DNA from: Oceanibacterium hippocampi
GTDB taxonomy: Bacteria > Pseudomonadota > Alphaproteobacteria > Sneathiellales > Sneathiellaceae
Direction: 5' to 3'
Length of the DNA: 64,000 nucleotides
Assembly (NCBI RefSeq): GCF_900172325.1
Contig: NZ_FWFR01000002.1
Coordinates: forward strand, 868,001 to 932,000
Each line of letters opens with the position of its first letter. Position 1 is the stretch's first letter. The position numbers and the translations under genes are program-made. This document shows, piece by piece, positions 1 through 64,000 of the stretch. The notes under the pieces were generated by a model. That model had not been told where the DNA came from. It saw only the letters and a program-made list of their open reading frames with translations, and searched no databases.

Positions 1-243
1 ATTGTCCCTCAGGCCCTTTCCGAGCCAGTCGACGAGCCGTTCGATCAGCACCGCATGGGGTTCGTCCGGCGCGAGTCGACCGAACTCCGCCACCGGCGCA
101 CCACCCCTCGCCCAAATCTCGGGGCTCCGGCCGATACCGGTGATCTTGCCAGCGCACACCGGAGGTGCCTCGTCCTGCGCCGGATAGACCGCGAACTTGA
201 TCGACGACGAACCGGAATTGAGAACCAGCACAGCCTCGGTCAT
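1..243 (-). CDS. ackA: Acetate kinase, N-terminal part (cut by window edge)
   Basis: Only the first 81 residues are inside the window. They begin MTEAVLVLNSGSSSIKFAVY, which carries the acetate/butyrate kinase signature NSGSSSxKF that binds the phosphoryl group of the substrate. The enzyme interconverts acyl phosphate plus ADP with the free acid plus ATP in the cytoplasm. The ATG at 241-243 overlaps the stop codon of the upstream phosphotransacylase gene (ATGA), so the two are translationally coupled and act in sequence: acyl-CoA to acyl-phosphate to acid plus ATP. Whether acetate, propionate or butyrate is preferred cannot be read from this fragment. Confidence 0.93.
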   Translation of the reverse strand, partial: MTEAVLVLNSGSSSIKFAVYPAQDEAPPVCAGKITGIGRSPEIWARGGAPVAEFGRLAPDEPHAVLIERLVDWLGKGLRDN

Positions 244-1634
244 GGCAGCACGTCCACCTGGCGCCGCACGTAAAGCTGAACGATGGCCGCCGACGCGAGA
301 CGGCACAGCATGTCGTCGGCACGGCTGGTCAGCATGATCGGCACGCGGGCCCCGAGCACGACGCCGGCGGCGTCCGCCCCGGCCAGGTAAATCAGTTGCT
401 TGGCGATCATGTTGCCGGCCTCGAGATCGGGGGCGACAAGGATATCGGCATCGCCGGCGACGGCCGAAACGATCCCCTTGGTCTCGGCTGCCGACTTCGA
501 GATCGCGTTGTCGAAGGCCAGCGGCCCGTCGATCAGGGCCCCGGTGATCTGCCCGCGATCCGCCATCTTGCAGAGCGCCGCGGCTTCGACGGTCGAGGTG
601 ATCTTCGCGGTCACGGTCTCGACGGCGGACAGCAACGCGACCTTCGGCACCGCGATGCCGAGCGCATGGACGAGGTCGATCGCGTTCTGAACGATATCCC
701 GCTTGTCGTCGAGTGTCGGATAGATGTTGATCGCCGCGTCCGTAATGAACAACGGCTTGGGGTAATGCGGGACATCGAGGCCGTAGATATGGCTCATGCG
801 CCGCTCGGTCCTGATGCCGCGCTCCTTCGCGACCACGGCGCTCATGAACTCGTCGGTATGCAGCTTGCCTTTCATCAGGGCCTCGACGCGGGCCTCCCGG
901 GCCATGGCCACCGCGATCTCCGCCGCCGCGTGACTGTGCGGCGCATCGACGATCTCGGCATCGCCGAGTTCCCGTCCGGCCGCAACGGCTGCCGCCTCGA
1001 TCTTCGCGCGCGGGCCAACGAGAACGGGCATGATCAGACCCTGAGCCGCTGCCTCCAGTGCGCCCGAAAGCGTCAGCGCATCGCAGGGATGGACGACCGC
1101 CGTCCGGACCGGCGCATATTGCCGCGTCGCCTCGATGAGAGCCTTGTAGCGCGCGCCCCGTTCGTGGAGATGAACCTCGGGCAGGACCGCGCGCGGCCGT
1201 CGCACCTTCTCGGTCGGCGCCACCACTTCCGCCGTACCCTCGATCACCGTCTCGCCGTCCTGGTTGAGGCAGACACAGTCGAGCAGAAGGCGCTGCTTCT
1301 CCGGATTCTTCTCACGTACCGTGACCCGGGCAGTCACGGTATCGCCGAGCCCGACGGGGCGACGGAAACTCATCGACTGATTGAGGTAGATCGTTCCCGG
1401 TCCGGGCAGTTCGGTCCCGAGCACGGCGGAAATCAGGGCCCCGCCCCACATCCCGTGCGCGATCACCTTGTGGAACATGTCATTCCGGGCAAAGGCCTCG
1501 TCGACATGGGCCGGGTTCACGTCTCCCGACATCACCGCGAAAAGCTCGATGTCCTCACGGTTGAGCGTGCGGGACAGTTCGGCCGACTGTCCGACTTCGA
1601 TCTCGTCGAAGGTCTTGTTCTCGATATATTGCAA
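240..1634 (-). CDS. MaoC-type enoyl-CoA hydratase / phosphate acyltransferase fusion
   Basis: Two domains are visible. Residues about 1-145 are a MaoC hot-dog hydratase with the motif SGDVNPAHVD near residue 36, whose Asp and His are the (R)-hydratase catalytic pair. Residues about 165-464 are a phosphotransacetylase/phosphotransbutyrylase domain ending in GARVPIMLTSRAD. The protein would hydrate enoyl-CoA and convert acyl-CoA to acyl phosphate for the following kinase. The reading frame is open upstream to 1847, but no good ATG exists. I choose TTG at 1632-1634 (protein MQYIENKTFDEIEVG) because GGAG sits eight bases upstream; GTG at 1641-1643 is the alternative. Location after phaC and fabI suggests handling of PHA or fatty-acyl intermediates. 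Confidence 0.88.
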   Translation of the reverse strand: MQYIENKTFDEIEVGQSAELSRTLNREDIELFAVMSGDVNPAHVDEAFARNDMFHKVIAHGMWGGALISAVLGTELPGPGTIYLNQSMSFRRPVGLGDTVTARVTVREKNPEKQRLLLDCVCLNQDGETVIEGTAEVVAPTEKVRRPRAVLPEVHLHERGARYKALIEATRQYAPVRTAVVHPCDALTLSGALEAAAQGLIMPVLVGPRAKIEAAAVAAGRELGDAEIVDAPHSHAAAEIAVAMAREARVEALMKGKLHTDEFMSAVVAKERGIRTERRMSHIYGLDVPHYPKPLFITDAAINIYPTLDDKRDIVQNAIDLVHALGIAVPKVALLSAVETVTAKITSTVEAAALCKMADRGQITGALIDGPLAFDNAISKSAAETKGIVSAVAGDADILVAPDLEAGNMIAKQLIYLAGADAAGVVLGARVPIMLTSRADDMLCRLASAAIVQLYVRRQVDVLP

Positions 1635-1722
1635 GGGTTGCACTCCGGGCTTTTCCGCAAGACAGGGCACGCGACAGTCGCATCGATCATCTTCGGCGAT
1701 GGGGGCGGGCGCCGGACGCGGC

Positions 1723-2004
1723 TCAGGTTTTCGCGGGCCGCTTCCCCGGCTCCCCGCCCCTCGCCTTCGCATCCTCATATTCCTCGGCGAGCACTTCGAG
1801 ATCGCGGAATGCCTGACCGGCATCGCCGTCGTTCGTGACTTGCGCAACCACCGCCCGGTTGACCGTCAGGTTCCCGTCGCCCCACGGGGTCGTATCGATC
1901 TCGAGATCGTCCTGGCCTTCCCGCGACGTGAAACGCTGCTTCACCGCTCCCTTCCCGGTCGGCCGGGTCACATCTGCCTTCCAGTCGAGCTTTTTCCGGG
2001 TCAT
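1723..2004 (-). CDS. Small conserved-looking protein of unknown function
   Basis: A 93-residue soluble protein beginning MTRKKLDWKADVTRP and ending in a Lys/Arg-rich tail (KRPAKT). It is hydrophilic with no membrane segment or signal peptide. The middle (residues 15-60) reads as a compact beta-rich domain and residues about 60-85 as an acidic helix (DLEVLAEEYEDAKARG). The frame is open to 2049, but the ATG at 2002-2004 is preferred because purine-rich AGGAAA/GGAG lies just upstream. It sits between fabI and the MaoC-phosphotransacylase gene on the same strand, so it is probably co-transcribed. I do not recognise the family; a role in the acyl/PHA cluster is only suggested by position. Confidence 0.68.
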   Translation of the reverse strand: MTRKKLDWKADVTRPTGKGAVKQRFTSREGQDDLEIDTTPWGDGNLTVNRAVVAQVTNDGDAGQAFRDLEVLAEEYEDAKARGGEPGKRPAKT

Positions 2005-2072
2005 TTCTCCGCGTTTCCTATCTCCGTGACGCCGCCAGACGGGCGGCAATTCGGGTTGCGATGGTCGCTTCC

Positions 2073-2837
2073 CTACGAAACGACGTGAAAACCGGCATCG
2101 ACATAGGCGATGTTGCCGCTCACGTTCCGCGACAGGTCGCTCACCAGGCCCATGGCCATGTTCCCGACATCCTCGATGCTGACGAGCCTCTGCGTCGGCG
2201 CCCGCTGCCGGGCCTTCTCGATCAATTCATCGAAATGCGCGATACCGGAACCGGCGCGGGTCATGACCGGCCCGGGCGAGATCACGTTCACGCGGATATT
2301 CTTCGGCCCCAGTTCGGCCGCGAGATAGCGGGCCGTACCTTCGAGAGCGGATTTGACCGGGCCCATGATGTTGTAGTTCTCGACGACCTTCTCGGCGCCG
2401 TAGTAGCTCATGGTGAGCACCGCGCCGCCGTCCTTCATGAGCGGCTCGGCCCGGCGCACCATCCGGATCAGCGAGTGCACGGAGATATCCATGGCACGCG
2501 CGAAACCGGCCCTCGAGCAATCGGTCACCCGTCCCTGCAGGTCATCCTTCGGGCAGTACGCGATGGAATGCAGCAGGAAATCGAGCTTTCCCCACCGGCT
2601 TTCGATTTCATCGAATACCGCGTCCAGCTCGCCGTCCGCCTCGACATCGAGCGGCGTGAAGATCGATGCGCCGAGCTGTTCGGCAATCGGCTCGACGAAC
2701 GGCTTCGCCTTGGGCGATCCATAGGTCACGGCGAGTTCCGCCCCGGCCGCCCTGAACACGGCGGCACAGCCGGTCGCGATCGAGCGCTCGTTGGCGATTC
2801 CCGTTACCAGGCCCTTCTTGCCTTCAAGCAGCTTCAT
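2073..2837 (-). CDS. fabI: Enoyl-[acyl-carrier-protein] reductase [NADH]
   Basis: A 254-residue short-chain dehydrogenase-type protein starting MKLLEGKKGLVTGIANERSI, with the FabI-specific cofactor motif GIANxRSIA at residues 13-21. The catalytic set matches E. coli FabI in spacing: Tyr145/146, Tyr155 and Lys162 in SYYGAEKVVENYNIMGPVK. It reduces trans-2-enoyl-ACP in the last step of fatty-acid elongation. The helix SALEGTARYLAAELG and a C-terminus ending DAGFHVVS are typical. It follows phaC on the same strand after a 176-bp gap in which I see no gene. A second, specialised FabI in a PHA/phosphotransacylase cluster is a recurring arrangement in proteobacteria, so this may not be the housekeeping copy. 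Confidence 0.93.
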   Translation of the reverse strand: MKLLEGKKGLVTGIANERSIATGCAAVFRAAGAELAVTYGSPKAKPFVEPIAEQLGASIFTPLDVEADGELDAVFDEIESRWGKLDFLLHSIAYCPKDDLQGRVTDCSRAGFARAMDISVHSLIRMVRRAEPLMKDGGAVLTMSYYGAEKVVENYNIMGPVKSALEGTARYLAAELGPKNIRVNVISPGPVMTRAGSGIAHFDELIEKARQRAPTQRLVSIEDVGNMAMGLVSDLSRNVSGNIAYVDAGFHVVS

Positions 2838-3013
2838 GGTGTGGTCTCCGGTTCATGGATGGTCGTCATGGGCGTTCCGGGTCTGTCGGACAGACGGAGA
2901 ACGATCCGCGTGTCCATGATGTCGAGAAGAAGCCCGCCGAGCCCATGGGCCTGTCCCGCCTGATCGGCCGAAGGGCGGGGACGGTGCGTTGCAGCCATAG
3001 CAGAACCGCCCGG

Positions 3014-4924
3014 TCAGTCCTGCAGCACGTAGGTGCCGGGTGCGTCGCAAAGCGGCGGCAGGCCCTTGTCCGGCGCGCCCATGGCCGGCGGGGCCGTCAA
3101 CCCGCCCGAATGCCCGGCCAGCCAGGGCTGCCAGGCGGTCCACCACGAGCCTTCCCGGCGCGGCACCATCGCCTGCCAGGCCTCCGGGGCGACATACTTG
3201 TCGCCGGCATGCTTGGTGGCGACCTGATAGCTCCGGTGCGGGTGGCCGGGCTCGCTGACGATACCGGCATTGTGGCCGCCGCTGGTCAGCAGGAAGGTCA
3301 CGTCGGTCGCCGGATGCACGGTGATCTTGTAGACCGAGCGCCAGGGTGCGACATGGTCCTTCACCGTTCCCACCGCGAAGATCGGCGTGCGGATGTCGGC
3401 AAGGTTGATCGGCCGCCCGTCGACCATGAAGCGACCGGACGCCAGGTCGTTGTCCAGGAACAGGCCACGCAGATATTCGGAATGCATCCGGTAGGGCATG
3501 CGGGTCAGGTCCGCGTTCCATGCCATCAGATCGTTCATCCCCTGGCGCTCCCCGAGCAGATACTCGTGCACGAGACGGGACCAGATGAGATCGTTGGAGC
3601 GCAGGATCTGGAACGCGCCAGCCATCTGATTGCCATCGAGGTAGCCCTGGTCCCACATCATGTTTTCCAGGAAGGAAACCTCGCTTTCACGAACGAAGAG
3701 CGTCAGTTCGCCGGCCTCGGTGAAATCGACCTGCGTGGCAAGCGTCGATATGGTTGCCAGGCGGTCGTCGCCCTCCCGCGCCATCGCGGCGGCGGCGATC
3801 GACAGCAGGGTTCCGCCGAGGCAGTAACCGGTCGCGTGGACCTTCTGCCCGGGAACGATCGCGGAGACGGCGTCAATGGCATCCATGACACCGAGACGCC
3901 GATAGTCGTCCATGCCGAGTTCGCGGTCCTCGGACGCCGGGTTGCGCCACGAGATCATGAAGACCGTGTGCCCCTGCGCCACCAGGTAGCGGACCAGCGA
4001 ATTGGCGGGCGAGAGATCCAGGACATAGTATTTCATGATCCAGGCCGGCACGATCAGAACCGGCTCCGGATGGACCTTGTCGGTTGTCGGGGCGTACTGG
4101 ATCAGCTCGATCAGGTGGTTCCGGTAGACGACCTTGCCCGGCGTGACGGCGATGTCCCTGCCGACCTGGAAGGCGTCCGCGCCGGCCGGTTTCTTGCCGG
4201 CGACGGCATTCTGCCAGTCCTCGAAGAGATTCTGCGCACCCTCGAAAAGGTTCATGCCACCTTTCTCCAGGGTGGTCTTCAGGATCTCCGGATTGGTCGC
4301 GATGAAATTCGACGGCGCGTAACGGTCGAGCAACTGCCGGACCACGAACGACATCTCCCGCTCGTCCTGCTCCGAGAGGCCGTCAATGTCGGTGGTCGCA
4401 TTGTGCCACCATTGCTGCATGAGCAGGAACGACTGGTAAATCAGGTTGTAGGGCCATTGCTGCCAGGCTTCGCCGGCGAACCTGCGGTCCTGCGGCAACG
4501 GCTCGATGCAGCATCGCGTCTCGGGATGACCCGCGGAATGCCCGGCATACAGGGCGAGACGAGCAAGTTTCCGGCTCGCCTTCTCGACCAGTTCCACCTG
4601 CTTTCCCGGCGACAGCGCCAGATGCGAATACCAGTCGAAACAGAGCGCCGCGAGGCCGGCCGGCGACAGACCGCCGGTGAGCCGGGCCAGGTTCGCCTTG
4701 AACGCCCGGTCCATGGTTCGCGTGGCGAATTGCCCGGGAAGCGGACGATCGAACGGGACAGCGGCCGACGTCGCCGGGGCAAGTCCCGGCACGTCAGGGA
4801 TCGTCGGCGCGCGAGACGCGGCGACCTTCGACTGGACCGGAGCAGCCGCGGCCTTATGCGATCCCGCGGCGACGACCGCCCGGCCGCTCCGCTGGCGTAC
4901 GGGTTTCCTGTTGTTCGTCGACAT
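3014..4924 (-). CDS. phaC: Poly(3-hydroxyalkanoate) synthase, class I-like
   Basis: A 636-residue protein with an N-terminal PhaC_N region and an alpha/beta-hydrolase core. The synthase nucleophile is the Cys of the lipase-like box GYCLGG near residue 366. The Asp of TVKDHVAPW (about 525) and the His of GGHNAGIVS (about 551) complete the catalytic triad. It polymerises (R)-3-hydroxyacyl-CoA into PHA granules. The first 70 or so residues are Ala/Arg/Lys-rich and low in complexity, longer than in well-studied class I enzymes of roughly 590 residues. I start at the ATG at 4922-4924 (MSTNNRKPVRQ), preceded by GGAAGAC. It heads the minus-strand cluster with fabI, the phosphotransacylase fusion and ackA, which links storage polymer synthesis to acyl-phosphate metabolism. 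Confidence 0.92.
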   Translation of the reverse strand: MSTNNRKPVRQRSGRAVVAAGSHKAAAAPVQSKVAASRAPTIPDVPGLAPATSAAVPFDRPLPGQFATRTMDRAFKANLARLTGGLSPAGLAALCFDWYSHLALSPGKQVELVEKASRKLARLALYAGHSAGHPETRCCIEPLPQDRRFAGEAWQQWPYNLIYQSFLLMQQWWHNATTDIDGLSEQDEREMSFVVRQLLDRYAPSNFIATNPEILKTTLEKGGMNLFEGAQNLFEDWQNAVAGKKPAGADAFQVGRDIAVTPGKVVYRNHLIELIQYAPTTDKVHPEPVLIVPAWIMKYYVLDLSPANSLVRYLVAQGHTVFMISWRNPASEDRELGMDDYRRLGVMDAIDAVSAIVPGQKVHATGYCLGGTLLSIAAAAMAREGDDRLATISTLATQVDFTEAGELTLFVRESEVSFLENMMWDQGYLDGNQMAGAFQILRSNDLIWSRLVHEYLLGERQGMNDLMAWNADLTRMPYRMHSEYLRGLFLDNDLASGRFMVDGRPINLADIRTPIFAVGTVKDHVAPWRSVYKITVHPATDVTFLLTSGGHNAGIVSEPGHPHRSYQVATKHAGDKYVAPEAWQAMVPRREGSWWTAWQPWLAGHSGGLTAPPAMGAPDKGLPPLCDAPGTYVLQD

Positions 4925-5462
4925 GTCTTCCGATCTCCTGCGCTGCGATGGCAAACCGTCCGCGAGCGGTGCCTTTGCCGCGCGGCCCGGTGGACGACCA
5001 ACAGGGCAAGCTTGCCGATGTTTTTGCAGTGCAGCATTGATTCAAATCAGGGCGGCAGACGGAACCGAAACCGGACGGGTCGGGCGCCGGCGGTTCGGGG
5101 TCAGCCGGGTCCGGTCGCGGACACAGCCACCAGACCCGGGCGCGCCGGGGAGCCGCATCACGCCGATCGAGCATCAACGCGCGTTCAAACAGCACCATCG
5201 CATTCTCCTGCTCTCCGGCGTTGCACAGGAAACAGCCGCAGTTCTCCAGAACGTTGATGTCGCCCGGGCGCGTTTCAGCGCTTGCTCGAAAGCAACCTCG
5301 GCCTCGGCGCGGCGCCCGCTGGACATGTGGATGATGCCATGGTGCGTCCGATCGCGATGCTTCAACCGGAATTAGCCCTCAGCGCACAAACGCATCGTTT
5401 CTCACGCGCGGCGATTCTTGCGACGCTCGAAGCGACGAAACCGATGCGACGGGACAAGGATC
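4925..5462. other. Gene-poor interval with a decayed TPR gene
   Basis: This 538-bp stretch separates the divergent phaC and HIBADH-like genes and should hold both promoters. I found no convincing -35/-10 pair by eye. The only coding signal is the frameshifted TPR remnant at 5126-5365, listed separately. No intact gene of reasonable size is visible in either strand. Confidence 0.6.
5126..5365 (-). pseudogene. Remnant of a tetratricopeptide-repeat protein, frameshifted
   Basis: Read on the minus strand, the first frame gives HGIIHMSSGRRAEAEVAFEQ followed by ALK. After a shift near 5275 the next frame continues PGDINVLENCGCFLCNAGEQ and then ENAMVLFERALMLDRRDA. Spliced together these are two consecutive TPR units (A..E..FEQAL then NVLEN.G......G....A...FERAL..D). 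No single frame carries both, there is no start codon with a ribosome site, and the downstream sequence quickly becomes low-complexity Arg/Pro-rich. I read this as a decayed gene fragment. A sequencing frameshift in a small real gene cannot be excluded. Confidence 0.55.
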
Positions 5463-6431
5463 ATGAAAGTCGGCTTTATCGGCCTTGGGAACGTGGGCGG
5501 CAAGCTGGCGGGAAGTCTCCTGCGCAACGGCATTGACGTGACGGTTCTGGACAAGAAGCCCGAACTGGTTGCGGCGTTCGCGAAACGCGGCGCGACCCCG
5601 GCGACCGACGCCGCCGGGCTGATGCGCGACTGCGATGTCCTCATCACCTGTCTGCCGTCACCCGCCGCCTCCTCCGCGGTGATGGCCGAGATGCTGCCCG
5701 AGATCCGGCCGGGCAAGGTCTGGCTCGAGATGTCCACCACCGACGATAGCGAGATCCGGCGCCTCGCCACGCTGGTCGAAGCGAGAGGCGGCACCGCCGT
5801 CGATTGCCCGGTCTCGGGGGGATGCCACCGGGCGGACACCGGCAACATCTCGATCTTCGCAGGCTGCGATCGCCCGACCTTCGAGCGCGTGCTGCCGCTG
5901 CTCAAGCGCCTTGGCCGCCGGATCCTGCATACCGGGCCGGTCGGCACGGCCTCGGTGCTGAAGGTGGTGACGAACTACCTCGCCACCGCGAATCTCGTCT
6001 CGGTCTGCGAGGCGCTGGTCACCTCCAAGGCCGCCGGGATGGACATGAACACTGCCTACGAGGCGATCAAGATTTCCTCCGGCACCTCCTTCGTGCATGA
6101 GACCGAAGGCCAGGTGATCCTGAACGGCTCACGCGACATCTCCTTCACCATGGACCTCGTGTCCAAGGATATCGGCCTCTTCCAGGCCATCGCCGACCGC
6201 GCCGGGGTACCGCTGGAAATTTCTCCTCTGCTCAACGAGATTTTCCGGGACGGGCAGCACCGTTACGGCCCGCGCGAGTTGTCGCCCAACATCATCCGCC
6301 GCCTTGAAGACGCCACGGGGCTGGAGATCCGGGCCCCCGGCTTTCCCGCCGAAATGGTCGACGACGAACCCGAGGAACCGGGCTACGAGGTGGTTCCGAC
6401 CGGGATCGGGCGACCCGCGGCGGCGGAGTGA
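5463..6431 (+). CDS. 3-hydroxyisobutyrate dehydrogenase-family NAD(P) oxidoreductase
   Basis: A 322-residue beta-hydroxyacid dehydrogenase starting MKVGFIGLGNVGGKLAGSLL, with the Rossmann motif GFIGLGNVGG at residues 4-13. The substrate-binding segment DCPVSGG lies near residue 117 and the catalytic Lys167 sits in VLKVVTNYLATAN. Family members oxidise 3-hydroxyisobutyrate, D-glycerate/tartronate semialdehyde or related short beta-hydroxyacids. The C-terminus carries an extra acidic tail (DDEPEEPGYEV) not usual in the family. Its stop is within nine bases of the class II aldolase start, so the two form an operon, perhaps interconverting a hydroxyacid and a semialdehyde. The exact substrate cannot be assigned. 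Confidence 0.87.
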   Translation: MKVGFIGLGNVGGKLAGSLLRNGIDVTVLDKKPELVAAFAKRGATPATDAAGLMRDCDVLITCLPSPAASSAVMAEMLPEIRPGKVWLEMSTTDDSEIRRLATLVEARGGTAVDCPVSGGCHRADTGNISIFAGCDRPTFERVLPLLKRLGRRILHTGPVGTASVLKVVTNYLATANLVSVCEALVTSKAAGMDMNTAYEAIKISSGTSFVHETEGQVILNGSRDISFTMDLVSKDIGLFQAIADRAGVPLEISPLLNEIFRDGQHRYGPRELSPNIIRRLEDATGLEIRAPGFPAEMVDDEPEEPGYEVVPTGIGRPAAAE

Positions 6432-6439
6432 GCCGGACC

Positions 6440-7195
6440 ATGAGCTTCCACGGCCCCGCCCGAAACCTTACCCATTGGCAGGAACGTTCCGATCTCGCCG
6501 CCGCCTTCCGCTGGACCGCACGACTGGACATGCACGAGGGGGTCGCGAACCATTTCAGTCTCGCGATCGACGATGCCGGCTCGAAATTCCTGATCAACCC
6601 GAACCAGGTGCATTTCTCGCGGATCAAGGCATCCAGCCTGCTGCTGCTGGACGCCAACGACCCGAACGCGCTGGACCGCCCGGACGCACCCGACCCGACG
6701 GCCTGGGGGCTGCATGGTTCGGTTCACCGGCGCTGTCCGCACACCCGCTGTGTCATGCATGCGCATTCGGTCTTCGCCACTGTCCTGGCCTCGCTGGCCG
6801 ACAGCACGCTGCCGCCGATCGACCAGAATACCGCCACGTTCTACGATCGCGTGGTCATCGACGACCAGTTCGGCGGGCTTGCCTTCGAGGAAGAGGGCGA
6901 GCGTTGCGCCGCCATGCTGAGCGACCCGCGCAAGAAGGTCATGGTCATGGGCAACCACGGCGTGCTCGTCCTGGGGGCCAGCGTCGGCGATGCCTTCAAC
7001 CGGCTCTACTATTTCGAGCGCGCGGCCGAGATCTACATCCGCGCCCTCCAGACCGGCCAGCCGCTGCGGCTCCTGCCCCATGCTGTCGCGGAGAAAACCG
7101 CGCGCGAGCTGGAAGACTACCCCGGACAGGCGGCGGCGCACATGGCCGCGATCCGGGAGATCCTCGACCAGGAGAATTCCGACTACGCAAGCTGA
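6440..7195 (+). CDS. Class II aldolase/adducin-family protein
   Basis: A 251-residue protein with the class II aldolase zinc site: the HAH pair in CVMHAHSVF plus a later His in GNHGVLVLG. The family includes fuculose-phosphate and rhamnulose-phosphate aldolases and decarboxylases. The phosphate-binding Gly/Ser motifs of sugar-phosphate aldolases are not clear here, so a non-phosphorylated substrate is plausible. I use the ATG at 6440 (MSFHGPARN). A GTG at 6428 in the same frame would overlap the preceding stop codon. It resembles the second class II aldolase in this window (21733-22491), including the shared C-terminal ending DYAS, but the two differ over most of their length. Confidence 0.85.
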   Translation: MSFHGPARNLTHWQERSDLAAAFRWTARLDMHEGVANHFSLAIDDAGSKFLINPNQVHFSRIKASSLLLLDANDPNALDRPDAPDPTAWGLHGSVHRRCPHTRCVMHAHSVFATVLASLADSTLPPIDQNTATFYDRVVIDDQFGGLAFEEEGERCAAMLSDPRKKVMVMGNHGVLVLGASVGDAFNRLYYFERAAEIYIRALQTGQPLRLLPHAVAEKTARELEDYPGQAAAHMAAIREILDQENSDYAS

Positions 7196-7217
7196 ACGTC
7201 CGCAGGGAAGCCGAGAG

Positions 7218-8369
7218 ATGAGCGAACGTCCGATCACCCTGACCGATACAGGCGCAAGCGTCCCACTGGCGAACGGGCTCGCCTATTTCAACTATTGCTG
7301 GCTTCGCGACGCCTGCCCGAGCTGCATCGACGGCCAGACCCGCGAGCGCATCTTCGACGTCGCCTCCCTGCCCGGTCTACCCCGCGCCCGGGCGGCACGG
7401 ATCGAGGGCGAGGCGCTCGTGATCGACTGGCAGGCCGAAACGCAGGTCAGTCGCATCCCGCTGGACCTGCTGGAGACCTTTGCCACCCGGGGCCGGGCCG
7501 AGGATCCCGCCGACCTGCCGCGCCGGCTGTGGTATGCCGATCAGGCGCCGAGATTCACCCGCGTTCCGCAGGCGGCGGTGCTGAACGATCCGCATGCCAG
7601 GGCCCGGCTGACCCGCGCGCTCATCGAGGATGGCATCGCCATCGTTACCGACATGGCCGGCGACGGGGACAGCCTGCCCCGGCTGGTGCAGGCCATCGGC
7701 CCGATCACGCCGTCGGCAGAGGGGCTTTTCTTCGACGTCCGTGTCGAGCTCGCACCGACGAACCTCGCCTACACCGCTGGCCCGCTGGAGATGCATACCG
7801 ACCTGCCCGGCGAAGAGGCCGCGCCTGGCGTGCAATTCCTGCATTGTCTCGAAAACAGCGTGGAGGGCGGCCTGTCCCTGTTTCTTGACGGGGCCGCGGT
7901 GGCCGAGGCGTTGCACGAAGAGGACCCCGACGCCTTTCGCCTGCTGGCAGACAACAAGATTCCCTTCTTCTATCGCCACGACAACTGGGATTATCGCGCC
8001 TACCAGCGGGTGATCGAGACCGACCCCGAGGGCCGCGTGACCGGGGTGACGATCTCCCAGCACCTTCAGGACACGATGGACCTGCCGCAGGTCCTGCTCG
8101 ACAGCTATTACCCGGCTATCATCAGGTTCCTGAAGATGCTCCATGAGGACCGCTTCCTCGTGCGCTTCCGCTCCGAGGCGGGCAATTGCGTGATCTTCGA
8201 CAACCATCGCATCGTGCATGGCCGCGAAGGCTACGTCGCCGACAGCGGCAAACGCCACCTTCGCGGCTGCTACACCGACCGGGGGGCCCTGCGCAGCACC
8301 TATCGCGTGCTGGCAAAGCAGGGCTTTGACGGTGCGTGCGAGGAGATATCGCAGATGATACCGGCCTGA
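7218..8369 (+). CDS. Gamma-butyrobetaine/trimethyllysine dioxygenase-family 2OG oxygenase
   Basis: A 383-residue Fe(II)/2-oxoglutarate dioxygenase of the BBOX1/TMLH group. The N-terminal small domain shows YCWLRDACPSC with Cys27, Cys33 and Cys36. The mammalian enzymes bind zinc with three Cys and one His, so a partial zinc site is likely. The catalytic TauD fold contains the facial triad His193-x-Asp195 (MHTDLPG) and distal His334 (RIVHGREGY). Enzymes of this family hydroxylate trimethylammonium substrates on the carnitine route. The start ATG is at 7218, 22 bases after the aldolase stop and preceded by AAGCCGAGAG. Context with an aldolase and nearby aldehyde dehydrogenase fits a carnitine-like or choline-like substrate, but this is inference. 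Confidence 0.86.
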   Translation: MSERPITLTDTGASVPLANGLAYFNYCWLRDACPSCIDGQTRERIFDVASLPGLPRARAARIEGEALVIDWQAETQVSRIPLDLLETFATRGRAEDPADLPRRLWYADQAPRFTRVPQAAVLNDPHARARLTRALIEDGIAIVTDMAGDGDSLPRLVQAIGPITPSAEGLFFDVRVELAPTNLAYTAGPLEMHTDLPGEEAAPGVQFLHCLENSVEGGLSLFLDGAAVAEALHEEDPDAFRLLADNKIPFFYRHDNWDYRAYQRVIETDPEGRVTGVTISQHLQDTMDLPQVLLDSYYPAIIRFLKMLHEDRFLVRFRSEAGNCVIFDNHRIVHGREGYVADSGKRHLRGCYTDRGALRSTYRVLAKQGFDGACEEISQMIPA

Positions 8370-8464
8370 CCTCTCGCCACGAAAGCTGCGGCACAAGAGC
8401 CCGCGGAGACTCAAGCACGACACGCTCCGGACGGCGATCCGGGCGCTGCGAATGCCGGCCCCGA

Positions 8465-9316
8465 TCAGTCGATCAGCGAGTCGGCGCGCTGCCCGGCCCG
8501 TTCGTGATGGACTGGCAGCGTGCGTCCGTAAAGCTGGCGGGTGCGTTCGACGCTGCCGACCATGCCCGGTGCATCGACATATGAAAAGATCGCAACATAG
8601 CGGGGTGTCGGACCTTCCAGCGGCGCAACGCGGTGCAACGAATACCGCCCCTTGAACAACTGCAGATCGCCCGGCTGGAGTTCGAGCGAAACGACCCTGT
8701 CCGAGGTTCCGTCGAGGACCCTCGCAACATCCTCGAAGTGCTCGTCGAGGCTGTCACGGATCATCGGCGCATATTCGAACGTGCCGCCACGGTCGGCATT
8801 CTGCAGCGCCAGAGTGACGGTGAAATTGTTGGTGTCGAAATGCCAGGGAAATCCGTTGCCTTCGCCGGCGGCATTCACGATCACGTCCGCCAGCGGGTCA
8901 GCATAGCGGAAGAAGCGGTCTGGCGATTCCCGCAGGCACTCCCGGATGAAATCGTCGAAGCCATCGCAATCGAACACCGTTCGCAATGCGCCGGCGGGCC
9001 GGAAGTTGTCGGCCGGGACAAATGCGTTGGAGCGGTCGAAGAACCTCCGTCGCGGGTCGGATTCGGGAAGGCTGAAGTCTTCGGCGGTGAAATAGGCGTT
9101 GGTGCGGGAATAGCTGCGGTGCCCCTTGTCGGCGACGCCGTCGGCCTCGGCCACCGCGGCCGCGATACCGGCGGGTGTCAGGAAGCCCTTCAGCACCGCG
9201 CATCCCCGACGATCGAGCGCTTCACGGGCATCCGCAAGGATCGCGTCGCGGGCCGGCCCGGGTGTCGAGATCGGATAGGTCTCGAGATCGATCAGATCAT
9301 TGGCAAAGAGTTTCAT
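8465..9316 (-). CDS. Fe(II)/2-oxoglutarate-dependent hydroxylase (HalD/ArpA-like)
   Basis: A 283-residue non-haem iron oxygenase. The iron ligands read His159-x-Asp161 in WHFDTNNFTVTL and His228 in YSLHRVAP, with Arg239 as the likely 2-oxoglutarate anchor. The layout resembles the group that includes amino-acid radical halogenases such as BesD/HalD. Those halogenases replace the Asp with Gly; here the Asp is kept, so hydroxylation is expected. Start at ATG 9314-9316; an upstream in-frame extension to 9355 has no better start. It is the last gene of the minus-strand set GMC oxidoreductase, enolase-family protein, aldehyde dehydrogenase, oxygenase, and converges with the plus-strand dioxygenase gene. 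Confidence 0.8.
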   Translation of the reverse strand: MKLFANDLIDLETYPISTPGPARDAILADAREALDRRGCAVLKGFLTPAGIAAAVAEADGVADKGHRSYSRTNAYFTAEDFSLPESDPRRRFFDRSNAFVPADNFRPAGALRTVFDCDGFDDFIRECLRESPDRFFRYADPLADVIVNAAGEGNGFPWHFDTNNFTVTLALQNADRGGTFEYAPMIRDSLDEHFEDVARVLDGTSDRVVSLELQPGDLQLFKGRYSLHRVAPLEGPTPRYVAIFSYVDAPGMVGSVERTRQLYGRTLPVHHERAGQRADSLID

Positions 9317-9379
9317 GGCTCGGCTCTCTCGAAGGGTGCCCTCAATCCCGGCCAACGTCGGCGGTCCGGATCGGGACCG

Positions 9380-10810
9380 TCAGGGCGCGAAGGGCGGACG
9401 CACCTTGATCTCCTGGTAATCCTCCAACCCGAGAATCCCGCCTTCGCGCCCGTTACCGGATTTCTTGTAACCGCCGAAGGGCGAGCCGTAGCCCGGCCCG
9501 CGCCCGTTCACCGCGATCACGCCGGCGCGCAGCCTGTCGCCGACGCGCCGCGCCCGCTCGGCATCGCCGGTCTGCACGAAGGCGGCCAGGCCATAGTCGG
9601 TGTCGTTGGCGATACGGATGGCCTCGTCCTCGGTGTCGAAGGGCATCATCACCAGCACAGGACCAAAGATCTCCTCGCGGGCGATACGCATGTCGTTTGT
9701 CACGTCGGCAAAGATCGTCGGGCGGACGAACCATCCCTGCTCCAGCCCCTCCGGCTTGCCCGGACCGCCGGCGAGCAGGGTTGCGCCCTCCGCGATGCCC
9801 GCCTTTATCATTGCCTGCACCCGGTCATACTGAATGCGGTCGAACAGGGGGCCGATATGGTCGCCCTCCAATGCCGGGTCGCCCACCTTCTGCGCCTCGG
9901 CGGCGGCCCTGGCCAGTTCCAGCGCCCGGTCGTAGCAGGATCGCTCGACCAGCATCCGGGTGGGCGCATTGCAGGACTGCCCGGTGTTGTCGAAGCATTC
10001 GGCCACGCCCTCGGCGATGCGCCTTTCGAGATCGCAATCGGCGAAGACGAGGTTGGGGGACTTGCCGCCCAGTTCCAGCGTCACGCGCTTGACCCCCTCG
10101 GCGGCATTGCGCGACACGTTGACGCCGGCGCGGGTCGAGCCCGTGAACGACACCATCGCCACATCCGGGTGACGCGACAGCGCCGCCCCGACCGTGGGCC
10201 CGTCGCCGTGAACGAGGTTGAAGACACCGGCCGGACAGCCCGCCTCATGAACGATCTCGGCATAGATATTGGCCGACAGCGGCGTGTGCTCGGAGGGCTT
10301 GAGCACGCAGGTCGCGCCGGTGGCCAGCGCCGGGATGACCTTCAGGGCAATCTGGTTGATCGGCCAGTTCCAGGGCGTGATCATGCCGACGACGCCGATG
10401 GGCTCGCGCGTGAGGATGTCGCCGTTGGGCAGGGTCTCTTCCTCGTCCAGCGCCTCCAGCGCCTCGATGAAGGACTCTAGATGGCCGATGCCGCTCTCGG
10501 CCTGCACGTCATGGGACATCGTGGCGGGCGCCCCCATCTCGGCGGTCATGGCACGGGCCAGGTCGCCCTGGCGCCTCCTGGTCAGGTCGAGCAGGCGGTG
10601 CAACAGCGCCAGCCTTTCCGCCTTCGTCGTGCGCGCGTAACTCTCGAACGCCTCCCTCGCCGCGGCGACGGCGCGGTCCACATCCGCTGCATTGCCGAGC
10701 GCAAGCGTGCCGATCCGGCTGTTGCTGGCCGGATTCATGATCGGCAGCGTTTCGGTGCCAACAGGCGAGACCCACTCACCGCCAATGTAGAACCTGTCGA
10801 GAATCTGCAC
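9380..10810 (-). CDS. NAD(P)-dependent aldehyde dehydrogenase
   Basis: A 476-residue ALDH-superfamily enzyme. The conserved landmarks are TPWNWP near residue 145, the general-base Glu in LELGGKSPN (about 245) and the catalytic Cys in NTGQSCNAPTR (about 280). EEIFGP and GGYKKSGNGRE lie towards the end. The first codon is taken as GTG at 10808-10810 (protein VQILDRFYIGGEW), with AAAGGA six bases upstream; the frame is open further, but that extension is Arg-rich and unlike the family. It lies 17 bases after the enolase-family gene. It would oxidise an aldehyde made in this cluster; the substrate is unknown. Confidence 0.88.
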   Translation of the reverse strand: MQILDRFYIGGEWVSPVGTETLPIMNPASNSRIGTLALGNAADVDRAVAAAREAFESYARTTKAERLALLHRLLDLTRRRQGDLARAMTAEMGAPATMSHDVQAESGIGHLESFIEALEALDEEETLPNGDILTREPIGVVGMITPWNWPINQIALKVIPALATGATCVLKPSEHTPLSANIYAEIVHEAGCPAGVFNLVHGDGPTVGAALSRHPDVAMVSFTGSTRAGVNVSRNAAEGVKRVTLELGGKSPNLVFADCDLERRIAEGVAECFDNTGQSCNAPTRMLVERSCYDRALELARAAAEAQKVGDPALEGDHIGPLFDRIQYDRVQAMIKAGIAEGATLLAGGPGKPEGLEQGWFVRPTIFADVTNDMRIAREEIFGPVLVMMPFDTEDEAIRIANDTDYGLAAFVQTGDAERARRVGDRLRAGVIAVNGRGPGYGSPFGGYKKSGNGREGGILGLEDYQEIKVRPPFAP

Positions 10811-10827
10811 CTCGGTCCTTTCGGGTA

Positions 10828-12036
10828 TCAGGGAAGGACGGGTGTCTGCGCCATGGTCAGATGCAGGTCCCCGTCCTTGTAGGGCGATGCGGCGATGGCC
10901 GCGTCGTCGAGTTCGATGCCGAGGCCCGGCGCGGTCGGGGGAAGGACATAGCCATCCTCCCAGTCGATCTCGGTCTTGAGACAAGACATGTAGGGACCGT
11001 CGAACGTCCCGATGCTTTCAAGGATGAGGAAGTTCGGACTGCAGGCCGCGATCTGGATGTTCGCGGCGGCGACCACCGGCCCGCAATAGAGATGCGGTGC
11101 GATCTGCGCCTGCCGGGTCTCGGCCATGCCGGCGATCTTCTTCGCCTCGAGGATGCCGCCGACGCGGCCGAGGTTCATCTGCAGGATCGAGGCGGCCCCT
11201 GCCTCGAGCAGCCGGGCAAATTCATGCTTGGTGCAAAGCCTCTCGCCTGCCGCCACCGGGATCGAGGTAAAGCGCGCGATCTCGGCCATGTCGGCGGGGT
11301 TCTCCGGCGTCGTCGGCTCCTCGAACCAGAGCGGGTCATAGGGCTCCAGCCGGCGGGCCATGCGCTTGGCGCCCGAGACGGAGAACTGGCCATGGGTGCC
11401 GAAGAGCAGGTCGGCGCGGTCGCCAACCGCCTCGCGGATGCGCCTGCAGAACATCTCGGAGCGGGTCAGATCCTCCATCCGGGGCTGGTGCCCGTCGTAG
11501 ATGGTGTAGGGGCCGGCGGGGTCGAACTTCACGGCGGTGAAGCCCTTGTCGACCATCTGCAATGCGACTTCGGCGGCAAGATCGGGATTGTCGTAGACGC
11601 TGGGCGTCCCCGGCGCCGGATAGACGTCGCCTTCGGGCGGATAGAGGTAGGTGTAGCTGCGGAGCCGGTCATGCACCTTGCCCCCGAGCAACTGGTAGAC
11701 CGGCTGATCCGCCGCCTTGCCGATAATGTCCCAGCAGGCCATCTCGAGCCCGCTGAGCACGCCCATCACGGTCACATCGGGCCGCTGGGTGAAACCCGCG
11801 CCGTAGCTTTGCCGCCAGAGTTTCTCGACGTGGTGCGGATCGGCGTCCGCGAAGTGGCGGGCGAACATGTCGACCGCCATGGCGGCGCACAGATCGGGCC
11901 CGAAGGTCGCGTTGTAGATCTCGCCCACGCCGGAAATGCCGCAGGCCGTGGTCAGGCGGACAAAGATGAAGTACCGCCCGCCGTGTCGCGGTGGCGGATT
12001 GCCGAAGACGAAGGTTTCGATGGTCTCAAGGCGCAT
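10828..12036 (-). CDS. Enolase-superfamily (mandelate racemase/muconate lactonizing) protein
   Basis: A 402-residue protein with an N-terminal capping domain and a C-terminal TIM barrel. Metal-site Glu residues are visible in WFEEPTTPEN and in AAGERLCTKHEF, and the barrel-end His in IAPHLYCGP. Acid-sugar dehydratases of this superfamily normally have a D-x-H or D-x-N motif at the end of the third barrel strand. Here the segment reads FGTHGQFS, so the usual first Asp ligand appears to be Gly/Thr. This may be a subgroup feature or an altered active site. Start ATG 12034-12036. It overlaps the GMC oxidoreductase stop by 11 bases and is followed by an aldehyde dehydrogenase, consistent with sugar-acid breakdown. 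Confidence 0.85.
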   Translation of the reverse strand: MRLETIETFVFGNPPPRHGGRYFIFVRLTTACGISGVGEIYNATFGPDLCAAMAVDMFARHFADADPHHVEKLWRQSYGAGFTQRPDVTVMGVLSGLEMACWDIIGKAADQPVYQLLGGKVHDRLRSYTYLYPPEGDVYPAPGTPSVYDNPDLAAEVALQMVDKGFTAVKFDPAGPYTIYDGHQPRMEDLTRSEMFCRRIREAVGDRADLLFGTHGQFSVSGAKRMARRLEPYDPLWFEEPTTPENPADMAEIARFTSIPVAAGERLCTKHEFARLLEAGAASILQMNLGRVGGILEAKKIAGMAETRQAQIAPHLYCGPVVAAANIQIAACSPNFLILESIGTFDGPYMSCLKTEIDWEDGYVLPPTAPGLGIELDDAAIAASPYKDGDLHLTMAQTPVLP

Positions 12037-13684
12037 GGATGAGAACCCTTTCGTGGTCTCTGGTCGCTGCATCTTCGAGGATCATATCGGCAGCCCGCGT
12101 CGCCAGCATCATTGTCGGCGCATTGGTGTTGCCCGAGGTGACATTCGGAAAGGCGGAACTGTCGACCACCCGCAACCCTGACAATCCGTGCACGCGGAGC
12201 CGCGCGTCGAGCACCGAGTCCCCCGGCCCGCGCCCCATCCGGCAGGTCGAGGTCGGGTGAAAGACGGTCGAGGCACGGGCCCGGAAATCCTCCATCAGCG
12301 CATTCGGATCGGTCAGGCCGGGATCCGGCGCCAGCCGCTCGCGGGTTACCCCGGCCAGCGCCGGCGCCGCGGCCAGCCGGTCGATGATCCGCAGCGCTCG
12401 CCGGGCGCCTGCCCGGTCATGCTCGGTCGCCAGGGAATTGGGCCGGATGAGCGGCGCGTCCTTCGGATCGGCCGACCGGATGGCGATGTCGCCCCGGCTG
12501 TCCGGGCGACAGAGTTGCGCGCTGAGCAGGTAGCCCGGTTCGCGATCGGGCACCGGGCGTCCATCGGCCGCGCTGCCGTAGGACAGTGGATTGCAGTAGA
12601 TCTGCATGTCCGGCTCGGCGCACGCCGGATCGCTCCTCAGGTAGCCGCCGACCTGATTGACCGGAACGCCGAGCGGCCCGCGCCGGGTCGCGACATAACG
12701 CAACCCGGCGAACAGGCGCGGGCGCATGCGTCCCAGGATGTTGTTCAATGTCGGAGCCGTGGCGCGAAAGACATGCGAAATCGCCAGATGGTCCTGGAGT
12801 CCGCGCCCGACCTCCCCGAGATCGTGCAGGACCGGGATCCCGTGCCGACGGAGCAGAGCGGGCGGACCGATACCCGACAGTTGCAGCAGCTTCGGCGAGT
12901 TGATGGCCCCGGCACAGAGGATCACCTCGCGCCCGGCACGGACGTCGAGAACGTCGCCGCCGGTCCGAAAGCGCAGCCCGGTGGCTCGTCGGCCGTCGAA
13001 TGTTACCTGTTCGACCGTCGCGCGGGTCACGACCCGCAGGTTCCCGCGCCGCCGGGCGGGAGCGAGAAAGGCATCCGCCGCTGAACATCGCAAGCCGTGA
13101 CGCACGGTGCTCCGATAATAGCCCACGCCTTCGCCCGTGACGGTACTGAGATCCGTGCAACAGGCCCATCCGCATGCCTCCGCGGCGGCGAGGAAGCGTT
13201 CGGAGAACGGGTCCATTTGGTCGCTCAGATCGCTGACCGGAAGAAGCCCCTCACCCCGCTGGCGTGGCCGGCCGTCGGCGTCGCGCTCCAGGTGCCGTTC
13301 CATTCGTTCATAGACGGGGCGGACAGCCTGCCAGGACCATCCCTCGGCACCGGCGCGTTCCCAATCGTCGAAGTCATGCGGCAGACCGCGCATGTAGGCC
13401 ATGGCATTGATCGAGCTCGACCCGCCGATCACCTTGCCGCGCGGCCAGTAGATGACGCGTCCGTTCAGCCCGGCATCCGGTTCGGCGTGGTAGTTCCAGT
13501 TCAGGCGCGGGTTCGCGAAGTTGACGCCATAGCCGATGGGCACCTTGATCCAGAACTGCCGGTCGGAGCCCCCTGCCTCGAGCAACAGCACCCGCGTGCG
13601 GCCATCCCGGGTCAGCCGTTCCACGAGCGCGCAGCCAGCCGAACCGGCACCCACAACGATGTAATCGTACGATGTCTGATCCAT
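12026..13684 (-). CDS. GMC-family FAD-dependent alcohol/choline dehydrogenase
   Basis: A 552-residue glucose-methanol-choline oxidoreductase. The ADP-binding motif VVGAGSAGC lies at residues 11-19. The first family signature follows GKVIGGSSSIN and the second is GAINSPKLLQLSGIG. The catalytic His is in HPTSTCRMG near residue 475 and the Asn partner in GNTNAPTMM. These enzymes oxidise primary alcohols or choline to aldehydes using bound FAD. It heads the minus-strand operon that continues with the enolase-family protein and an aldehyde dehydrogenase, so an alcohol-aldehyde-acid sequence is likely. The divergent LysR gene at 13876 is its probable regulator; the 191-bp intergenic region between them should contain both promoters. 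Confidence 0.9.
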   Translation of the reverse strand: MDQTSYDYIVVGAGSAGCALVERLTRDGRTRVLLLEAGGSDRQFWIKVPIGYGVNFANPRLNWNYHAEPDAGLNGRVIYWPRGKVIGGSSSINAMAYMRGLPHDFDDWERAGAEGWSWQAVRPVYERMERHLERDADGRPRQRGEGLLPVSDLSDQMDPFSERFLAAAEACGWACCTDLSTVTGEGVGYYRSTVRHGLRCSAADAFLAPARRRGNLRVVTRATVEQVTFDGRRATGLRFRTGGDVLDVRAGREVILCAGAINSPKLLQLSGIGPPALLRRHGIPVLHDLGEVGRGLQDHLAISHVFRATAPTLNNILGRMRPRLFAGLRYVATRRGPLGVPVNQVGGYLRSDPACAEPDMQIYCNPLSYGSAADGRPVPDREPGYLLSAQLCRPDSRGDIAIRSADPKDAPLIRPNSLATEHDRAGARRALRIIDRLAAAPALAGVTRERLAPDPGLTDPNALMEDFRARASTVFHPTSTCRMGRGPGDSVLDARLRVHGLSGLRVVDSSAFPNVTSGNTNAPTMMLATRAADMILEDAATRDHERVLIHAP

Positions 13685-13875
13685 GCCGCGACGGTCCCGT
13701 GTGGTACAGCGGATGTGATCTCAGCCGGGCTGCCGTTGCAAGCAACCGCTTTTGTGCCTCAGGGGCGGTTCATTTTGACGCTTTCTGACATACAAACCGC
13801 CGGCAACTCCTGCAGAATGGCCGGCATGAGGCGCCGGCCGGCCGGCGCGCGTAACGCCACAGGTGCCCCATCCGA

Positions 13876-14781
13876 ATGCCCCATGTGACATGGCTCAGAG
13901 CCTTCGAGGCCGCGGCGCGCCACAGCAGCTTCTCCGATGCCGCGGCGGAGTTGAACCTGACCCCGGCAGCTGTCAGCCAGCAGATCCGCCTGCTCGAACG
14001 GCACCTGGGTATCCAGTTGTTCCGGCGTCTGCCACGCGGCGTCGCGCTGACCGACATGGGGCAGGCCTACGCCCTGCCGATCCGCAAGTCCTTTACCGAG
14101 ATACAGGACGCGACGGAGGGCCTTTTCACCGTCCGGCGCAGGCGCAAGGTCGGGATTCGCGCCTCGATCAGCTATGCGACGCTGATCCTCGCCCCGCGGC
14201 TGAAAGCCTTTCACGACCTCCATCCCGATATCGAGCTCTCCCTGTCGACGGCGGTCTGGTCCGACCGGATGGACAACGAGACGATCGACCTCGACATCCG
14301 ATACGGGACCGGCCATTGGGATGAGCCCGAGATCCGGAAGCTCGGCGACGAGGTCGCCACCGTCGTCTGTCACCCCGACCATTTGCGGTCCTTCGGCACG
14401 AAGCCGCGGGTTCAGGAGCTGCTGGCGGCCGGCATCGTGCCCGTGCTCGGTTCCGAGGTTGAATGGAGTCGGCTCTCGGAGCGTTTCGGGCTGGACTATC
14501 CCGAGCCCCCGGTATGGCTGAAGGCCGATTCATCGCTGATCGCGCTGCAGACGATCGCGGCCGGTTTCGGCGCGGCCCTGATCCACGAGAGCTTTGCCCG
14601 GCCGTTCATGGACCGCGGGATCCTGTGTTCACCGTTCGAATACCGCCTGCCGATCCGGGAGGCCTACTACCTCGTGATGCGGGGTGCTGTCGCCGATCGC
14701 GATGAGGTCGAGGCATTCCGCAACTGGCTGATAGGCACGGAAGCGGCCGAGCGGGACCGGAACGCGGATACGGGAACCTAG
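13876..14781 (+). CDS. LysR-family transcriptional regulator (GcvA-like)
   Basis: A 301-residue regulator. Residues 1-60 form the winged helix-turn-helix (LRAFEAAARHSSFSDAAAEL, then TPAAVSQQIRLLERHLG). The rest is a periplasmic-binding-protein-type effector domain with the GcvA-group pattern DLDIRYGTGHWDE. It is divergently transcribed from the GMC oxidoreductase operon, the classic arrangement in which a LysR protein controls its neighbour. The ATG at 13876 is chosen because it gives the usual short N-terminus before the HTH. The inducer is unknown. Confidence 0.9.
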   Translation: MPHVTWLRAFEAAARHSSFSDAAAELNLTPAAVSQQIRLLERHLGIQLFRRLPRGVALTDMGQAYALPIRKSFTEIQDATEGLFTVRRRRKVGIRASISYATLILAPRLKAFHDLHPDIELSLSTAVWSDRMDNETIDLDIRYGTGHWDEPEIRKLGDEVATVVCHPDHLRSFGTKPRVQELLAAGIVPVLGSEVEWSRLSERFGLDYPEPPVWLKADSSLIALQTIAAGFGAALIHESFARPFMDRGILCSPFEYRLPIREAYYLVMRGAVADRDEVEAFRNWLIGTEAAERDRNADTGT

Positions 14782-15101
14782 GGCAACGCGGGCTGCTCGA
14801 TCCCTGCATCGTCCGATCCCTCACCCGGGGCAGGCTCGCCCGTTCCGGAGGAGCACCGGGCAGCGCGGAAGAGTCGCGCGCCGCACCCGGCCGGCGCGCA
14901 ACTTGTCGGGAAAGTGACGCCGGTGCAATCTCGGGCCTCGAAACCGCTCCAACAGGCGAATGTCGGGCAAGAGCTGGATCGCGACGGCTCAACTCTGCGT
15001 TATCGTCAGGCGAGCCGCCACGGATCCCCTTGAACCGTATCTGCGGCAGGCGGAAGATGGCGGCGACTACATTATCGGATCATTCTCACTGGTGGAACGT
15101 C
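14782..15101. other. Intergenic region with one GC-rich hairpin
   Basis: No gene is visible in these 320 bases. A perfect 8-bp inverted repeat (GCGCGCCG / CGGCGCGC) spans 14876-14899 with an 8-base loop, about 95 bases past the LysR stop. It lacks a T-run, so it is at most a weak transcription stop for the LysR gene. The remainder should contain the promoter of the cytochrome c-propeller gene; I could not pick out a clear -35/-10 pair. Confidence 0.45.
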
Positions 15102-16337
15102 ATGCTCAGGCTGTTTCTCTTGACTGGAATCGTGGCATTTGCTGTCGCCCGGGGTCCGGCCAGCGCCGCCGGGCTTCCCGAGGGCGAGGGCCGCGATGTG
15201 GTCGAGGCTATATGCACCGCCTGCCACGGCACCAACCAGATCATGCGCAGTTCCGGCTATACCGCTGACGATTGGCGCGAGCTGATCGGGACGATGATCG
15301 ATCTGTCCGGCGGCCCGGAAGAGCAGCGCCAGATCGTCGGGTATCTCGCGACGCACTTCCCGCCGAACGAGCGGCGCACGGCGACGCTGGTCCCCGGCGA
15401 CGTGGAGATCGCCTTTACCGAATGGGTGGTGCCGACGCTCGGCCAGCGCGCCCGGGATCCGGTCGAGGCTTCCGACGGATCGATATGGTGGGTCGGCCAA
15501 TGGGGAAATCTCGTCGGCCGCATCGATCCTGAAACCGGCGCCATGACGGAATACCCGCTGCCGGGAGAGGCCAGGCCGCACAGCGTCACGCTCGATGGCG
15601 TCGGCAATGCCTGGTACACCGGCAATGGTGACGGCACGATCGGCAAGCTCGACGCGGCGACCGGCGAGATCACTGTCTACCCTATGCCCGATCCGGCGGC
15701 GCGCGATCCGCATACCGCCGAGTTCGACCATGACGGGATCCTCTGGTTCACCCTGCAGCAGAGCAACATGATCGGCCGGCTGGACCCGGCGACCGGCAAC
15801 GTCAAGCTGGTCTCGCCCAAGACCCCCGGGGCGCGGCCCTACGGCATCAAGATCGACAGTGACGGCGTGCCCTGGGTCGCCTGCAACGGCAGCAACTGCC
15901 TGCTCAGGGTCGATCCGGCGACAATGGAAGTGACCGAGATCGAACTGCCGTTGCCGGACAGCACCGTTCGCCGTCTCGACATCGCCGAAGACGGGATGAT
16001 CTGGTACGTCAATTCACGCAAGGGCCGGCTCGGCCGTTACGACCCCGGGACCGGCAAGATCGACGAATGGCCATCGCCGAGCGGGCCGGACTCGCACCCC
16101 TACGCGATCGCCGTCGTCGACGGTATCGTCTGGTACAACGAGTCGGGCGTGCGGCCGGATGCGCTGGTCCGCTTCGATCCACGCGATGAGACCTTCCAGA
16201 GCTGGGCCGTCCCCTCGGGCAACGTCCATGCCGGCATCGTCCGCCACATGCGCCGGACCGCGGACGGCGATCTCCTGATCCATCAGTCGAGCACCAATCG
16301 CATCATCCGTGTGTCGCTGCCGGATGTGTTGAACTAG
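15102..16337 (+). CDS. Secreted cytochrome c / Vgb-like beta-propeller fusion protein
   Basis: A 411-residue protein with an N-terminal signal peptide (MLRLFLLTGIVAFAVARGPASAA, cleavage near 23). A haem-binding motif Cys38-x-x-Cys41-His42 (AICTACHG) heads a small c-type cytochrome region to about residue 90. Beyond that are repeated segments of the streptogramin-lyase/NHL type, such as IWWVGQWGNLVGRIDPETG, NAWYTGNGDGTIGKLDAATG, LWFTLQQSNMIGRLDPATG and IWYVNSRKGRLGRYDPGTG, about 42 residues apart. These are blades of a seven-bladed propeller. It is probably periplasmic. True virginiamycin B lyases lack a cytochrome domain, so drug resistance is not implied; an electron-transfer or sensing role is more likely. 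Preceded by GGTGGA and transcribed alone. Confidence 0.82.
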   Translation: MLRLFLLTGIVAFAVARGPASAAGLPEGEGRDVVEAICTACHGTNQIMRSSGYTADDWRELIGTMIDLSGGPEEQRQIVGYLATHFPPNERRTATLVPGDVEIAFTEWVVPTLGQRARDPVEASDGSIWWVGQWGNLVGRIDPETGAMTEYPLPGEARPHSVTLDGVGNAWYTGNGDGTIGKLDAATGEITVYPMPDPAARDPHTAEFDHDGILWFTLQQSNMIGRLDPATGNVKLVSPKTPGARPYGIKIDSDGVPWVACNGSNCLLRVDPATMEVTEIELPLPDSTVRRLDIAEDGMIWYVNSRKGRLGRYDPGTGKIDEWPSPSGPDSHPYAIAVVDGIVWYNESGVRPDALVRFDPRDETFQSWAVPSGNVHAGIVRHMRRTADGDLLIHQSSTNRIIRVSLPDVLN

Positions 16338-16341
16338 CGTT

Positions 16342-16378
16342 CCGGATACGGTCCGCTGAGCAAGGCATCAGTATCCGG
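16342..16378 (+). terminator. Possible stem-loop after the propeller gene
   Basis: A perfect 8-bp inverted repeat CCGGATAC / GTATCCGG with a 21-base loop starts five bases after the stop codon at 16337. There is no following T-run. Position suggests a transcript end or stability element, but the loop is long and the support is only positional. Confidence 0.35.
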
Positions 16379-16596
16379 CTGGAGCAATCGGACGAACGCG
16401 CGATTTCTGCCTCGACGAGAGAACGCGCGCCCGGGAAACGCCGAATTGCCCAACGACCTGCCATGAGCGGCGGCGCCGGTATCGTTCCGCGACCGCACGG
16501 TCTGCGCGAACAGCCCTATGACGCCCGGCCCGGTAAATCAGGCCGTGGCGGCCAGTATTCACCGTCGCCGGGCTTCGCCGGCTCCCTGGCCTTCGC

Positions 16597-17787
16597 TTAC
16601 GATCCGGCTGAAAGCTTCACCCGCTCTGAACCCGTCAGCGGGGCATCCCACCAGCCGTTCAGCCTGTCCCAGCGTGCTTCGATCTCGCCGCGGCGGTTCG
16701 TCACCCAGTAGTGACCGTATCCGGCGGCCGTGATGCAGGCATGGTTCGGCAAGATCCGCAACTTCATCCCGATCGGGAAGCGGTCGAAATCGGGGCGACC
16801 GCTGGCACTGGCAACAAGTCCATGTTCCTGGTGTACTTCGCTGACGAACAATCCGTCGAACTGTCTTCCCCTGGCATCGCAGACGCGGCCGTACCCGACA
16901 TCACGCAGGAAACGCTGACCGCCCGTATCCTTGGAAAGGGCCAGTGCACCGGCATCAATCAGAATACGTCCGCTGCGCGGATTATGACCGATGACACTGC
17001 AGATCACGGAAAGCGCCAGATCGGCCACCTGGCAGGATTCGATTCCGACCTGGTCAAGATCATTGAACATGTAGACGCCGGGTCGCATTTCCGTCAGTCC
17101 CTCGAAATCGTCAGCTGCGACCGCAGTCGGGGTCGAGCCTGCGCTGACGACGGGGCATGGAATACCTGCGGCGCGCAACCGTTGGGCGGCCCGGGTTACC
17201 GCCAGGCGTTCCTCGACGGCAATATCCCGCACTTTCTCCAGCCCGCGCACGCCGTAGGAATGTCCACCGTGGGTCATGACCCCCGCAAGGGTCAGGTATG
17301 GCGATTGCGCGATCGCCTGCGCCAGGGTGATGAGTTCCGGCGCCTCCGGATCGAGCCCGCCTCGCAAACCGCCACAATCGATCTCGATCATGAGGCGGAA
17401 ATGGCACTTCATTTGCCCTGCCTTGTTGGCCAGTCCGGTAACGCATGCCAGGCTGTCGGTAATCAGGGTCATTGTCGTTCCCTGATTCTGCAACGAGGCG
17501 ACTTCAGCCGCCTTGTCGGGCACCATCCCCACCGCATAGAGAATATCGCTGAAGCCGCCGAGGGCGAAGTACCGCGCCTCGGCAAGGGTCGAAACGGTAA
17601 TGGCGCCCGAATGCCCTTCGGTTGCGCGACGGGCCACGTCGATCGACTTCGCCGTCTTGAGATGAGGACGAAGGGAAATACCCTTCTCGGCCATGCGCGC
17701 CGACATCCTTCGGCAATTCGCTTCGAGAATTTCGCGATCGAGAAGGAGCGCGGGCGTTAGAACGTCAGCGACGCTTTCTGGGGTCAT
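16597..17787 (-). CDS. D-serine dehydratase/D-threonine aldolase-like PLP enzyme (DSD1 family)
   Basis: A 396-residue fold-III PLP protein with an alanine-racemase-like N-terminal barrel. Lys44 in RPHLKTAKS is the Schiff-base lysine. The C-terminal domain carries the metal pair in LPNHACITAAGYG: His followed two residues on by Cys, the pattern of DSD1-type D-serine dehydratases, whereas D-threonine aldolases usually show His-x-Asp. Substrates of the family are D-serine, D-threonine or D-threo-3-hydroxyaspartate. It is 18 bases downstream of a GntR regulator on the same strand. It faces a TRAP transporter with an N-acyl-D-amino-acid deacylase, which supports a D-amino-acid role. It could equally be a D-threonine aldolase. 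Confidence 0.85.
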   Translation of the reverse strand: MTPESVADVLTPALLLDREILEANCRRMSARMAEKGISLRPHLKTAKSIDVARRATEGHSGAITVSTLAEARYFALGGFSDILYAVGMVPDKAAEVASLQNQGTTMTLITDSLACVTGLANKAGQMKCHFRLMIEIDCGGLRGGLDPEAPELITLAQAIAQSPYLTLAGVMTHGGHSYGVRGLEKVRDIAVEERLAVTRAAQRLRAAGIPCPVVSAGSTPTAVAADDFEGLTEMRPGVYMFNDLDQVGIESCQVADLALSVICSVIGHNPRSGRILIDAGALALSKDTGGQRFLRDVGYGRVCDARGRQFDGLFVSEVHQEHGLVASASGRPDFDRFPIGMKLRILPNHACITAAGYGHYWVTNRRGEIEARWDRLNGWWDAPLTGSERVKLSAGS

Positions 17788-17805
17788 TTTTCACCTGGTA
17801 GGTTT

Positions 17806-18573
17806 CTAGTCCGCGTCTGTCCGCTTGGCCCAGGGCCAGACAATCTCGTCCTCCCCGTCCTGCGAGGCCGCTTTTCGGGAGCGAAGGTTCATTTTCTCCA
17901 GCAGATGTATCAGGAAGCCCGTTCCCTCTTCGAAATGAAGGTGCAGTGCCCGCTCGGCTTCCTCCGGGTCATGATCACAGATGGCTTCGACCATCGACTT
18001 GTGCTGGCGGGACAGCGCCTCACGCTCCATGAAGCCCGCGCCGACATGGGCCATGTAGAAAAGCACTTGCGACTCGATCATGGCGTAATGGGTCGACAGC
18101 AGACCGTGCTTGGCGATCCGGACAATGAGCTTGTGCAGCGCCACGTCGTTTCGGAAGATGACGGCAGCGTCGCGAGTGGCGGTCGATTCAAGCAGATCGT
18201 TGAACCGCCCGCGGAGCTCTCCGATCTCCTGATCCGTGATCTTCAGTGCGGCCCTGCGCACCGCCAGGACTTCCAGCGCTTCCCGTAACGTAGCGGTTTC
18301 ATGCGCACTCTCGGCCGTGATTGGCCGAACGATCACGCCGCGAAAGCTCTCCTGGAGGACCAGTCCTTCCTGCACAAGCTGCTGGAGTGCGGACCGCACC
18401 GTCGTTCGACTGAGCCCCAGCATCTCGCCAAGCCTTGCTTCCACAAGCCGCTCACCAGGGCTGAACTCCCCGTTGAGAATGAGCGTTGTGATCGCCTCCT
18501 TGCATTTCAGATGCAGCGTTTCCCGAGTGACGTTCAGCGCACACATATCATCCCACTTCCGATCCTCTTTCAT
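17806..18573 (-). CDS. GntR-family (FCD domain) transcriptional regulator
   Basis: A 255-residue regulator. Residues about 12-75 are the winged HTH (GERLVEARLGEMLGLSRTTV, then RSALQQLVQEGLV). Residues about 90-225 are an all-helical FCD effector domain with the metal-binding His pattern in DVALHKLIV and SRQHKSMVEAI. It is divergent from the TRAP operon starting at 18839 and likely represses that operon and the PLP enzyme gene that follows it. Start is the ATG at 18571-18573; a GTG directly before it would add one residue. Confidence 0.88.
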   Translation of the reverse strand: MKEDRKWDDMCALNVTRETLHLKCKEAITTLILNGEFSPGERLVEARLGEMLGLSRTTVRSALQQLVQEGLVLQESFRGVIVRPITAESAHETATLREALEVLAVRRAALKITDQEIGELRGRFNDLLESTATRDAAVIFRNDVALHKLIVRIAKHGLLSTHYAMIESQVLFYMAHVGAGFMEREALSRQHKSMVEAICDHDPEEAERALHLHFEEGTGFLIHLLEKMNLRSRKAASQDGEDEIVWPWAKRTDAD

Positions 18574-18681
18574 CACGATGAAACAACCGGATCTCCGGCG
18601 CCAGGTATACGCCGAACCGAGTACCGCTCCACTGGATTCTACGCCCTCTTCCTAACGCGCACACCACACCAGTTGGCCGCG

Positions 18682-18755
18682 TTGCGCATTGACGAACCGT
18701 ACATAACATATTGCGGATTGACGATGGTATACAAAAAACCGTATGCAATACACTG
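18682..18755 (+). promoter_or_regulatory. Repeated element and candidate promoter upstream of TRAP operon
   Basis: The 14-base sequence TTGCGSATTGACGA occurs at 18682-18695 and again at 18711-18724 (13 of 14 identical), giving two copies 29 bases apart. The second copy contains TTGACG at 18718-18723, followed 18 bases later by TATGCA at 18742-18747, a plausible sigma-70 promoter. Between them lies GTATAC and a second copy of AACCGTA (18695 and 18738). Such paired elements are typical operators for the divergent GntR regulator; binding is inferred. Confidence 0.5.
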
Positions 18756-18838
18756 TCGTCGCGAGCACCGCCAAGGCGGGCAATGGCTTCCAGCGCCGTA
18801 TCGCCGCCGTCGACAAGGCAAGAAAACGGGAGAGCACA

Positions 18839-19861
18839 ATGAATAATCTGGGAAGAATCATCGGTATCGTCGGAACAGTGGCTGCGGTCGTCGGCTTGTC
18901 GGCGCTGCCGGCCACTGCCCAGGCGGAAACCTATACACTCAAGGTTTCGCACGCGGTCACCGTGACGCACCCCGCACACCGTGCGATGGTGCAGTTCAAG
19001 GAAACCGTGGAAGAGAAGTCCGGGGGAAAACTCGAGATCCGGATCTTCCATTCGAGTCAGCTGGCGGGCCAGCGGGAGGGCGTGGAAGGTCTTCAGGCCG
19101 GCACGGTGGAGATCACCCTGACGCCGAACGGGGTAATCGCCGGTTTCGACCCGACATTCACGCTGATGGACATCCCCTTCCAGTTCAACAGCATGAAGCA
19201 TGCCCGTTCCTTCATCGACGCCCAGGGCGACGATCTTCTTCTCGCCAACCTCGACTCGGTCGGACTTGTCGGCCTCGCTGTGTGGGAACAGGGGTTCCGG
19301 AATCTCGGAACCGTCGAGTCGCCGATGCAGAGCGTCGAGGATGTCAAGGGCCTAAGACTTCGCACCATGGAGGCGCCGCTCCACATCACTGCATGGCGCA
19401 GTCTGGGCGCCAATCCCACCCCGATCGGCTGGGCGCAGGTGTATTCCTCCCTGCAGCAAGGGGTCATCTCGGGTGTGGAGAACCCCAGCTACATCTTCTC
19501 CCAAACCCCGATTCACGAGGTCATCAAACATCTGACTCTGACCCGGCACATCTACGACCCGGTGGTCGTGCTTGGCAGCAAGGTGTTCTTTGACAAGCTT
19601 CCCGAGGATCTGCGTAGCCTGGTGATCACGACACTCCGCGACATCACCAACGAACAGCGCAAGATGGCAGAGGCCGATGTTGAGAAGGCCGAAACGGTAG
19701 ACCTGCCCGCCATGGGCGTTCAGGTCTATGAAATCACCGCCGAAAGCCGGGCGAAACTTGCCGATATGGCGCAGGGGCCCGTGCTGGAAGAGATCGCCGC
19801 GAAAGTCGGTGCCGATGACCTGAAGCGCTGGCAGGACGCCGTCAGCGCGATGCGGGACTGA
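18839..19861 (+). CDS. TRAP transporter solute-binding protein (DctP family)
   Basis: A 340-residue periplasmic protein with a signal peptide of about 30 residues (GIVGTVAAVVGLSALPATAQA). The mature DctP fold includes the family's conserved VKGLRLRTMEAP segment, whose Arg pairs with a substrate carboxylate, followed by WRSLGANPTPIGWAQVYSSL. The protein therefore binds an organic acid or amino-acid derivative and delivers it to the DctQM permease encoded next. The ATG at 18839 has GGGAGAG upstream. In-operon enzymes (aldolase, N-acyl-D-amino-acid deacylase) suggest an N-acylated D-amino acid as ligand, which is inference. Confidence 0.92.
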   Translation: MNNLGRIIGIVGTVAAVVGLSALPATAQAETYTLKVSHAVTVTHPAHRAMVQFKETVEEKSGGKLEIRIFHSSQLAGQREGVEGLQAGTVEITLTPNGVIAGFDPTFTLMDIPFQFNSMKHARSFIDAQGDDLLLANLDSVGLVGLAVWEQGFRNLGTVESPMQSVEDVKGLRLRTMEAPLHITAWRSLGANPTPIGWAQVYSSLQQGVISGVENPSYIFSQTPIHEVIKHLTLTRHIYDPVVVLGSKVFFDKLPEDLRSLVITTLRDITNEQRKMAEADVEKAETVDLPAMGVQVYEITAESRAKLADMAQGPVLEEIAAKVGADDLKRWQDAVSAMRD

Positions 19862-19875
19862 CAGTGCAGGTTGGC

Positions 19876-19905
19876 GACCCGTATCGCTGAACCGCGGTAC
19901 GGGTC
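19876..19905 (+). terminator. Intercistronic stem-loop between dctP and dctQ
   Basis: A perfect 8-bp inverted repeat GACCCGTA / TACGGGTC with a 14-base loop lies in the 68-bp gap after the binding-protein gene. Such hairpins commonly let the binding protein be made in excess over the membrane subunits, by partial termination or mRNA stabilisation. There is only a short T stretch (CCTTTCC) downstream. A comparable hairpin lies at the same place in the second TRAP operon (60496-60535). Confidence 0.55.
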
Positions 19906-19929
19906 CGCCTTTCCGACAAGGAGCTGGCG

Positions 19930-20415
19930 ATGATCAGGATGCTGAACTGGCTGGTCGCGGGCGGGATCGCCACGATCTCCTGCATGCTAATTGCGCAAGT
20001 GTTCTTCCGCTACGTGCTCAACTCCTCGCTCTCCTGGACCGAGGAAGTCGGCACTTTCCTGCTGATCTGGGTGGGCGTCCTGGGTGTCGCGAGTGGACTT
20101 CGCTCGGAGGACTTCATTGCCTTCACCTTGTTCAGAAGAAGCCGCATCGCAGCAGTTCGCCTGCTCTGCACGATCATATCGTGGCCGAGCACGATCGCTT
20201 TCTCGGGTCTCATCGCCTTCTATGGCTGGAATCTTTCCTTCGATCGTGCTTACGGCCCTGTCTCGGCGGCAGCCTCCATCCCGCTCGCCTGGATCTATGC
20301 GATCTTCCCGATAGGCGGCGTTCTGATCGCCGCCCTGAGCATAGCCAGGTTCGTCAGAGAACTGTCCGGCAAGGCGCAACAGACGTCGGGCGTCGACAGC
20401 GGGAAGGATATCTGA
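19930..20415 (+). CDS. TRAP transporter small permease (DctQ family)
   Basis: A 161-residue membrane protein with four predicted transmembrane segments (about 6-28, 40-58, 76-98 and 115-138) and the DctQ-typical LSWTEEVGTFLLIWVGVLG stretch after the first. It forms the membrane complex with the large permease encoded three bases later. AAGGAG precedes the start. It lies in the same operon as the binding protein at 18839. Confidence 0.9.
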   Translation: MIRMLNWLVAGGIATISCMLIAQVFFRYVLNSSLSWTEEVGTFLLIWVGVLGVASGLRSEDFIAFTLFRRSRIAAVRLLCTIISWPSTIAFSGLIAFYGWNLSFDRAYGPVSAAASIPLAWIYAIFPIGGVLIAALSIARFVRELSGKAQQTSGVDSGKDI

Positions 20416-21693
20416 ATGTCCATTCTCTCGCTGATGGCAGTTCTGGGAGCGCTCGGGCTGCTGGTATTCGGCGCGCCGATCTGGGTTGTGATCGGCTTGC
20501 CCTCGGCCCTCTACATCCTCGTCGACGGCATCCCGCCGGAACTCATTGTTCAGAGGATGTTCAACAGCATGGATCAGTTCCTGCTGTTGGCTTTGCCATT
20601 GTTCATGCTGGCTGGCGAGATCATGAATGCCGCCGGCCTCACCCATCGCCTGGTTGAACTTGCCCGGGCGCTCATGGGGCGCATGCGGGCCGGACTGGCG
20701 ATGGTTAATCTCGGCACCAACCTGATGATGGCCGGGATGTCCGGCTCGGCCCTGGCCGACGCATCCGCCATTGCCACGCTGATGACGCCGCGCATGGCCG
20801 AGCACGGCTACCGGCGCTCTTTCGTCGCCGCCATTACTGCTGCGGGTTCGATCGTCGGGCCCATCATTCCACCGAGCGTCGTTTTCATCCTTTACGGCGT
20901 GCTTGCGGAAGTATCTGTCATCGATCTCTTCCTGGCCGGGATTGTGCCGGGCTTCCTGATCGTCGTCTTCCAGATGGTCGTCGTCCAGATACAGGCAAGA
21001 CGGGGCAAGCTGCCCGACGAGCGCCAGATCGACGTACCCCCGCTGCGGCCGTCGCTGATACGGGCGATCCCGGTCCTGATCATGCCGATCGTGATCGTCG
21101 GCGGGATCCGGGGCGGCGTCTTCACGCCGATCGAGGGAGCGGCCGTTGCGGTCGGTTATGGCGTCGTCGTCGCCCTGTTCCTTCGGTCACTCAGTTTCGC
21201 GGATGCCTACAAGAGCCTATTGCAGGTCGGCAGATCGGTCGGCGAAATCCTGCTGATGATCGCCTCGGCGTCCCTTCTCTCCTGGATCCTCGTCTCGGAG
21301 CAGGTGCCCCATTCGATCGCCGGGGTCATGGAAACCGTCACGACCGATCCCTTCGTCCTTCTTCTGGTGATCAACCTGGTATTGCTGCTCGTCGGCATGT
21401 TTCTGGACAACTTCGCCGCGATGGTGATCTTCGTCCCCTTCTTCCTGCCCATGATCCAGAAGTACGGCATCGACCCTGTTCATTTCGGGGTCGTTCTCAA
21501 CGTCAATCTCATGATCGGTGCGATCACGCCGCCGGTAGGACTGTGCCTCTTCGTCACCAGTCGTATCGCCAGGATTCCCTTCGAGGACGCCGCGCGCGAA
21601 GTACTTCCCTTTCTCTTCGCCTCGATCGCTGCCTTGCTCGTGATCACCTTCGTGCCCGCACTTTCCCTCACCATTCCGATGCTCTTCAAGTAA
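20416..21693 (+). CDS. TRAP transporter large permease (DctM family)
   Basis: A 425-residue membrane protein with about 12 hydrophobic segments and hallmarks of DctM: MNAAGLTHRL, GMSGSALADASAIATLMTPR, TAAGSIVGPIIPPSV and a second conserved loop GAITPPVGLCLFVTSRIA. This subunit carries the ion-coupled (usually Na+) transport pathway. It starts directly after the DctQ stop (TGAATG). Confidence 0.93.
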   Translation: MSILSLMAVLGALGLLVFGAPIWVVIGLPSALYILVDGIPPELIVQRMFNSMDQFLLLALPLFMLAGEIMNAAGLTHRLVELARALMGRMRAGLAMVNLGTNLMMAGMSGSALADASAIATLMTPRMAEHGYRRSFVAAITAAGSIVGPIIPPSVVFILYGVLAEVSVIDLFLAGIVPGFLIVVFQMVVVQIQARRGKLPDERQIDVPPLRPSLIRAIPVLIMPIVIVGGIRGGVFTPIEGAAVAVGYGVVVALFLRSLSFADAYKSLLQVGRSVGEILLMIASASLLSWILVSEQVPHSIAGVMETVTTDPFVLLLVINLVLLLVGMFLDNFAAMVIFVPFFLPMIQKYGIDPVHFGVVLNVNLMIGAITPPVGLCLFVTSRIARIPFEDAAREVLPFLFASIAALLVITFVPALSLTIPMLFK

Positions 21694-21732
21694 CGAGCCG
21701 TCCCTTAGCCTGATAGATGTGGAGAGAGCCAA

Positions 21733-22491
21733 ATGAATCAGACTTTTCCGCACGGAGTTCGCCGGTTTTCCGATCTAGAATGGGACCTGCGACTGGACCT
21801 GGCGGCAGCCTATCGCCTCATTGCGCTGCATGGCATGGATGACGCGATTTTCACGCATATCTCCGTGCGCGTGCCGGCGGAGGAACCGACCTTCCTGATC
21901 AATCCCTATGGGAGGATGTTCGAGGAGATCACGGCAAGCAGCCTCGTGAAGATCAATGTCCGTGGCGAACTCATCGACGACGATGGGGCCAAGGTCAACC
22001 CGGCGGGCTTCGATATCCACAGCGCGATCCATATGGGTTGTCCCGATGCCCACTGCGTGGTCCACACCCATACCACGGCCGGCATGGCGGTCGCGGCCCT
22101 CAAGGAGGGTCTTCTGCCCCTCAACCAGATGGCGCTGCACTTCCATGAACGGATCGCCTCCTATTCCTTCGACACGATCCACTTCAACGATCACGAGAAG
22201 AAGCGCCTGATAGAGACGATTGGCGATGCGAAGGCGCTGATCATGGAGAACCATGGCCTGCTCACCTGCGGCCATACCATCGCCAGCGCCTTTCACAGGA
22301 TGTTCTACCTGGAAAAGGCATGTCAGGTTCAGGTCGCGGCCCTATCCATGGGACGGCCGATTGTCGTGCCCTCCGCCAAGGCTTGCGCCGACGGCGCTGC
22401 GCTCTTCGAGCGTCTGGACCAGCAGCCCGTCTCCATGTGGCAGGCCTTCCGGCGCAAGCTCGACCGAGAGCAACCAGACTATGCGAGTTGA
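21733..22491 (+). CDS. Class II aldolase/adducin-family protein
   Basis: A 252-residue protein with the zinc-binding His residues in CVVHTHTTAGM and a later His in MENHGLLTCG; the active-site region LINPYGRMFEEITASSLVKI is typical of the class II aldolase/adducin fold. Members cleave or decarboxylate hydroxy-acids and sugar phosphates. It lies 39 bases after the DctM gene and 15 bases before the deacylase gene, so it belongs to the TRAP operon. In a D-amino-acid context it might act on a hydroxylated product, but no substrate can be assigned. Confidence 0.86.
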   Translation: MNQTFPHGVRRFSDLEWDLRLDLAAAYRLIALHGMDDAIFTHISVRVPAEEPTFLINPYGRMFEEITASSLVKINVRGELIDDDGAKVNPAGFDIHSAIHMGCPDAHCVVHTHTTAGMAVAALKEGLLPLNQMALHFHERIASYSFDTIHFNDHEKKRLIETIGDAKALIMENHGLLTCGHTIASAFHRMFYLEKACQVQVAALSMGRPIVVPSAKACADGAALFERLDQQPVSMWQAFRRKLDREQPDYAS

Positions 22492-22506
22492 GACCGGAGC
22501 TGCGAG

Positions 22507-23961
22507 ATGACCGATTCCCAGAGCTCTCCCTCACCGGCCGATATCCTGATACGAGACGCACTGATCGTCGATGGGACGGGCGCGCCCGCGCGCCTTGGAG
22601 ACCTGGCGATAAAGGATGATCGCATCCTCGCGATCGGAGAACTCGGCGACTGCGCTGCCGGACGGATAATCGACGCGCGGGGCCTGGTTCTCGCGCCGGG
22701 CTTCATCGATGTGCATACCCACGACGATCGCGCGGTGCTGGCTGATCCGCAGATGGCATGCAAGGTCAGCCAGGGTGTCACCACCGTCATCGTCGGCAAT
22801 TGCGGGATCAGCCTGTCGCCCCTGGTGTCATCCGGCCCGCCGCCCCCGCCTCTCGACCTCCTGTCACCAGACAGAAACGAGTTCTTCGACAGTTTCAGCA
22901 GTTATGCGGCTCGGCTGGAGGCCGACCCCGCCGCGGTCAATGTTGCGGCGCTAGTCGGACATTCAACGCTGCGGGTCGGCGTGATGGACGCTCTCGACCG
23001 AACCGCGAGCGGCAAGGAAATCGCGGCAATGCGCGGCCTCCTCGAAGAGGCGCTCGCATCGGGGGCGATCGGCCTCAGCACCGGTTTGTTCTACCCGACC
23101 GCGCGCGCGGCGGAGACCGAAGAGGTCATCGAACTGTCGAGGGCAATGGCCGGCGGGCAAGGTATCCACACGACCCATATGCGGGACGAGGCGGACGGTG
23201 TCGAGGAAGCGCTCGAGGAGACGTTCCTGATCGGACGGTCGGCCGAGGTCCCGGTGATCATCTCGCACCACAAGTGCATGGGGGCGAAGAACTATGGCCG
23301 GTCGCATGCGACGCTCGCTCGAATTGCCGCGGCCATGGGCCGACAGGACGTGGGGCTCGACGTCTACCCCTATTCCGCGGCGTCAACGATCCTCAACTCC
23401 GAACTGGTGGCGATGAGTGCGCGGGTCCTCGTTTCCTGGTCGACACCCCATCCGGAACTGGCCGGCAAGCCGCTGGACGAGATCGCGGCGGCATGGCAGG
23501 TCGATGTCGACGAAGCGATCGGGCGCCTCTCTCCCGCCGGCGGCATCTACTTCGTCATGGACGAAGCGGACGTGAAGCGGATCCTCGCATTCCCGAATAC
23601 GGTCGTCGGTTCGGACGGACTGCCGCACGATCGACACCCGCATCCCCGCCTGTGGGGCACCTTTCCGCGCGTGCTCGGACGCTACGTGCGTGAGGATGCT
23701 CTGCTGACGCTCGAGGATGCCGTGCGGAAGATGAGCGGACTGTCCGCCCGGTATTTCGGGCTCGAGGGACGCGGCGAGTTGAAAGCGGGGAATTACGCGG
23801 ATCTTGTATTGTTCGACCGCGATGAAGTGATCGATCTTGCGACCTTCGAGCGCCCGGACCGTCCCTCGGCCGGGATTCATCGGGTCATGGTGAACGGTCG
23901 CGAGGTCTGGAATCGGGGTGCCACGACAGGTGAACGTCCGGGCCGTTTGCTGGGTCGTTGA
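22507..23961 (+). CDS. N-acyl-D-amino-acid deacylase (D-aminoacylase)
   Basis: A 484-residue amidohydrolase-superfamily enzyme. The metal-site elements are HTHDD near residue 72, VGNCGIS with the family's bridging Cys, HHKCMG near 257 and GSDGLPHDRHPHPRL near 375. This set is characteristic of D-aminoacylases, which remove the acyl group from N-acyl-D-amino acids (D-Glu, D-Asp or broad-range D forms). It is the last gene of the TRAP operon. With the DSD1-type PLP enzyme across the GntR promoter it forms a coherent route: import, deacylation, then D-amino-acid cleavage or deamination. Confidence 0.9.
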   Translation: MTDSQSSPSPADILIRDALIVDGTGAPARLGDLAIKDDRILAIGELGDCAAGRIIDARGLVLAPGFIDVHTHDDRAVLADPQMACKVSQGVTTVIVGNCGISLSPLVSSGPPPPPLDLLSPDRNEFFDSFSSYAARLEADPAAVNVAALVGHSTLRVGVMDALDRTASGKEIAAMRGLLEEALASGAIGLSTGLFYPTARAAETEEVIELSRAMAGGQGIHTTHMRDEADGVEEALEETFLIGRSAEVPVIISHHKCMGAKNYGRSHATLARIAAAMGRQDVGLDVYPYSAASTILNSELVAMSARVLVSWSTPHPELAGKPLDEIAAAWQVDVDEAIGRLSPAGGIYFVMDEADVKRILAFPNTVVGSDGLPHDRHPHPRLWGTFPRVLGRYVREDALLTLEDAVRKMSGLSARYFGLEGRGELKAGNYADLVLFDRDEVIDLATFERPDRPSAGIHRVMVNGREVWNRGATTGERPGRLLGR

Positions 23962-24030
23962 AACGCCGCGCGCCGATACTGCGTTCATTGGCAGCGCAGA
24001 AGCACCGTCGCCGCTTCGCGCGGACGGATA

Positions 24031-25032
24031 TCAGAGGTCAATGACCAGAATGTCCGTCAGCGAGCGCGAGCAGCAGGGCGTGAAGCAGTCGTTCCGCGCC
24101 TTCTCCGCGTCCGAGAGCACGGTGTCCCGATGATCCGGCAGTCCCGCGCGCACGCCCGTGATGCAGGTTCCGCAGAAGCCCTGCTCGCAAGCCGTACTGA
24201 TGAAGATGCCCCGTCCCTGGAGGGCCTGCACGACGGTTTCCGAAGGACCGACCGGAACATCGATACCCGATTTCGCCAACGTTACGACGAAGCCCTTGGC
24301 GGTATCGGCCGGTCGGGCTGACGGGGCAACGGCGAAATACTCGCAGTGAAGGCGCCCTGCCGGCCAGGTGGCAGCCGCCGCCGCGGCTTCGACGGCCGCC
24401 ATGAACCCGGATGGTCCGCAGTAGTAGAGGTGCGCGCCCTCATTCGACTCGCCCTCGAAGAGAGCGCTGAAGTCGAGGCGCTGGTCGGGCGCGCCATCGT
24501 CCAGATGAAGATGGACGTGGTCGCGCAGGTCCTTCTCGCCGATCCGCGCGAGAAACGCCGTTCGTTCGATCGACCGCGTGCAGTAATGCAGGGCGAAATC
24601 GGTACCCTGGCGAAGCAGAACTTCCGCCATGCTCAACAGTGGCGTGATGCCGATCCCGCCCGCCACCAGAACATGTCGCGCGGCATCCGCGGCCAGTCGG
24701 AACTGGTTTCGCGGCCTGCTCACCTGGAGGATCCCGCCGGGCCGGACGGCTTCATGCATCGAACGCGAGCCGCCGCGCCCGTTACGATCCCACAACACAG
24801 CGATCCGATAGCGACTGGAATCCGCGGGATCGTTGAACAGGGAATATTGCCGCACCGCGCCGCCGGGGGTGAAAACGTCGACATGCGCGCCCGCCTCGAA
24901 TGTCGGCAGTGCTCCGCCGTTCGGGTCGACCAGCTCGATGGCGACGATATCCTCCGCTTCCCGCCGCACATCGGCGACGCGCAGCGAAAGCCGGGACGAG
25001 CCGGCAGCCTCGGTGAAAGTCTCCGCGTTCAT
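24031..25032 (-). CDS. VanB-type oxygenase reductase (FMN/NAD and [2Fe-2S] domains)
   Basis: A 333-residue single-chain reductase of the phthalate dioxygenase reductase/vanillate demethylase reductase class. Residues about 15-115 bind FMN (RQYSLFND at 61-68), about 115-230 bind NAD (VLVAGGIGITPLLSMAE), and the C-terminal plant-type ferredoxin has Cys282, Cys287, Cys290 and Cys320. It passes electrons from NAD(P)H to a Rieske oxygenase. The Rieske alpha/beta genes at 34789-36443 head the same predicted operon and lack any other reductase or ferredoxin, so this is their likely partner although 10 kb away. Its ATG overlaps the flavoprotein stop (ATGA). Confidence 0.9.
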   Translation of the reverse strand: MNAETFTEAAGSSRLSLRVADVRREAEDIVAIELVDPNGGALPTFEAGAHVDVFTPGGAVRQYSLFNDPADSSRYRIAVLWDRNGRGGSRSMHEAVRPGGILQVSRPRNQFRLAADAARHVLVAGGIGITPLLSMAEVLLRQGTDFALHYCTRSIERTAFLARIGEKDLRDHVHLHLDDGAPDQRLDFSALFEGESNEGAHLYYCGPSGFMAAVEAAAAAATWPAGRLHCEYFAVAPSARPADTAKGFVVTLAKSGIDVPVGPSETVVQALQGRGIFISTACEQGFCGTCITGVRAGLPDHRDTVLSDAEKARNDCFTPCCSRSLTDILVIDL

Positions 25033-26819
25033 CAGGCCGCCTCGTGGGAACCGGTCGCGGCGTCCGGACCGGCGTCGGCGGCGGGTCGATCGGCGGCAAC
25101 GGCTCCGGCGATGTCCAGTCCCGCGATATAGCCGAAGGTCATGGCGGGGCCGAGCGTGATGCCGGCCCCGGGATAGTTCCCGCCCATGATGCTCAGGGCA
25201 TCGTTGCCGACGGCATACACGCCCGGCAGCGGAGCCCCCTGCCGGTCCATCACGCGCGCGCGCGCATCCGTGCGGATCCCGGCGAACGTGCCAAGGTCCC
25301 CCATCACCAGACGCAACGCGTAATAGGGTCCCCTGGCGAGCGGCGCGACACAGTGATTGGGCCGGTGAGTCGCATCGCCCAGATAGCGGTTGTAAGCCGT
25401 GCTGCCCTTCCCGAAAGCGGGATCCTCGCCCTGCCCCGCGTGCAGATTGTAGGCTTCGACGGTGCGCACGAGGCTCTCCGGCGCGATCCCTGCCTTGCGC
25501 GCGAGCGCGTCCAGCGAGTCTGCACGCAGCAGGTAGCCGGACCGAAGATGCGGCCACAAAGGCAGCGGGAACGGCTTCGCAAAACCTAGCCCATAGCGAC
25601 GAATGGCACGGTGATCGCAGATCAGCCAGGCCTGCGGCGCCATGCCGTCGGTCGCGCAGTGGCGCTGCATGGCCTCTCCGAAGTCGTGATAGGAGTCGGC
25701 TTCGTTGACGAACCGCTCGCCCTTCGGGTTGACCGCGATTATGCCCGGCTTGTAGCGATCGATGAGATGCGGGAAGACATCCGGCGCCCCTTGTCTCCGC
25801 GGCACCAGGGAAACCGGGATCCACGCGCCGTTGTTGGGAAGCTCCGCACAGGTCTCCGCGCCGATACGCTCCGCGATCTGCCATCCGTCGCCCGTGTTGC
25901 CGGGCGGCGCCGGCGACCAGTGCTCCGCACCGGTCGGCGCGTGGCGGAAATTGCGGCGGCGAAGTTCGGTGCTTTGCGGAAATCCGCCGGTCGCCAGGAC
26001 GATGCGTTTCGTTCTCACCGTTTCGATCGTGCCGTTGCGGCGAACCCGCACAGAGTGCGTCTGCCCATCCTCCCGGACAATTTCCTCAAGTGCCGCCTCG
26101 GTCCGGATATCGACACCGGCGTCGAGGGCGCTGCGAAACAGCCGGGCAACGAGAGCATTGCCGTTCGTGATCCGTTGCGGCCGGCCGTATCGCAGCATCT
26201 CGCCGGCATGCTCGACCAGCCGACGCGCCACATAGGCTGCGGAGCGGACGGAGCGCGTGCAGTTGAAGAAATGGGCGACTTCCTGGCTCGCGTTGAACAT
26301 CATTCCGACAAAGGTCAACACGCGCAGCGGCGGACGCAGACGCCGTATCTCGCGGCCAAGATGCCGCGCATGATAGGGGGCCGCCAGAATGGCCCGTCCC
26401 TGCAGGCTGGCGCCGTCCGCGTTCGGGTGATAATCGGCGAAGCCCGGCAACGGCACGAAGCGCACCTCCGTCCGGCGCTCGAAGAATTCGACCATCGCAG
26501 CGCAATTCTCCAGGAAGGCGTCGACACGGGACGCGTCGAAGTGCGGGCCCGTCTGCCCCTCCAGGTAGCGGCGGGCCTCTTCCAGGGAATCGTCGATGCC
26601 GGCCGCCTTCAGGACTGGGTTGCAGGGCAACCAGAGCACGCCGCCCGATCGGGCCGTTGTGCCGCCGATGAACGCCTCCTTCTCGATCACCAGTACCCGC
26701 AGGCCGTTGACCGCGGCGGTCACGGCAGCGGCAAGGCCGCCCGCGCCGGATCCCGCGACCACCAGGTCATAATCGGCCTCAACGGGAGAAGGCCCGCCGT
26801 TTACCCGGTTCGCGCCCAT
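25032..26819 (-). CDS. FAD-dependent oxidoreductase (fumarate reductase/KSTD-like flavoprotein)
   Basis: A 595-residue flavoprotein with the dinucleotide motif VVAGSGAGGLAAAVTAA near residue 20, GGTTARSGGVLWLP near 52 and the C-terminal FAD signature GVYAVGNDALSIMGGNYPGA followed by GITLGPAMTFGYIAG. The family contains 3-ketosteroid dehydrogenases, fumarate reductase flavoproteins and tricarballylate dehydrogenase, which desaturate or reduce next to a carbonyl. I choose the ATG at 26817-26819 because GGGAGGG lies nine bases upstream; a GTG at 26825 is possible. It is 12 bases after the duplicated unknown gene and overlaps the reductase. It probably acts on a ring or enone intermediate of the Rieske pathway. 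Confidence 0.86.
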   Translation of the reverse strand: MGANRVNGGPSPVEADYDLVVAGSGAGGLAAAVTAAVNGLRVLVIEKEAFIGGTTARSGGVLWLPCNPVLKAAGIDDSLEEARRYLEGQTGPHFDASRVDAFLENCAAMVEFFERRTEVRFVPLPGFADYHPNADGASLQGRAILAAPYHARHLGREIRRLRPPLRVLTFVGMMFNASQEVAHFFNCTRSVRSAAYVARRLVEHAGEMLRYGRPQRITNGNALVARLFRSALDAGVDIRTEAALEEIVREDGQTHSVRVRRNGTIETVRTKRIVLATGGFPQSTELRRRNFRHAPTGAEHWSPAPPGNTGDGWQIAERIGAETCAELPNNGAWIPVSLVPRRQGAPDVFPHLIDRYKPGIIAVNPKGERFVNEADSYHDFGEAMQRHCATDGMAPQAWLICDHRAIRRYGLGFAKPFPLPLWPHLRSGYLLRADSLDALARKAGIAPESLVRTVEAYNLHAGQGEDPAFGKGSTAYNRYLGDATHRPNHCVAPLARGPYYALRLVMGDLGTFAGIRTDARARVMDRQGAPLPGVYAVGNDALSIMGGNYPGAGITLGPAMTFGYIAGLDIAGAVAADRPAADAGPDAATGSHEAA

Positions 26820-26837
26820 GTTCACAGCCCTCCCGGC

Positions 26838-27680
26838 TCAACCCAGAAGCAGAAATGCCGCTTCGCGGGCGCTCTGGCCGACGCGCACCCCCTTGGCTTT
26901 GGCGGTCTCGTTGGCAGCGCTGATCACGCCGTCGAAATAGGTGCTCTGGCCGTCGCCCATGCGGGCGGTCATGGCATCGACCGAAGCGCCGGCGATGCCG
27001 TCCGCATCGACGTCCTGCAGTGCCGAGATTCCGCTGTCGTTCTTGCCGATCCCGCCATCGGAGCAAATGAAGGCCCACGGCCGGAAGCGGCGGAAATAGT
27101 CGACGACACTGCGTCCGGTATGCCCCGCCGTGCACAGCACGTTCCGCTCGCGATCCTCCGGCAGGGCAAAGGCGATCGAATCCGTGCAGACAATACTGCG
27201 GCCGGTCTCGGCAGTATGAATGACCAGTCGCCGCGCCGGGTCGAATTCCGCCGGCGCGCGATCACCGGTGAGGGCGGCAGCCACCGCCTCCTGCACCGTG
27301 AGACCCGGCGCGAGACCCAGGCGTTGCGCCGCATCGTTGACCCTGCTCAGGACACCGCACCGGTACATGTCGCGGCCATTGCCCATCTCGGCAGTTCCGG
27401 AATCGACCGCGGCAGCCGGCACGCCGAGCGCCTCGTAGTACCAGAGCCCGGCCACACCCGCGCCGTCCTTGCCGATCCCGCAATCCAGTCCAATGGCGAC
27501 CTTCGGCTTCGCCGACATGACCATGCGGGCGCACAGGACGCCGGCGTACGAGGCGGCGACCACCACGTCACCGGAACACGGCGCATGGTCGACATAGGCT
27601 TCGACATGGGTGGCTGAATCGAAGACCAGCGTCCTGCCGGCGGCGTTATCGATAATGTCGGGGATATGCAACTCGGCCAT
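26838..27680 (-). CDS. Unrecognised protein with an internal duplication
   Basis: A 280-residue soluble protein whose family I do not recognise. It consists of two related halves. Residues about 15-132 and 160-277 align as GRTLVFDSATHV with GRSIVCTDSIAF, LDCGIGKDGAGVAGL with SDGGIGKNDSGISAL, and DSGTAEMGNGRDMY with DAMTARMGDGQSTY, each followed by a similar helix ending in QEA/REA. The GIGK and MGxG segments look like conserved active-site or binding loops. There is no signal peptide or membrane segment. It sits between a NIPSNAP gene and a flavoprotein in the Rieske operon, with GGAGG seven bases from its ATG. An enzymatic role in the pathway is likely but unassigned. Confidence 0.8.
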   Translation of the reverse strand: MAELHIPDIIDNAAGRTLVFDSATHVEAYVDHAPCSGDVVVAASYAGVLCARMVMSAKPKVAIGLDCGIGKDGAGVAGLWYYEALGVPAAAVDSGTAEMGNGRDMYRCGVLSRVNDAAQRLGLAPGLTVQEAVAAALTGDRAPAEFDPARRLVIHTAETGRSIVCTDSIAFALPEDRERNVLCTAGHTGRSVVDYFRRFRPWAFICSDGGIGKNDSGISALQDVDADGIAGASVDAMTARMGDGQSTYFDGVISAANETAKAKGVRVGQSAREAAFLLLG

Positions 27681-27704
27681 CGTGCCTCCAGAAAATTACT
27701 GTCG

Positions 27705-27732
27705 GGACCGGCAGGGAAAACGTCGCCGGTCC
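27705..27732 (-). terminator. Possible intra-operon hairpin
   Basis: A perfect 8-bp inverted repeat GGACCGGC / GCCGGTCC with a 12-base loop lies in the 119-bp gap between the NIPSNAP gene and the duplicated unknown gene. It is the largest gap in this 13-gene minus-strand run. It could attenuate or separate two transcripts. No T-run follows directly, so function is uncertain. Confidence 0.35.
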
Positions 27733-27799
27733 TCCGCCAGGAGATTCAATTGCGGGATCGGGGTCCGGAGCGGTCGTCCCGGATATGTCGCGACCGGTC

Positions 27800-28126
27800 T
27801 CAGCGAATGGGCGAGAACGACGTCGGCACCAGGATGCGGTTCGTCATGCTGTCCAGCATCGGCAGGATCTGCCGGAGATAGTCCTGCCAGACCGGTTCCT
27901 CACGCAGCAACGCCCTTCGCCGCGCGCGATCGTCGAGGCTCTCGTAGCCCCACAGGTGTACGAGCGCGTTCAGTGGCCCGATCTCCGTCGTGAAGTAACC
28001 GAGCATGTTGCCGAGCACGCGCTTCTGCAACTCCATCGCGCCTGTCGATTGATAGATATCGAGGAACTGGGCCGGCGCGAATACCGGCTTTATCTGGTAG
28101 CATCGCTCCTCGATCAGCATGCTCAT
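27800..28126 (-). CDS. NIPSNAP-family protein
   Basis: A 108-residue ferredoxin-like alpha/beta-barrel protein: MLIEERCYQIKPVFAPAQFL, then GYFTTEIGPLNALVHLWGYESLDDRARRR. That is the bacterial NIPSNAP pattern, with a central strand followed by W-x-Y-x-S. Such small dimers often appear in catabolic operons as isomerase-like or binding helpers of unproven function. The ATG at 28124-28126 overlaps the cupin stop and has AAAGGA upstream. The next gene begins 119 bases downstream. Confidence 0.87.
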   Translation of the reverse strand: MSMLIEERCYQIKPVFAPAQFLDIYQSTGAMELQKRVLGNMLGYFTTEIGPLNALVHLWGYESLDDRARRRALLREEPVWQDYLRQILPMLDSMTNRILVPTSFSPIR

Positions 28127-28521
28127 GCCAGTTCCTTTCCGGCAAGCGCGCCGGTGAGAAACCGGTTCGGCTTCAGGAAGAAGGACAGCACTAGCGCCCC
28201 CTCGACCGAGCGGGCAACATGCCGGTTCCCCTTCGGGCGCCAGACGAAATCACCGGCGCGGACTTCGCCTTCCTCATCGACGATGCTGCCGGAGAGAACG
28301 AACGTCTGCTCGATCTCGACATGTTCATGCAGGTCGAGCGCGGTGCCCGGCTCCCAGCGGAAGAGCGCGGTCATCAGTCCGCTTTCGTCGTCCTTCAGAA
28401 GAATCTTCATGTCGATGCCGGGCGTCGGCGTCGGCTTCCACGGAAGCGCGTCGACGGCGACATACCTGGAATCCAGTTCCCCCAGTTGTTCGCTGCCCGG
28501 GAGGTGCGGTGTATGCGCCAC
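28123..28521 (-). CDS. Small cupin-domain protein
   Basis: A 132-residue single-cupin protein. Metal-binding residues are visible in LDLHEHVEIEQTFVLSG (His, His, Glu) and in PKGNRHVARSVEG (distal His). It resembles the ChrR-cupin/2,4'-dihydroxyacetophenone dioxygenase group, so it could be a small ring- or side-chain-cleaving oxygenase. A non-catalytic role cannot be ruled out. The start is GTG at 28519-28521 with AAGGAAGGAG upstream. It is 37 bases after the IclR gene and overlaps the NIPSNAP start. Confidence 0.85.
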   Translation of the reverse strand: MAHTPHLPGSEQLGELDSRYVAVDALPWKPTPTPGIDMKILLKDDESGLMTALFRWEPGTALDLHEHVEIEQTFVLSGSIVDEEGEVRAGDFVWRPKGNRHVARSVEGALVLSFFLKPNRFLTGALAGKELA

Positions 28522-28558
28522 AAGAATGCTCCTTCCTTGTTACCGGTGTCGCGCCCGA

Positions 28559-29449
28559 TCAAGCGGCCGCGATACCCTTGTTGATTTCCTCGGCCATCCG
28601 TTTGGCCATCTCGACAAACGGCTCGAGATCGGAATCCTGATATTCCTTCTTGGTCAGAACGACGGTCAGGCTGCCCGCCACATCCCCGGCGGACCGGAAT
28701 ATCGGCGCGCTGATGCCGATCAGGTCCGGATCCAGTTCGCCGTAGGCAACGCAGACGCCCGCGTTCCGCACGGCCCGCATGTTGTCGCGAAACTCCTGCC
28801 AGTCCTCGCCCAGGCCGGCGGCGCGGATCTGTCGCGATTCATGCAGCATGATCGTGCGCAACTGATGCGGCGGCAGGTTGGCGAGAATCGCCTTGGACGG
28901 AGACCCCCGGAACAGCGGGAAGGGCTGACCCCGCTGCATGCTGAAATTGAACGACTGGTTGGTCGCCTCGTGATGGATGGTCATGACCTTGTCGCGGTAG
29001 TAGGTGCATAGCAACAGCAGGCCGTCGAAATGCTCCATTGCCCGCTGCATCACCGGCACGGCGGCACGGAGCATCGGATCGGAGAGGCGGGCCAGCCGAT
29101 CGAGTTCGATCACCCGGGGCCCGAGCACGAATCCACCGCCAACGGTTGGCGAAACCAGGCCGGAACTGCCAAGCGTCCGCAGATACCGGTAGAGCGTGGT
29201 TTTCGTCAGATTCAGCGCCGAGCCGATTTCTTCCGCGGTCCAGCTCGGCCGTTCGAGGCTGAACAGATCCAGCACCGCGAGCAGCCGGTCGTGACTGCTT
29301 TCGCGAGTCGACGATTTGGTGGCCGCGCCCGACTTCATGGCCCCGCCCGACGTCGGCTTTGCCCCCCGCGCGCGGGATGCGGTGCCGCCCGGCAAGGTCC
29401 CGGACGCCCGTGCCGTCTTGTTCGATTTCGCGTTCGATTTCGTGGCCAT
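28559..29449 (-). CDS. IclR-family transcriptional regulator
   Basis: A 296-residue regulator. The first 50 residues are a Lys/Ser/Gly-rich disordered tail. Residues about 52-110 are the IclR winged HTH (WTAEEIGSALNLTKTTLYRY) and about 120-290 the effector-binding GAF-like domain. It is encoded inside the operon, seven bases after the old-yellow-enzyme gene, rather than divergently. It therefore probably autoregulates the whole Rieske operon in response to a pathway compound. The palindrome around the -10 box at 36532-36550 is a candidate operator. Confidence 0.9.
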   Translation of the reverse strand: MATKSNAKSNKTARASGTLPGGTASRARGAKPTSGGAMKSGAATKSSTRESSHDRLLAVLDLFSLERPSWTAEEIGSALNLTKTTLYRYLRTLGSSGLVSPTVGGGFVLGPRVIELDRLARLSDPMLRAAVPVMQRAMEHFDGLLLLCTYYRDKVMTIHHEATNQSFNFSMQRGQPFPLFRGSPSKAILANLPPHQLRTIMLHESRQIRAAGLGEDWQEFRDNMRAVRNAGVCVAYGELDPDLIGISAPIFRSAGDVAGSLTVVLTKKEYQDSDLEPFVEMAKRMAEEINKGIAAA

Positions 29450-29456
29450 GCCGCCC

Positions 29457-30623
29457 TCACCCGCACGCAGACTGGGGGCTGGTGCTCTTCAAGGACTTCA
29501 TCAGCTTCTCGCGCCTGGAGAGATGGAATGCGTAGCTCATGCCGATGTCCGGAAAGATGTCATGTCCCAGTTCCTGGGCCGCACGCATCGGCCAGTTCGG
29601 GTTCCAGAGCGCCTCGCGACCGATGGCGATGAGATCGGCCTGACCGGCTCTGACGATCCCGTCGGCCTGAGCCGGCTCGTAGATGAGGCCGACGGCCATC
29701 GTCTGCACGGCGGCTTCGCGTCGGATTTTCTCGGCATAGGGAACCTGGTAGCCCGGAAATGCGCGAACCTTCGTGCCCAGCATGGCCGGCCGCAATAGTC
29801 CGCCCGACGAGCAATCGACGACATCGGCACCCGCCTTCGCGAGCTCCCTTGCGAACAGCACGGAATCCTCGAGATCCCAGCCGGTATCCTCCGCACCGTC
29901 GACCGCCGAGATCCGGACGAACAGCGGCAGACCGGCCGGCCAGACGCGCCGGACGCGCGACACGATCTCCAGCGGATATCGCATCCTGCCGGCGATATCC
30001 CCGCCGTAGGCGTCGCCGCGCAAATTGGTCACGGGAGAGAGGAACTGGTGCAGCAGATAGCCGTGCGCGCAATGGATCTCGGCGACCCGGAAGCCGGCCG
30101 CGGCAGCGCGCAGCGCCGCCTGTTCCCATTGTCCTGCAAGGCCTTCCAGTTCGGCCGCGGTCATCGCGTGCGGCGTGTGCCAGTGCGTGTCGACGGGGAC
30201 CGCGCTCGGCGCCATCACCTGCCATGACCGCTCGCCCCGCAGGTCGAGATCTTCCTGCAACAATGGCCCGTTGCCGTGCCAGGGCCGTTGCGCGCTGCCC
30301 TTGCGACCGGCATGCGACAACTGGATCCCGGGCACCGCCCCCTGGGCGCTGATGAAGTCGCAGATTCTCTTCAACCCCGGTACGTGATCGTCGCTCCAGA
30401 TACCGAGATCGCCATGAGAGATGCGGCCGTCGCGTGTCACGGCGGTCGCCTCGGTCATGACGAGCCCGGCGCCGCCTTGGGCAAACTTGCCGAGATGAAT
30501 CTCGTGCCAGTCATTCGCCATCCCCTCCGTCGCCACATACTGGCACATCGGCGAAATGACGATCCGGTTGCGCAGCTTCTGGTCGCGGAAAACGAAGGGG
30601 GAAAACAGGTGCCTGTCGTTCAT
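29457..30623 (-). CDS. NADH:flavin oxidoreductase, old yellow enzyme YqjM class
   Basis: A 388-residue FMN TIM-barrel enzyme. Cys27 in ISPMCQYV is the redox-tuning cysteine of the YqjM class. The substrate-anion pair His-x-x-His lies in EIHCAHGYLLHQFLSP, and VKVRAFPGYQVPYAEKIR and AIGREALWNP are also typical. It reduces activated C=C bonds of enones or related compounds with NAD(P)H. I prefer the ATG at 30621-30623 (MNDRHLFSPF) by comparison with the family; an ATG at 30647, five bases after the AldA stop, would add eight residues. Neither has a clear ribosome site, suggesting coupling to AldA translation. Confidence 0.88.
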   Translation of the reverse strand: MNDRHLFSPFVFRDQKLRNRIVISPMCQYVATEGMANDWHEIHLGKFAQGGAGLVMTEATAVTRDGRISHGDLGIWSDDHVPGLKRICDFISAQGAVPGIQLSHAGRKGSAQRPWHGNGPLLQEDLDLRGERSWQVMAPSAVPVDTHWHTPHAMTAAELEGLAGQWEQAALRAAAAGFRVAEIHCAHGYLLHQFLSPVTNLRGDAYGGDIAGRMRYPLEIVSRVRRVWPAGLPLFVRISAVDGAEDTGWDLEDSVLFARELAKAGADVVDCSSGGLLRPAMLGTKVRAFPGYQVPYAEKIRREAAVQTMAVGLIYEPAQADGIVRAGQADLIAIGREALWNPNWPMRAAQELGHDIFPDIGMSYAFHLSRREKLMKSLKSTSPQSACG

Positions 30624-30652
30624 TTGAATGATTTCAGCCGAATCCATGTCAA

Positions 30653-32089
30653 TTATTGCTGGAGATAGACAATGTGCTGAACCATGTTTTCGTACAACCC
30701 GTGCTTGCCATCCGCGCCGCCCAGGCCGGAATGCCGGATGCCCGCATGGAAGCCCTGCATCGCCTCGAAGTTCTCGCGGTTGATGTAGGTCTCGCCGAAG
30801 CGCAGCTCGTTGCAGGCCCGCAAGGCCGTGCTCAGGTCCCGCGTATAGATCGCCGATGTCAGGCCGTATTCGGAATCGTTGGCCCGATCGATCGCCTCAT
30901 CCAGCGTGTCGAAGGCGTTCACCGGCAGCACCGGGCCGAACACCTCCTTCTGCACGATCTCGGACGCCTGGTCGCAGCCGACCAGCACGGTGGGCTCGAA
31001 GTAGAACCCGCCGCCCCGCTCCACGGTCTTGCCGCCGACGACGATCTCGCTGCCGGACTTGCCGGCGCGCTCAACCATCCCCTCAACCTTGGCGGCCTGG
31101 ACGGCATTGATCAGCGGACCCATGTCGACGCCGGCTTCGGCAAGCGGGTCGCCGTAGGTCGACGCCTGCATCGCCTTCGCCAGCTTGTCGACGAACGCGT
31201 CATGAATCGAGCGATGCACATAGATCCGCTCGGGGCAGTTGCATGCCTGGCCCGCGTTCAGAAGGCGTCCGCCCTTGATCGACTGGACCGCAAGATCGAT
31301 GTCGGCATCGGCCATCACGATCGCCGGCGCCTTGCCGCCGAGTTCGAGATTGACCTTCGTGATGTTGCGGGCCGCAAGCGCCATAATCCGGGAACCGGTA
31401 TCGACGCTGCCGGTGAAGCTCAACATGCCGACGCCCGGATGGGACGACAAGGCCGCACCGGTCGAGGCGCCACGACCGTATACGAGGTTGAACACGCCCG
31501 CGGGCAGTTCGCATTCCATCGCGATCTGGACGAAGAGATCGGCGCTGACCGGCGTCTCCTCGCTCGGCTTGATGACCACGGTGTTCCCCGTGATCAAGGC
31601 CGGCGCGACTTTCCGCGCGAGCAGGAAGAACGGGAAGTTCCACGGCAGGATGCCGCCGACGACGCCGATCGGCTGCCGGAGCATCAGGATCGTCTCGCCT
31701 GGCCGGTCGCTGCTGATCACCTCGCCTTCGAGCCGGCGTGCCCACTCGGCCATGTAGTCGAAGTAATCCGCGGCGAAAGCCACCTCGCCCACGGCAAGGC
31801 CGAGCGGCTTGCCCTGCTCCCGCACCACTGTGCGGGCGATGAGGTCGGACTTCTCGCGGATCTTTGCGGCAATGGCCTTCAGGTAGCCGCCGCGCGCGAC
31901 CGCCGGAAGCTTCGCCCAGGGGCCCTGCGCGGCACCAGCGGCGGCGACCGCGGCCGCCACTTCCGCCTCACCGGAGTCCGGGATCGCGGAAAAGACGACG
32001 CCGGTCGCCGGATTGAGGACCTCGACCACGTCGGCCGACGCCGCATCGACATATCGGCCATCAATGAAATTCTTCAGAATCGTGTTCAT
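30653..32089 (-). CDS. aldA: Aldehyde dehydrogenase, AldA (lactaldehyde dehydrogenase) type
   Basis: A 478-residue ALDH that strongly resembles E. coli AldA along its whole length. Shared stretches include EVAFAADYFDYMAEWARR, GILPWNFPFFLLARK, LELGGKAPAIVMADADI with the general-base Glu, the catalytic Cys in NAGQACNCPERIYV, and FGETYINRENFEAMQGFHAG. AldA oxidises lactaldehyde and glycolaldehyde. A small hydroxy-aldehyde released by the Rieske pathway is therefore a reasonable substrate. Start ATG 32087-32089; it follows the ABC permease by 19 bases. Confidence 0.9.
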   Translation of the reverse strand: MNTILKNFIDGRYVDAASADVVEVLNPATGVVFSAIPDSGEAEVAAAVAAAGAAQGPWAKLPAVARGGYLKAIAAKIREKSDLIARTVVREQGKPLGLAVGEVAFAADYFDYMAEWARRLEGEVISSDRPGETILMLRQPIGVVGGILPWNFPFFLLARKVAPALITGNTVVIKPSEETPVSADLFVQIAMECELPAGVFNLVYGRGASTGAALSSHPGVGMLSFTGSVDTGSRIMALAARNITKVNLELGGKAPAIVMADADIDLAVQSIKGGRLLNAGQACNCPERIYVHRSIHDAFVDKLAKAMQASTYGDPLAEAGVDMGPLINAVQAAKVEGMVERAGKSGSEIVVGGKTVERGGGFYFEPTVLVGCDQASEIVQKEVFGPVLPVNAFDTLDEAIDRANDSEYGLTSAIYTRDLSTALRACNELRFGETYINRENFEAMQGFHAGIRHSGLGGADGKHGLYENMVQHIVYLQQ

Positions 32090-32108
32090 GAGACTCTTCC
32101 CGATAAGA

Positions 32109-32936
32109 CTAGCGCCAGCGGATAAGGCGCGATTCAAGTGCGGACATGCCGTAGGTCAGGCCGCTGCCAAGCAGCGCCAGCAGCAGCAGGACGGCGAACA
32201 CCCCGTCGATCTGGAAGGTGCCGGCAAGATAGCTCAGCTGCTGACCGAGGCCGTGCTGGGCGGCGATGATCTCGCCGGCGATGACGCCGAGAAGCGAGTA
32301 GATCAGGCCCAGGCGGAGACCGGAGAACAGGGTCGGTACGGCACTGACGAGCGTGATGCGCAGGAAGATCTTCGTGCGCGACGCGCCAAGCGTCCGGGCG
32401 AGCGTCAGGAAATCGCGATCGACACTGCGCGCGCCCGCGACCGTGCTGCTCAGCACGATGAAATAGGTCAGGCTGAAACCCAGCGCGATCTTGGAGCCGA
32501 TCCCGAGGCCGAACCAAAGCAGGAACAGCGGTGCCAGGGCGATTCGTGGCAGCGCGTTCAAGGCCGCGAAGAAAGGATCGCAGAACTTCTCGGTTGCCGG
32601 AAAGGAAACGAACAGAAGGCCTGTTGCGATGCCCGCGAGACTGCCGAGGCCGAAGGCGATGCCTGTCCCGGCCAGCGTCCACAACACGTCGCTGGCCAGG
32701 CTGCCCGTCACGAATAGCTCGGTGAAGAAGAACGACAGGATCCGCGACGGCGTGCCGATGAACAGCGGGTCGATGATCCTGTTCGCCGCGACATACTCCC
32801 AGAGAAGCCCGAACACGATCAACGTCAGCAGTTGCCAGGGCCAGATCGCCGAACCGATGCTGTTCCAGCGAAGCCGTTTCCCGGCATTCGCCGCGCTCCG
32901 TACTCGAACGGAGGGTTTTGCGATGGTCATGCTCAT
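32109..32936 (-). CDS. ABC transporter permease, NitT/TauT (SsuC-like) type
   Basis: A 275-residue inner-membrane protein with about six transmembrane segments and the family's cytoplasmic coupling motif near EIIAAQHGLGQQLSYLAGTF, preceded by ARTLGASRTKIFLRITL. It forms the membrane pore for import of small anionic compounds such as sulfonates, nitrate-like anions or aromatic acids. Its ATG overlaps the ATPase stop codon, and the binding-protein gene is encoded just upstream of the ATPase. Confidence 0.92.
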   Translation of the reverse strand: MSMTIAKPSVRVRSAANAGKRLRWNSIGSAIWPWQLLTLIVFGLLWEYVAANRIIDPLFIGTPSRILSFFFTELFVTGSLASDVLWTLAGTGIAFGLGSLAGIATGLLFVSFPATEKFCDPFFAALNALPRIALAPLFLLWFGLGIGSKIALGFSLTYFIVLSSTVAGARSVDRDFLTLARTLGASRTKIFLRITLVSAVPTLFSGLRLGLIYSLLGVIAGEIIAAQHGLGQQLSYLAGTFQIDGVFAVLLLLALLGSGLTYGMSALESRLIRWR

Positions 32937-33718
32937 TGTTCAGCCATGTTCGTGTCAAAGACCCCGTATTCGAGCTTTTCCCAGATCTGGGCATAGAGCT
33001 CGTGAAACCGGGGATCCTTCTGGAGCGACCGGACCGAGCGCGGCCGCTCCAGGGGAATCGGGATATCGGCCACGATCCGCCCTGGCCGGGCGCTCATGAC
33101 AATGACCCTGTCCGACATGAGAACCGCCTCGTTCAGGTCGTGCGTGATGAAGATGACCGAGCGACGCTCTCTCGACCAAAGTTCCAGCAGCAGGCTTTCC
33201 AGCTGCAGCTTCGTTTGCGCGTCCAGGGCGCCGAAAGGCTCATCCATCAGCAGGCACGGCGACGGCATGCTGAATGTGCGGGCAAGCGCCACCCGCTGTC
33301 GCATGCCGTGCGACAGCTCTTTCGAATAGGCGTTCTTGAAGTCACGCAATCCGACCGAGTCGAGCAGTTGGATGGCCTTGGCGCGCCGTTCCTCCTTGGG
33401 CATATCCCTGAAGGCATTTCCGAGCTCGGCATTCTCCAGCGCTGTCAGCCATGGAAACAGGCAGTCCCTCGCCAGCATGTACGCCACGTCGTGCCGGCCG
33501 GCCCGGGGCGTGGCACCATCGATGGTGACGGTGCCATGCTCCAGGGGAACCAGTCCGGCGACGATATTCAGCGCCGTGGTCTTGCCGCATCCGGAAGGGC
33601 CGACGATCGAGACGAACTCACCCGGCGCGACCGTGAATGAAACATCCTCAAGTGCGTTGACCTTGCCCCCGAATGTATGGTTCAGCCCCTCGACGGCGAT
33701 CAAACCGGATGCCGCCAT
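32933..33718 (-). CDS. ABC transporter ATP-binding protein, NitT/TauT type
   Basis: A 261-residue ATPase with Walker A GPSGCGKTT near residue 40, signature LSHGMRQRVALARTF near 138, and Walker B CLLMDEPFGALD near 158, followed by the switch His in FITHDLNEA. The signature has His in place of the common second Gly, as seen in many SsuB/TauB proteins. It energises the adjacent permease. The start codon lies right next to the binding-protein stop. Confidence 0.93.
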   Translation of the reverse strand: MAASGLIAVEGLNHTFGGKVNALEDVSFTVAPGEFVSIVGPSGCGKTTALNIVAGLVPLEHGTVTIDGATPRAGRHDVAYMLARDCLFPWLTALENAELGNAFRDMPKEERRAKAIQLLDSVGLRDFKNAYSKELSHGMRQRVALARTFSMPSPCLLMDEPFGALDAQTKLQLESLLLELWSRERRSVIFITHDLNEAVLMSDRVIVMSARPGRIVADIPIPLERPRSVRSLQKDPRFHELYAQIWEKLEYGVFDTNMAEQ

Positions 33719-33719
33719 G

Positions 33720-34754
33720 TCAGTAGGCCTTGCTGTAGATCATGGTGTCGAAGGCCGGCACGTCGGCCTTTTCCTTCGCCAGGAACGTGTAGTAGGCCTC
33801 GATGCCGTCGCGGGGCAGAACCCAGTGGTAGCCGTTGACCTGGTTGCGGACGAGACGCTCCGTCACCGCCTCGGCGTCCGGCAGATCGCCGAGCTTGAAG
33901 TACTTCTTCGCGATCGCCATCACTTCCGGGAAATTCTCCGGCTTGGACGACCATTCGATCGCTTCGGCGGAGGCCTGCCTGAAGGCGTCGAGAAGCTTGG
34001 GATTTTTCTCCGTGAAGCGCGTCGAGGCGACATAGGTGACCGCGCTTCCGCCGCGCCCGACCTCGGAGCCCTGCCCCTTGCGCAGATCGACGAGGTTGTA
34101 GCAAAGGGTGGAGTCTTCGCAGATCGTCGGCAAGGGCTCGAAACCCATGACGCCGTCTATCTGCTTCGCAGCCAACGCCGCGTATTGCGCCGACGGGGAA
34201 CCCACCGCGACATAGATAACGCCGTTGTCCGGATTGAGACCGGCATCGGCCAGCAGCAGGCGCATCTGGTTCTCGGGCCCGGCGCCACGCGCGGTGACGC
34301 CGATCTTCATGCCCTCGACGCTCTTGATGTTGCCCGGATAATCGCCGGCCCGATCGACGCCTTCGACGTCCGAACGCATGGACAACGCAAACGGCGGCGC
34401 CGGCAGCAGGCCACCGACGAACTGGATCGGCGCACCGCCGATGGCCGCCTTCACGACGCCGTCCGCCGAGGAAACGACGATATCCAGGTCACCGGCAACC
34501 AGCGCCTGGATACCGAGCGGTGCGGACGGGATGTTGAGAAGCTCGCACTTCATTTCGTGACGGGTACAGATCTCCTTCTCGACCATCACCCATTGCATCA
34601 GGTTGATGATCGCGCCGGGGTAGGTCTGCAGGCGGATGGTCATGTTGTCGGCCATCACCGGGGCTTCCTGGATGGTCGCAGGCTGCGCGCCAGCATGCGC
34701 GCTGAGGCCACCGAGCATTGCTGCGATGACGAGTGTCCGGATCGAGCGTCTCAT
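33720..34754 (-). CDS. ABC transporter substrate-binding protein, NMT1/TauA family
   Basis: A 344-residue periplasmic protein with a signal peptide of about 23 residues (RRSIRTLVIAAMLGGLSAHAGA). The mature part has the NMT1/SsuA-like fold: a lobe with DLDIVVSSADGVVKAAIGGA, the hinge IKSVEGMKIGVTARGAGPEN and a Pro/Trp-rich C-terminus. It captures the imported substrate. Start chosen at ATG 34752-34754 (GGGAGAACAGGA upstream); an in-frame ATG at 34775 would lengthen the N-terminus by seven residues. It is encoded 34 bases after the Rieske beta gene, which makes the dioxygenase substrate its likely ligand. Confidence 0.9.
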   Translation of the reverse strand: MRRSIRTLVIAAMLGGLSAHAGAQPATIQEAPVMADNMTIRLQTYPGAIINLMQWVMVEKEICTRHEMKCELLNIPSAPLGIQALVAGDLDIVVSSADGVVKAAIGGAPIQFVGGLLPAPPFALSMRSDVEGVDRAGDYPGNIKSVEGMKIGVTARGAGPENQMRLLLADAGLNPDNGVIYVAVGSPSAQYAALAAKQIDGVMGFEPLPTICEDSTLCYNLVDLRKGQGSEVGRGGSAVTYVASTRFTEKNPKLLDAFRQASAEAIEWSSKPENFPEVMAIAKKYFKLGDLPDAEAVTERLVRNQVNGYHWVLPRDGIEAYYTFLAKEKADVPAFDTMIYSKAY

Positions 34755-34788
34755 TCCTGTTCTCCCTTTGGTCATGTTCTTATTCGCC

Positions 34789-35241
34789 CTAGATGGGCAT
34801 GTGAGATCCGGGGCCGAGCACCCGGGTATCGAGCATCACATCGCGCGCCAGAAGCCTTGGCTCGCCCTCCACAAAGGTGACCCTGTCGTGGAACTGACCG
34901 GTCGCGAAAAGGTGGGTTTCACCGTTCAGCGCCGTGTGGCTGACGATCAGCGAGCTCACCGCCGAGAAGCGGCCGTCGGCGTCCTCGTCCAGTGTGTAGA
35001 GCGTTGCGTGCCGGCGCATCTGGCCCTGCATCCGGACATGTTTCGGAACCGCCTCGAGCAAGCCCTTCAGCTCGTCCAGGCCGAGGTCCAGCCAGGTCAT
35101 TTCCTTGCCGATCTCCGGGCTGAAGCTTCGGATACGGTACTGGAAACCGTCGGCGCAGAGGGCCAGATAGTCGGCGAATTTCTCGTCGTCCATCGACAGG
35201 CAAGATTTCGCGACGAGCGTTCGGATCTGTTCGGCCTTCAT
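34789..35241 (-). CDS. Aromatic-ring-hydroxylating dioxygenase beta (small) subunit
   Basis: A 150-residue SnoaL/NTF2-like protein (MKAEQIRTLVAKSCLSMDDE, later RMQGQMRRHATLYTLDED) that matches the structural beta subunit of alpha3beta3 Rieske dioxygenases. It has no catalytic metal and stabilises the hexamer. The ATG at 35239-35241 overlaps the alpha-subunit stop (ATGA), so the two subunits are coupled. Confidence 0.88.
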   Translation of the reverse strand: MKAEQIRTLVAKSCLSMDDEKFADYLALCADGFQYRIRSFSPEIGKEMTWLDLGLDELKGLLEAVPKHVRMQGQMRRHATLYTLDEDADGRFSAVSSLIVSHTALNGETHLFATGQFHDRVTFVEGEPRLLARDVMLDTRVLGPGSHMPI

Positions 35242-36443
35242 TTGCCCGGGCCCTCCGCGCTGACGTTTCCCTTCGGATCGCCGGCCGGGCGCCCCATGTG
35301 ACGACTCCATTCGGCGTAATAGCCGCGCAAGGCGGCATCGTCGTGGGCGCCCAGGTTCTCGCGCCGCGAGATGATGCTGTACTGGGCGGCGTGGCGATTC
35401 CCCTGCTCCACCGACTCGATGAAGAAGCCGTCCTCCGGCTGGGTGCGGCCGAACGGGCCCCAGTACTGGTTATGATTGCGAATACGCTCCGCCCGCACCT
35501 CGGGCGTGTCGCTCTTCAGGCCGAGCCCGCGGAACTCCATCAGGGTCAGGGACGGACTGATCGGCGTCGACGTATCGATCCGCATCGCCGTGCCGCGGAT
35601 GATGATCGACGTGTTGGGAAACAGGTCGACGGCACGGATCTCGCCCGGGGCGAGGCCCGGGAAATTGTTCGAGTCCCGATCCTCCCAGCCGGGAATGTTC
35701 GAGTAACTCACCCGGTAGGGCGGCAGCGACAGATGTCCGTTCTTGCCAATGGAGATCCGGCGGTCGTGATACCCCGGTGAATTCAGGCCCTGCTGCCGAT
35801 TCACCACGTGACCCCACTCGTGATAGAGTTCCATGTTGGTCTCGTGCCACTGCTTCCAGTTCGCGCGGACCTTGAACGAGTGGTAGTGGAAGAGTTCCAG
35901 CGGCTCTGCGGTCAGGGCTTCGCGCAGGGTATCGAGCGAGTCGGCGAGGAAGGACTCGAGCGTCTCCGCATCGTCATCCAGGGTGATGAAGACCAGGCCG
36001 CAGTTCACTTCCGTACGGATCGAACGCAGTCCGCAGGCTTCCTTCTTCGGCCCCGCTTCCTCGTAGCCGATGTCGCGCGTCTGGTTCACGCAATTGCCGT
36101 AGGTATCGTAGGCCCAGAGATGGAAGAAGCAGACCATTCGGCGGGCATTGCCGCGCGGCGCCCGGACCAGTTCGGCCGAGCGGTGCGAACAGACGTTCAC
36201 GAAGGTCCGGATCCGGTTGTCCTCGCCCCGGATCACTACCAGCGGCAGACCGCAGAATGACAAGGTGCGGTAGTCGCCGACCTGCTCGACCTCGCTTTCG
36301 TGACAGGCGAATTTCCAGGTTTTCTCCAGCAGCAGACGCTGCTCGTCCCTGAAGATACCCTCGTCCCGATAGACTTCCGAACTGATGAAGTGATCGGCGG
36401 GAAGGTCGGGCACCCCGGCCCATTCCTTGGCATTGCGCGGCAT
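35238..36443 (-). CDS. Rieske aromatic-ring-hydroxylating oxygenase alpha subunit
   Basis: A 401-residue oxygenase. The Rieske [2Fe-2S] ligands are Cys85-x-His87 (NVCSHRSAE) and Cys105-x2-His108 (VCFFHLW). The mononuclear iron region reads ETNMELYHEWGHVVN with His208 and His212. The usual spacing in naphthalene-type enzymes is His-x4-His, so His-x3-His here is a subgroup feature or a deviation. The third ligand Asp/Glu is not certain. It should dihydroxylate or monooxygenate an aromatic or other ring substrate using electrons from the VanB-type reductase at the far end of the operon. The ATG at 36441-36443 is preceded by GAGGAAACG. It is the first gene of the 13-gene operon. Confidence 0.9.
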   Translation of the reverse strand: MPRNAKEWAGVPDLPADHFISSEVYRDEGIFRDEQRLLLEKTWKFACHESEVEQVGDYRTLSFCGLPLVVIRGEDNRIRTFVNVCSHRSAELVRAPRGNARRMVCFFHLWAYDTYGNCVNQTRDIGYEEAGPKKEACGLRSIRTEVNCGLVFITLDDDAETLESFLADSLDTLREALTAEPLELFHYHSFKVRANWKQWHETNMELYHEWGHVVNRQQGLNSPGYHDRRISIGKNGHLSLPPYRVSYSNIPGWEDRDSNNFPGLAPGEIRAVDLFPNTSIIIRGTAMRIDTSTPISPSLTLMEFRGLGLKSDTPEVRAERIRNHNQYWGPFGRTQPEDGFFIESVEQGNRHAAQYSIISRRENLGAHDDAALRGYYAEWSRHMGRPAGDPKGNVSAEGPGK

Positions 36444-36952
36444 TCGACGTTTCCTCACAGGGTTCTTTTCCGGGCGAGATACACAGACCTTCCGATCCGT
36501 GTTTCCTCGGCCAGCACGCCATATGATTGATAGTGCCACATTATAGCACTTTTTGATTTCGTCAATAGGCGGGATTTTGAATTTTCTTCGAACTACGACA
36601 GAATCGCGACCCGACTACCGACGGAAGCGCGATCGGGACCTGGACGCGTGCTCGGCACGCGCAACCGCCGCTCTGTTCGGCGAAAACGAACGTGATGGAG
36701 TCCATCGAACCGCGGGGTGAGACGAACCGCGACACCCTGTACCCTTGCCGGATACCCCTTCCCGTCCGCACACCGTCAGGTTGTCCGCGCACTGGAACCC
36801 TGAAGCGCCGGATGTCGTTCCCCTCGCAGGCTGCCTGCTGCTTTGCCGCGAATTGGCGCGCTCGTGCATCGACCGTCGCCAGGGGTCGCGCCCGTTCACC
36901 GGAGCAGTCGAGCAACCGCCTTCGACAGCGACGATCTCTGAAAGGACGCGAC
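36444..36952. promoter_or_regulatory. Divergent control region between Rieske operon and catalase
   Basis: Of these 509 bases, 36520-36600 are clearly AT-rich and hold the minus-strand promoter described at 36532-36568. The remaining 350 bases up to the catalase start are GC-rich. They contain an open frame continuous with catalase, but its translation (Arg/Pro/Ser-rich) is unlike any catalase N-terminus, so I treat it as non-coding. The catalase promoter is not obvious. Confidence 0.5.
36532..36568 (-). promoter_or_regulatory. Candidate Rieske-operon promoter with palindromic operator
   Basis: On the minus strand a perfect TATAAT (36540-36545) lies 97 bases before the first start codon. TTGACG is upstream, but with only 14 bases between the boxes. 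The -10 box is enclosed by an inverted repeat AGTGC (36532-36536) / GCACT (36546-36550), so a bound dimer would block RNA polymerase. The short spacer suggests the promoter needs an activator. The operon's own IclR regulator is the obvious candidate to bind here. Binding is inferred. Confidence 0.55.
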
Positions 36953-39016
36953 ATGACGAAAACGCCGATGGACAAGGGCGGCGCTCCCCGACAACAGGCC
37001 ATCGATCGCGCGCGAACGATGACCACCGCGCAAGGAGGCCCGGTAGCGGACGATCAGAACTCGCTGAAGGCGGGCGCGCGCGGGCCGACGCTGCTCGAAG
37101 ATCATGTGATGCGGGACAAGATCTTTCATTTCGATCACGAGCGCATCCCCGAGCGCGTCGTTCACGCCCGCGGCTACGGCGTCCACGGTCATTTCGAACT
37201 CACCGAGGCCATTCCCGACCTCTCCTGCGCCGATATCTTTCAGCGGGTCGGAGAGAAAACGCTGACCTTCACCCGCTTCTCGACGGTCGCGGGCAACAAG
37301 GGGTCGTTCGACCTCGCACGCGACGTGCGCGGGTTCGCCACCAAGTTCTACACCAAGGAGGGCAACTGGGACCTCGTCGGCAACAACATCCCGGTGTTCT
37401 TCATCCAGGACGCGATGAAGTTTCCCGATCTCGTGCATTCGGTGAAGCAGGCGCCCGACCGGGGCTTCCCCCAGGCACAGAGCGCCCATGACAATTTCTG
37501 GGACTTCATCTCGCTCTCCCCCGAGGCTGTCCACATGACCTTGTGGCAGATGTCCGACCGCGCCATTCCGCGATCCTTCCGCTTCATGGAGGGGTTCGGC
37601 GTGCACACGTTCCGTCTGATCAATGCCGAGGGCAGGTCACATTACGTGAAGTTCCACTGGAAGCCGCGGCAGGGTCTGCAATCGGTTGTCTGGAACGAGG
37701 CGCTCAAGATCAACGGGGCCGATCCGGACTTTCACCGCCGCGACATGTGGGACGCCATCGACGCCGGTGACTTCCCGCAATGGGATCTCGGTATCCAGGT
37801 TTTCGACGACGCCTTCGCCGATGACTTCGAGTTCGATATTCTCGACCCGACCAAGATCATACCGGAGGAGCGTGTACCGGTCCGACGGATCGGCACGCTC
37901 ACGCTCGATGCGCACGTCGACAATTTCTTCGCCGAGACCGAGCAGGTTGCCTTCTGCACGCAGAACATCGTCCGGGGCATCGACCAGACCAACGACCCGC
38001 TCCTGCAGGGGCGCAACTTTTCCTATCTCGACACGCAGCTGAAGCGCCTCGGCGGACCCAACTTCACCCAGATCCCCATCAATGCCCCGAAATGCCCGGT
38101 GCACCATTTCCAGCAGGACGGGCATATGGCGATACGAAACCTGAAAGGTCGCGCCAACTACGAACCCAACAGCTGGGGAGAAGACGGCGGGCCCCGCGAG
38201 AACCCCGAGATCGGCTTCGCCAGCCATCCCGAGGAAGTCACCGGCACCAAGCAGCGCGTCCGGTCGGAGACCTTCGCCGACCATTACAGCCAGGCGCGGC
38301 AGTTCTGGATCAGCCAGACCGCTACCGAACGGCGCCATATCGCCGCGGGCTACACGTTCGAACTGTCCAAATGCCAGCACGAGCGAATCCGTCTGCGGAT
38401 GCTTGGTCACCTGATGAACGTGCACGACGATCTGGCGAATGCCGTGGCCAAGGGACTGGGCATCACCGAGATGCCGGAGCCGGCAAAGCCCGCGCGCACG
38501 CCGATCACCGACCTGCCGCCTTCGGATGCCCTCAGCATCCTGAAGAACGGCCCGGACAGTTTCGCGGGCCGGAAGCTGGGTCTCTACATCTGCGACGGGG
38601 CCGATGCCGAGCTGATCGGCGCGCTGGAGGAAGCCTTCCGGGCCGAGGGCGCCATGGTAACGATCGTCGCGCCCCACATTCATGGCGCGACCCTGTCGGA
38701 TGGCACGCGGAAACCCGCGGACGAGAAGATCGATGGCGCGCCGTCTGTCGTGTTCGATGCCGTCGCCCTCGTGCTGTCCGAGGATGGCGGCAGGACGCTG
38801 GCGAACAACAAGCCCTCGCAGGACTTCGTCAGCGATGCGTTTGCGCATGCGAAATTCATCGCCTGGACGGCCGCCGCCATGCCCCTGCTGAAGGCCACCG
38901 GCGTTGCCGGGAACATGGATGCCGGTGTTGTCGCGATCGACAGCGGGACGGTCGACGCGTTCGTGAAATGTTGCCGCGATCTCCGTTTCTGGGCACGCGA
39001 GGACAAGATGGAATGA
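36953..39016 (+). CDS. katE: Large-subunit (clade 2) monofunctional catalase HPII
   Basis: A 687-residue haem catalase. His71 in [13 protein letters not shown] is the distal catalytic residue and Tyr358 in [18 protein letters not shown] the proximal haem ligand. A C-terminal flavodoxin/DJ-1-like domain of about 150 residues ([20 protein letters not shown]) identifies the large-subunit class. It decomposes hydrogen peroxide. ATG at 36953 has AAAGGA eight bases upstream. It faces away from the Rieske operon, whose oxygenases and flavoenzymes can leak peroxide, but co-regulation is not shown. Confidence 0.95.
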
Positions 39017-39244
39017 CGGAGACGTCGACGGCGGAACCGGCGCAGCTTTCGGTCATGAAGCGGCTTGGGCGCGACAGCCGGTCCCGCAGGCGCGGAAGTA
39101 GTAACGGAACCTGTTGCAACCGGTAGCGGCCGGATGCGGCAGTAGGGCGCCGTCCTCGTCCCGTCTGACTGTTCTTGGCCGGGAAACGGGCATCACGTCC
39201 TTGGCCGGGCGACTTCACTTCGTGATCCGAAGCGCAATTGACGG

Positions 39245-40126
39245 CTAGCGATTGAGGGCGTTTTTCATCCAGTTCTTGAGTGCTTCTATCTCGACGGCGC
39301 TGTCACTCGATGGCGGATGCACCAGGTGGTAGGCATACCCGGGCAACTCCGGTCCGAAGGGCTGGACCAGGTAGCCGGCGGATAACTCCTCGCTCACAAG
39401 GATGGGACTGAGCAGGGCGACGCCTTGGCTGGCGACGGTCGCCTGGATCAAGTGGCTATCATCCAGAAAGACCGGGCCGATGGTGGTATCGGGTCCCTCC
39501 AGGCCGGCCTCCTCACACCAGCGTGCCCAGCTCGGGGTCAGCGAATCCACCTTGCGCCATTCGCTGTGGAGCAGGGTCTGGCGTTTCAGATCCTCAGGCG
39601 ATCGGACGCCGAGTTGCGGGCTGCACATCGGCGCGAAGTGTTCCTCGAAGAGCGGTTCGGAGCTGAGGTCGGGGAATGGACCGGGCCCGTAGCGCACGGC
39701 GACATCGGCCCCGCCCGCGCCGAAATTCACGATTTCGTCTGAGGCATGGAGACGGAGATCGATGTCCGGGTGGACCTCGGCGAAACGCGCCAGCCGGGGC
39801 ACGAGCCACTTCGCCGTGAAGGCCGTGGTCGCCGAGAGCGTGAGGCCGCGCCGGCGCTTGTTCTCCGTTATTCGCCCGACCGCCTCACGCATGGCGGCGA
39901 AGGCTCCGTTGATCGGCGGGAAGAGCGTGACGCCGGCAGGGCTCAGAGAGACCTGGCGTGGGCGCCGATCGAAGAGACGCACCCCCAGCACCTCCTCCAG
40001 GAGGCGTATCTGATGGCTGATCGCCGTCGGTGTAACGGCCAGTTCTTCCGCGGCCCGCTTGAAGCTCAGGTGACGGGCGGCGGCCTCGAACGCGCGCAGG
40101 GCCGGAAGCGGCGGCAGGCCTGACAT
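39245..40126 (-). CDS. LysR-family transcriptional regulator (GcvA-like)
   Basis: A 293-residue regulator with an N-terminal HTH (LRAFEAAARHLSFKRAAEEL, then TPTAISHQIRLLEEVLG) and a substrate-binding-like effector domain including the GcvA-type GADVAVRYGPGPFPD. It is divergent from the azoreductase gene at 40284, across a 157-bp gap, and probably controls it. It converges with catalase. Confidence 0.9.
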   Translation of the reverse strand: MSGLPPLPALRAFEAAARHLSFKRAAEELAVTPTAISHQIRLLEEVLGVRLFDRRPRQVSLSPAGVTLFPPINGAFAAMREAVGRITENKRRRGLTLSATTAFTAKWLVPRLARFAEVHPDIDLRLHASDEIVNFGAGGADVAVRYGPGPFPDLSSEPLFEEHFAPMCSPQLGVRSPEDLKRQTLLHSEWRKVDSLTPSWARWCEEAGLEGPDTTIGPVFLDDSHLIQATVASQGVALLSPILVSEELSAGYLVQPFGPELPGYAYHLVHPPSSDSAVEIEALKNWMKNALNR

Positions 40127-40161
40127 AGCTGAACCCAGATCATCTAATGGGTGAGGAATTC

Positions 40162-40249
40162 GATTTTGAACAAGACCCTCTGGCCCTCTATCTCTCGGTT
40201 ACCGCGGAAGGCCACAAGCGTCCATTCCGACGATAGATAAGTTCAAATC
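40162..40249. promoter_or_regulatory. Inverted repeat in the LysR/azoreductase intergenic region
   Basis: GATTTTGAAC at 40162-40171 is mirrored by GTTCAAATC at 40241-40249, differing by one base in length. The two lie about 70 bases apart in the divergent control region; another partial copy, GTTCAACT, follows near 40257. Separated half-sites like these suit a LysR tetramer bending DNA. No binding data are implied. Confidence 0.35.
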
Positions 40250-40283
40250 ACTCCCGTTCAACTCGTCCCTAGGAGTTTGCGCC

Positions 40284-40973
40284 ATGACGACCCTCCTCCA
40301 CATCGATGCCAGTGCCCGCCCCGGGAGTTCCGCGGAGACCCGTTTCGGGTCGCACAGCCGCCGGCTCACAGCCCGCTTCCTGAAGCGCTGGAAGGAACTC
40401 CAGCCGCAGGACCGAGTGGTCTACCGCGACGTCGGCCAGGCACCGCCGCGGCCGGTCACCGGCCGCTGGATCCACGCCGCCTTCACCAGGACGGAGGAAC
40501 GTGAGCCCTGGATGAAGGAAGCACTTGCCGAAAGCGATCTCTTGGTCGACGAACTGCTCGGGGCGGACGTCATCGTGACCGGCGTGCCCATGTACAACTT
40601 CGGCATGCCCGCCCAGTTCAAGGCCTACATCGACAATATCGTCCGCGTCGGGCGAACTTTCGGCTTTGATCGTGCGCGAGAGGGAGAGCCCTACTGGCCC
40701 CTGGTCACCGACGGCAAGACGCTGGTCATTCTCTCCTCGCGGGGCGACTACGGCTATGAGCCGGGCGAGCGCCTTGAGAATATGAACCACGTGGAGGGCG
40801 GGATCGCGGTGCCCTTCGGCTATATCGGGATTACCGACGTCCACAGCGTTGCGATCGAGTACGACGAGTTTGCGGATGCACGCCTGCAGGCCTCGATCGA
40901 AAGCGCCGAAAAGAAAATAGACGCGCTGGTGCGGAGGCTTGCCGAGCGGCCCGCGCAGCGCAAGGTCGCATGA
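40284..40973 (+). CDS. azoR: FMN-dependent NADH:quinone oxidoreductase / azoreductase
   Basis: A 229-residue flavodoxin-like protein. The N-terminal phosphate loop HIDASARPGSSAE binds FMN, followed by PMYNFGMPAQFKAYIDN near residue 110 and LSSRGDYGYEPGERLE near 151, all hallmarks of AzoR. It performs two-electron reduction of quinones, azo compounds and nitro compounds and protects against electrophiles. The divergent LysR gene is its probable regulator. The ATG at 40284 has TAGGAGTTTGCGCC upstream. Confidence 0.9.
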   Translation: MTTLLHIDASARPGSSAETRFGSHSRRLTARFLKRWKELQPQDRVVYRDVGQAPPRPVTGRWIHAAFTRTEEREPWMKEALAESDLLVDELLGADVIVTGVPMYNFGMPAQFKAYIDNIVRVGRTFGFDRAREGEPYWPLVTDGKTLVILSSRGDYGYEPGERLENMNHVEGGIAVPFGYIGITDVHSVAIEYDEFADARLQASIESAEKKIDALVRRLAERPAQRKVA

Positions 40974-41006
40974 ACGATCGCCGCCAGAACTCGACGCCAA
41001 GGGAAG

Positions 41007-41210
41007 ATGCGAGGCACCTACGTGAAAGCACACCAGGAAGCCTTGCGACAAGCGATCGAAGAGCTCCGGATCAAGGTGGTGCCAACAATCGTTGTTGGGT
41101 CGACCCGGATCGAAGGCTTTCCTGAGCCCTGGCAAATCCGAGAAATCGTCAACGTCGTTCAGAAGCGCGTGCCTTTTTCCGGGCATGTCTTGAGAAAGGT
41201 AACAGACTGA
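41007..41210 (+). CDS. Small thioredoxin-fold-like fragment
   Basis: A 67-residue frame whose middle, VVPTIVVGSTRIEGFPEPWQ, resembles the C-terminal half of thioredoxin-like proteins: the cis-Pro VPT, two strands, then the final helix. The N-terminal half with the CxxC site is missing, so the gene is probably truncated. It lies 33 bases after azoR, with AAGGGAAG right next to the ATG, and its stop overlaps the deaminase start (ATGA). That coupling argues it may still be translated. Confidence 0.5.
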   Translation: MRGTYVKAHQEALRQAIEELRIKVVPTIVVGSTRIEGFPEPWQIREIVNVVQKRVPFSGHVLRKVTD

Positions 41211-41719
41211 TGAGCACAGCAATCAACGAGGCCCTGCTCGATCAACTTGTCGGGGAGGCCATAGCGCTTTCGTCCCGCCGGGTGCGCGAGGGCGGAATTC
41301 CTTTTGCCGCCCTGGTAGCCAATCATCGGGGAGATATACTGGGCCGCGGTGTGAACCGGGTGGATGAGGATCGGGACCCGACGGCCCACGCGGAGGTGGT
41401 CGCCATTCGCGATGCCTGCCGTCACCGCCGGAGCGCCCGGCTCAATGGTACTCTCCTGATCGCCTCCGGCGAACCCTGCGCACTCTGCTACATGGCCGCG
41501 CTCTACGCCGGGATCGGGGAGGTTGTTTTCGCGGCCGACCGTGAACAGGCCGCGCAGGGTGGATTCGACTACCGATCGAGCTATCGACTGCTGGCTGCGG
41601 ACCCGTCCGCCTGGCCGATCCGGCGCCACCATCACCACCATCTGGGTTCAGGAGAGCCTTTCGCGGCCTGGCGGGAAAGGCAGCCCGACACCGTCTCCGC
41701 CCCGTCGGTCTCCCCGTGA
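41210..41719 (+). CDS. Cytidine/deoxycytidylate-type nucleoside deaminase
   Basis: A 169-residue zinc deaminase with the motif HAEVVAIRDAC (His ligand plus catalytic Glu) and PCALCYMAALYAG (two Cys ligands) near residues 64 and 88. Size and pattern fit guanine deaminase/TadA-like nucleobase deaminases. The segment RRHHHHHLGSGE near residue 140 contains five consecutive histidines, unusual for the family. It is translationally coupled to the preceding small frame and probably lies in an operon with azoR. Confidence 0.87.
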   Translation: MSTAINEALLDQLVGEAIALSSRRVREGGIPFAALVANHRGDILGRGVNRVDEDRDPTAHAEVVAIRDACRHRRSARLNGTLLIASGEPCALCYMAALYAGIGEVVFAADREQAAQGGFDYRSSYRLLAADPSAWPIRRHHHHHLGSGEPFAAWRERQPDTVSAPSVSP

Positions 41720-42160
41720 GGCAAGCCACCCGGGTCCGGCCGAGAGGACCCGGCCGGCAGCGACGCGATACTGGTCCGTCTTATCGCGGGCGATGCCCTC
41801 ACGGCGGCCTTCTGGCGAGGCGCCCTCATGGCCGGCTTCTAGTCCCTCTATGCTCTGCAAGCCCGCTCGCCGGCCCTTCAGCACATCGTGCGACCGTCGG
41901 CGGCAATCCTGCTGGCGGCAATGCTCTTCGCCGTGAGGTCGCCCCCCTTTTGTCGGCGCCGTTAAGACATTAGGTCGTGGCGAACGTGCTGCTGATCAAT
42001 CGACGGGAGGCTCCCAGGTCGCCTGGTCATCGTGGCCGAGGATATCGAGAGTGGCGATGCGCTGGGGAACGGTCTCGCAACTCCGACGTCGCGGTCTCGG
42101 TCATCAAACCCCGGAGTGCACAGAGGCTCTTTGAAGACTGCCAGGCGGGCATGGCAGCGC
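41720..42160. other. Non-coding interval of decayed genes
   Basis: No intact gene is visible in these 441 bases between the deaminase and the end of the amidase gene. They contain an EamA-type transporter remnant (41759-41965) and, past 42010, short stretches in different frames that weakly recall a chaperonin apical domain (LVIVAEDIE, then VAVSVIKP). The region looks like a graveyard between two functional units. Confidence 0.5.
41759..41965 (+). pseudogene. Remnant of an EamA/DMT-family transporter
   Basis: In one frame the sequence reads SDAILVRLIAGDALTAAFWR then GALMAGF, a stop codon, and SLYALQARSPALQHIVRPSA then AILLAAMLFAV. This matches the start of DMT-family exporters, where the first helix is followed by the conserved R-L-I-x-x-D-x-x-T-x-x-F-W-R loop. 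The in-frame stop, missing first helix and absence of the other helices mark a decayed fragment. Confidence 0.55.
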
Positions 42161-43579
42161 CTAGTCGGACGGACGGTTTGGCAGCGGCTCCGGGTAAGCT
42201 GTCTGATAGGCCGCCGCCAATCGCAGGACCACGTCGTCCCGATAGGCCCGGCCGACAAGCTGAAGGCCGACCGGCAGGCCTGCCCGATCGAAGCCGCAGG
42301 GAACCGAGATTGCCGGCTGCGAGGTCATGTTGAACGGGTAGGTGAAGGGCGACCACTCGCTCCACTCCGCCATTCCCGAACTCGGCGGCACGTCGCATCC
42401 GGCTTCGAACGCGGTAATCGGCATTGTCGGCAGCATTAACACGTCATAGTTTCGATGGAACTCGGCCATCGCCCGCCGGACCTCCCCGAGGACAAGACGC
42501 GCCTCTATGTAATCGTCCGCGGTCAACTGCCTACCCGCCTCGGCGACCCGCGCCAGGCCGGGATCCAGCATCGCGTGCTGCTCGGGCGTCAGCGCCATCT
42601 TGCGGATCATGTTGGCCGCGGCCGACCACCAGAGTGTCAGATACGCCTGGTGAGGATCAGGGAACAGGCCATCGACACTCTCGACGATGGCCCCCAGTCC
42701 GGCAATCCGCTCGGCGGCACGATCGACCGTGGCGGCGACGTCGGGGTCCACATGGCCGTAGCCGAGGGTCCGACTATAGCCGACGCGCAGCCCCTGGACT
42801 CCTTCGGCAAGGCACGGTCGCCAATCCGGAACCTCCGAAGGACAATAGCCGAGCATCGCTTCGGTCGAGCCGCCGGCCGCGGCGTTGAAGTACAGCAGCG
42901 TGTCCTCGACATGCCGGCCGAGCGGGCCGCGATGGCCGAGTTCGAAATGCGGGTTCGCGGCGGCGGGAGGAATCCAGCCGAATGTCGGCTTGAAACCGAC
43001 GACGCCGCAGAACGAGGCCGGAATGCGGATCGATCCCCCGCCATCCGACCCGTCGTGCAACACGCCCATGTTCAGTGCCGCCGCCACCGCCGCACCACCG
43101 GAGGAACCACCGGCCGCACGGTCCTTGCGCCAGGGGTTCCGCGTGATACCGGTTGCCGGGCCGTGAGTGACACCCTTCCAGCCGAGCTCCGGCGAGGTGG
43201 TCGTTCCAAGGATCGCGGCACCTGCGCCGCGCAGGCGCCTAACAACGAGCGGCTCCTTGCGGGCGGGACTTGTCGAGCCAAGTGCCGAGCCGTTGCGCTG
43301 CGGGATGCCGATGACCGGCGTCAGTTCCTTGATCGTTATCGGCAGACCGTCGATGTCACCAAGTGGTTCCCCCTTGAGGTAGCGCCGCTCCGCTTCCCTT
43401 GCCGCCGCGAGCGCTATCTCCGGCGTCACATGGGCGAATGCGTTCACATCGGGATTGAATCGCTCGATGCGCGACAGCGCGGCGGTCACCGCCTCTACCG
43501 GCGAGGCCTCACCCGATCTGAACAGGCCCGATAGTTCGACGGCGCTCAGTTCACCGAGTTCGCCCGATGGGTTTGTCAT
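42161..43579 (-). CDS. Amidase signature-family hydrolase
   Basis: A 472-residue amidase with the Ser-cisSer-Lys triad: Lys84 in PITIKELTP, Ser159/160 in AAGGSSGGAAVA, and the nucleophile Ser183 in GSDGGGSIRIPASFCG. It hydrolyses a carboxamide to acid plus amine. It is the last of nine closely spaced minus-strand genes led by a dipeptide-type ABC importer, starting 42 bases after the preceding aldehyde dehydrogenase gene. It could release the amine or acid part of the imported compound. GatA is excluded because no gatB/gatC genes are nearby. Confidence 0.88.
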   Translation of the reverse strand: MTNPSGELGELSAVELSGLFRSGEASPVEAVTAALSRIERFNPDVNAFAHVTPEIALAAAREAERRYLKGEPLGDIDGLPITIKELTPVIGIPQRNGSALGSTSPARKEPLVVRRLRGAGAAILGTTTSPELGWKGVTHGPATGITRNPWRKDRAAGGSSGGAAVAAALNMGVLHDGSDGGGSIRIPASFCGVVGFKPTFGWIPPAAANPHFELGHRGPLGRHVEDTLLYFNAAAGGSTEAMLGYCPSEVPDWRPCLAEGVQGLRVGYSRTLGYGHVDPDVAATVDRAAERIAGLGAIVESVDGLFPDPHQAYLTLWWSAAANMIRKMALTPEQHAMLDPGLARVAEAGRQLTADDYIEARLVLGEVRRAMAEFHRNYDVLMLPTMPITAFEAGCDVPPSSGMAEWSEWSPFTYPFNMTSQPAISVPCGFDRAGLPVGLQLVGRAYRDDVVLRLAAAYQTAYPEPLPNRPSD

Positions 43580-43621
43580 GGTTCGGTTCTTCCGTCTCTC
43601 AGATACGCCCGGACTATCGCG

Positions 43622-45151
43622 TCACGCGCTTGTCGCGCCGACGCCGGCCTTCGAACGGCTTATCCAGATCGTCTTTTTCTGCAGATACTGTTCAAGCGCT
43701 TCCGTGCCGTTATCCCGAGCCAGCGATCCGGAACGCTTGTATCCGCCAAAGGGCGTCTTGATATCGCCTTCCGTGAAACGGTTGATCGACACCGTGCCGC
43801 AAGGCAGCCGCCGCGCGAAATGCAGGGCCCGATCGATGTCACGGGTGAAGACCGTCGCATGGAGCCCGTAAACGGAATCCGCCGCCATCGCCAGCGCTTC
43901 CTCTGGCTCCGAAAAGGACATCACGCCCAGCACCGGCCCGAAAATTTCCTCGCGCGCCACCGTCATCGCCGGCGTGACCCGGTCGAACACCGTCGGCCGC
44001 ACGAAATAGCCCGCCATGCCGGGAAGGGGCGCCTCGCCGCCTGTAACGAGACGGGCGCCCTCGCTGACACCCTTCGCGATATATCCCAGTACCCGCTGGC
44101 GATGCTCGGCCGACACCATCGCTCCCATGTCGGTTGACGGATCCAGCGGATTTCCCGCCCTGATCCGCCCTACACGCTCGATCACCGCACCAAGGAACTC
44201 GTCCTTGCGGCTCTGATGGACGAACTGGCGCATGTTCGCGGAACAGTTCTGTCCGCCGTTCCACATCGCCGCAGATACCGCATTCTCGATCAACTCTTCA
44301 CTGATGTCCGCGTCCTCGAGCACGATGAACGGGCTCTTGCCGCCCATCTCGAGGGCAACCGGCTTCAGATTGCTTTCGCTCGCATATTTCAGGAAAAGCG
44401 CGCCGGTCTCGGTCGATCCGGTGAACGAGATCGCGTCGATATCCATGTGCCGGCCGATCGCCTGGCCGGCGGTTTCGCCGAACCCGGGCACTACGTTGAG
44501 CACACCATCCGGAAGCCCGGCCTCCGAAGACAGTTCGGCCAGGCGGAGCGCGGTCAGCGGCGTCTGCTCAGCCGGCTTCAGGACGATGCTGCAACCGGCG
44601 GCCAACGCCGGGGCCACCTTCCAGGCGGCCATCAGGAGCGGGAAATTCCACGGCAGGACCAGTCCGACAACGCCGATCGGCTCCTGCATGATCAGCGCCA
44701 GCGCGCTTTCGTCTGTCGGCGCGATCTTGCCGAAGGTCTTGTCGATCAGTTCGCCATACCACTGGAAGAACCTGGGCACCTCTTCGCCGATCTCGGCGCG
44801 GCAGTCGGTGATGGTCTTTCCCGAGTCCAGCGATTCCAGCATCGCCAGGTCTTCCGCATGTTCCCGGATGAGATTGGCAAGGCGAAGCAGCACGTCCTTG
44901 CGATCCTCCGGGGCCGCTCCCGACCACTTGCGCTCGTTGAAGGCGCGACGCGCCGCCGCCACGGCCAGGTCGACATCGGCGGCATCGCACGCAGCCACGC
45001 TGCCAAGCACTTCAGCCGTGGCCGGGTTGAGCGTCTCGAACCGCCTGCCCGACCGGGCCGCCTGCAGGCGTCCGTCGATGAAGGCGTTGGCCGGGGATCG
45101 AACGGTCTTCGAGATTCCTTCGATGTCCGCGGACGCGACGATTTCATGCAT
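43622..45151 (-). CDS. Aldehyde dehydrogenase (PuuC/AldH-like)
   Basis: A 509-residue ALDH with LPWNFPLLMAAWKV near residue 177, the general base in ALEMGGKSPFIVLEDAD, the catalytic Cys in NGGQNCSANMRQFV near 310, and the C-terminal FGGYKRSGSLARDNG. The N-terminal ISKTVRSPANAFIDGR and GEEVPRFFQWYGELIDKTFG segments resemble gamma-glutamyl-aminobutyraldehyde dehydrogenases. The ATG at 45149-45151 has GGAAGGATAG upstream. It follows the enolase-family gene by 25 bases. The substrate may be an amino-aldehyde, in line with the neighbouring MocR regulator and amidase. Confidence 0.88.
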   Translation of the reverse strand: MHEIVASADIEGISKTVRSPANAFIDGRLQAARSGRRFETLNPATAEVLGSVAACDAADVDLAVAAARRAFNERKWSGAAPEDRKDVLLRLANLIREHAEDLAMLESLDSGKTITDCRAEIGEEVPRFFQWYGELIDKTFGKIAPTDESALALIMQEPIGVVGLVLPWNFPLLMAAWKVAPALAAGCSIVLKPAEQTPLTALRLAELSSEAGLPDGVLNVVPGFGETAGQAIGRHMDIDAISFTGSTETGALFLKYASESNLKPVALEMGGKSPFIVLEDADISEELIENAVSAAMWNGGQNCSANMRQFVHQSRKDEFLGAVIERVGRIRAGNPLDPSTDMGAMVSAEHRQRVLGYIAKGVSEGARLVTGGEAPLPGMAGYFVRPTVFDRVTPAMTVAREEIFGPVLGVMSFSEPEEALAMAADSVYGLHATVFTRDIDRALHFARRLPCGTVSINRFTEGDIKTPFGGYKRSGSLARDNGTEALEQYLQKKTIWISRSKAGVGATSA

Positions 45152-45176
45152 GATTCTATCCTTCCCGCGGCGCCCT

Positions 45177-46346
45177 CTAGAGGGCCACGACATGTTGCTC
45201 GACAAAGGCCTCGTTGATCGTGACACCCAGGCCGGGCCGATCAGGAATCTCGATGTCCCCATCCCGGGCCTCGAACGTCTCGTGCGCCATGTCGTGCAGC
45301 AGCGGATTGGCGCCGAGGGAGAACTCCAGCAGCCAGCCGGCCGGCGAAGCCGCAGCGACGCTCATGCCGGCGGAAAAGGCCAGCGCGCCGGTCCACAGGT
45401 GCGGGGCAAGGCGCAGGTTCCACGCCGAGGCGATCGCACCGATGCGCATGGCCTCGCTGATCCCGCCGCAGATCGCCAGATCGGGCTGGAAGATATCGGC
45501 CGCCTGGAGAACCGCGAGATCGCGGAAATCGAAGCGCGTGAAATCACTCTCCCCGGTCGCGATCGGCACGGACGTGAGCGCCCGGATCTGCGCAAGCCCC
45601 GCCTTGTCGTCGGCGGTCACCGGTTCCTCGAACCAGAGGAGGCCGCAGTCTTCCACCAGGCGGCAGAAGCGCTTGGCCTCGGCCACCGAGAACGTGCCAT
45701 GCGCATCGCAGGCAATCCCGATATCCGGTCCAAGCGTCCTTCGAGCCGCCTGAACCCGGCGCGCCGATGCCTCCGGGCTGCCATCGATGACGCCAACCCG
45801 CATCTTCACTGCCGAGAAGCCGCCCTTCTCGACATAACCCGCCAATTGCGCGCCGATGCCGGCCTCATCGGCCCAGCCGCCCGAGGCATAGGCAGGCATG
45901 CGATCCGCCTTGCGGCCACCCAGCAACTGCCATACCGGCGCCTTCAGGTGCTTGCCGAGCAGGTCCCAGAGGGCCATGTCGATGCCGCTGATCGCGGCGA
46001 TGGAAACGCCTCGCCGGCCAAGCGCGGGGAATACCCGTCCGTGAGCGAGTGCGTAGTGCCCACGTGTGCCGTTATACATCAGCTCCCAGTGCCGATTGAT
46101 GTCGCAGGCGTCCTGCCCCACGAGCATCGGGCCATAGAGTTCGTTGATCGCGGTCACCAGCGTTGCGTGGTTGCCGGAACTGCCGACCACTTCCCTCGCC
46201 TCGCCCCAGCCGACAAGACCGGACCGCGTTTCGATACGCACCAGTGCACAGTCGAAGGAGCTGGCCTCTCCGAAATCGGAGACATGCCGTTTCTCCTTGG
46301 CGATCGGGACATGGATCCAACGAGCCTGGACGGATTTGATATGCAT
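45177..46346 (-). CDS. Enolase-superfamily acid-sugar dehydratase-like protein
   Basis: A 389-residue mandelate racemase/muconate lactonizing enzyme. The capping domain is followed by the Lys-x-Arg-type strand AVKMRVGVIDG. Metal ligands are Asp in ACDAHGTFSV, Glu in LWFEEPVTADD and Glu in IATGESDFTRFDF, and the barrel-end His is in LAPHLWTGALAF. Unlike the copy at 10828-12036 it keeps the full D-x-H motif, so dehydratase activity on a sugar acid is expected. The ATG at 46344-46346 has GAGGGA upstream. It lies between two aldehyde dehydrogenases in the MocR-linked operon. Confidence 0.88.
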   Translation of the reverse strand: MHIKSVQARWIHVPIAKEKRHVSDFGEASSFDCALVRIETRSGLVGWGEAREVVGSSGNHATLVTAINELYGPMLVGQDACDINRHWELMYNGTRGHYALAHGRVFPALGRRGVSIAAISGIDMALWDLLGKHLKAPVWQLLGGRKADRMPAYASGGWADEAGIGAQLAGYVEKGGFSAVKMRVGVIDGSPEASARRVQAARRTLGPDIGIACDAHGTFSVAEAKRFCRLVEDCGLLWFEEPVTADDKAGLAQIRALTSVPIATGESDFTRFDFRDLAVLQAADIFQPDLAICGGISEAMRIGAIASAWNLRLAPHLWTGALAFSAGMSVAAASPAGWLLEFSLGANPLLHDMAHETFEARDGDIEIPDRPGLGVTINEAFVEQHVVAL

Positions 46347-46354
46347 GTTTTCCC

Positions 46355-47851
46355 TCAGTAGGTCTCGCTGACCAGTTTCGTGTTGAGATACCCGTCGAAC
46401 GACTCGATGCCGCCTTCGCTGCCCCATCCGCTGTCCCGGATTCCGCCGAACGGCGTTTCTGCCGCCCCGAAGCCCCAGTGGTTGATGCTGACCATCCCGG
46501 CCTGCAGGCCCTGCGAAAGGGCTTGCGACGTTTTCGGCGAAGAGGTGAAGCCCATGGCTGCCAGGCCGTAGGCGAGGCTGTTCGCCCGGGTCAGCACCTC
46601 CTCGGTTGCCGTGAACGTCGTCACCGACGCGATCGGCCCGAACGGCTCCAGCGTCATAAGGTAGGCGCTATCCGGAATATTGGTGACGACCGTCGGGGCG
46701 AAGAAGTAGCCGGGCCGGTCCAGCACCTCGCCACCGCATTCCACGCGGGCCTGACGGTTGACGGCATCCTCGACCAGTTCGGTCATTTGCCTGACGCGCC
46801 GTGCGTGGGTTAGCGGCCCCATCGTCGTGTCCGGAGCCAGGCCGTCGCCAACCCTGATGCCCCGGACCCGGTCGAGGAACGTGTCCATGAAACGGTCGTG
46901 GGCGGCTCGCTCCACATAAATCCGGCTCGGCGAGATGCAAACCTGGCCGGCATTGCGGAATTTCTGGGCCGCCAGCAACGTCGCCGCCGCGTCGATGTCG
47001 GCGTCGGCGCAGACGATGGCCGGACTGTGTCCTCCGAGTTCGAGGGTCGCACGTTTCATCAGCGAACCCGACAGGGCCGCGAGCTGCTTCCCGACCGCCA
47101 CCGACCCGGTGAACGATATCTTGCGCACCGCGTCGGCCCGGATCAGATGCTCCGAGACCTCCGCGGGCACGCCCCAGACGACATTCAGGCAACCGTCGGG
47201 CAGGCCCGCATCCTGAAAGAGACGCGCCAGGGCGACGAGCGCACTCGGCGTCTCCTCCGCGCCCTTGATCACGATGGTGCAGCCCGCGCCGAGCGCGGCG
47301 GCGATTTTCCGGATCGCCTGATTGAAGGGGAAATTCCACGGCGTGAACGCGGCCACGACACCGATGGGTTCGCGTTCGACCAGTTGGCGAACCCCGGCCT
47401 GTCGAGCCGGCACCAGTCGTCCGTAAATGCGTTTGCATTCCTCGGCATGCCAGACGGCATGTTCGGAGCACGCGTTGACTTCCCCGAGCGCCTCGGCAAG
47501 CGGCTTTCCCTGATCGAGCGTGATCCCGCGGGCAATCGACGGCGCGCGCTCTCGCGCCAGTTCGGCCGCCCGGCGCAGTATCTGGCCGCGCTCGACTGCC
47601 GGCACCCGACGCCAGTCCGCGAACGCGGCCGAAGCCGCGCGCACCGCCTCATCGAGGTCGGCTACGGTCGCGTGCGGCAACCGCCCGATCGTCTCGCCGG
47701 TCGCCGGATTGACGACCTCCTGTGACTTTCGCCCTTCGCCCGAGCCAATGAACCTCCCGTTGATGAAGAGCGCCAGTTCGGCGTAGTCCTCCACGGCTTT
47801 GCCCGTCCCTCCGGGCGCACCGACGGCATTCAGCCGCTCTGCTTCCGACAT
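46355..47851 (-). CDS. Aldehyde dehydrogenase (GabD/succinate-semialdehyde type)
   Basis: A 498-residue ALDH with TPWNFPFNQAIRKIAAALGA near residue 165, the general base in LELGGHSPAIV, the catalytic Cys in NAGQVCISPSRIYV near 298, and the end GGIRDSGWGSEGGIES. The N-terminal 25 residues precede the usual fold (LFINGRFIGSG). Such enzymes oxidise succinate semialdehyde or similar omega-acid aldehydes. It lies between the TPP enzyme and the enolase-family gene. Confidence 0.88.
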   Translation of the reverse strand: MSEAERLNAVGAPGGTGKAVEDYAELALFINGRFIGSGEGRKSQEVVNPATGETIGRLPHATVADLDEAVRAASAAFADWRRVPAVERGQILRRAAELARERAPSIARGITLDQGKPLAEALGEVNACSEHAVWHAEECKRIYGRLVPARQAGVRQLVEREPIGVVAAFTPWNFPFNQAIRKIAAALGAGCTIVIKGAEETPSALVALARLFQDAGLPDGCLNVVWGVPAEVSEHLIRADAVRKISFTGSVAVGKQLAALSGSLMKRATLELGGHSPAIVCADADIDAAATLLAAQKFRNAGQVCISPSRIYVERAAHDRFMDTFLDRVRGIRVGDGLAPDTTMGPLTHARRVRQMTELVEDAVNRQARVECGGEVLDRPGYFFAPTVVTNIPDSAYLMTLEPFGPIASVTTFTATEEVLTRANSLAYGLAAMGFTSSPKTSQALSQGLQAGMVSINHWGFGAAETPFGGIRDSGWGSEGGIESFDGYLNTKLVSETY

Positions 47852-47897
47852 TCTGGAACCTCTCGAATGATTGCTGTTCCCGCCGACCGCGTGCGGC

Positions 47898-49601
47898 TCA
47901 GTCGATGAGCTCGCCCGAAGCGATGCTCGCCCGATGGATGTCGACGAAGTCCTTGTAGTAGTCGTGACGGGCGATCTGGGCGTCGATCAGCACCGGAATA
48001 CCCCTGGCATTCAGGGAACGCGCTTCGGCAATCGCCTCGTCGACCTTGTCCGGCGCCTCCAGGCGAATGCCATGGCACCCCTGCGCACGGGCGACGGCCG
48101 CAAGATCGGTCGCCTGGTCGAACCCCGTACCGATGCGGGGCCTGCCCGTCAGCACCTGGTTGTACTGGACCCAGCCGAAGCTCTGGTTGTTGAGAACGAC
48201 CCAGGTCACGCCACACCGGTTCTCGGCGGCGGTCGCCATCTCGACCATCGCCATCTGCATGGCGCCATCGCCGATGAAGCAGACGACCTGCTTGTCGGGC
48301 CTGGCCAATTTGGCGCCGATGGCACCTATGGCGCCCATGCCCATGGCGGTCTGCTCGCCCATGGCCACGCAGTCGCCAGTGTCGAGAACCTGATAATAGG
48401 GCCAGTAGTAGCACCACAGGTCGGCCGCACCGTTCTCTTTCATGAGGATGGTGTCGTGACCGAATATGCGGTTCACCGCGTCGAGCAACTGCGGCGGCCG
48501 GATCGGTTGCGACGGGGTCCGGGCCTCGGCCCGCGCCTTCTCGGTAAAGGCACGTCCGATCCCGGCGATCTCCTGCACCCGCTCCTTCTGAGCCGGGTAG
48601 TCTGTCGCGTTCAGTGCCGCCTCGATGTCCTGAAGGGCGAGCGCCGCATCACCGACCAGATCGACATCGGCGCGCGAGTTCAGTGACAGCGCCTCGGGAT
48701 CCGTATCGATACGGATCAGCCGGGCGGATTTCGCCTGGAACGACCAGTTGTTGGTGCTGAAGGCCTCGAGGCGCGATCCGACGACAATCACCAGGTCGGA
48801 ATTGTCGTACCATGCCTTCCCGGCGGTCGAGAAATAGAGGCCGACCTGGCCCAGCGAGAGCGGCCCGTCCTCGGGATAGATTCCCCTTCCGCTCGGCGTC
48901 GTCAGGACCGCCGCCCCGATCCGATCGGCAAGGCGGGCCACCTCGTCGTAGGCACCAGCGACAATGGCGCCGCCGCCGCACAGGATCGTCGGACGCTGTG
49001 CCGCGGCGATCAGGTCGGCAGCCGCCTTCGCGGCATTCTCTTCCGGTCGCGAACGCTGGCGCGGAACCGAGGGCACATAATCAGGCATCTCGGCCGAAGT
49101 TCCCGCGAGGTCCGACGGTATTTCCACGAAGGTCGCGCCCGGCCGGCCATTGCGCGCGACGGTGAAGGCCCGTTGCATCACCCACGGCACCCGTTTGATA
49201 TCGCTGATCCGGTTCGACCATTTGGTCACCGGCATCATCAGCGTCCTTGAATCCAGTTCCTGGAATGCCCCCATACCGTCGTGGATCTGCACCACGCCAT
49301 TGCTGATGGCGACAACCGGCACCGAGCCGGATGTCGCTTCCAGCAGGCCGGTCACGAGGTTGGTGATGCCGGGACCGGGATTGGAGAAGACGACTCCCGG
49401 CTCGCCGGTCAGACGCCCCCACGCATAGGCGCACGCCACCGCCGACTTCTCATCCCTGACAAGGACGAACCGGATATCGGAATGCTCGGTCAGGTCGTAG
49501 ACCAGATGCTTCGGATTGCCAGGCAATCCGAACACATAACGCACCCCCTCGGATTTCAGAGCTTCGACAACCGCCCGCCAGGGGCCAACGTTCTGCGTCA
49601 T
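47898..49601 (-). CDS. Thiamine-diphosphate-dependent decarboxylase/synthase family enzyme
   Basis: A 567-residue enzyme of the acetolactate synthase/benzoylformate decarboxylase group with three domains. The N-terminal pyrimidine-binding domain has the cofactor-activating Glu51 in VRDEKSAVA. The central Rossmann domain includes PTILCGGGAIVAGA, and the C-terminal diphosphate-binding motif GDGAMQMAMVEMATAAEN lies near residue 440. It decarboxylates a 2-oxo acid or forms a C-C bond. An aldehyde product would feed the aldehyde dehydrogenases encoded downstream. No ilvN-type regulatory subunit is present, so branched-chain biosynthesis is unlikely. Confidence 0.88.
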   Translation of the reverse strand: MTQNVGPWRAVVEALKSEGVRYVFGLPGNPKHLVYDLTEHSDIRFVLVRDEKSAVACAYAWGRLTGEPGVVFSNPGPGITNLVTGLLEATSGSVPVVAISNGVVQIHDGMGAFQELDSRTLMMPVTKWSNRISDIKRVPWVMQRAFTVARNGRPGATFVEIPSDLAGTSAEMPDYVPSVPRQRSRPEENAAKAAADLIAAAQRPTILCGGGAIVAGAYDEVARLADRIGAAVLTTPSGRGIYPEDGPLSLGQVGLYFSTAGKAWYDNSDLVIVVGSRLEAFSTNNWSFQAKSARLIRIDTDPEALSLNSRADVDLVGDAALALQDIEAALNATDYPAQKERVQEIAGIGRAFTEKARAEARTPSQPIRPPQLLDAVNRIFGHDTILMKENGAADLWCYYWPYYQVLDTGDCVAMGEQTAMGMGAIGAIGAKLARPDKQVVCFIGDGAMQMAMVEMATAAENRCGVTWVVLNNQSFGWVQYNQVLTGRPRIGTGFDQATDLAAVARAQGCHGIRLEAPDKVDEAIAEARSLNARGIPVLIDAQIARHDYYKDFVDIHRASIASGELID

Positions 49602-49628
49602 GTTTTTCTTCTCCGGGATTCTCGGGAT

Positions 49629-51236
49629 TCACTGTTGCACCGAGATCGATGGCAGGCTTGGCACCGCATCGATCAGGGCGGCCGTGTAATGGTGCTGCGG
49701 CGCCGTCAGGACGTCTTGCATCGCCCCCTGCTCGACCACGCAGCCTGATTGCATGACGATGACCTGATCGGCCATGCGAGCGGCCACGCGCAGGTCGTGC
49801 GTGACGAAGATCATGGAAAGTCCCTCGTCGCGCTGGATGTCCTTCAGCAGCGTGAGGATTTCGGCCTGCACCGATACGTCGAGCGCCGAGACCGCCTCGT
49901 CGGCGATCAGCACGCGCGGCCGCATGGCGAGTGCCCGCGCGATGGCGATGCGCTGTCGCTGCCCGCCCGAGAACTCGTTCGGGTAGCGGTCGGCGGCGGA
50001 CGGGTCGAGCTGCACCTTGCCGAGGAGTTCTGCCACTCGCGCGTGAACCGCGCCTGGCTTCTCGCCCTGGGCCAGTGGACCTTGCGCGACCGCCGCGCCG
50101 ATCCTGCGTCGCGGGTTCAGGGACGCGTAAGGATCCTGGAAAACGAGCTGGATATTCCGGCGCACCGTCGCCAGGTCGCGCGATCGCAATCCGAGATAGT
50201 TGGCGTTGATTCCGACAAGGTCGGCTTGGCCTGAATCGGCCCCCGTCAGGCACATCAGAACCCGGGCAAGGGTTGACTTGCCGGAGCCGGATTCTCCCAC
50301 GACGGCCAGCGTGTTGCCGTGTCCGAGTGACATCGACACGTTCTTCAGCGCCGCCACAGTTCGCCCCGGCCTGAACAGGCTGCCACGCGTCACCCAGGAT
50401 TTGGTCAGGCCGGTTGCCTTCAGGACCGGTTCACCGGCGGGGCGCGCCGGGCCGGCCCGCAGCGGCGGCACCGCGTCGAGAAGCTTGCGGGTATAGGCTT
50501 CGCGCGGCGTGCGAAGAACCGCGTCGCGCGTCCCGTACTCCACCAGCTTGCCGCTCTTCATCACCGCCACCCTGTCGGCCATCCTCGCGACCACGCCGAA
50601 ATCATGGGTGATGAGGAACAGCGCGATGCCGTGCTGTTTCGTCAGGTCGCGAAGGAGTTCCAGTATCTGGGCCTGCGTGGTGACATCGAGGGCGCTCGTC
50701 GGTTCGTCGGCGACCAGAAGCGATGGTCGGGTCGCCAGCGCGGTCGCGATCATGACCCGTTGGCGCTGCCCGCCCGACAATTGCCAGGGATAGGCTTCGA
50801 CGAGGCTCTCGGGCGACGGCAGTTGCACGGCGGAGAGCATCTCGAGGACGCGCTGCCGGTGATCGCCCGTCCAGCGATGCTGGCGCAACACCTCCTCGAC
50901 CTGCTTGCCGATCCGCTCGAGCGGATTGAGCGACGACAAGGGATCCTGAAAGACGAAACCGACTCGCCCGCCGCGCAAGTCCTGCAGTTCGCGGGACGAC
51001 ATCCGCAGCGTGTCGCTGCCCTCGAACAGGATGCGCCCGCCGGCGACCCGCAGGCTCCGGGATGGCAGCAAGCCGACGATGGCACTGGCCGTCAGCGACT
51101 TGCCCGAACCCGACTCGCCAACGACGCAAAGCGTCTCGCCCTGATCGACATGCAGGCTCACACCATCGACCGCGAACGCCCGGTCGCCGCCTTTCGGCAA
51201 GGCAATCCTGAGATCCTCGATACGCAGAAGGCTCAT
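49629..51236 (-). CDS. Dipeptide-type ABC transporter, fused double ATP-binding protein
   Basis: A 535-residue protein containing both ATPases of a Dpp/Opp importer in one chain. Domain 1 has Walker A GESGSGKSLTAS near residue 39, signature LSGGQRQRVMIA and Walker B LLVADEPTSALD. Domain 2 has GESGSGKSTLAR near 320, FSGGQRQRIAIA and VLIADEAVSALD, where the usual Pro after Glu is Ala. The oligopeptide C-terminal extension follows domain 1. It powers the two permeases encoded just upstream. Confidence 0.93.
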   Translation of the reverse strand: MSLLRIEDLRIALPKGGDRAFAVDGVSLHVDQGETLCVVGESGSGKSLTASAIVGLLPSRSLRVAGGRILFEGSDTLRMSSRELQDLRGGRVGFVFQDPLSSLNPLERIGKQVEEVLRQHRWTGDHRQRVLEMLSAVQLPSPESLVEAYPWQLSGGQRQRVMIATALATRPSLLVADEPTSALDVTTQAQILELLRDLTKQHGIALFLITHDFGVVARMADRVAVMKSGKLVEYGTRDAVLRTPREAYTRKLLDAVPPLRAGPARPAGEPVLKATGLTKSWVTRGSLFRPGRTVAALKNVSMSLGHGNTLAVVGESGSGKSTLARVLMCLTGADSGQADLVGINANYLGLRSRDLATVRRNIQLVFQDPYASLNPRRRIGAAVAQGPLAQGEKPGAVHARVAELLGKVQLDPSAADRYPNEFSGGQRQRIAIARALAMRPRVLIADEAVSALDVSVQAEILTLLKDIQRDEGLSMIFVTHDLRVAARMADQVIVMQSGCVVEQGAMQDVLTAPQHHYTAALIDAVPSLPSISVQQ

Positions 51237-51240
51237 CGCG

Positions 51241-52053
51241 TCAGTGCCCCGCCTGGCCGCGGAGGGACGGATTCGACTTGTCGCCCAACCCTTCCGAGAG
51301 CAGCGTGATCGAAAGAACCGTCAGGAACAGCAGGAGCCCGGGAAAGACACTGAGCCACCAGGCGTGACGGAAAACCGGGCGTGCGGAACCGATCATGTAG
51401 CCCCAGCTGGTCATGTTGGGATCGGCAAGCCCCAGGAAACTGAGGGATGCTTCGGTAAGGATCGCCGTCGCAACCATGAGCGAGCCTACCGCGAGGACCG
51501 GGGGCATCGCGTTGGGCAGGATCTCGCGCACAATGACACTGCCATGCGACAGGCCGAGGGAACGCGCCGCCTCGACGAATTCGCGGGTCTTGAGAGTCAG
51601 GAACTCGCTCCGCACAAGACGGGCGACGGGGGGCCAGATGACCACCGAGATAGCGAGCGTGATGCTCAGCAGGCTGGGCGTGAGGATCGCGACCAGCAGG
51701 ATCACGAACATGAAAGACGGAATGACCTGAAAGAATTCGGTGAAACGGACCAGCGCCCGGTCGATGGCACCACCGAAGTAACCGGCGATCGCACCGACCG
51801 TGATGCCGATCCCGGCCGAGCACAAGGCGGAGACGAGACCCACGATCAGGGAGACCCGCGCCCCGTGTATCATCCCGGAGAGAACATCCCGGCCGAGCAT
51901 GTCGGTTCCGAGGAGATAGCTCGCGTCCGGAGGCAGCAGCGGGGGTCCGCTGATCGCCATCGGATCGAAGGGTGCAAGCAGCGGCGCAGCGATCGCCATG
52001 ACGGTGATCAGGCCGAGCAATACCGCGCCGACACCAATTCGCCAGGAATGCAT
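51241..52053 (-). CDS. Dipeptide-type ABC transporter permease (DppC-like)
   Basis: A 270-residue membrane protein with an N-terminal anchor helix (GVGAVLLGLITVMAIAAPLL), about six transmembrane segments and the coupling loop EAARSLGLSHGSVIVREIL. I take the ATG at 52051-52053, which has AAGGTG seven bases upstream; an in-frame GTG at 52062 lies nearer the DppB-like gene. It pairs with the DppB-like subunit. Confidence 0.91.
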   Translation of the reverse strand: MHSWRIGVGAVLLGLITVMAIAAPLLAPFDPMAISGPPLLPPDASYLLGTDMLGRDVLSGMIHGARVSLIVGLVSALCSAGIGITVGAIAGYFGGAIDRALVRFTEFFQVIPSFMFVILLVAILTPSLLSITLAISVVIWPPVARLVRSEFLTLKTREFVEAARSLGLSHGSVIVREILPNAMPPVLAVGSLMVATAILTEASLSFLGLADPNMTSWGYMIGSARPVFRHAWWLSVFPGLLLFLTVLSITLLSEGLGDKSNPSLRGQAGH

Positions 52054-52077
52054 GAGTTTCACCTTTGACCCGTCTGC

Positions 52078-53049
52078 TCAGCTGCGCCCGACACGCGGGT
52101 CGATGGACCGCACGGCGAGATCGGTGATCAGGTTGGCCAGCACGACCATGATCGAGGACACGAAGAAGATGCCGAGGATGAGGTTGTAGTCACGCTGCAT
52201 CAGTGCATCGAACGCCAGCCGGCCAATGCCGGGCCAGGCGAACACCGATTCCACGATTACCGCCCCACCGAGAAGCTGGCCGACCTGCAGGCCTGCCATG
52301 GTGACGACCGGGATGACGGAGTTTCGCAGGACGTGCCGGCGGAGCACCTGTCGTTCGGACAAGCCCTTCGCACGGGCGCTGCGGACGAAGTCGCGACCGA
52401 GCACCTCGACCGTGGCCGAACGGCCGAGCCGGACATAGACCGCGAAATAGAACAGCGCGAGGGTCATGACCGGCAGGACGAGATGGTGCAACGCGTCCAG
52501 GACGGCCGCGAATCCGGATTTCGGGATCAGGCCCGACATGCCGAAGGGCGGCAGGATGCCGGCATGAACGGACAGGAGCAGGACCAGCAGGAGACCGACC
52601 CAGAAGACCGGTGTCGCGTAACACAGCATGGCGAAAGCGCTGATCACCGTGTCCTGCCATGTCCCGGCCCGTCTGGCGGCCTGGATGCCGAGCAGGGTTC
52701 CGATGATGATGGCCAGTACCAGGGCGGTCGAGGTCAGCAGCAAGGTTGCGGGTATCCGTTCGCCGATGATGTCCGCGACATCCCGTTGCATCCGGTAACT
52801 GACACCCAGGTCAAAGGTCGCGAGATTGCGCAGGTAGGTTGCAGCCTGCAGCCAGAGCGGCTGGTCGAGCCCGTAGCTCTTTCGAATTTCCTCGATGTAG
52901 CGGGCATCGGAGGCGCCCGTCTCCCCGGCCAGGACCGAAGCGGGGTCGCCCGGCGCCAGCCGGATCAGGAAGAAATTGAGGAGCCCGATTGCCACGAGCA
53001 CGAGAAGTGCCCGTGGCAACCATGCTGCGAACGCGTATACGAACCGCAT
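52078..53049 (-). CDS. Dipeptide-type ABC transporter permease (DppB-like)
   Basis: A 323-residue membrane protein with the DppB N-terminus (LLVLVAIGLLNFFLIRLAPG, then DPAS), six predicted transmembrane helices and the coupling segment RSARAKGLSERQVLRRHVLR. It starts nine bases after the binding-protein stop. Confidence 0.92.
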   Translation of the reverse strand: MRFVYAFAAWLPRALLVLVAIGLLNFFLIRLAPGDPASVLAGETGASDARYIEEIRKSYGLDQPLWLQAATYLRNLATFDLGVSYRMQRDVADIIGERIPATLLLTSTALVLAIIIGTLLGIQAARRAGTWQDTVISAFAMLCYATPVFWVGLLLVLLLSVHAGILPPFGMSGLIPKSGFAAVLDALHHLVLPVMTLALFYFAVYVRLGRSATVEVLGRDFVRSARAKGLSERQVLRRHVLRNSVIPVVTMAGLQVGQLLGGAVIVESVFAWPGIGRLAFDALMQRDYNLILGIFFVSSIMVVLANLITDLAVRSIDPRVGRS

Positions 53050-53058
53050 CGTTCAGCC

Positions 53059-54627
53059 TTATTCGGCGAGCCACGCATCCGCGAAGCTGCTGTTGGGTCC
53101 GGACGCGCCGGTAACGACGTTGTGCAGTTTCTTGTTGTAGACGGTCGGCCACACCAGCTCGACCAGCCACAGAACAGCCGCATCATCGACGAGGATCTTC
53201 TGTACCTGCGAGTACAGTTGCTTGCGTTCCTCCTCGTCAACCGACACCGCGGCCTTGTTGAACAGCGCGTCGACCTCCGGATTGGCGTAACCGGCGTGAT
53301 TGGTGAACAGGACGCCCTGCTTCCGGTTGTCCGAGAGGAAGGTACGCGAAACGCCGAGGGCGGGATCGCCCATGGTCGTCAGGAAGTACATCGTCATCTC
53401 GAAGTCCCAGTTCCGGGTCCTGGTTGCCCAGCCGGCCGGATCGGACGGCTCGAGAATGACCTCGATGCCCACCTTGCGCAGCGCCTGCCGGGTATACTCG
53501 GCAGAGCGGTTCCACATTTCGCCATACGGCAGGCCGAGGAGCTTGATGGTCGTCCGCTTGCCGTCCGCATCGGGCTTCAGGCCCATCTCGTCGAGCAGCG
53601 CTTCCGCTTTCTTCAGGTCCTGCCGATAGGCGGGAACATCCGGCTCGTAGAACGGCGAGGCCGAATGGACCGGCCCGGTGGCCACCTTTGCATATCCCTG
53701 GAAGATAACGTCCCGGAAATAGTTCTGGTCCAGGGCGTACATCATCGCCTGGCGGAAACGCTTGTCGCTGAAGGGTTCCTTGCGCAGGTTCATCTCGATC
53801 CAGACGATCGGCGAACCCCATTCCCAGCCCTTGGTCGTCACGTCCAGGTGCGGCAGCTTTGAAAGCCGGTCGACATCGAAAAGCTCGAGGTCGTTCTGGG
53901 TCGCGATGTGCATCTGTCCGGTTTCAAGCGCCAGCGCGCGGGACGCCGCGTCGGGCACGAAGCGGTAGTAGATGTCATCCAGGTAGGGCAGCCCGTCGCG
54001 CCAGTAGTCGTCGTTGCGCGCAAGGTGGATGTATTCGCCGCGCTTCCACTCATCGAACTTGAACGGCCCCGTTCCGATCGGCGCGAGGTTGTTCGGATTC
54101 TTGCGGAAATCGGTGCCCTTGTAGAGATGCTCCGGAACGATCAGGCAGCACAGGTCGAAGCTGCGGATCAACGGCGCGAAGGGCTCCTTGAGTTCGAAAA
54201 CGACGGTGTGGTCGTCGAGCTTGCTGACCTGCGCCCGCTCGAAAACGGCACGGGCGCGCGGATGCACCTCGATCAGGTAATCGCCATAGGTGAAAACCAC
54301 GTCATCGGCCGTGAACGCCTCGCCGTCGTGCCAGCGGACGTTCTCGCGCAGCTTGAAGGTGTATTTGAGGCCGTCCGGCGAGATTTCCCACGATTCCGCG
54401 AGATTGGGATGCGGATTCAGATTGAAGTCATAGGTCAGAAGGCTTTCGAAGATCTTGGTCGTCGGCAGAAGGGCGGACGATTGTGTGTAGATCCCGGTCA
54501 TGATGCCCGGAGGCTCTGGCCAGAGGACCGACTGAAGCGTGCCGCCCCGCCGCGGCGCCTCCTCCGCCATCGCCAGTGACGCCATGCCCATGAAGATGGC
54601 CAAGGCAAAACTCATCAGACTCTTCAT
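53059..54627 (-). CDS. Dipeptide-type ABC transporter substrate-binding protein
   Basis: A 522-residue periplasmic protein of the SBP_bac_5 (DppA/OppA/NikA) family, with a signal peptide of about 21 residues (KSLMSFALAIFMGMASLAMA). The fold signature is ESLLTYDFNLNPHPNLAESW, then EISPDGLKYTFKLRENVRWH, and SDKRFRQAMMYALDQNYF lies in the second lobe. Members bind peptides, opines, nickel or glycosides. The enzymes in the operon (amidase, sugar-acid dehydratase, aldehyde dehydrogenases) point to an amide- or opine-like ligand. It is the first gene of the operon and diverges from the MocR gene. Confidence 0.92.
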   Translation of the reverse strand: MKSLMSFALAIFMGMASLAMAEEAPRRGGTLQSVLWPEPPGIMTGIYTQSSALLPTTKIFESLLTYDFNLNPHPNLAESWEISPDGLKYTFKLRENVRWHDGEAFTADDVVFTYGDYLIEVHPRARAVFERAQVSKLDDHTVVFELKEPFAPLIRSFDLCCLIVPEHLYKGTDFRKNPNNLAPIGTGPFKFDEWKRGEYIHLARNDDYWRDGLPYLDDIYYRFVPDAASRALALETGQMHIATQNDLELFDVDRLSKLPHLDVTTKGWEWGSPIVWIEMNLRKEPFSDKRFRQAMMYALDQNYFRDVIFQGYAKVATGPVHSASPFYEPDVPAYRQDLKKAEALLDEMGLKPDADGKRTTIKLLGLPYGEMWNRSAEYTRQALRKVGIEVILEPSDPAGWATRTRNWDFEMTMYFLTTMGDPALGVSRTFLSDNRKQGVLFTNHAGYANPEVDALFNKAAVSVDEEERKQLYSQVQKILVDDAAVLWLVELVWPTVYNKKLHNVVTGASGPNSSFADAWLAE

Positions 54628-54704
54628 CGCCGTACCCCCTGTCGCGTTTATCCGGTTTCCGTATCAGCCCGTGAAGCTAGACATTCAAGCGTTACGGTGA
54701 CAAG

Positions 54705-54719
54705 TTGCACTTTCTGCAA
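54705..54719. promoter_or_regulatory. Perfect palindrome between ABC operon and MocR gene
   Basis: TTGCA-CTTTC-TGCAA is a perfect 5-bp inverted repeat with a 5-base centre. It lies in the 110-bp divergent intergenic region, 19 bases before the MocR start codon. The size suits a winged-HTH dimer, so it is a good candidate operator for the MocR protein controlling both directions. Confidence 0.5.
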
Positions 54720-54737
54720 TATCGATGGGTACAGTTG

Positions 54738-56240
54738 ATGCACCGGATCGCGAAGGATCTCCCCGTTTCCGTCGCTGCGGCGATCGGTCGCGACGAACCG
54801 CCGATGTACCAGCAGCTCTATCGGCGCATCCGTGAGGGTATCGTCGCGGGCGAGATGCGCGCCGGCCAGCGGTTGCCCTCGATCAGGGTACTGGCCGCCC
54901 AGATGGGGATCGCCCGGAACACCGTGTTGCTGGCCTATGAACAGCTCTTGGCGGAAGGTTGCGTCGAATCGCGACAGGGGTCGGGACATTTCGTCGCCGA
55001 CGTCGTACCGACCGACCAGGCCGTCCGGGTGTCGGAGGACAATCCGGAACGTACGGTCTCGCAGCGACGAGTCTATCGTGACTTCGAGTTCCTCCACCCG
55101 CAATTCCGGACGGCCATACCCGTTCGCCCGTTCCGCGCCAACCTTCCGTCTCTCGATCCCGAGCATCTGAAGGCCTGGACAAGGCTGCATATCAAGGTGC
55201 TGCGCGACGCCGGCCGGACGAATACCCAGGCCCGGCTGATGGGCGAAACCGACGCCATCGGCGAACTGCGCCTGAGACAGGCGATAGCCGATCACATTTC
55301 GCTGTCGAGGGGCGTACGCTGCTCGGCCGACCAGGTGATCATCACCGCGGGCGCGCAGCACGCGATGGATATCCTGATGCGCGTGCTGGCCCGGCCGGGC
55401 GACCAGGCGTGGATCGAGGATCCCTGCTTTCTCGGGTCCCTGGCAGCCCTGCAGAGCGCGGGCGTGTCGCTGGTCCCGGTGCCGGTCGACAGCGAGGGGC
55501 TCGACGTGGCGGAAGCCCGCAGACGCGCGCCGGACGCAAGTCTCGCGATCGTCTGCCCGTCCAAGCAGTATCCGCTTGGCCACGTCATGTCGATGCAGCG
55601 GCGCCTGGCGGTCATCGAATGGGCAAACCAGACGGGCGCATGGATCCTCGAGGACGATTACGACAGCGAGTACCGTTTCGTCGGAAAACCCATCCCCTCG
55701 TTACAGGGGCTGGATGGCGGCAATCGCGTCATCTATGTCGGCACCTTCAGCAAGGTGCTGTTCCCTGCCCTGCGGATCGGCTTCATTGTCCCGCCACCGG
55801 AACTCGTCGACCCGATCGTCGCCGTACGGGCGATTTCCGGCCGGCATGGCAGTGCGATCGAACAGCAGGTTCTGGCCCGGTTCATCACCGAAGGCCATCT
55901 CGGGCGCCATATCCGGCGCATGCGGCGCCTCTACAGGACCCGGATGGAGGCTCTCCTGCACCATTCGAAACGCGAACTCGACGGCCTCCTCCGCGTCGAA
56001 GCGGCCGATTCCGGCTTGCAGACAATCGGCTGGCTCAACGAGGACGTGGACGACGAGGTTTTCTACAGGGCAGCCTCGAACCGGGGTATCGAACTGGCCA
56101 ACCTCTCCCGCTATTGCATTGAAAGCAGGCGTCCGCCCGGTGTGGTCATGGGATTCGGCGCCTTCTCGGAAGAGCAGATCGCGCATTCGGTGCGCGAAAC
56201 CGCCGCGCTGTTCGGCGAAGACGGAAAGCCCTTGCCGTAG
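54738..56240 (+). CDS. MocR-family regulator (GntR HTH fused to aminotransferase-like domain)
   Basis: A 500-residue fusion. Residues about 20-90 form a GntR winged HTH (RLPSIRVLAAQMGIARNTVL). Residues about 140-490 form a fold-I PLP aminotransferase domain with LEDDYDSEYRF and the PLP Lys339 in VGTFSKVLFPALRIGF. MocR proteins use PLP to sense amino compounds and switch adjacent operons. Start is the ATG at 54738; a TTG at 54705 in the same frame would place the operator-like palindrome inside the gene. Divergence from the nine-gene ABC operon makes that operon its probable target and an amine or amino acid the probable inducer. Confidence 0.92.
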   Translation: MHRIAKDLPVSVAAAIGRDEPPMYQQLYRRIREGIVAGEMRAGQRLPSIRVLAAQMGIARNTVLLAYEQLLAEGCVESRQGSGHFVADVVPTDQAVRVSEDNPERTVSQRRVYRDFEFLHPQFRTAIPVRPFRANLPSLDPEHLKAWTRLHIKVLRDAGRTNTQARLMGETDAIGELRLRQAIADHISLSRGVRCSADQVIITAGAQHAMDILMRVLARPGDQAWIEDPCFLGSLAALQSAGVSLVPVPVDSEGLDVAEARRRAPDASLAIVCPSKQYPLGHVMSMQRRLAVIEWANQTGAWILEDDYDSEYRFVGKPIPSLQGLDGGNRVIYVGTFSKVLFPALRIGFIVPPPELVDPIVAVRAISGRHGSAIEQQVLARFITEGHLGRHIRRMRRLYRTRMEALLHHSKRELDGLLRVEAADSGLQTIGWLNEDVDDEVFYRAASNRGIELANLSRYCIESRRPPGVVMGFGAFSEEQIAHSVRETAALFGEDGKPLP

Positions 56241-56248
56241 CTCGAGGG

Positions 56249-56290
56249 ACGGCAGTAGTCGGCCGCAAACGCCGGCTCGATTGCTGCCGT
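56249..56290. terminator. Possible bidirectional terminator between convergent genes
   Basis: ACGGCAG / CTGCCGT (7 bp, perfect) encloses an inner stem CGGC / GCCG in the 143-bp gap between the convergent MocR and PaaK-like genes. It begins eight bases after the MocR stop and is followed by TAGAAAAG rather than a clean T-run. Convergent placement supports a terminator role. Confidence 0.4.
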
Positions 56291-56383
56291 TAGAAAAGGA
56301 GCGTGACTGGCCCCACGCCCCCTGAGAAACGAATTGCAAAGAAACCGCCGAAATGCGCGGCACAGCCCTACGCGCGTCCCGAA

Positions 56384-57745
56384 CTATTCGCCCGACACAT
56401 CCTCCACAATTCTCGCCTTCGTGCCAGGTGGATCCTGCAACGCGCCCTTTTCCAGGGGTTCAACCTTTGCCCTGATATTGAGTCGTGCCTTCAGGGCCGT
56501 TTCAATCTGGCGCGCCGCCGCTTGGAAGTCGCCCGTCACTTCGACTTTCAAATGAAGAGGCTGCGCAGTGGAGTGCCCCTTGAAATTCTTCACTATCCGG
56601 AATTTGCCGGTCGCCACGGGCGACAGGGAATTGAGAACATCCTTCAGGGCGCTCGGGTATACGTTGATGCCCCGGACGATGAACATGTCGTCGGTTCGTC
56701 CGAGCACGCGGATCTGAGGAGACGTGCGCCCGCACGGGCAGTCCTCGCCAACCACCTCGATCAAGTCATATGATCTGAAGCGCAATAACGGCGTCGCTTC
56801 CCGTCCGAGCGCGGAATAGACAAGTTCACCGATCGCCCCGCTTGTCAGCGGTATCGGTTGCAGCGTTCCCGGGTCGACAAGTTCCGGGTGAATAAAGCCC
56901 TGACCTGTAAAATGCATACCTTGCCCGAACCGGCATTCGGCCCAGAAACCGTTCGCCAGGTCCGAGAGTCCGTACATTTCCCTTACGCTCGCGCCCCATA
57001 GGGTTTCGAGTTTGGCGCGCGTAGCGGGCACACCGCCGCCTATCTCGCTACCAACGACGATCCGTTCTATCGAAAGGTCCGAAGCTTGACCGCCCCCACT
57101 GGAGTTGCAGAACTCACCCAGATACTCAAGAAAGCTAGGCGCGCCGAAAACAGCTGCCGGCCGTTGCGCCCGAATGATCTGGATAATTCGCTCCGCGCCG
57201 CTCTCCGCCCCGACCGGAAGGAGTGACATCCCCATATAGGCAACTGCCTGGCACATCGGGAGGCCCCCAACGAACCCCTTGCTCATGGCGAAAGCGTGCA
57301 AGACAAGATTCCGCGGCCGAAAACCGGCTGCGTAGAAGCAGCGGGCTTGCATTTCCGAAACACTCTCGAGGTCGCGTTCGGTGTAGGCCATATAGGATGG
57401 CACGCCGGTTGTGCCTGAAGAGACCTGGCGCTGAACGACCGTATCCAACGGAGCCGCACAATGCTCGCCAAGCGGCGGCGAACTGGCCAGACTGTCCCGG
57501 ATCTCCGCCTTGTCGGTAAAGGGAAACTCGGCCAGTTCTTCTAGGCTTTTCAGCGGACCCGCCCGCCGCCCGACTTCCTCGAACTTCCGACGATAGAACG
57601 GCGATTGTCTCGCAAGATAACTCAGCTGCTCGTTCAGTCTGTTCAGATGAAGTCGGTCAAGCTCGGTCGACCCGACCAGTTCCCATTTGCTCCAAACGTC
57701 TCCGTCCATGGGCTCACGATTTGCATAACCGCCAACGTCACTCAT
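56384..57745 (-). CDS. Phenylacetate-CoA ligase-family (PaaK-like) adenylate-forming enzyme
   Basis: A 453-residue AMP-binding protein. The phosphate loop is SSGTTGVPSYMAYTERD, the adenine-site region YGLSDLANGFWAEC, and the C-terminal hinge VLGRTDDMFIVRGINVYPSA. This is the PaaK layout, which activates aromatic or other carboxylic acids to CoA thioesters. I start at the ATG at 57743-57745 (MSDVGGYANREP), which overlaps the enoyl-CoA hydratase stop by eight bases; ATG 57763 is an alternative. GC content is lower than in upstream genes. With the hydratase and TRAP genes it suggests import, CoA activation and beta-oxidation-like breakdown of an acid. Confidence 0.87.
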   Translation of the reverse strand: MSDVGGYANREPMDGDVWSKWELVGSTELDRLHLNRLNEQLSYLARQSPFYRRKFEEVGRRAGPLKSLEELAEFPFTDKAEIRDSLASSPPLGEHCAAPLDTVVQRQVSSGTTGVPSYMAYTERDLESVSEMQARCFYAAGFRPRNLVLHAFAMSKGFVGGLPMCQAVAYMGMSLLPVGAESGAERIIQIIRAQRPAAVFGAPSFLEYLGEFCNSSGGGQASDLSIERIVVGSEIGGGVPATRAKLETLWGASVREMYGLSDLANGFWAECRFGQGMHFTGQGFIHPELVDPGTLQPIPLTSGAIGELVYSALGREATPLLRFRSYDLIEVVGEDCPCGRTSPQIRVLGRTDDMFIVRGINVYPSALKDVLNSLSPVATGKFRIVKNFKGHSTAQPLHLKVEVTGDFQAAARQIETALKARLNIRAKVEPLEKGALQDPPGTKARIVEDVSGE

Positions 57746-58514
57746 GCCCACGTCCACTCGCATGCCGCTGTGAGAACGCAATCGATGCCTTACCCACGGA
57801 TTCCGAGCCGACGGAAACGATCTGACAGGTCGGATCGAGCGCCGGGAATACACTGTTCGCAGCCTCCTTGACCCACCCCCTTGCGGTGGTATCGGTGGCA
57901 CGCAGGCGCGCAACAAGACTGGCGACTTGGATATCCAGTTCTTCCATCGAAGGAACGCACTTGTAGATCAAACCGATGGCTTCCGCTCGCTCCGCCGTAA
58001 CCGCCTCGCCGGTCAAGAGAATTTCCTTGGTCTTCGACATGCCGATCTTGAACGGGAGCCGACTGGCCGCGTAGGGATCGGCTATTCCGGAACATGGCTC
58101 GGGAAAGCGGATCGTCGCGCTTTGCACAGCGATCGCGAAGTCCGCGAAAACGGCAATAATGCCGCCGGCGCCATGCGCCAGACCGTTGATCCGGGCGATA
58201 ACGGTCTTGCTCATCTTCTCGATCTGCGTGAATGCATTCATCGTGGCATGCGTGAACAAGTACCCGACGCGGGCGCGGCGCTTCGGATCCTGATACATCG
58301 CGGCGAGATCTTTCAGGTCTCCACCAGAACTGAATGCCCGTTCCCTGCTTCCCGTTATGACCACGATCTCGACGGCTTCGTCCTGCTCCGCCTGGACGAG
58401 CGACCAGAACAAATCCTCATACAATTCAATGGAGAAGGCGTTCAGTCTTTCTGGTCGATCGAGCGTGATACGGGCCACACCGTCTTCGACTTCGTACTTC
58501 AGATATCGATTCAT
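57738..58514 (-). CDS. Enoyl-CoA hydratase/isomerase-family (crotonase) protein
   Basis: A 258-residue crotonase-fold protein: ITLDRPERLNAFSIEL, the oxyanion-hole segments AFSSGGDLKDL near residue 62 and INGLAHGAGGIIAVFADFAI near 108. The usual catalytic Glu region reads FPEPCSGIADPYAASRLPFK, with a Pro/Cys-rich variation, so hydratase activity is likely but another crotonase reaction is possible. ATG at 58512-58514 with AGAAGG upstream. It overlaps the CoA ligase gene and the end of the TRAP permease reading frame region is 15 bases away. Confidence 0.86.
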   Translation of the reverse strand: MNRYLKYEVEDGVARITLDRPERLNAFSIELYEDLFWSLVQAEQDEAVEIVVITGSRERAFSSGGDLKDLAAMYQDPKRRARVGYLFTHATMNAFTQIEKMSKTVIARINGLAHGAGGIIAVFADFAIAVQSATIRFPEPCSGIADPYAASRLPFKIGMSKTKEILLTGEAVTAERAEAIGLIYKCVPSMEELDIQVASLVARLRATDTTARGWVKEAANSVFPALDPTCQIVSVGSESVGKASIAFSQRHASGRGHE

Positions 58515-58528
58515 TCCGACAACCTTCT

Positions 58529-59839
58529 TTAGAACATTTTGCTTGGGAGCCAAGTCGACAGTACCGGAAAGTAAATGATCGCAAACAGTATCATCAACTC
58601 CAATACAATAAACGGAATCACGCCTCTAACGATGTCCGTATAACCGACCTTTCCGCCGGTTGAACTCATTACGGCAAATAAATTCATTCCAATCGGTGGG
58701 GTTATTGCAGAAATCTCTGCGAGTTTAATTATAACAATTCCAAACCATATTAAATTTATATCAAGATGAATCGCAATCGGCATCAAGAAGGGAAGAGTGA
58801 GCAACATCATGGATACTGTATCAACCACCATTCCCAGAATAATATATAGAATTGATACAATGATGATAAAGCCTATGGGCCCTATTTCCATGGCAATTAT
58901 TGAACTTCCAATATAGTCGACCATCCCTGTCACAACGATAAATCTCGAAAATATCAGTCCACCAATAAGAATCGCGAATATGATGCAACTCACGGAAGCC
59001 GCCTCGGCCAACGATTGCCCGAACCAACCGGTCAATCGCCCCCGGAAGCGCCACAATGCGATCCCAGCAGCGCCGAAAGCCCCCACGGCTCCAGCGGCAG
59101 AAGGGGCAAAGAAACCCGCATAAATCCCGCCAAGGACGATCACGACCAGAAGCAGGACCCCCCAAACTCCTTTGGCTGCCTGAATCTTTTCGCGGAACGG
59201 AACTTGTTCACCAAGCTGCGGCGCAAGCTCGGGGCGCAGTCGAACGAGCACCAGCGTTCCGAAAGAGAACGCCGCGATGCTCAAGAGGCCCGGGAACACC
59301 CCTGCGAGGAAGAGTTGCCCCACGGATTGTTCTGCGACGATGGCGTATACCACCATCACGATCGACGGAGGGATCATCGCTGCGAACGTGCCCGATGCGG
59401 CGATCGAACCAACGGAGAGGCGCTTCGAATAACCCAGACGCAGCATTTCCGGAAATGCGAGTCGCGTGAACACGACGGAATTCACGACCGTCGATCCGGA
59501 GACCGCGGCAAAAACGCCGGACGCGCATATCACCGCCAGGTACATGCTGCCCCGCAACCGCCGTAGCCACAGGTCTGCGGCGTGGAACAGCTGGGTCGTG
59601 ATACCCGAGCGTTGCGCGAAGACACCCATGAGGATGAACAGGGGCAACACCGCATAGCCGTAGTTGCCGGTAATGGCGAAGGGCAGGCTGCGCAACTGCC
59701 CGAATGTGAAGGCCTCGCCGAAGCCAAGCCACATTCCGGCAATCCCGGTCAGGCCCATGGCCACGGCGACGGGAACGCCGATAACCAGCATGGCAATCAA
59801 TCCGCCCAGGCAACCCAGGCCAAGAACTATCGGGTCCAT
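58529..59839 (-). CDS. TRAP transporter large permease (DctM family)
   Basis: A 436-residue membrane protein with about 12 hydrophobic segments and the DctM hallmarks SVGSIAASGTFAAMIPPSIV and KLAEISAITPPIGMNLFAVM. The 3' part (about 58550-58970), encoding the last transmembrane helices, is strikingly AT-rich compared with the 5' part, although the protein stays intact. Start ATG 59837-59839; a TTG at 59857 is possible. It works with the small permease and binding protein encoded upstream on the same strand. Confidence 0.92.
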   Translation of the reverse strand: MDPIVLGLGCLGGLIAMLVIGVPVAVAMGLTGIAGMWLGFGEAFTFGQLRSLPFAITGNYGYAVLPLFILMGVFAQRSGITTQLFHAADLWLRRLRGSMYLAVICASGVFAAVSGSTVVNSVVFTRLAFPEMLRLGYSKRLSVGSIAASGTFAAMIPPSIVMVVYAIVAEQSVGQLFLAGVFPGLLSIAAFSFGTLVLVRLRPELAPQLGEQVPFREKIQAAKGVWGVLLLVVIVLGGIYAGFFAPSAAGAVGAFGAAGIALWRFRGRLTGWFGQSLAEAASVSCIIFAILIGGLIFSRFIVVTGMVDYIGSSIIAMEIGPIGFIIIVSILYIILGMVVDTVSMMLLTLPFLMPIAIHLDINLIWFGIVIIKLAEISAITPPIGMNLFAVMSSTGGKVGYTDIVRGVIPFIVLELMILFAIIYFPVLSTWLPSKMF

Positions 59840-59884
59840 ATCGATCCAAACGTCCAACGAGTATCAGTGAGCAACGTCATCGCC

Positions 59885-60382
59885 TTAGCGCCAGCATCTC
59901 GACGCGCTCCGCAGACCATCTCGCGCGGCCTGCACGACAACCATGCTGGCCCCCACGGCCAGCGCGAGGCGTCCAGGCCAGACGGGAAGCCCGATGAGCC
60001 CCTGATATACGGCCGCCTCATCGATGCTCTGCAAGAAGCCGTCCCACCCGAAGACACAGATGCCCAGATAGAAAAGTACGGAACAGAAGTGGGCGACCGT
60101 TTCGGAAACATGGCGAGGACGGGCAGACATCGTCTTGACGATCGCATCGACACGGATATGGCTTCCTTGCGACTGGGCCAGCGCCAGCGCCAGAAAGACA
60201 GAGCCAACCATGATGGTCTCCGTCAACTCATAGGCGCCGGGAACGGGCTTGCCGAGCAATGACGAGCCGAGAACATCGAATGCGCCGATCAGCATCATCG
60301 CCGCCAAACCTGCGCCGGCAACAATCGCCCCCAGCGCGTTCAGTCTGTCGGTGGTTCGCCCCAGATAATTCAGGAAGCCCAT
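59885..60382 (-). CDS. TRAP transporter small permease (DctQ family)
   Basis: A 165-residue protein with four predicted transmembrane segments (about 15-38, 50-70, 90-112 and 130-150) and the family's ELTETIMVGSVFLALALAQS stretch. The loop SQGSHIRVDAIV matches the conserved H-I-x-V/M-D pattern of DctQ. It is encoded 166 bases after the binding protein, the gap holding a strong hairpin. Confidence 0.88.
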   Translation of the reverse strand: MGFLNYLGRTTDRLNALGAIVAGAGLAAMMLIGAFDVLGSSLLGKPVPGAYELTETIMVGSVFLALALAQSQGSHIRVDAIVKTMSARPRHVSETVAHFCSVLFYLGICVFGWDGFLQSIDEAAVYQGLIGLPVWPGRLALAVGASMVVVQAARDGLRSASRCWR

Positions 60383-60495
60383 GTGCAGTTCATCCGCGCT
60401 AGTGAGAAAGTGCCGGAGGAAGTTTGACGCTCATGCCCGGGTCCTGCGGCAGTCACCAGACGGAACGCCGACCGGGCCATGGAACCCCCGGAAAC

Positions 60496-60535
60496 AATTG
60501 CCACCCCGGCGCCGATGGACGCCGAGGCGGCAATT
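60496..60535 (-). terminator. Intercistronic stem-loop between dctP and dctQ
   Basis: AATTGCC / GGCAATT (7 bp, perfect) encloses an inner stem CGGCG / CGCCG, together spanning 40 bases just after the binding-protein stop at 60549. The following minus-strand bases are GTTTCC. This is the position and shape of a processing or attenuation hairpin that raises binding-protein output relative to the permeases. Confidence 0.6.
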
Positions 60536-60548
60536 TGATCCTATGCCC

Positions 60549-61592
60549 CTATCTGGGGCTCACATTGGCGATGACGTCGTTCCAGATCTCTACGGACTTT
60601 CTGGCATCATCCCCTTTTCCCAGCGCCTCCATCTCGGCGATCCACTCACCAAAGAAATCAGGAAGCGCCTCTTTCCATGCGAGCTTTTCCTGCTCGGGCA
60701 TTTCGTGGAAAGTCACACCAAGCCCTTCAAGCTTCGCCCTCGCCTCGGAGGCCGCGGCGTTCGCCTTGTCGAGGTCCAGTTTCTTCGCTTCCTCGTAGAC
60801 CTCGAGAATGACGTTCTGCTGCTCGGCCGTCAGCTTTCTCCATGCGCCTTCGTTGATCCACACACCGTAGGACGGGCCGCACCACAGAGACACATCAGCC
60901 ACATGGGTTGCGACCTCGTAGAGCTTGTAGGTGACCATCAGATCAATGGCGAACGGGCTCGCATCGATGACGCCGCGCGACAAGTTCTCGTAGATTTCCG
61001 GCACTGACATGCTGACCGGCGTTGCACTGACGGCTTCTGCCATCCGAGGCATGTGCTTGCCCCATGTGCGCACTTTCAGGCCGGTCATGTCCGCCACCGA
61101 GGTGATCGGTTCTTTCGAAATGGGGATATAGGGATTGATGATGTGCATCGAAATCAATCGAATCCCGTTTGCCGCCTGCTCCATTCGATAAGCCGGCACC
61201 TCTTCGACGAGCCGGTCCATCAGAACCTGGGCCTGCTTCGGGCCGTCGATGGCCATCGGAAGAGAATTCGGAGCGGTGTGGAACGGCAATTGAGCCGGGA
61301 AATAGGCTGGCGAGAAGGCCGCCATATCCATCGCCTGGTTCTTCAGCAGCGAGAGGTTCTCGGAGGACTTTCCCAAACCCTCCGACCAGAAGATCTTGAT
61401 CTCGACCTCTCCATTCGTCCGCTCAAGAATTTGTTGAGCCGCCCATGCATCGACCTCTGAACTAAGCGTTTGAGCCGATAGTTGATGATTCATCCGCAGA
61501 ACAACTTTTGCGGAAATCGGATGACTTCCCAGAACCACAACCATGGCAACAAGAAGACCACACAGGCCTCTTGCCCCTGTTTTATTTATCAT
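60549..61592 (-). CDS. TRAP transporter solute-binding protein (DctP family)
   Basis: A 347-residue periplasmic protein with a signal peptide of about 28 residues (LCGLLVAMVVVLGSHPISA). The DctP fold follows: MNHQLSAQTLSSEVDAWAAQ near the N-terminus and VADMTGLKVRTWGKHMPRMA with the carboxylate-binding Arg near residue 160. It delivers an organic acid to the DctQM permease encoded downstream. It diverges from the amidohydrolase gene across an 87-bp AT-rich region. The CoA ligase at the end of the operon suggests a carboxylic-acid ligand. Confidence 0.92.
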   Translation of the reverse strand: MINKTGARGLCGLLVAMVVVLGSHPISAKVVLRMNHQLSAQTLSSEVDAWAAQQILERTNGEVEIKIFWSEGLGKSSENLSLLKNQAMDMAAFSPAYFPAQLPFHTAPNSLPMAIDGPKQAQVLMDRLVEEVPAYRMEQAANGIRLISMHIINPYIPISKEPITSVADMTGLKVRTWGKHMPRMAEAVSATPVSMSVPEIYENLSRGVIDASPFAIDLMVTYKLYEVATHVADVSLWCGPSYGVWINEGAWRKLTAEQQNVILEVYEEAKKLDLDKANAAASEARAKLEGLGVTFHEMPEQEKLAWKEALPDFFGEWIAEMEALGKGDDARKSVEIWNDVIANVSPR

Positions 61593-61619
61593 TACTCTCT
61601 ACGCCTCTCTCTGTTAGGG

Positions 61620-61648
61620 TTGACATGATCTCTTGTTTTTTGTATTCA
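61620..61648 (+). promoter_or_regulatory. Candidate sigma-70 promoter of the amidohydrolase gene
   Basis: A consensus TTGACA at 61620-61625 is followed after 17 bases by TATTCA at 61643-61648, 31 bases before the start codon at 61680, with GGAG at the ribosome-binding position. The surrounding DNA is AT-rich and lies between divergent genes. This is the clearest -35 box in the window. Confidence 0.55.
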
Positions 61649-61679
61649 CCACATTTCTACTGACAATGGAGTAAACACA

Positions 61680-62912
61680 ATGATGATTCTGGAGAATTGC
61701 AGAATTCTTGACGTCTCCGACTCGTCTCTGTCTGATGAGATCAGTATAATTATCGAAGACGGACGATTTTCCAGAATCGAATCGAATAGAAACAGCAACA
61801 CTACATCTGATGTAGTAGATCTTGGCGGCCGGGTTGTAATGCCGGGAATGATCGACGCGCATGTACATGTGGTTGGAGTTGCCAAGACTTTCTCGGAGAA
61901 CCAGAATTGGCCAATGTCATTGATTACGGCAAAGGCGATACCGATTCTGGAGAACATGCTTCGCCGCGGCTTCACGACAGTGAGGGACGCCGGCGGCGCC
62001 GACTGGGGATTGGCCCGCGCCGTCGAGTCCGGGCTTGTTACCGGGCCGAGGATTTTCTTTTCCGGCAAAGCCATCACCCAGACGGGCGGCCATGCCGACA
62101 TGCGATCGCTGACCGACTCCTTCGTCGGATGCCACTGCTGCCAGCTGCCCGGAAGTCTGGGACGCATCGTCGACGGCGTCCCGGAACTTCGTCGCGCCAT
62201 TCGAGACGAATTCCGGAAAGGAGCCACGCAGATCAAGCTCTTCGCTTCCGGCGGCGCATTTTCTTCACACGATCCGATAACCAACGCCCAGTTCTCCATG
62301 GAAGAATTGACTGCGGCCGTCGAGGAAGCCTTCATTGCGCGAACCTATGTCATGGCCCACGCCTTTCCGGACATCGCGATAGACCGCGCGGTGCGCGCCG
62401 GCATCCGCTCGATCGAGCATGGCTGCTACATCACTCCGGACACCGCCAGGAGAATGGCCGATAAGGGCGCTTTCCTTGTTCCGACCCTGGCCGTATTCGA
62501 CGCCTACAAGGAGGAGGGAGAGGCGCAACATTACCCCCAGGGAACGATAGACCGCAGCACCGAGCTTCTGGATCGCAGCCGCGATGCGATCGCAATCGGC
62601 CAAGACGCGGGAGTGCCGATCTGCTTTGGCAGCGACGTCACAGGACCCTTTCATGGGCGCCAATCCCGCGAGATCTTTCTTCGAAGCGAATTCATGAGTC
62701 CGTCCGAAGTTCTCCGAAGCGCGACTGTGACAAATGCGGAGATGATGATGCTGGCAGGCGATCTCGGCGTAATCACCCCGGGCGCGATCGCCGATCTCCT
62801 GGTGCTCAACACCAACCCCCTGGACGACATTTCATGTCTGTATGCTCCGGGTGAGGATGGATATCCTCGCGGCATCGACATGGTCATGAAGGACGGCCGC
62901 TTCATTGCTTGA
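61680..62912 (+). CDS. Metal-dependent amidohydrolase (imidazolonepropionase/prolidase-like)
   Basis: A 410-residue amidohydrolase-superfamily enzyme. Metal ligands are visible as HVH in MIDAHVHVVG near residue 60, the bridging Lys in QIKLFASGG near 183, His residues in VMAHAFPD and SIEHGCY near 222-245, and Asp in CFGSDVTGPF near 320. This pattern fits the group that hydrolyses cyclic amides or Xaa-Pro/Arg dipeptides. The first 65 codons are AT-rich, unlike the rest. The ATG at 61680 has GGAG eight bases upstream. It diverges from the TRAP operon and may act on the imported compound. Confidence 0.88.
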   Translation: MMILENCRILDVSDSSLSDEISIIIEDGRFSRIESNRNSNTTSDVVDLGGRVVMPGMIDAHVHVVGVAKTFSENQNWPMSLITAKAIPILENMLRRGFTTVRDAGGADWGLARAVESGLVTGPRIFFSGKAITQTGGHADMRSLTDSFVGCHCCQLPGSLGRIVDGVPELRRAIRDEFRKGATQIKLFASGGAFSSHDPITNAQFSMEELTAAVEEAFIARTYVMAHAFPDIAIDRAVRAGIRSIEHGCYITPDTARRMADKGAFLVPTLAVFDAYKEEGEAQHYPQGTIDRSTELLDRSRDAIAIGQDAGVPICFGSDVTGPFHGRQSREIFLRSEFMSPSEVLRSATVTNAEMMMLAGDLGVITPGAIADLLVLNTNPLDDISCLYAPGEDGYPRGIDMVMKDGRFIA

Positions 62913-62923
62913 AGTTGCCCCAT

Positions 62924-63769
62924 TCAATCGACGGCAGATGTTCGCGGCGATTGGGCCGAATCCGGCCATACGACCGGGAAGAGCTCACAATCCAACGGGC
63001 CACCGGGCTGTATGTCGGGGTCGTACAGCATTTTCTGGATGTTCGGCCTCGGGTCGTAGACGATATCGTCGCCGCACCAACGAGAGACATATGCCCGGCG
63101 CCGCAAGCTCGAACTGGTGTTGCCCGGCGCCCCATGCAGGGTCAGCCCGTGATGGATCGTGCAGTCTCCTGGCTCCAAGTCGAAATGGACGATATCGAGC
63201 GTGTCCCGCATGGACTCCACGTCCGGAACCCCGGGCAGGTCCTGCCCTTGGTACGTCGCTTCGCCGGTGAAACTCTCAGGGCGATAGCGATGGTTCCAGA
63301 GGTGAGAGCCCTTGACATATTCGACCGCCCCGTTGGCCAGGGAGACATTGTCCAGCGCGAGCCACAGGGTGCAGACCTGATGTCCCTTGATCGGCCAGTA
63401 CGTCGCGTCGTGATGCCACAACGTCCCGGTGCTCGTTCCGGGCTCCTTTATCAGGATCTGGTCGAACAACATGTTCACCTTCTCGGCCCCGAAGAGGCTC
63501 GCGGCGATCTCGCCCGACGGGCTGTCGAAGATGAATGCTTCAAAGTCCTCGATGTTCTTCCAGACGAATGTATCTGAGAAAAACTCTCCCGTACCGCCAC
63601 GGTTAACGTCGCGTTTCAGCTTCCCGGGTCGGGCGATGTCCTTCTGAATAGCCTCGCGCAGATACTCGACCCATTCTGCGTCGAACATTTTCCGCAAACA
63701 GACGACCCCGTCTTCGCGGTAAGCCGCAATTTCTTGCTCTGTGATTGCTCTGATCGGCTTCTTGTTCAT
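62924..63769 (-). CDS. Phytanoyl-CoA dioxygenase (PhyH)-family 2OG oxygenase
   Basis: A 281-residue Fe(II)/2-oxoglutarate oxygenase with His119-x-Asp121 in LWHHDATYW and distal His212 in LTLHGAPGNTS; the 2-oxoglutarate Arg is probably in the following RRRAYVSRW segment. The family hydroxylates small molecules such as ectoine, quorum signals and phytanoyl-CoA. It converges with the amidohydrolase gene, with only 11 bases between the stops. The start codon region is AT-rich. The substrate is unknown. Confidence 0.86.
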   Translation of the reverse strand: MNKKPIRAITEQEIAAYREDGVVCLRKMFDAEWVEYLREAIQKDIARPGKLKRDVNRGGTGEFFSDTFVWKNIEDFEAFIFDSPSGEIAASLFGAEKVNMLFDQILIKEPGTSTGTLWHHDATYWPIKGHQVCTLWLALDNVSLANGAVEYVKGSHLWNHRYRPESFTGEATYQGQDLPGVPDVESMRDTLDIVHFDLEPGDCTIHHGLTLHGAPGNTSSSLRRRAYVSRWCGDDIVYDPRPNIQKMLYDPDIQPGGPLDCELFPVVWPDSAQSPRTSAVD

Positions 63770-63934
63770 AATATTCTAGATACCTCTTGATCATTCTGAT
63801 CTGACGTGTCCGAGCATCCGGCCGACCACTTGATCGACATCATCTCGTCGTTTCAGGTCGTCTCCGGAAAGCTGTTTGGTGCCGTCTTCAACGTCAGGGG
63901 ACTGGCGCTCAACCGGGCAGCACTGTCGACGACC

Positions 63935-64000
63935 ATGCGGCAAGCATCATCCAGTCGCGCCCCACGCAGCCGGGAATTGATTGCGGAACAGGTGATCGAC
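63935..64000 (+). CDS. Possible start of a GntR-family regulator (cut by window edge)
   Basis: The last 66 bases give MRQASSSRAPRSRELIAEQV then ID, reading to the window edge. This resembles the first residues of GntR-type regulators, which begin with a short basic stretch and then a helix leading to the winged HTH. No clear ribosome site precedes the ATG, and a GTG farther upstream in the same frame (near 63807) is possible. It would be divergent from the PhyH gene. Support is weak because so little is visible. Confidence 0.35.
   Translation, partial: MRQASSSRAPRSRELIAEQVID

Follow-up and report, generated by a model that had tools for sequence, protein, structure and literature searches.

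A duplicated form of a DUF1805-like domain encoded in a catabolic operon of Oceanibacterium hippocampi

Gene organization of the locus

The gene considered here lies in a 64,000-nucleotide stretch of the O. hippocampi genome (hereafter the window, meaning the whole stretch analysed), and its product appeared, in a first-pass annotation, to consist of two duplicated halves belonging to no known family. This raises the question of what kind of protein it is and what it does among the genes that surround it. The gene encodes 280 amino acids (Table 1) and is preceded by the strong ribosome site that had been claimed for it, with four bases between GGAGG and the ATG. Its embedding in a catabolic operon is borne out by the minus-strand gene run to which it belongs, i.e. 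genes for an aldehyde dehydrogenase, an ene reductase, an IclR-type regulator, a cupin, a NIPSNAP-domain protein, the two-halved protein, a flavoprotein, and a ferredoxin reductase, in this order. A gap of 12 bases separates the two-halved gene from the flavoprotein gene directly downstream. An SsuABC-like transporter is encoded farther upstream in the same run, preceded by the large subunit of a Rieske-type oxygenase (35238-36539, minus). On the strand opposite to the operon, a gene for an amidohydrolase related to D-aminoacylases (22507-23961, plus) adjoins class II aldolase and TRAP genes.

Table 1. Coordinates of the two-halved protein gene, its parts and neighbours in the window, and of single-domain relatives at other loci
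Feature	Position	Strand	Basis or remark
Gene for 280-aa two-halved protein	26838-27680 (including stop)	minus	ORF; start ATG
First half, residues 15-143	27252-27638	minus	Family alignment, motif table, half-half profile match
Second half, residues 158-280	26841-27209	minus	Alignment, motif table; half-2 model
Ribosome-binding site GGAGG	27685-27689	minus	Read in sequence
Ferredoxin-NAD reductase with 2Fe-2S domain	24031-25041	minus	Overlaps flavoprotein gene
FAD-dependent dehydrogenase (flavoprotein), 3-ketosteroid/4-oxocyclohexenecarboxylate dehydrogenase-related	25032-26825	minus	Directly downstream
NIPSNAP-domain protein	27800-28126	minus	
ChrR-like cupin	28123-28521	minus	Overlaps NIPSNAP gene
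IclR-type regulator	28559-29449	minus	
Old-yellow-enzyme-family ene reductase	29457-30647	minus	
Aldehyde dehydrogenase	30653-32137	minus	
Single-domain form	L059:1447-1851	minus	Complete motifs; adjoins cytochrome P450 gene
Single-domain form	L102:1504-1839	minus	Complete motifs

Internal repeat

Residues 38-132 and 180-274 align without gaps, with 32 of 95 positions identical and a score of 134, whereas shuffling the second half 10,000 times yielded a mean score of 30.4 (s.d. 5.3) and a maximum of 80. When profiles of the two halves were built from 53 relatives, they matched each other across 119 columns (E=3.3e-45). A chance repeat is excluded by these two results. The ordered motifs that had been described at an offset of 142-145 residues are all present at the positions claimed, i.e. 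GR at residues 15 and 160, GIGK at 68 and 210, MGNG and MGDG at 99 and 241, and QEA and REA at 130 and 272, in the first and second halves, respectively. The repeat is genuine and is common to the whole family.

Distribution of the family

The closest relatives (71-81% identical) were found in Variovorax, Xenophilus, Paraburkholderia xenovorans LB400, and some metagenome-assembled genomes, followed by those on Rhodococcus megaplasmids (48%) and those in Aminobacter, Rhizobium, Ponticoccus, Methylovirgula, and haloarchaeal plasmids (31-36%), the haloarchaea being sampled through plasmids only. The orthologue in P. xenovorans LB400 occupies positions 7986-8828 of locus L040. Within the class to which the window belongs, 31 of 289 sampled genomes carry a member, with an identity of about 30-40%. 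The family thus spans proteobacteria, actinobacteria, and haloarchaea and occurs in roughly one-tenth of the sampled genomes of this class. In the tree, the clade of the window protein, together with the Rhodococcus and Aminobacter members and those at loci L003, L004, and L006, is split from a main branch (support 0.998).

No relative of the window protein was found in IMG/VR contigs. No Pfam model claims the family when the window protein and 40 members are searched, and no usable NCBIfam match was obtained. The first-pass statement that the protein belongs to no known family is therefore true of curated membership in Pfam and NCBIfam, although a sub-threshold resemblance to DUF1805 exists, and no confident match to a family of known function turned up.

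A second copy, 34% identical to the window protein, is present in the same genome at positions 54974-55711 of contig 11. It lies in a cluster (about 46000-64000; locus L061) with genes for E1alpha, E1beta, the TRAP components DctP and DctM, an acetolactate-synthase-like enzyme, and an IclR-type regulator. Many genomes of the class contain clusters arranged in a similar way, which would encode a putative pathway.

Predicted structure and resemblance to DUF1805

The whole protein was modelled using AlphaFold2 with an alignment of 15 sequences (pLDDT 82, pTM 0.64), and the second half was modelled alone with an alignment of both halves of all close relatives (pLDDT 91.7, pTM 0.88). Strands and helices are predicted to alternate within each half and to follow the same order in both. 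This repeated order would fit the pseudo-twofold fold that had been proposed, the pTM of the whole model being 0.64.

Thermoplasma acidophilum TA1206 (PDB 1qw2), a member of DUF1805 (PF08827), was the only structure to stand out in both searches, with Z scores of 8.2 over 80 residues for the whole model (next best 4.9) and 8.1 over 89 of 102 residues for the second half (next best 5.0), values of about 8 being within the range that this aligner gives for models without relatives and that can arise by chance. Foldseek yielded no match below E 0.001 for either model, TA1206 being at E 0.67 with the second half. Sequence searches of the PDB gave no match for the single window protein and, with the family profile, nothing beyond fragments of Y-family polymerases, DepH, and one flavoenzyme (best E 0.037); no match was found among BFVD viral models.

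DUF1805 was also the commonest Pfam match among family members, being found in 32 of 40 at E values up to 1 (best 3.6e-8), and the first half of one member matches positions 10-64 of the model. The window protein itself scores 22.1 bits (E 1.9e-4), below the gathering cut-off of 29.5, with a best stretch of 23 residues. When the family was compared by hhalign with four DUF1805 sequences plus one fragment, the match was weak, with a probability of 3%. A query that we take to be the sequence of Bacillus subtilis YunC, another DUF1805 protein, matched PF08827 at 1e-26 and had 1qw2 as its only relative in the PDB.

The predicted strand-helix order of each half of the window protein is like that of DUF1805, and the closing helix motif (lGi..Gms..eAl) is common to both. 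In contrast, the DUF1805 proteins examined consist of one domain of about 100 aa, whereas the window protein has two domains in 280 aa; the GSHGG and SARIGD motifs of the window family are missing from the aligned DUF1805 sequences; and the DUF1805 proteins examined came from Bacillota and Methanosarcina, in contexts other than those of the window family. The sequence and structure lines agree, but each is borderline alone, and the window protein is therefore named DUF1805-like rather than a DUF1805 member. The protein is a new duplicated form of a DUF1805-like domain.

An unlikely alternative is that the two-halved fold has no relation to DUF1805, the likeness reflecting a shared small beta-alpha-beta unit also seen in Y-family polymerases. 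Such a reading would accommodate the borderline Z scores and the short span over which the window protein matches DUF1805, as well as the matches of the IMS palm model (PF00817) to 29 of 40 members (best 6e-9), which fall in the same stretch of the window protein. However, TA1206 aligns over 89 of 102 residues and scores 3 Z units higher than any other structure, whereas the polymerases align over only about 46-60 residues, and the match of one member's first half to DUF1805 covers 55 model positions. The polymerase likeness, seen in both sequence and structure, is confined to a fragment (228-280) with the motif G-V-I-S/A-x-x-N-x-x-A-r-x-x-G-v-x-x-G-m, and the window protein has neither the catalytic domain nor the size or context of a polymerase; its IMS match (29 residues, 17.8 bits) is below the cut-off of 23.2. 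The IMS-like stretch (26841-27000, minus) may represent homology or convergence.

Conserved residues

Conserved residues in the first half are D21, S44-Y45, D66-C-G, T96-A-E98-M-G-N101, D104, G109, S112, and N115, and those in the second half are D167-S168, G186-H187, D208-G-G, T238-A-R240-M-G-D243, S246, G251, S254, and N257. Across 53 members, very distant ones included, H187, D208, and N257 are conserved at 98-100% and R240 at 91%. According to DSSP assignments of the models, the conserved residues of each half are located in loops directly after strands, with [GA]-S-H after one strand, D-A-G-x-G after the next, S-A-R-I-G-D after the third, and S-x-x-N after the fourth; such loops usually house the active site in a fold of this kind.

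The motif set is nearly unchanged in both halves of main-branch members. In the close clade of the window protein, by contrast, the first half has S-Y, D-C-G/A, and T-A-E-M-G-N and the second half has G-H, D-G-G, and T-A-R-M-G-D, with rare exceptions, and Aminobacter shows a similar S-Y/A-H pattern. Thus, the first half of the window protein keeps S44 and D66 while Y45 and E98 replace H and R, and the second half has lost the serine (G186) and keeps H187, D208, and R240. Judged from these replacements, the two putative sites of this clade have decayed complementarily, each half losing the residue of the S-H pair that the other keeps. This pattern suggests that one working site probably remains, located either in the second half or, as a composite, between the halves.

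A serine hydrolase is a very improbable alternative. In that case, the turn formed by GSHGG behind the first strand would serve as a nucleophile elbow, in the manner of alpha/beta hydrolases. Weak similarity to UPF0227 in 7 of 40 members (best E 0.006) and to Abhydrolase_6 in 2 of 40 points in that direction, but GxSxG is absent (the window protein has ASYAG and AGHTG, and other members have GSHGG), the second half of the window protein has no serine at this position, and the top structure matches include no alpha/beta hydrolase.

Gene neighbourhoods of relatives

Neighbouring genes were labelled at the family level only, by tblastn with named or Pfam-tested proteins. The neighbourhoods of homologues are largely catabolic, and the pathways vary. 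Among the close relatives, a cupin gene whose product is 72-80% identical accompanies the family member in 13 of 14 loci, and flavoprotein, NIPSNAP, and IclR genes are each present in 6 of 14; other loci of the window clade have amidohydrolase and CoA-transferase genes instead. Rhodococcus loci contain genes for acyl-CoA enzymes, an OB-fold protein, and SDRs.

In the main branch, thiamine-diphosphate enzymes are encoded at 21 of the 31 loci for which wider flanks were examined. At 18 of these loci, genes for both E1alpha and E1beta, which are of the 2-oxoacid dehydrogenase type (identified by Pfam), lie within 9 kb, and three further loci have only an acetolactate-synthase-like enzyme. With about five E1alpha genes per genome, approximately 2% of loci would be expected to show this by chance, and P for the association is about 8e-23 when loci are taken as independent, an assumption that is not entirely valid. 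Several main-branch loci are accompanied by TRAP transporter genes. No recognised catabolic neighbour was found at a minority of the family's loci (e.g. that of Ponticoccus, L066, and L068).

The haloarchaeal loci and locus L079 encode a RuBisCO-like protein and a DUF1537 kinase, and most also encode a PGDH_C protein. Sugar-acid pathways of the D-apionate type that combine these three proteins were reportedly described by Carter and colleagues in 2018, as cited in PMC6302742. The clusters on haloarchaeal plasmids (L051, L052, and L054) and at L079 resemble such pathways and house these relatives of the window protein, whereas none of the pathway enzymes is encoded in the window's operon. TRAP transporter and HpcH-type aldolase genes are also present in the three haloarchaeal clusters. 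The papers searched yielded no role for the two-halved family in D-apionate-type pathways. A lactonase role is unlikely at L079, where an SMP-30 lactonase-like gene adjoins the family member.

Possible function

The analysis yielded neither a substrate nor an activity or cofactor for any family member or for DUF1805, and the papers searched on DUF1805, YunC, TA1206, and 3-oxo-isoapionate provided no function. The common thread of the clusters would be a carbonyl-bearing intermediate that is handled by enzymes with their own cofactors. Since the window protein has no recognised cofactor motif, an acid-base step, e.g. isomerisation or hydrolysis, would be its most likely role, and in the window pathway it would act together with the cupin, a ketone desaturase, and the ene reductase. 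We consider the chances to be about even that it is a soluble enzyme without bound cofactor that performs acid-base chemistry on a carbonyl (keto or alpha-ketol) intermediate. The neighbouring chemistries are too different to name one reaction.

The first-pass annotation had left the choice between an enzyme and a binding protein. Of the two, an enzyme is the likelier. A non-catalytic partner of ligand-binding, chaperone-like, or regulatory type that serves different catabolic enzymes would explain the siting beside varied pathways, the neighbours ranging from thiamine-diphosphate enzymes to RuBisCO-like proteins and flavoproteins, and would be consistent with the motif residues that differ between the halves in the window clade. 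We nevertheless regard it as rather unlikely, because the near-invariance of H187, D208, and N257 and the high conservation of R240 at strand ends are typical of catalysis.

A fuller form of the enzymatic reading can be proposed only tentatively: the protein would represent a new family derived from a duplicated DUF1805-like domain and would catalyse an unrecognised alpha-ketol or beta-keto step, with the two ancestral sites merged in the window branch into a single asymmetric one by complementary loss. Such a step would be common to thiamine-diphosphate, RuBisCO-like, and alicyclic-ketone pathways. The libraries used contain no curated name for the family, yet its cluster partners are recognisable and provide concrete candidate substrates. 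These would also offer a first functional clue to DUF1805, whose structure is solved but whose function is unknown.

Single-domain relatives and duplication

Two genomes of another class (G513 and G633) encode single-domain homologues, 134 and about 130 aa long, in which the motif set is complete. In the preferred reading, the window protein arose when a small alpha/beta domain, most like DUF1805, was duplicated in tandem and fused. The occurrence of single-domain and fused forms, combined with the uneven decay of the sites, would make this family a clean case of the passage from a homodimer to a pseudo-twofold enzyme. In the tree of halves, the node that bears on one versus two duplications has a support of 0.46. 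The single-domain forms group beside the N-terminal halves of the main branch (0.987), a position suggesting that they may be either ancestral or secondarily shortened.
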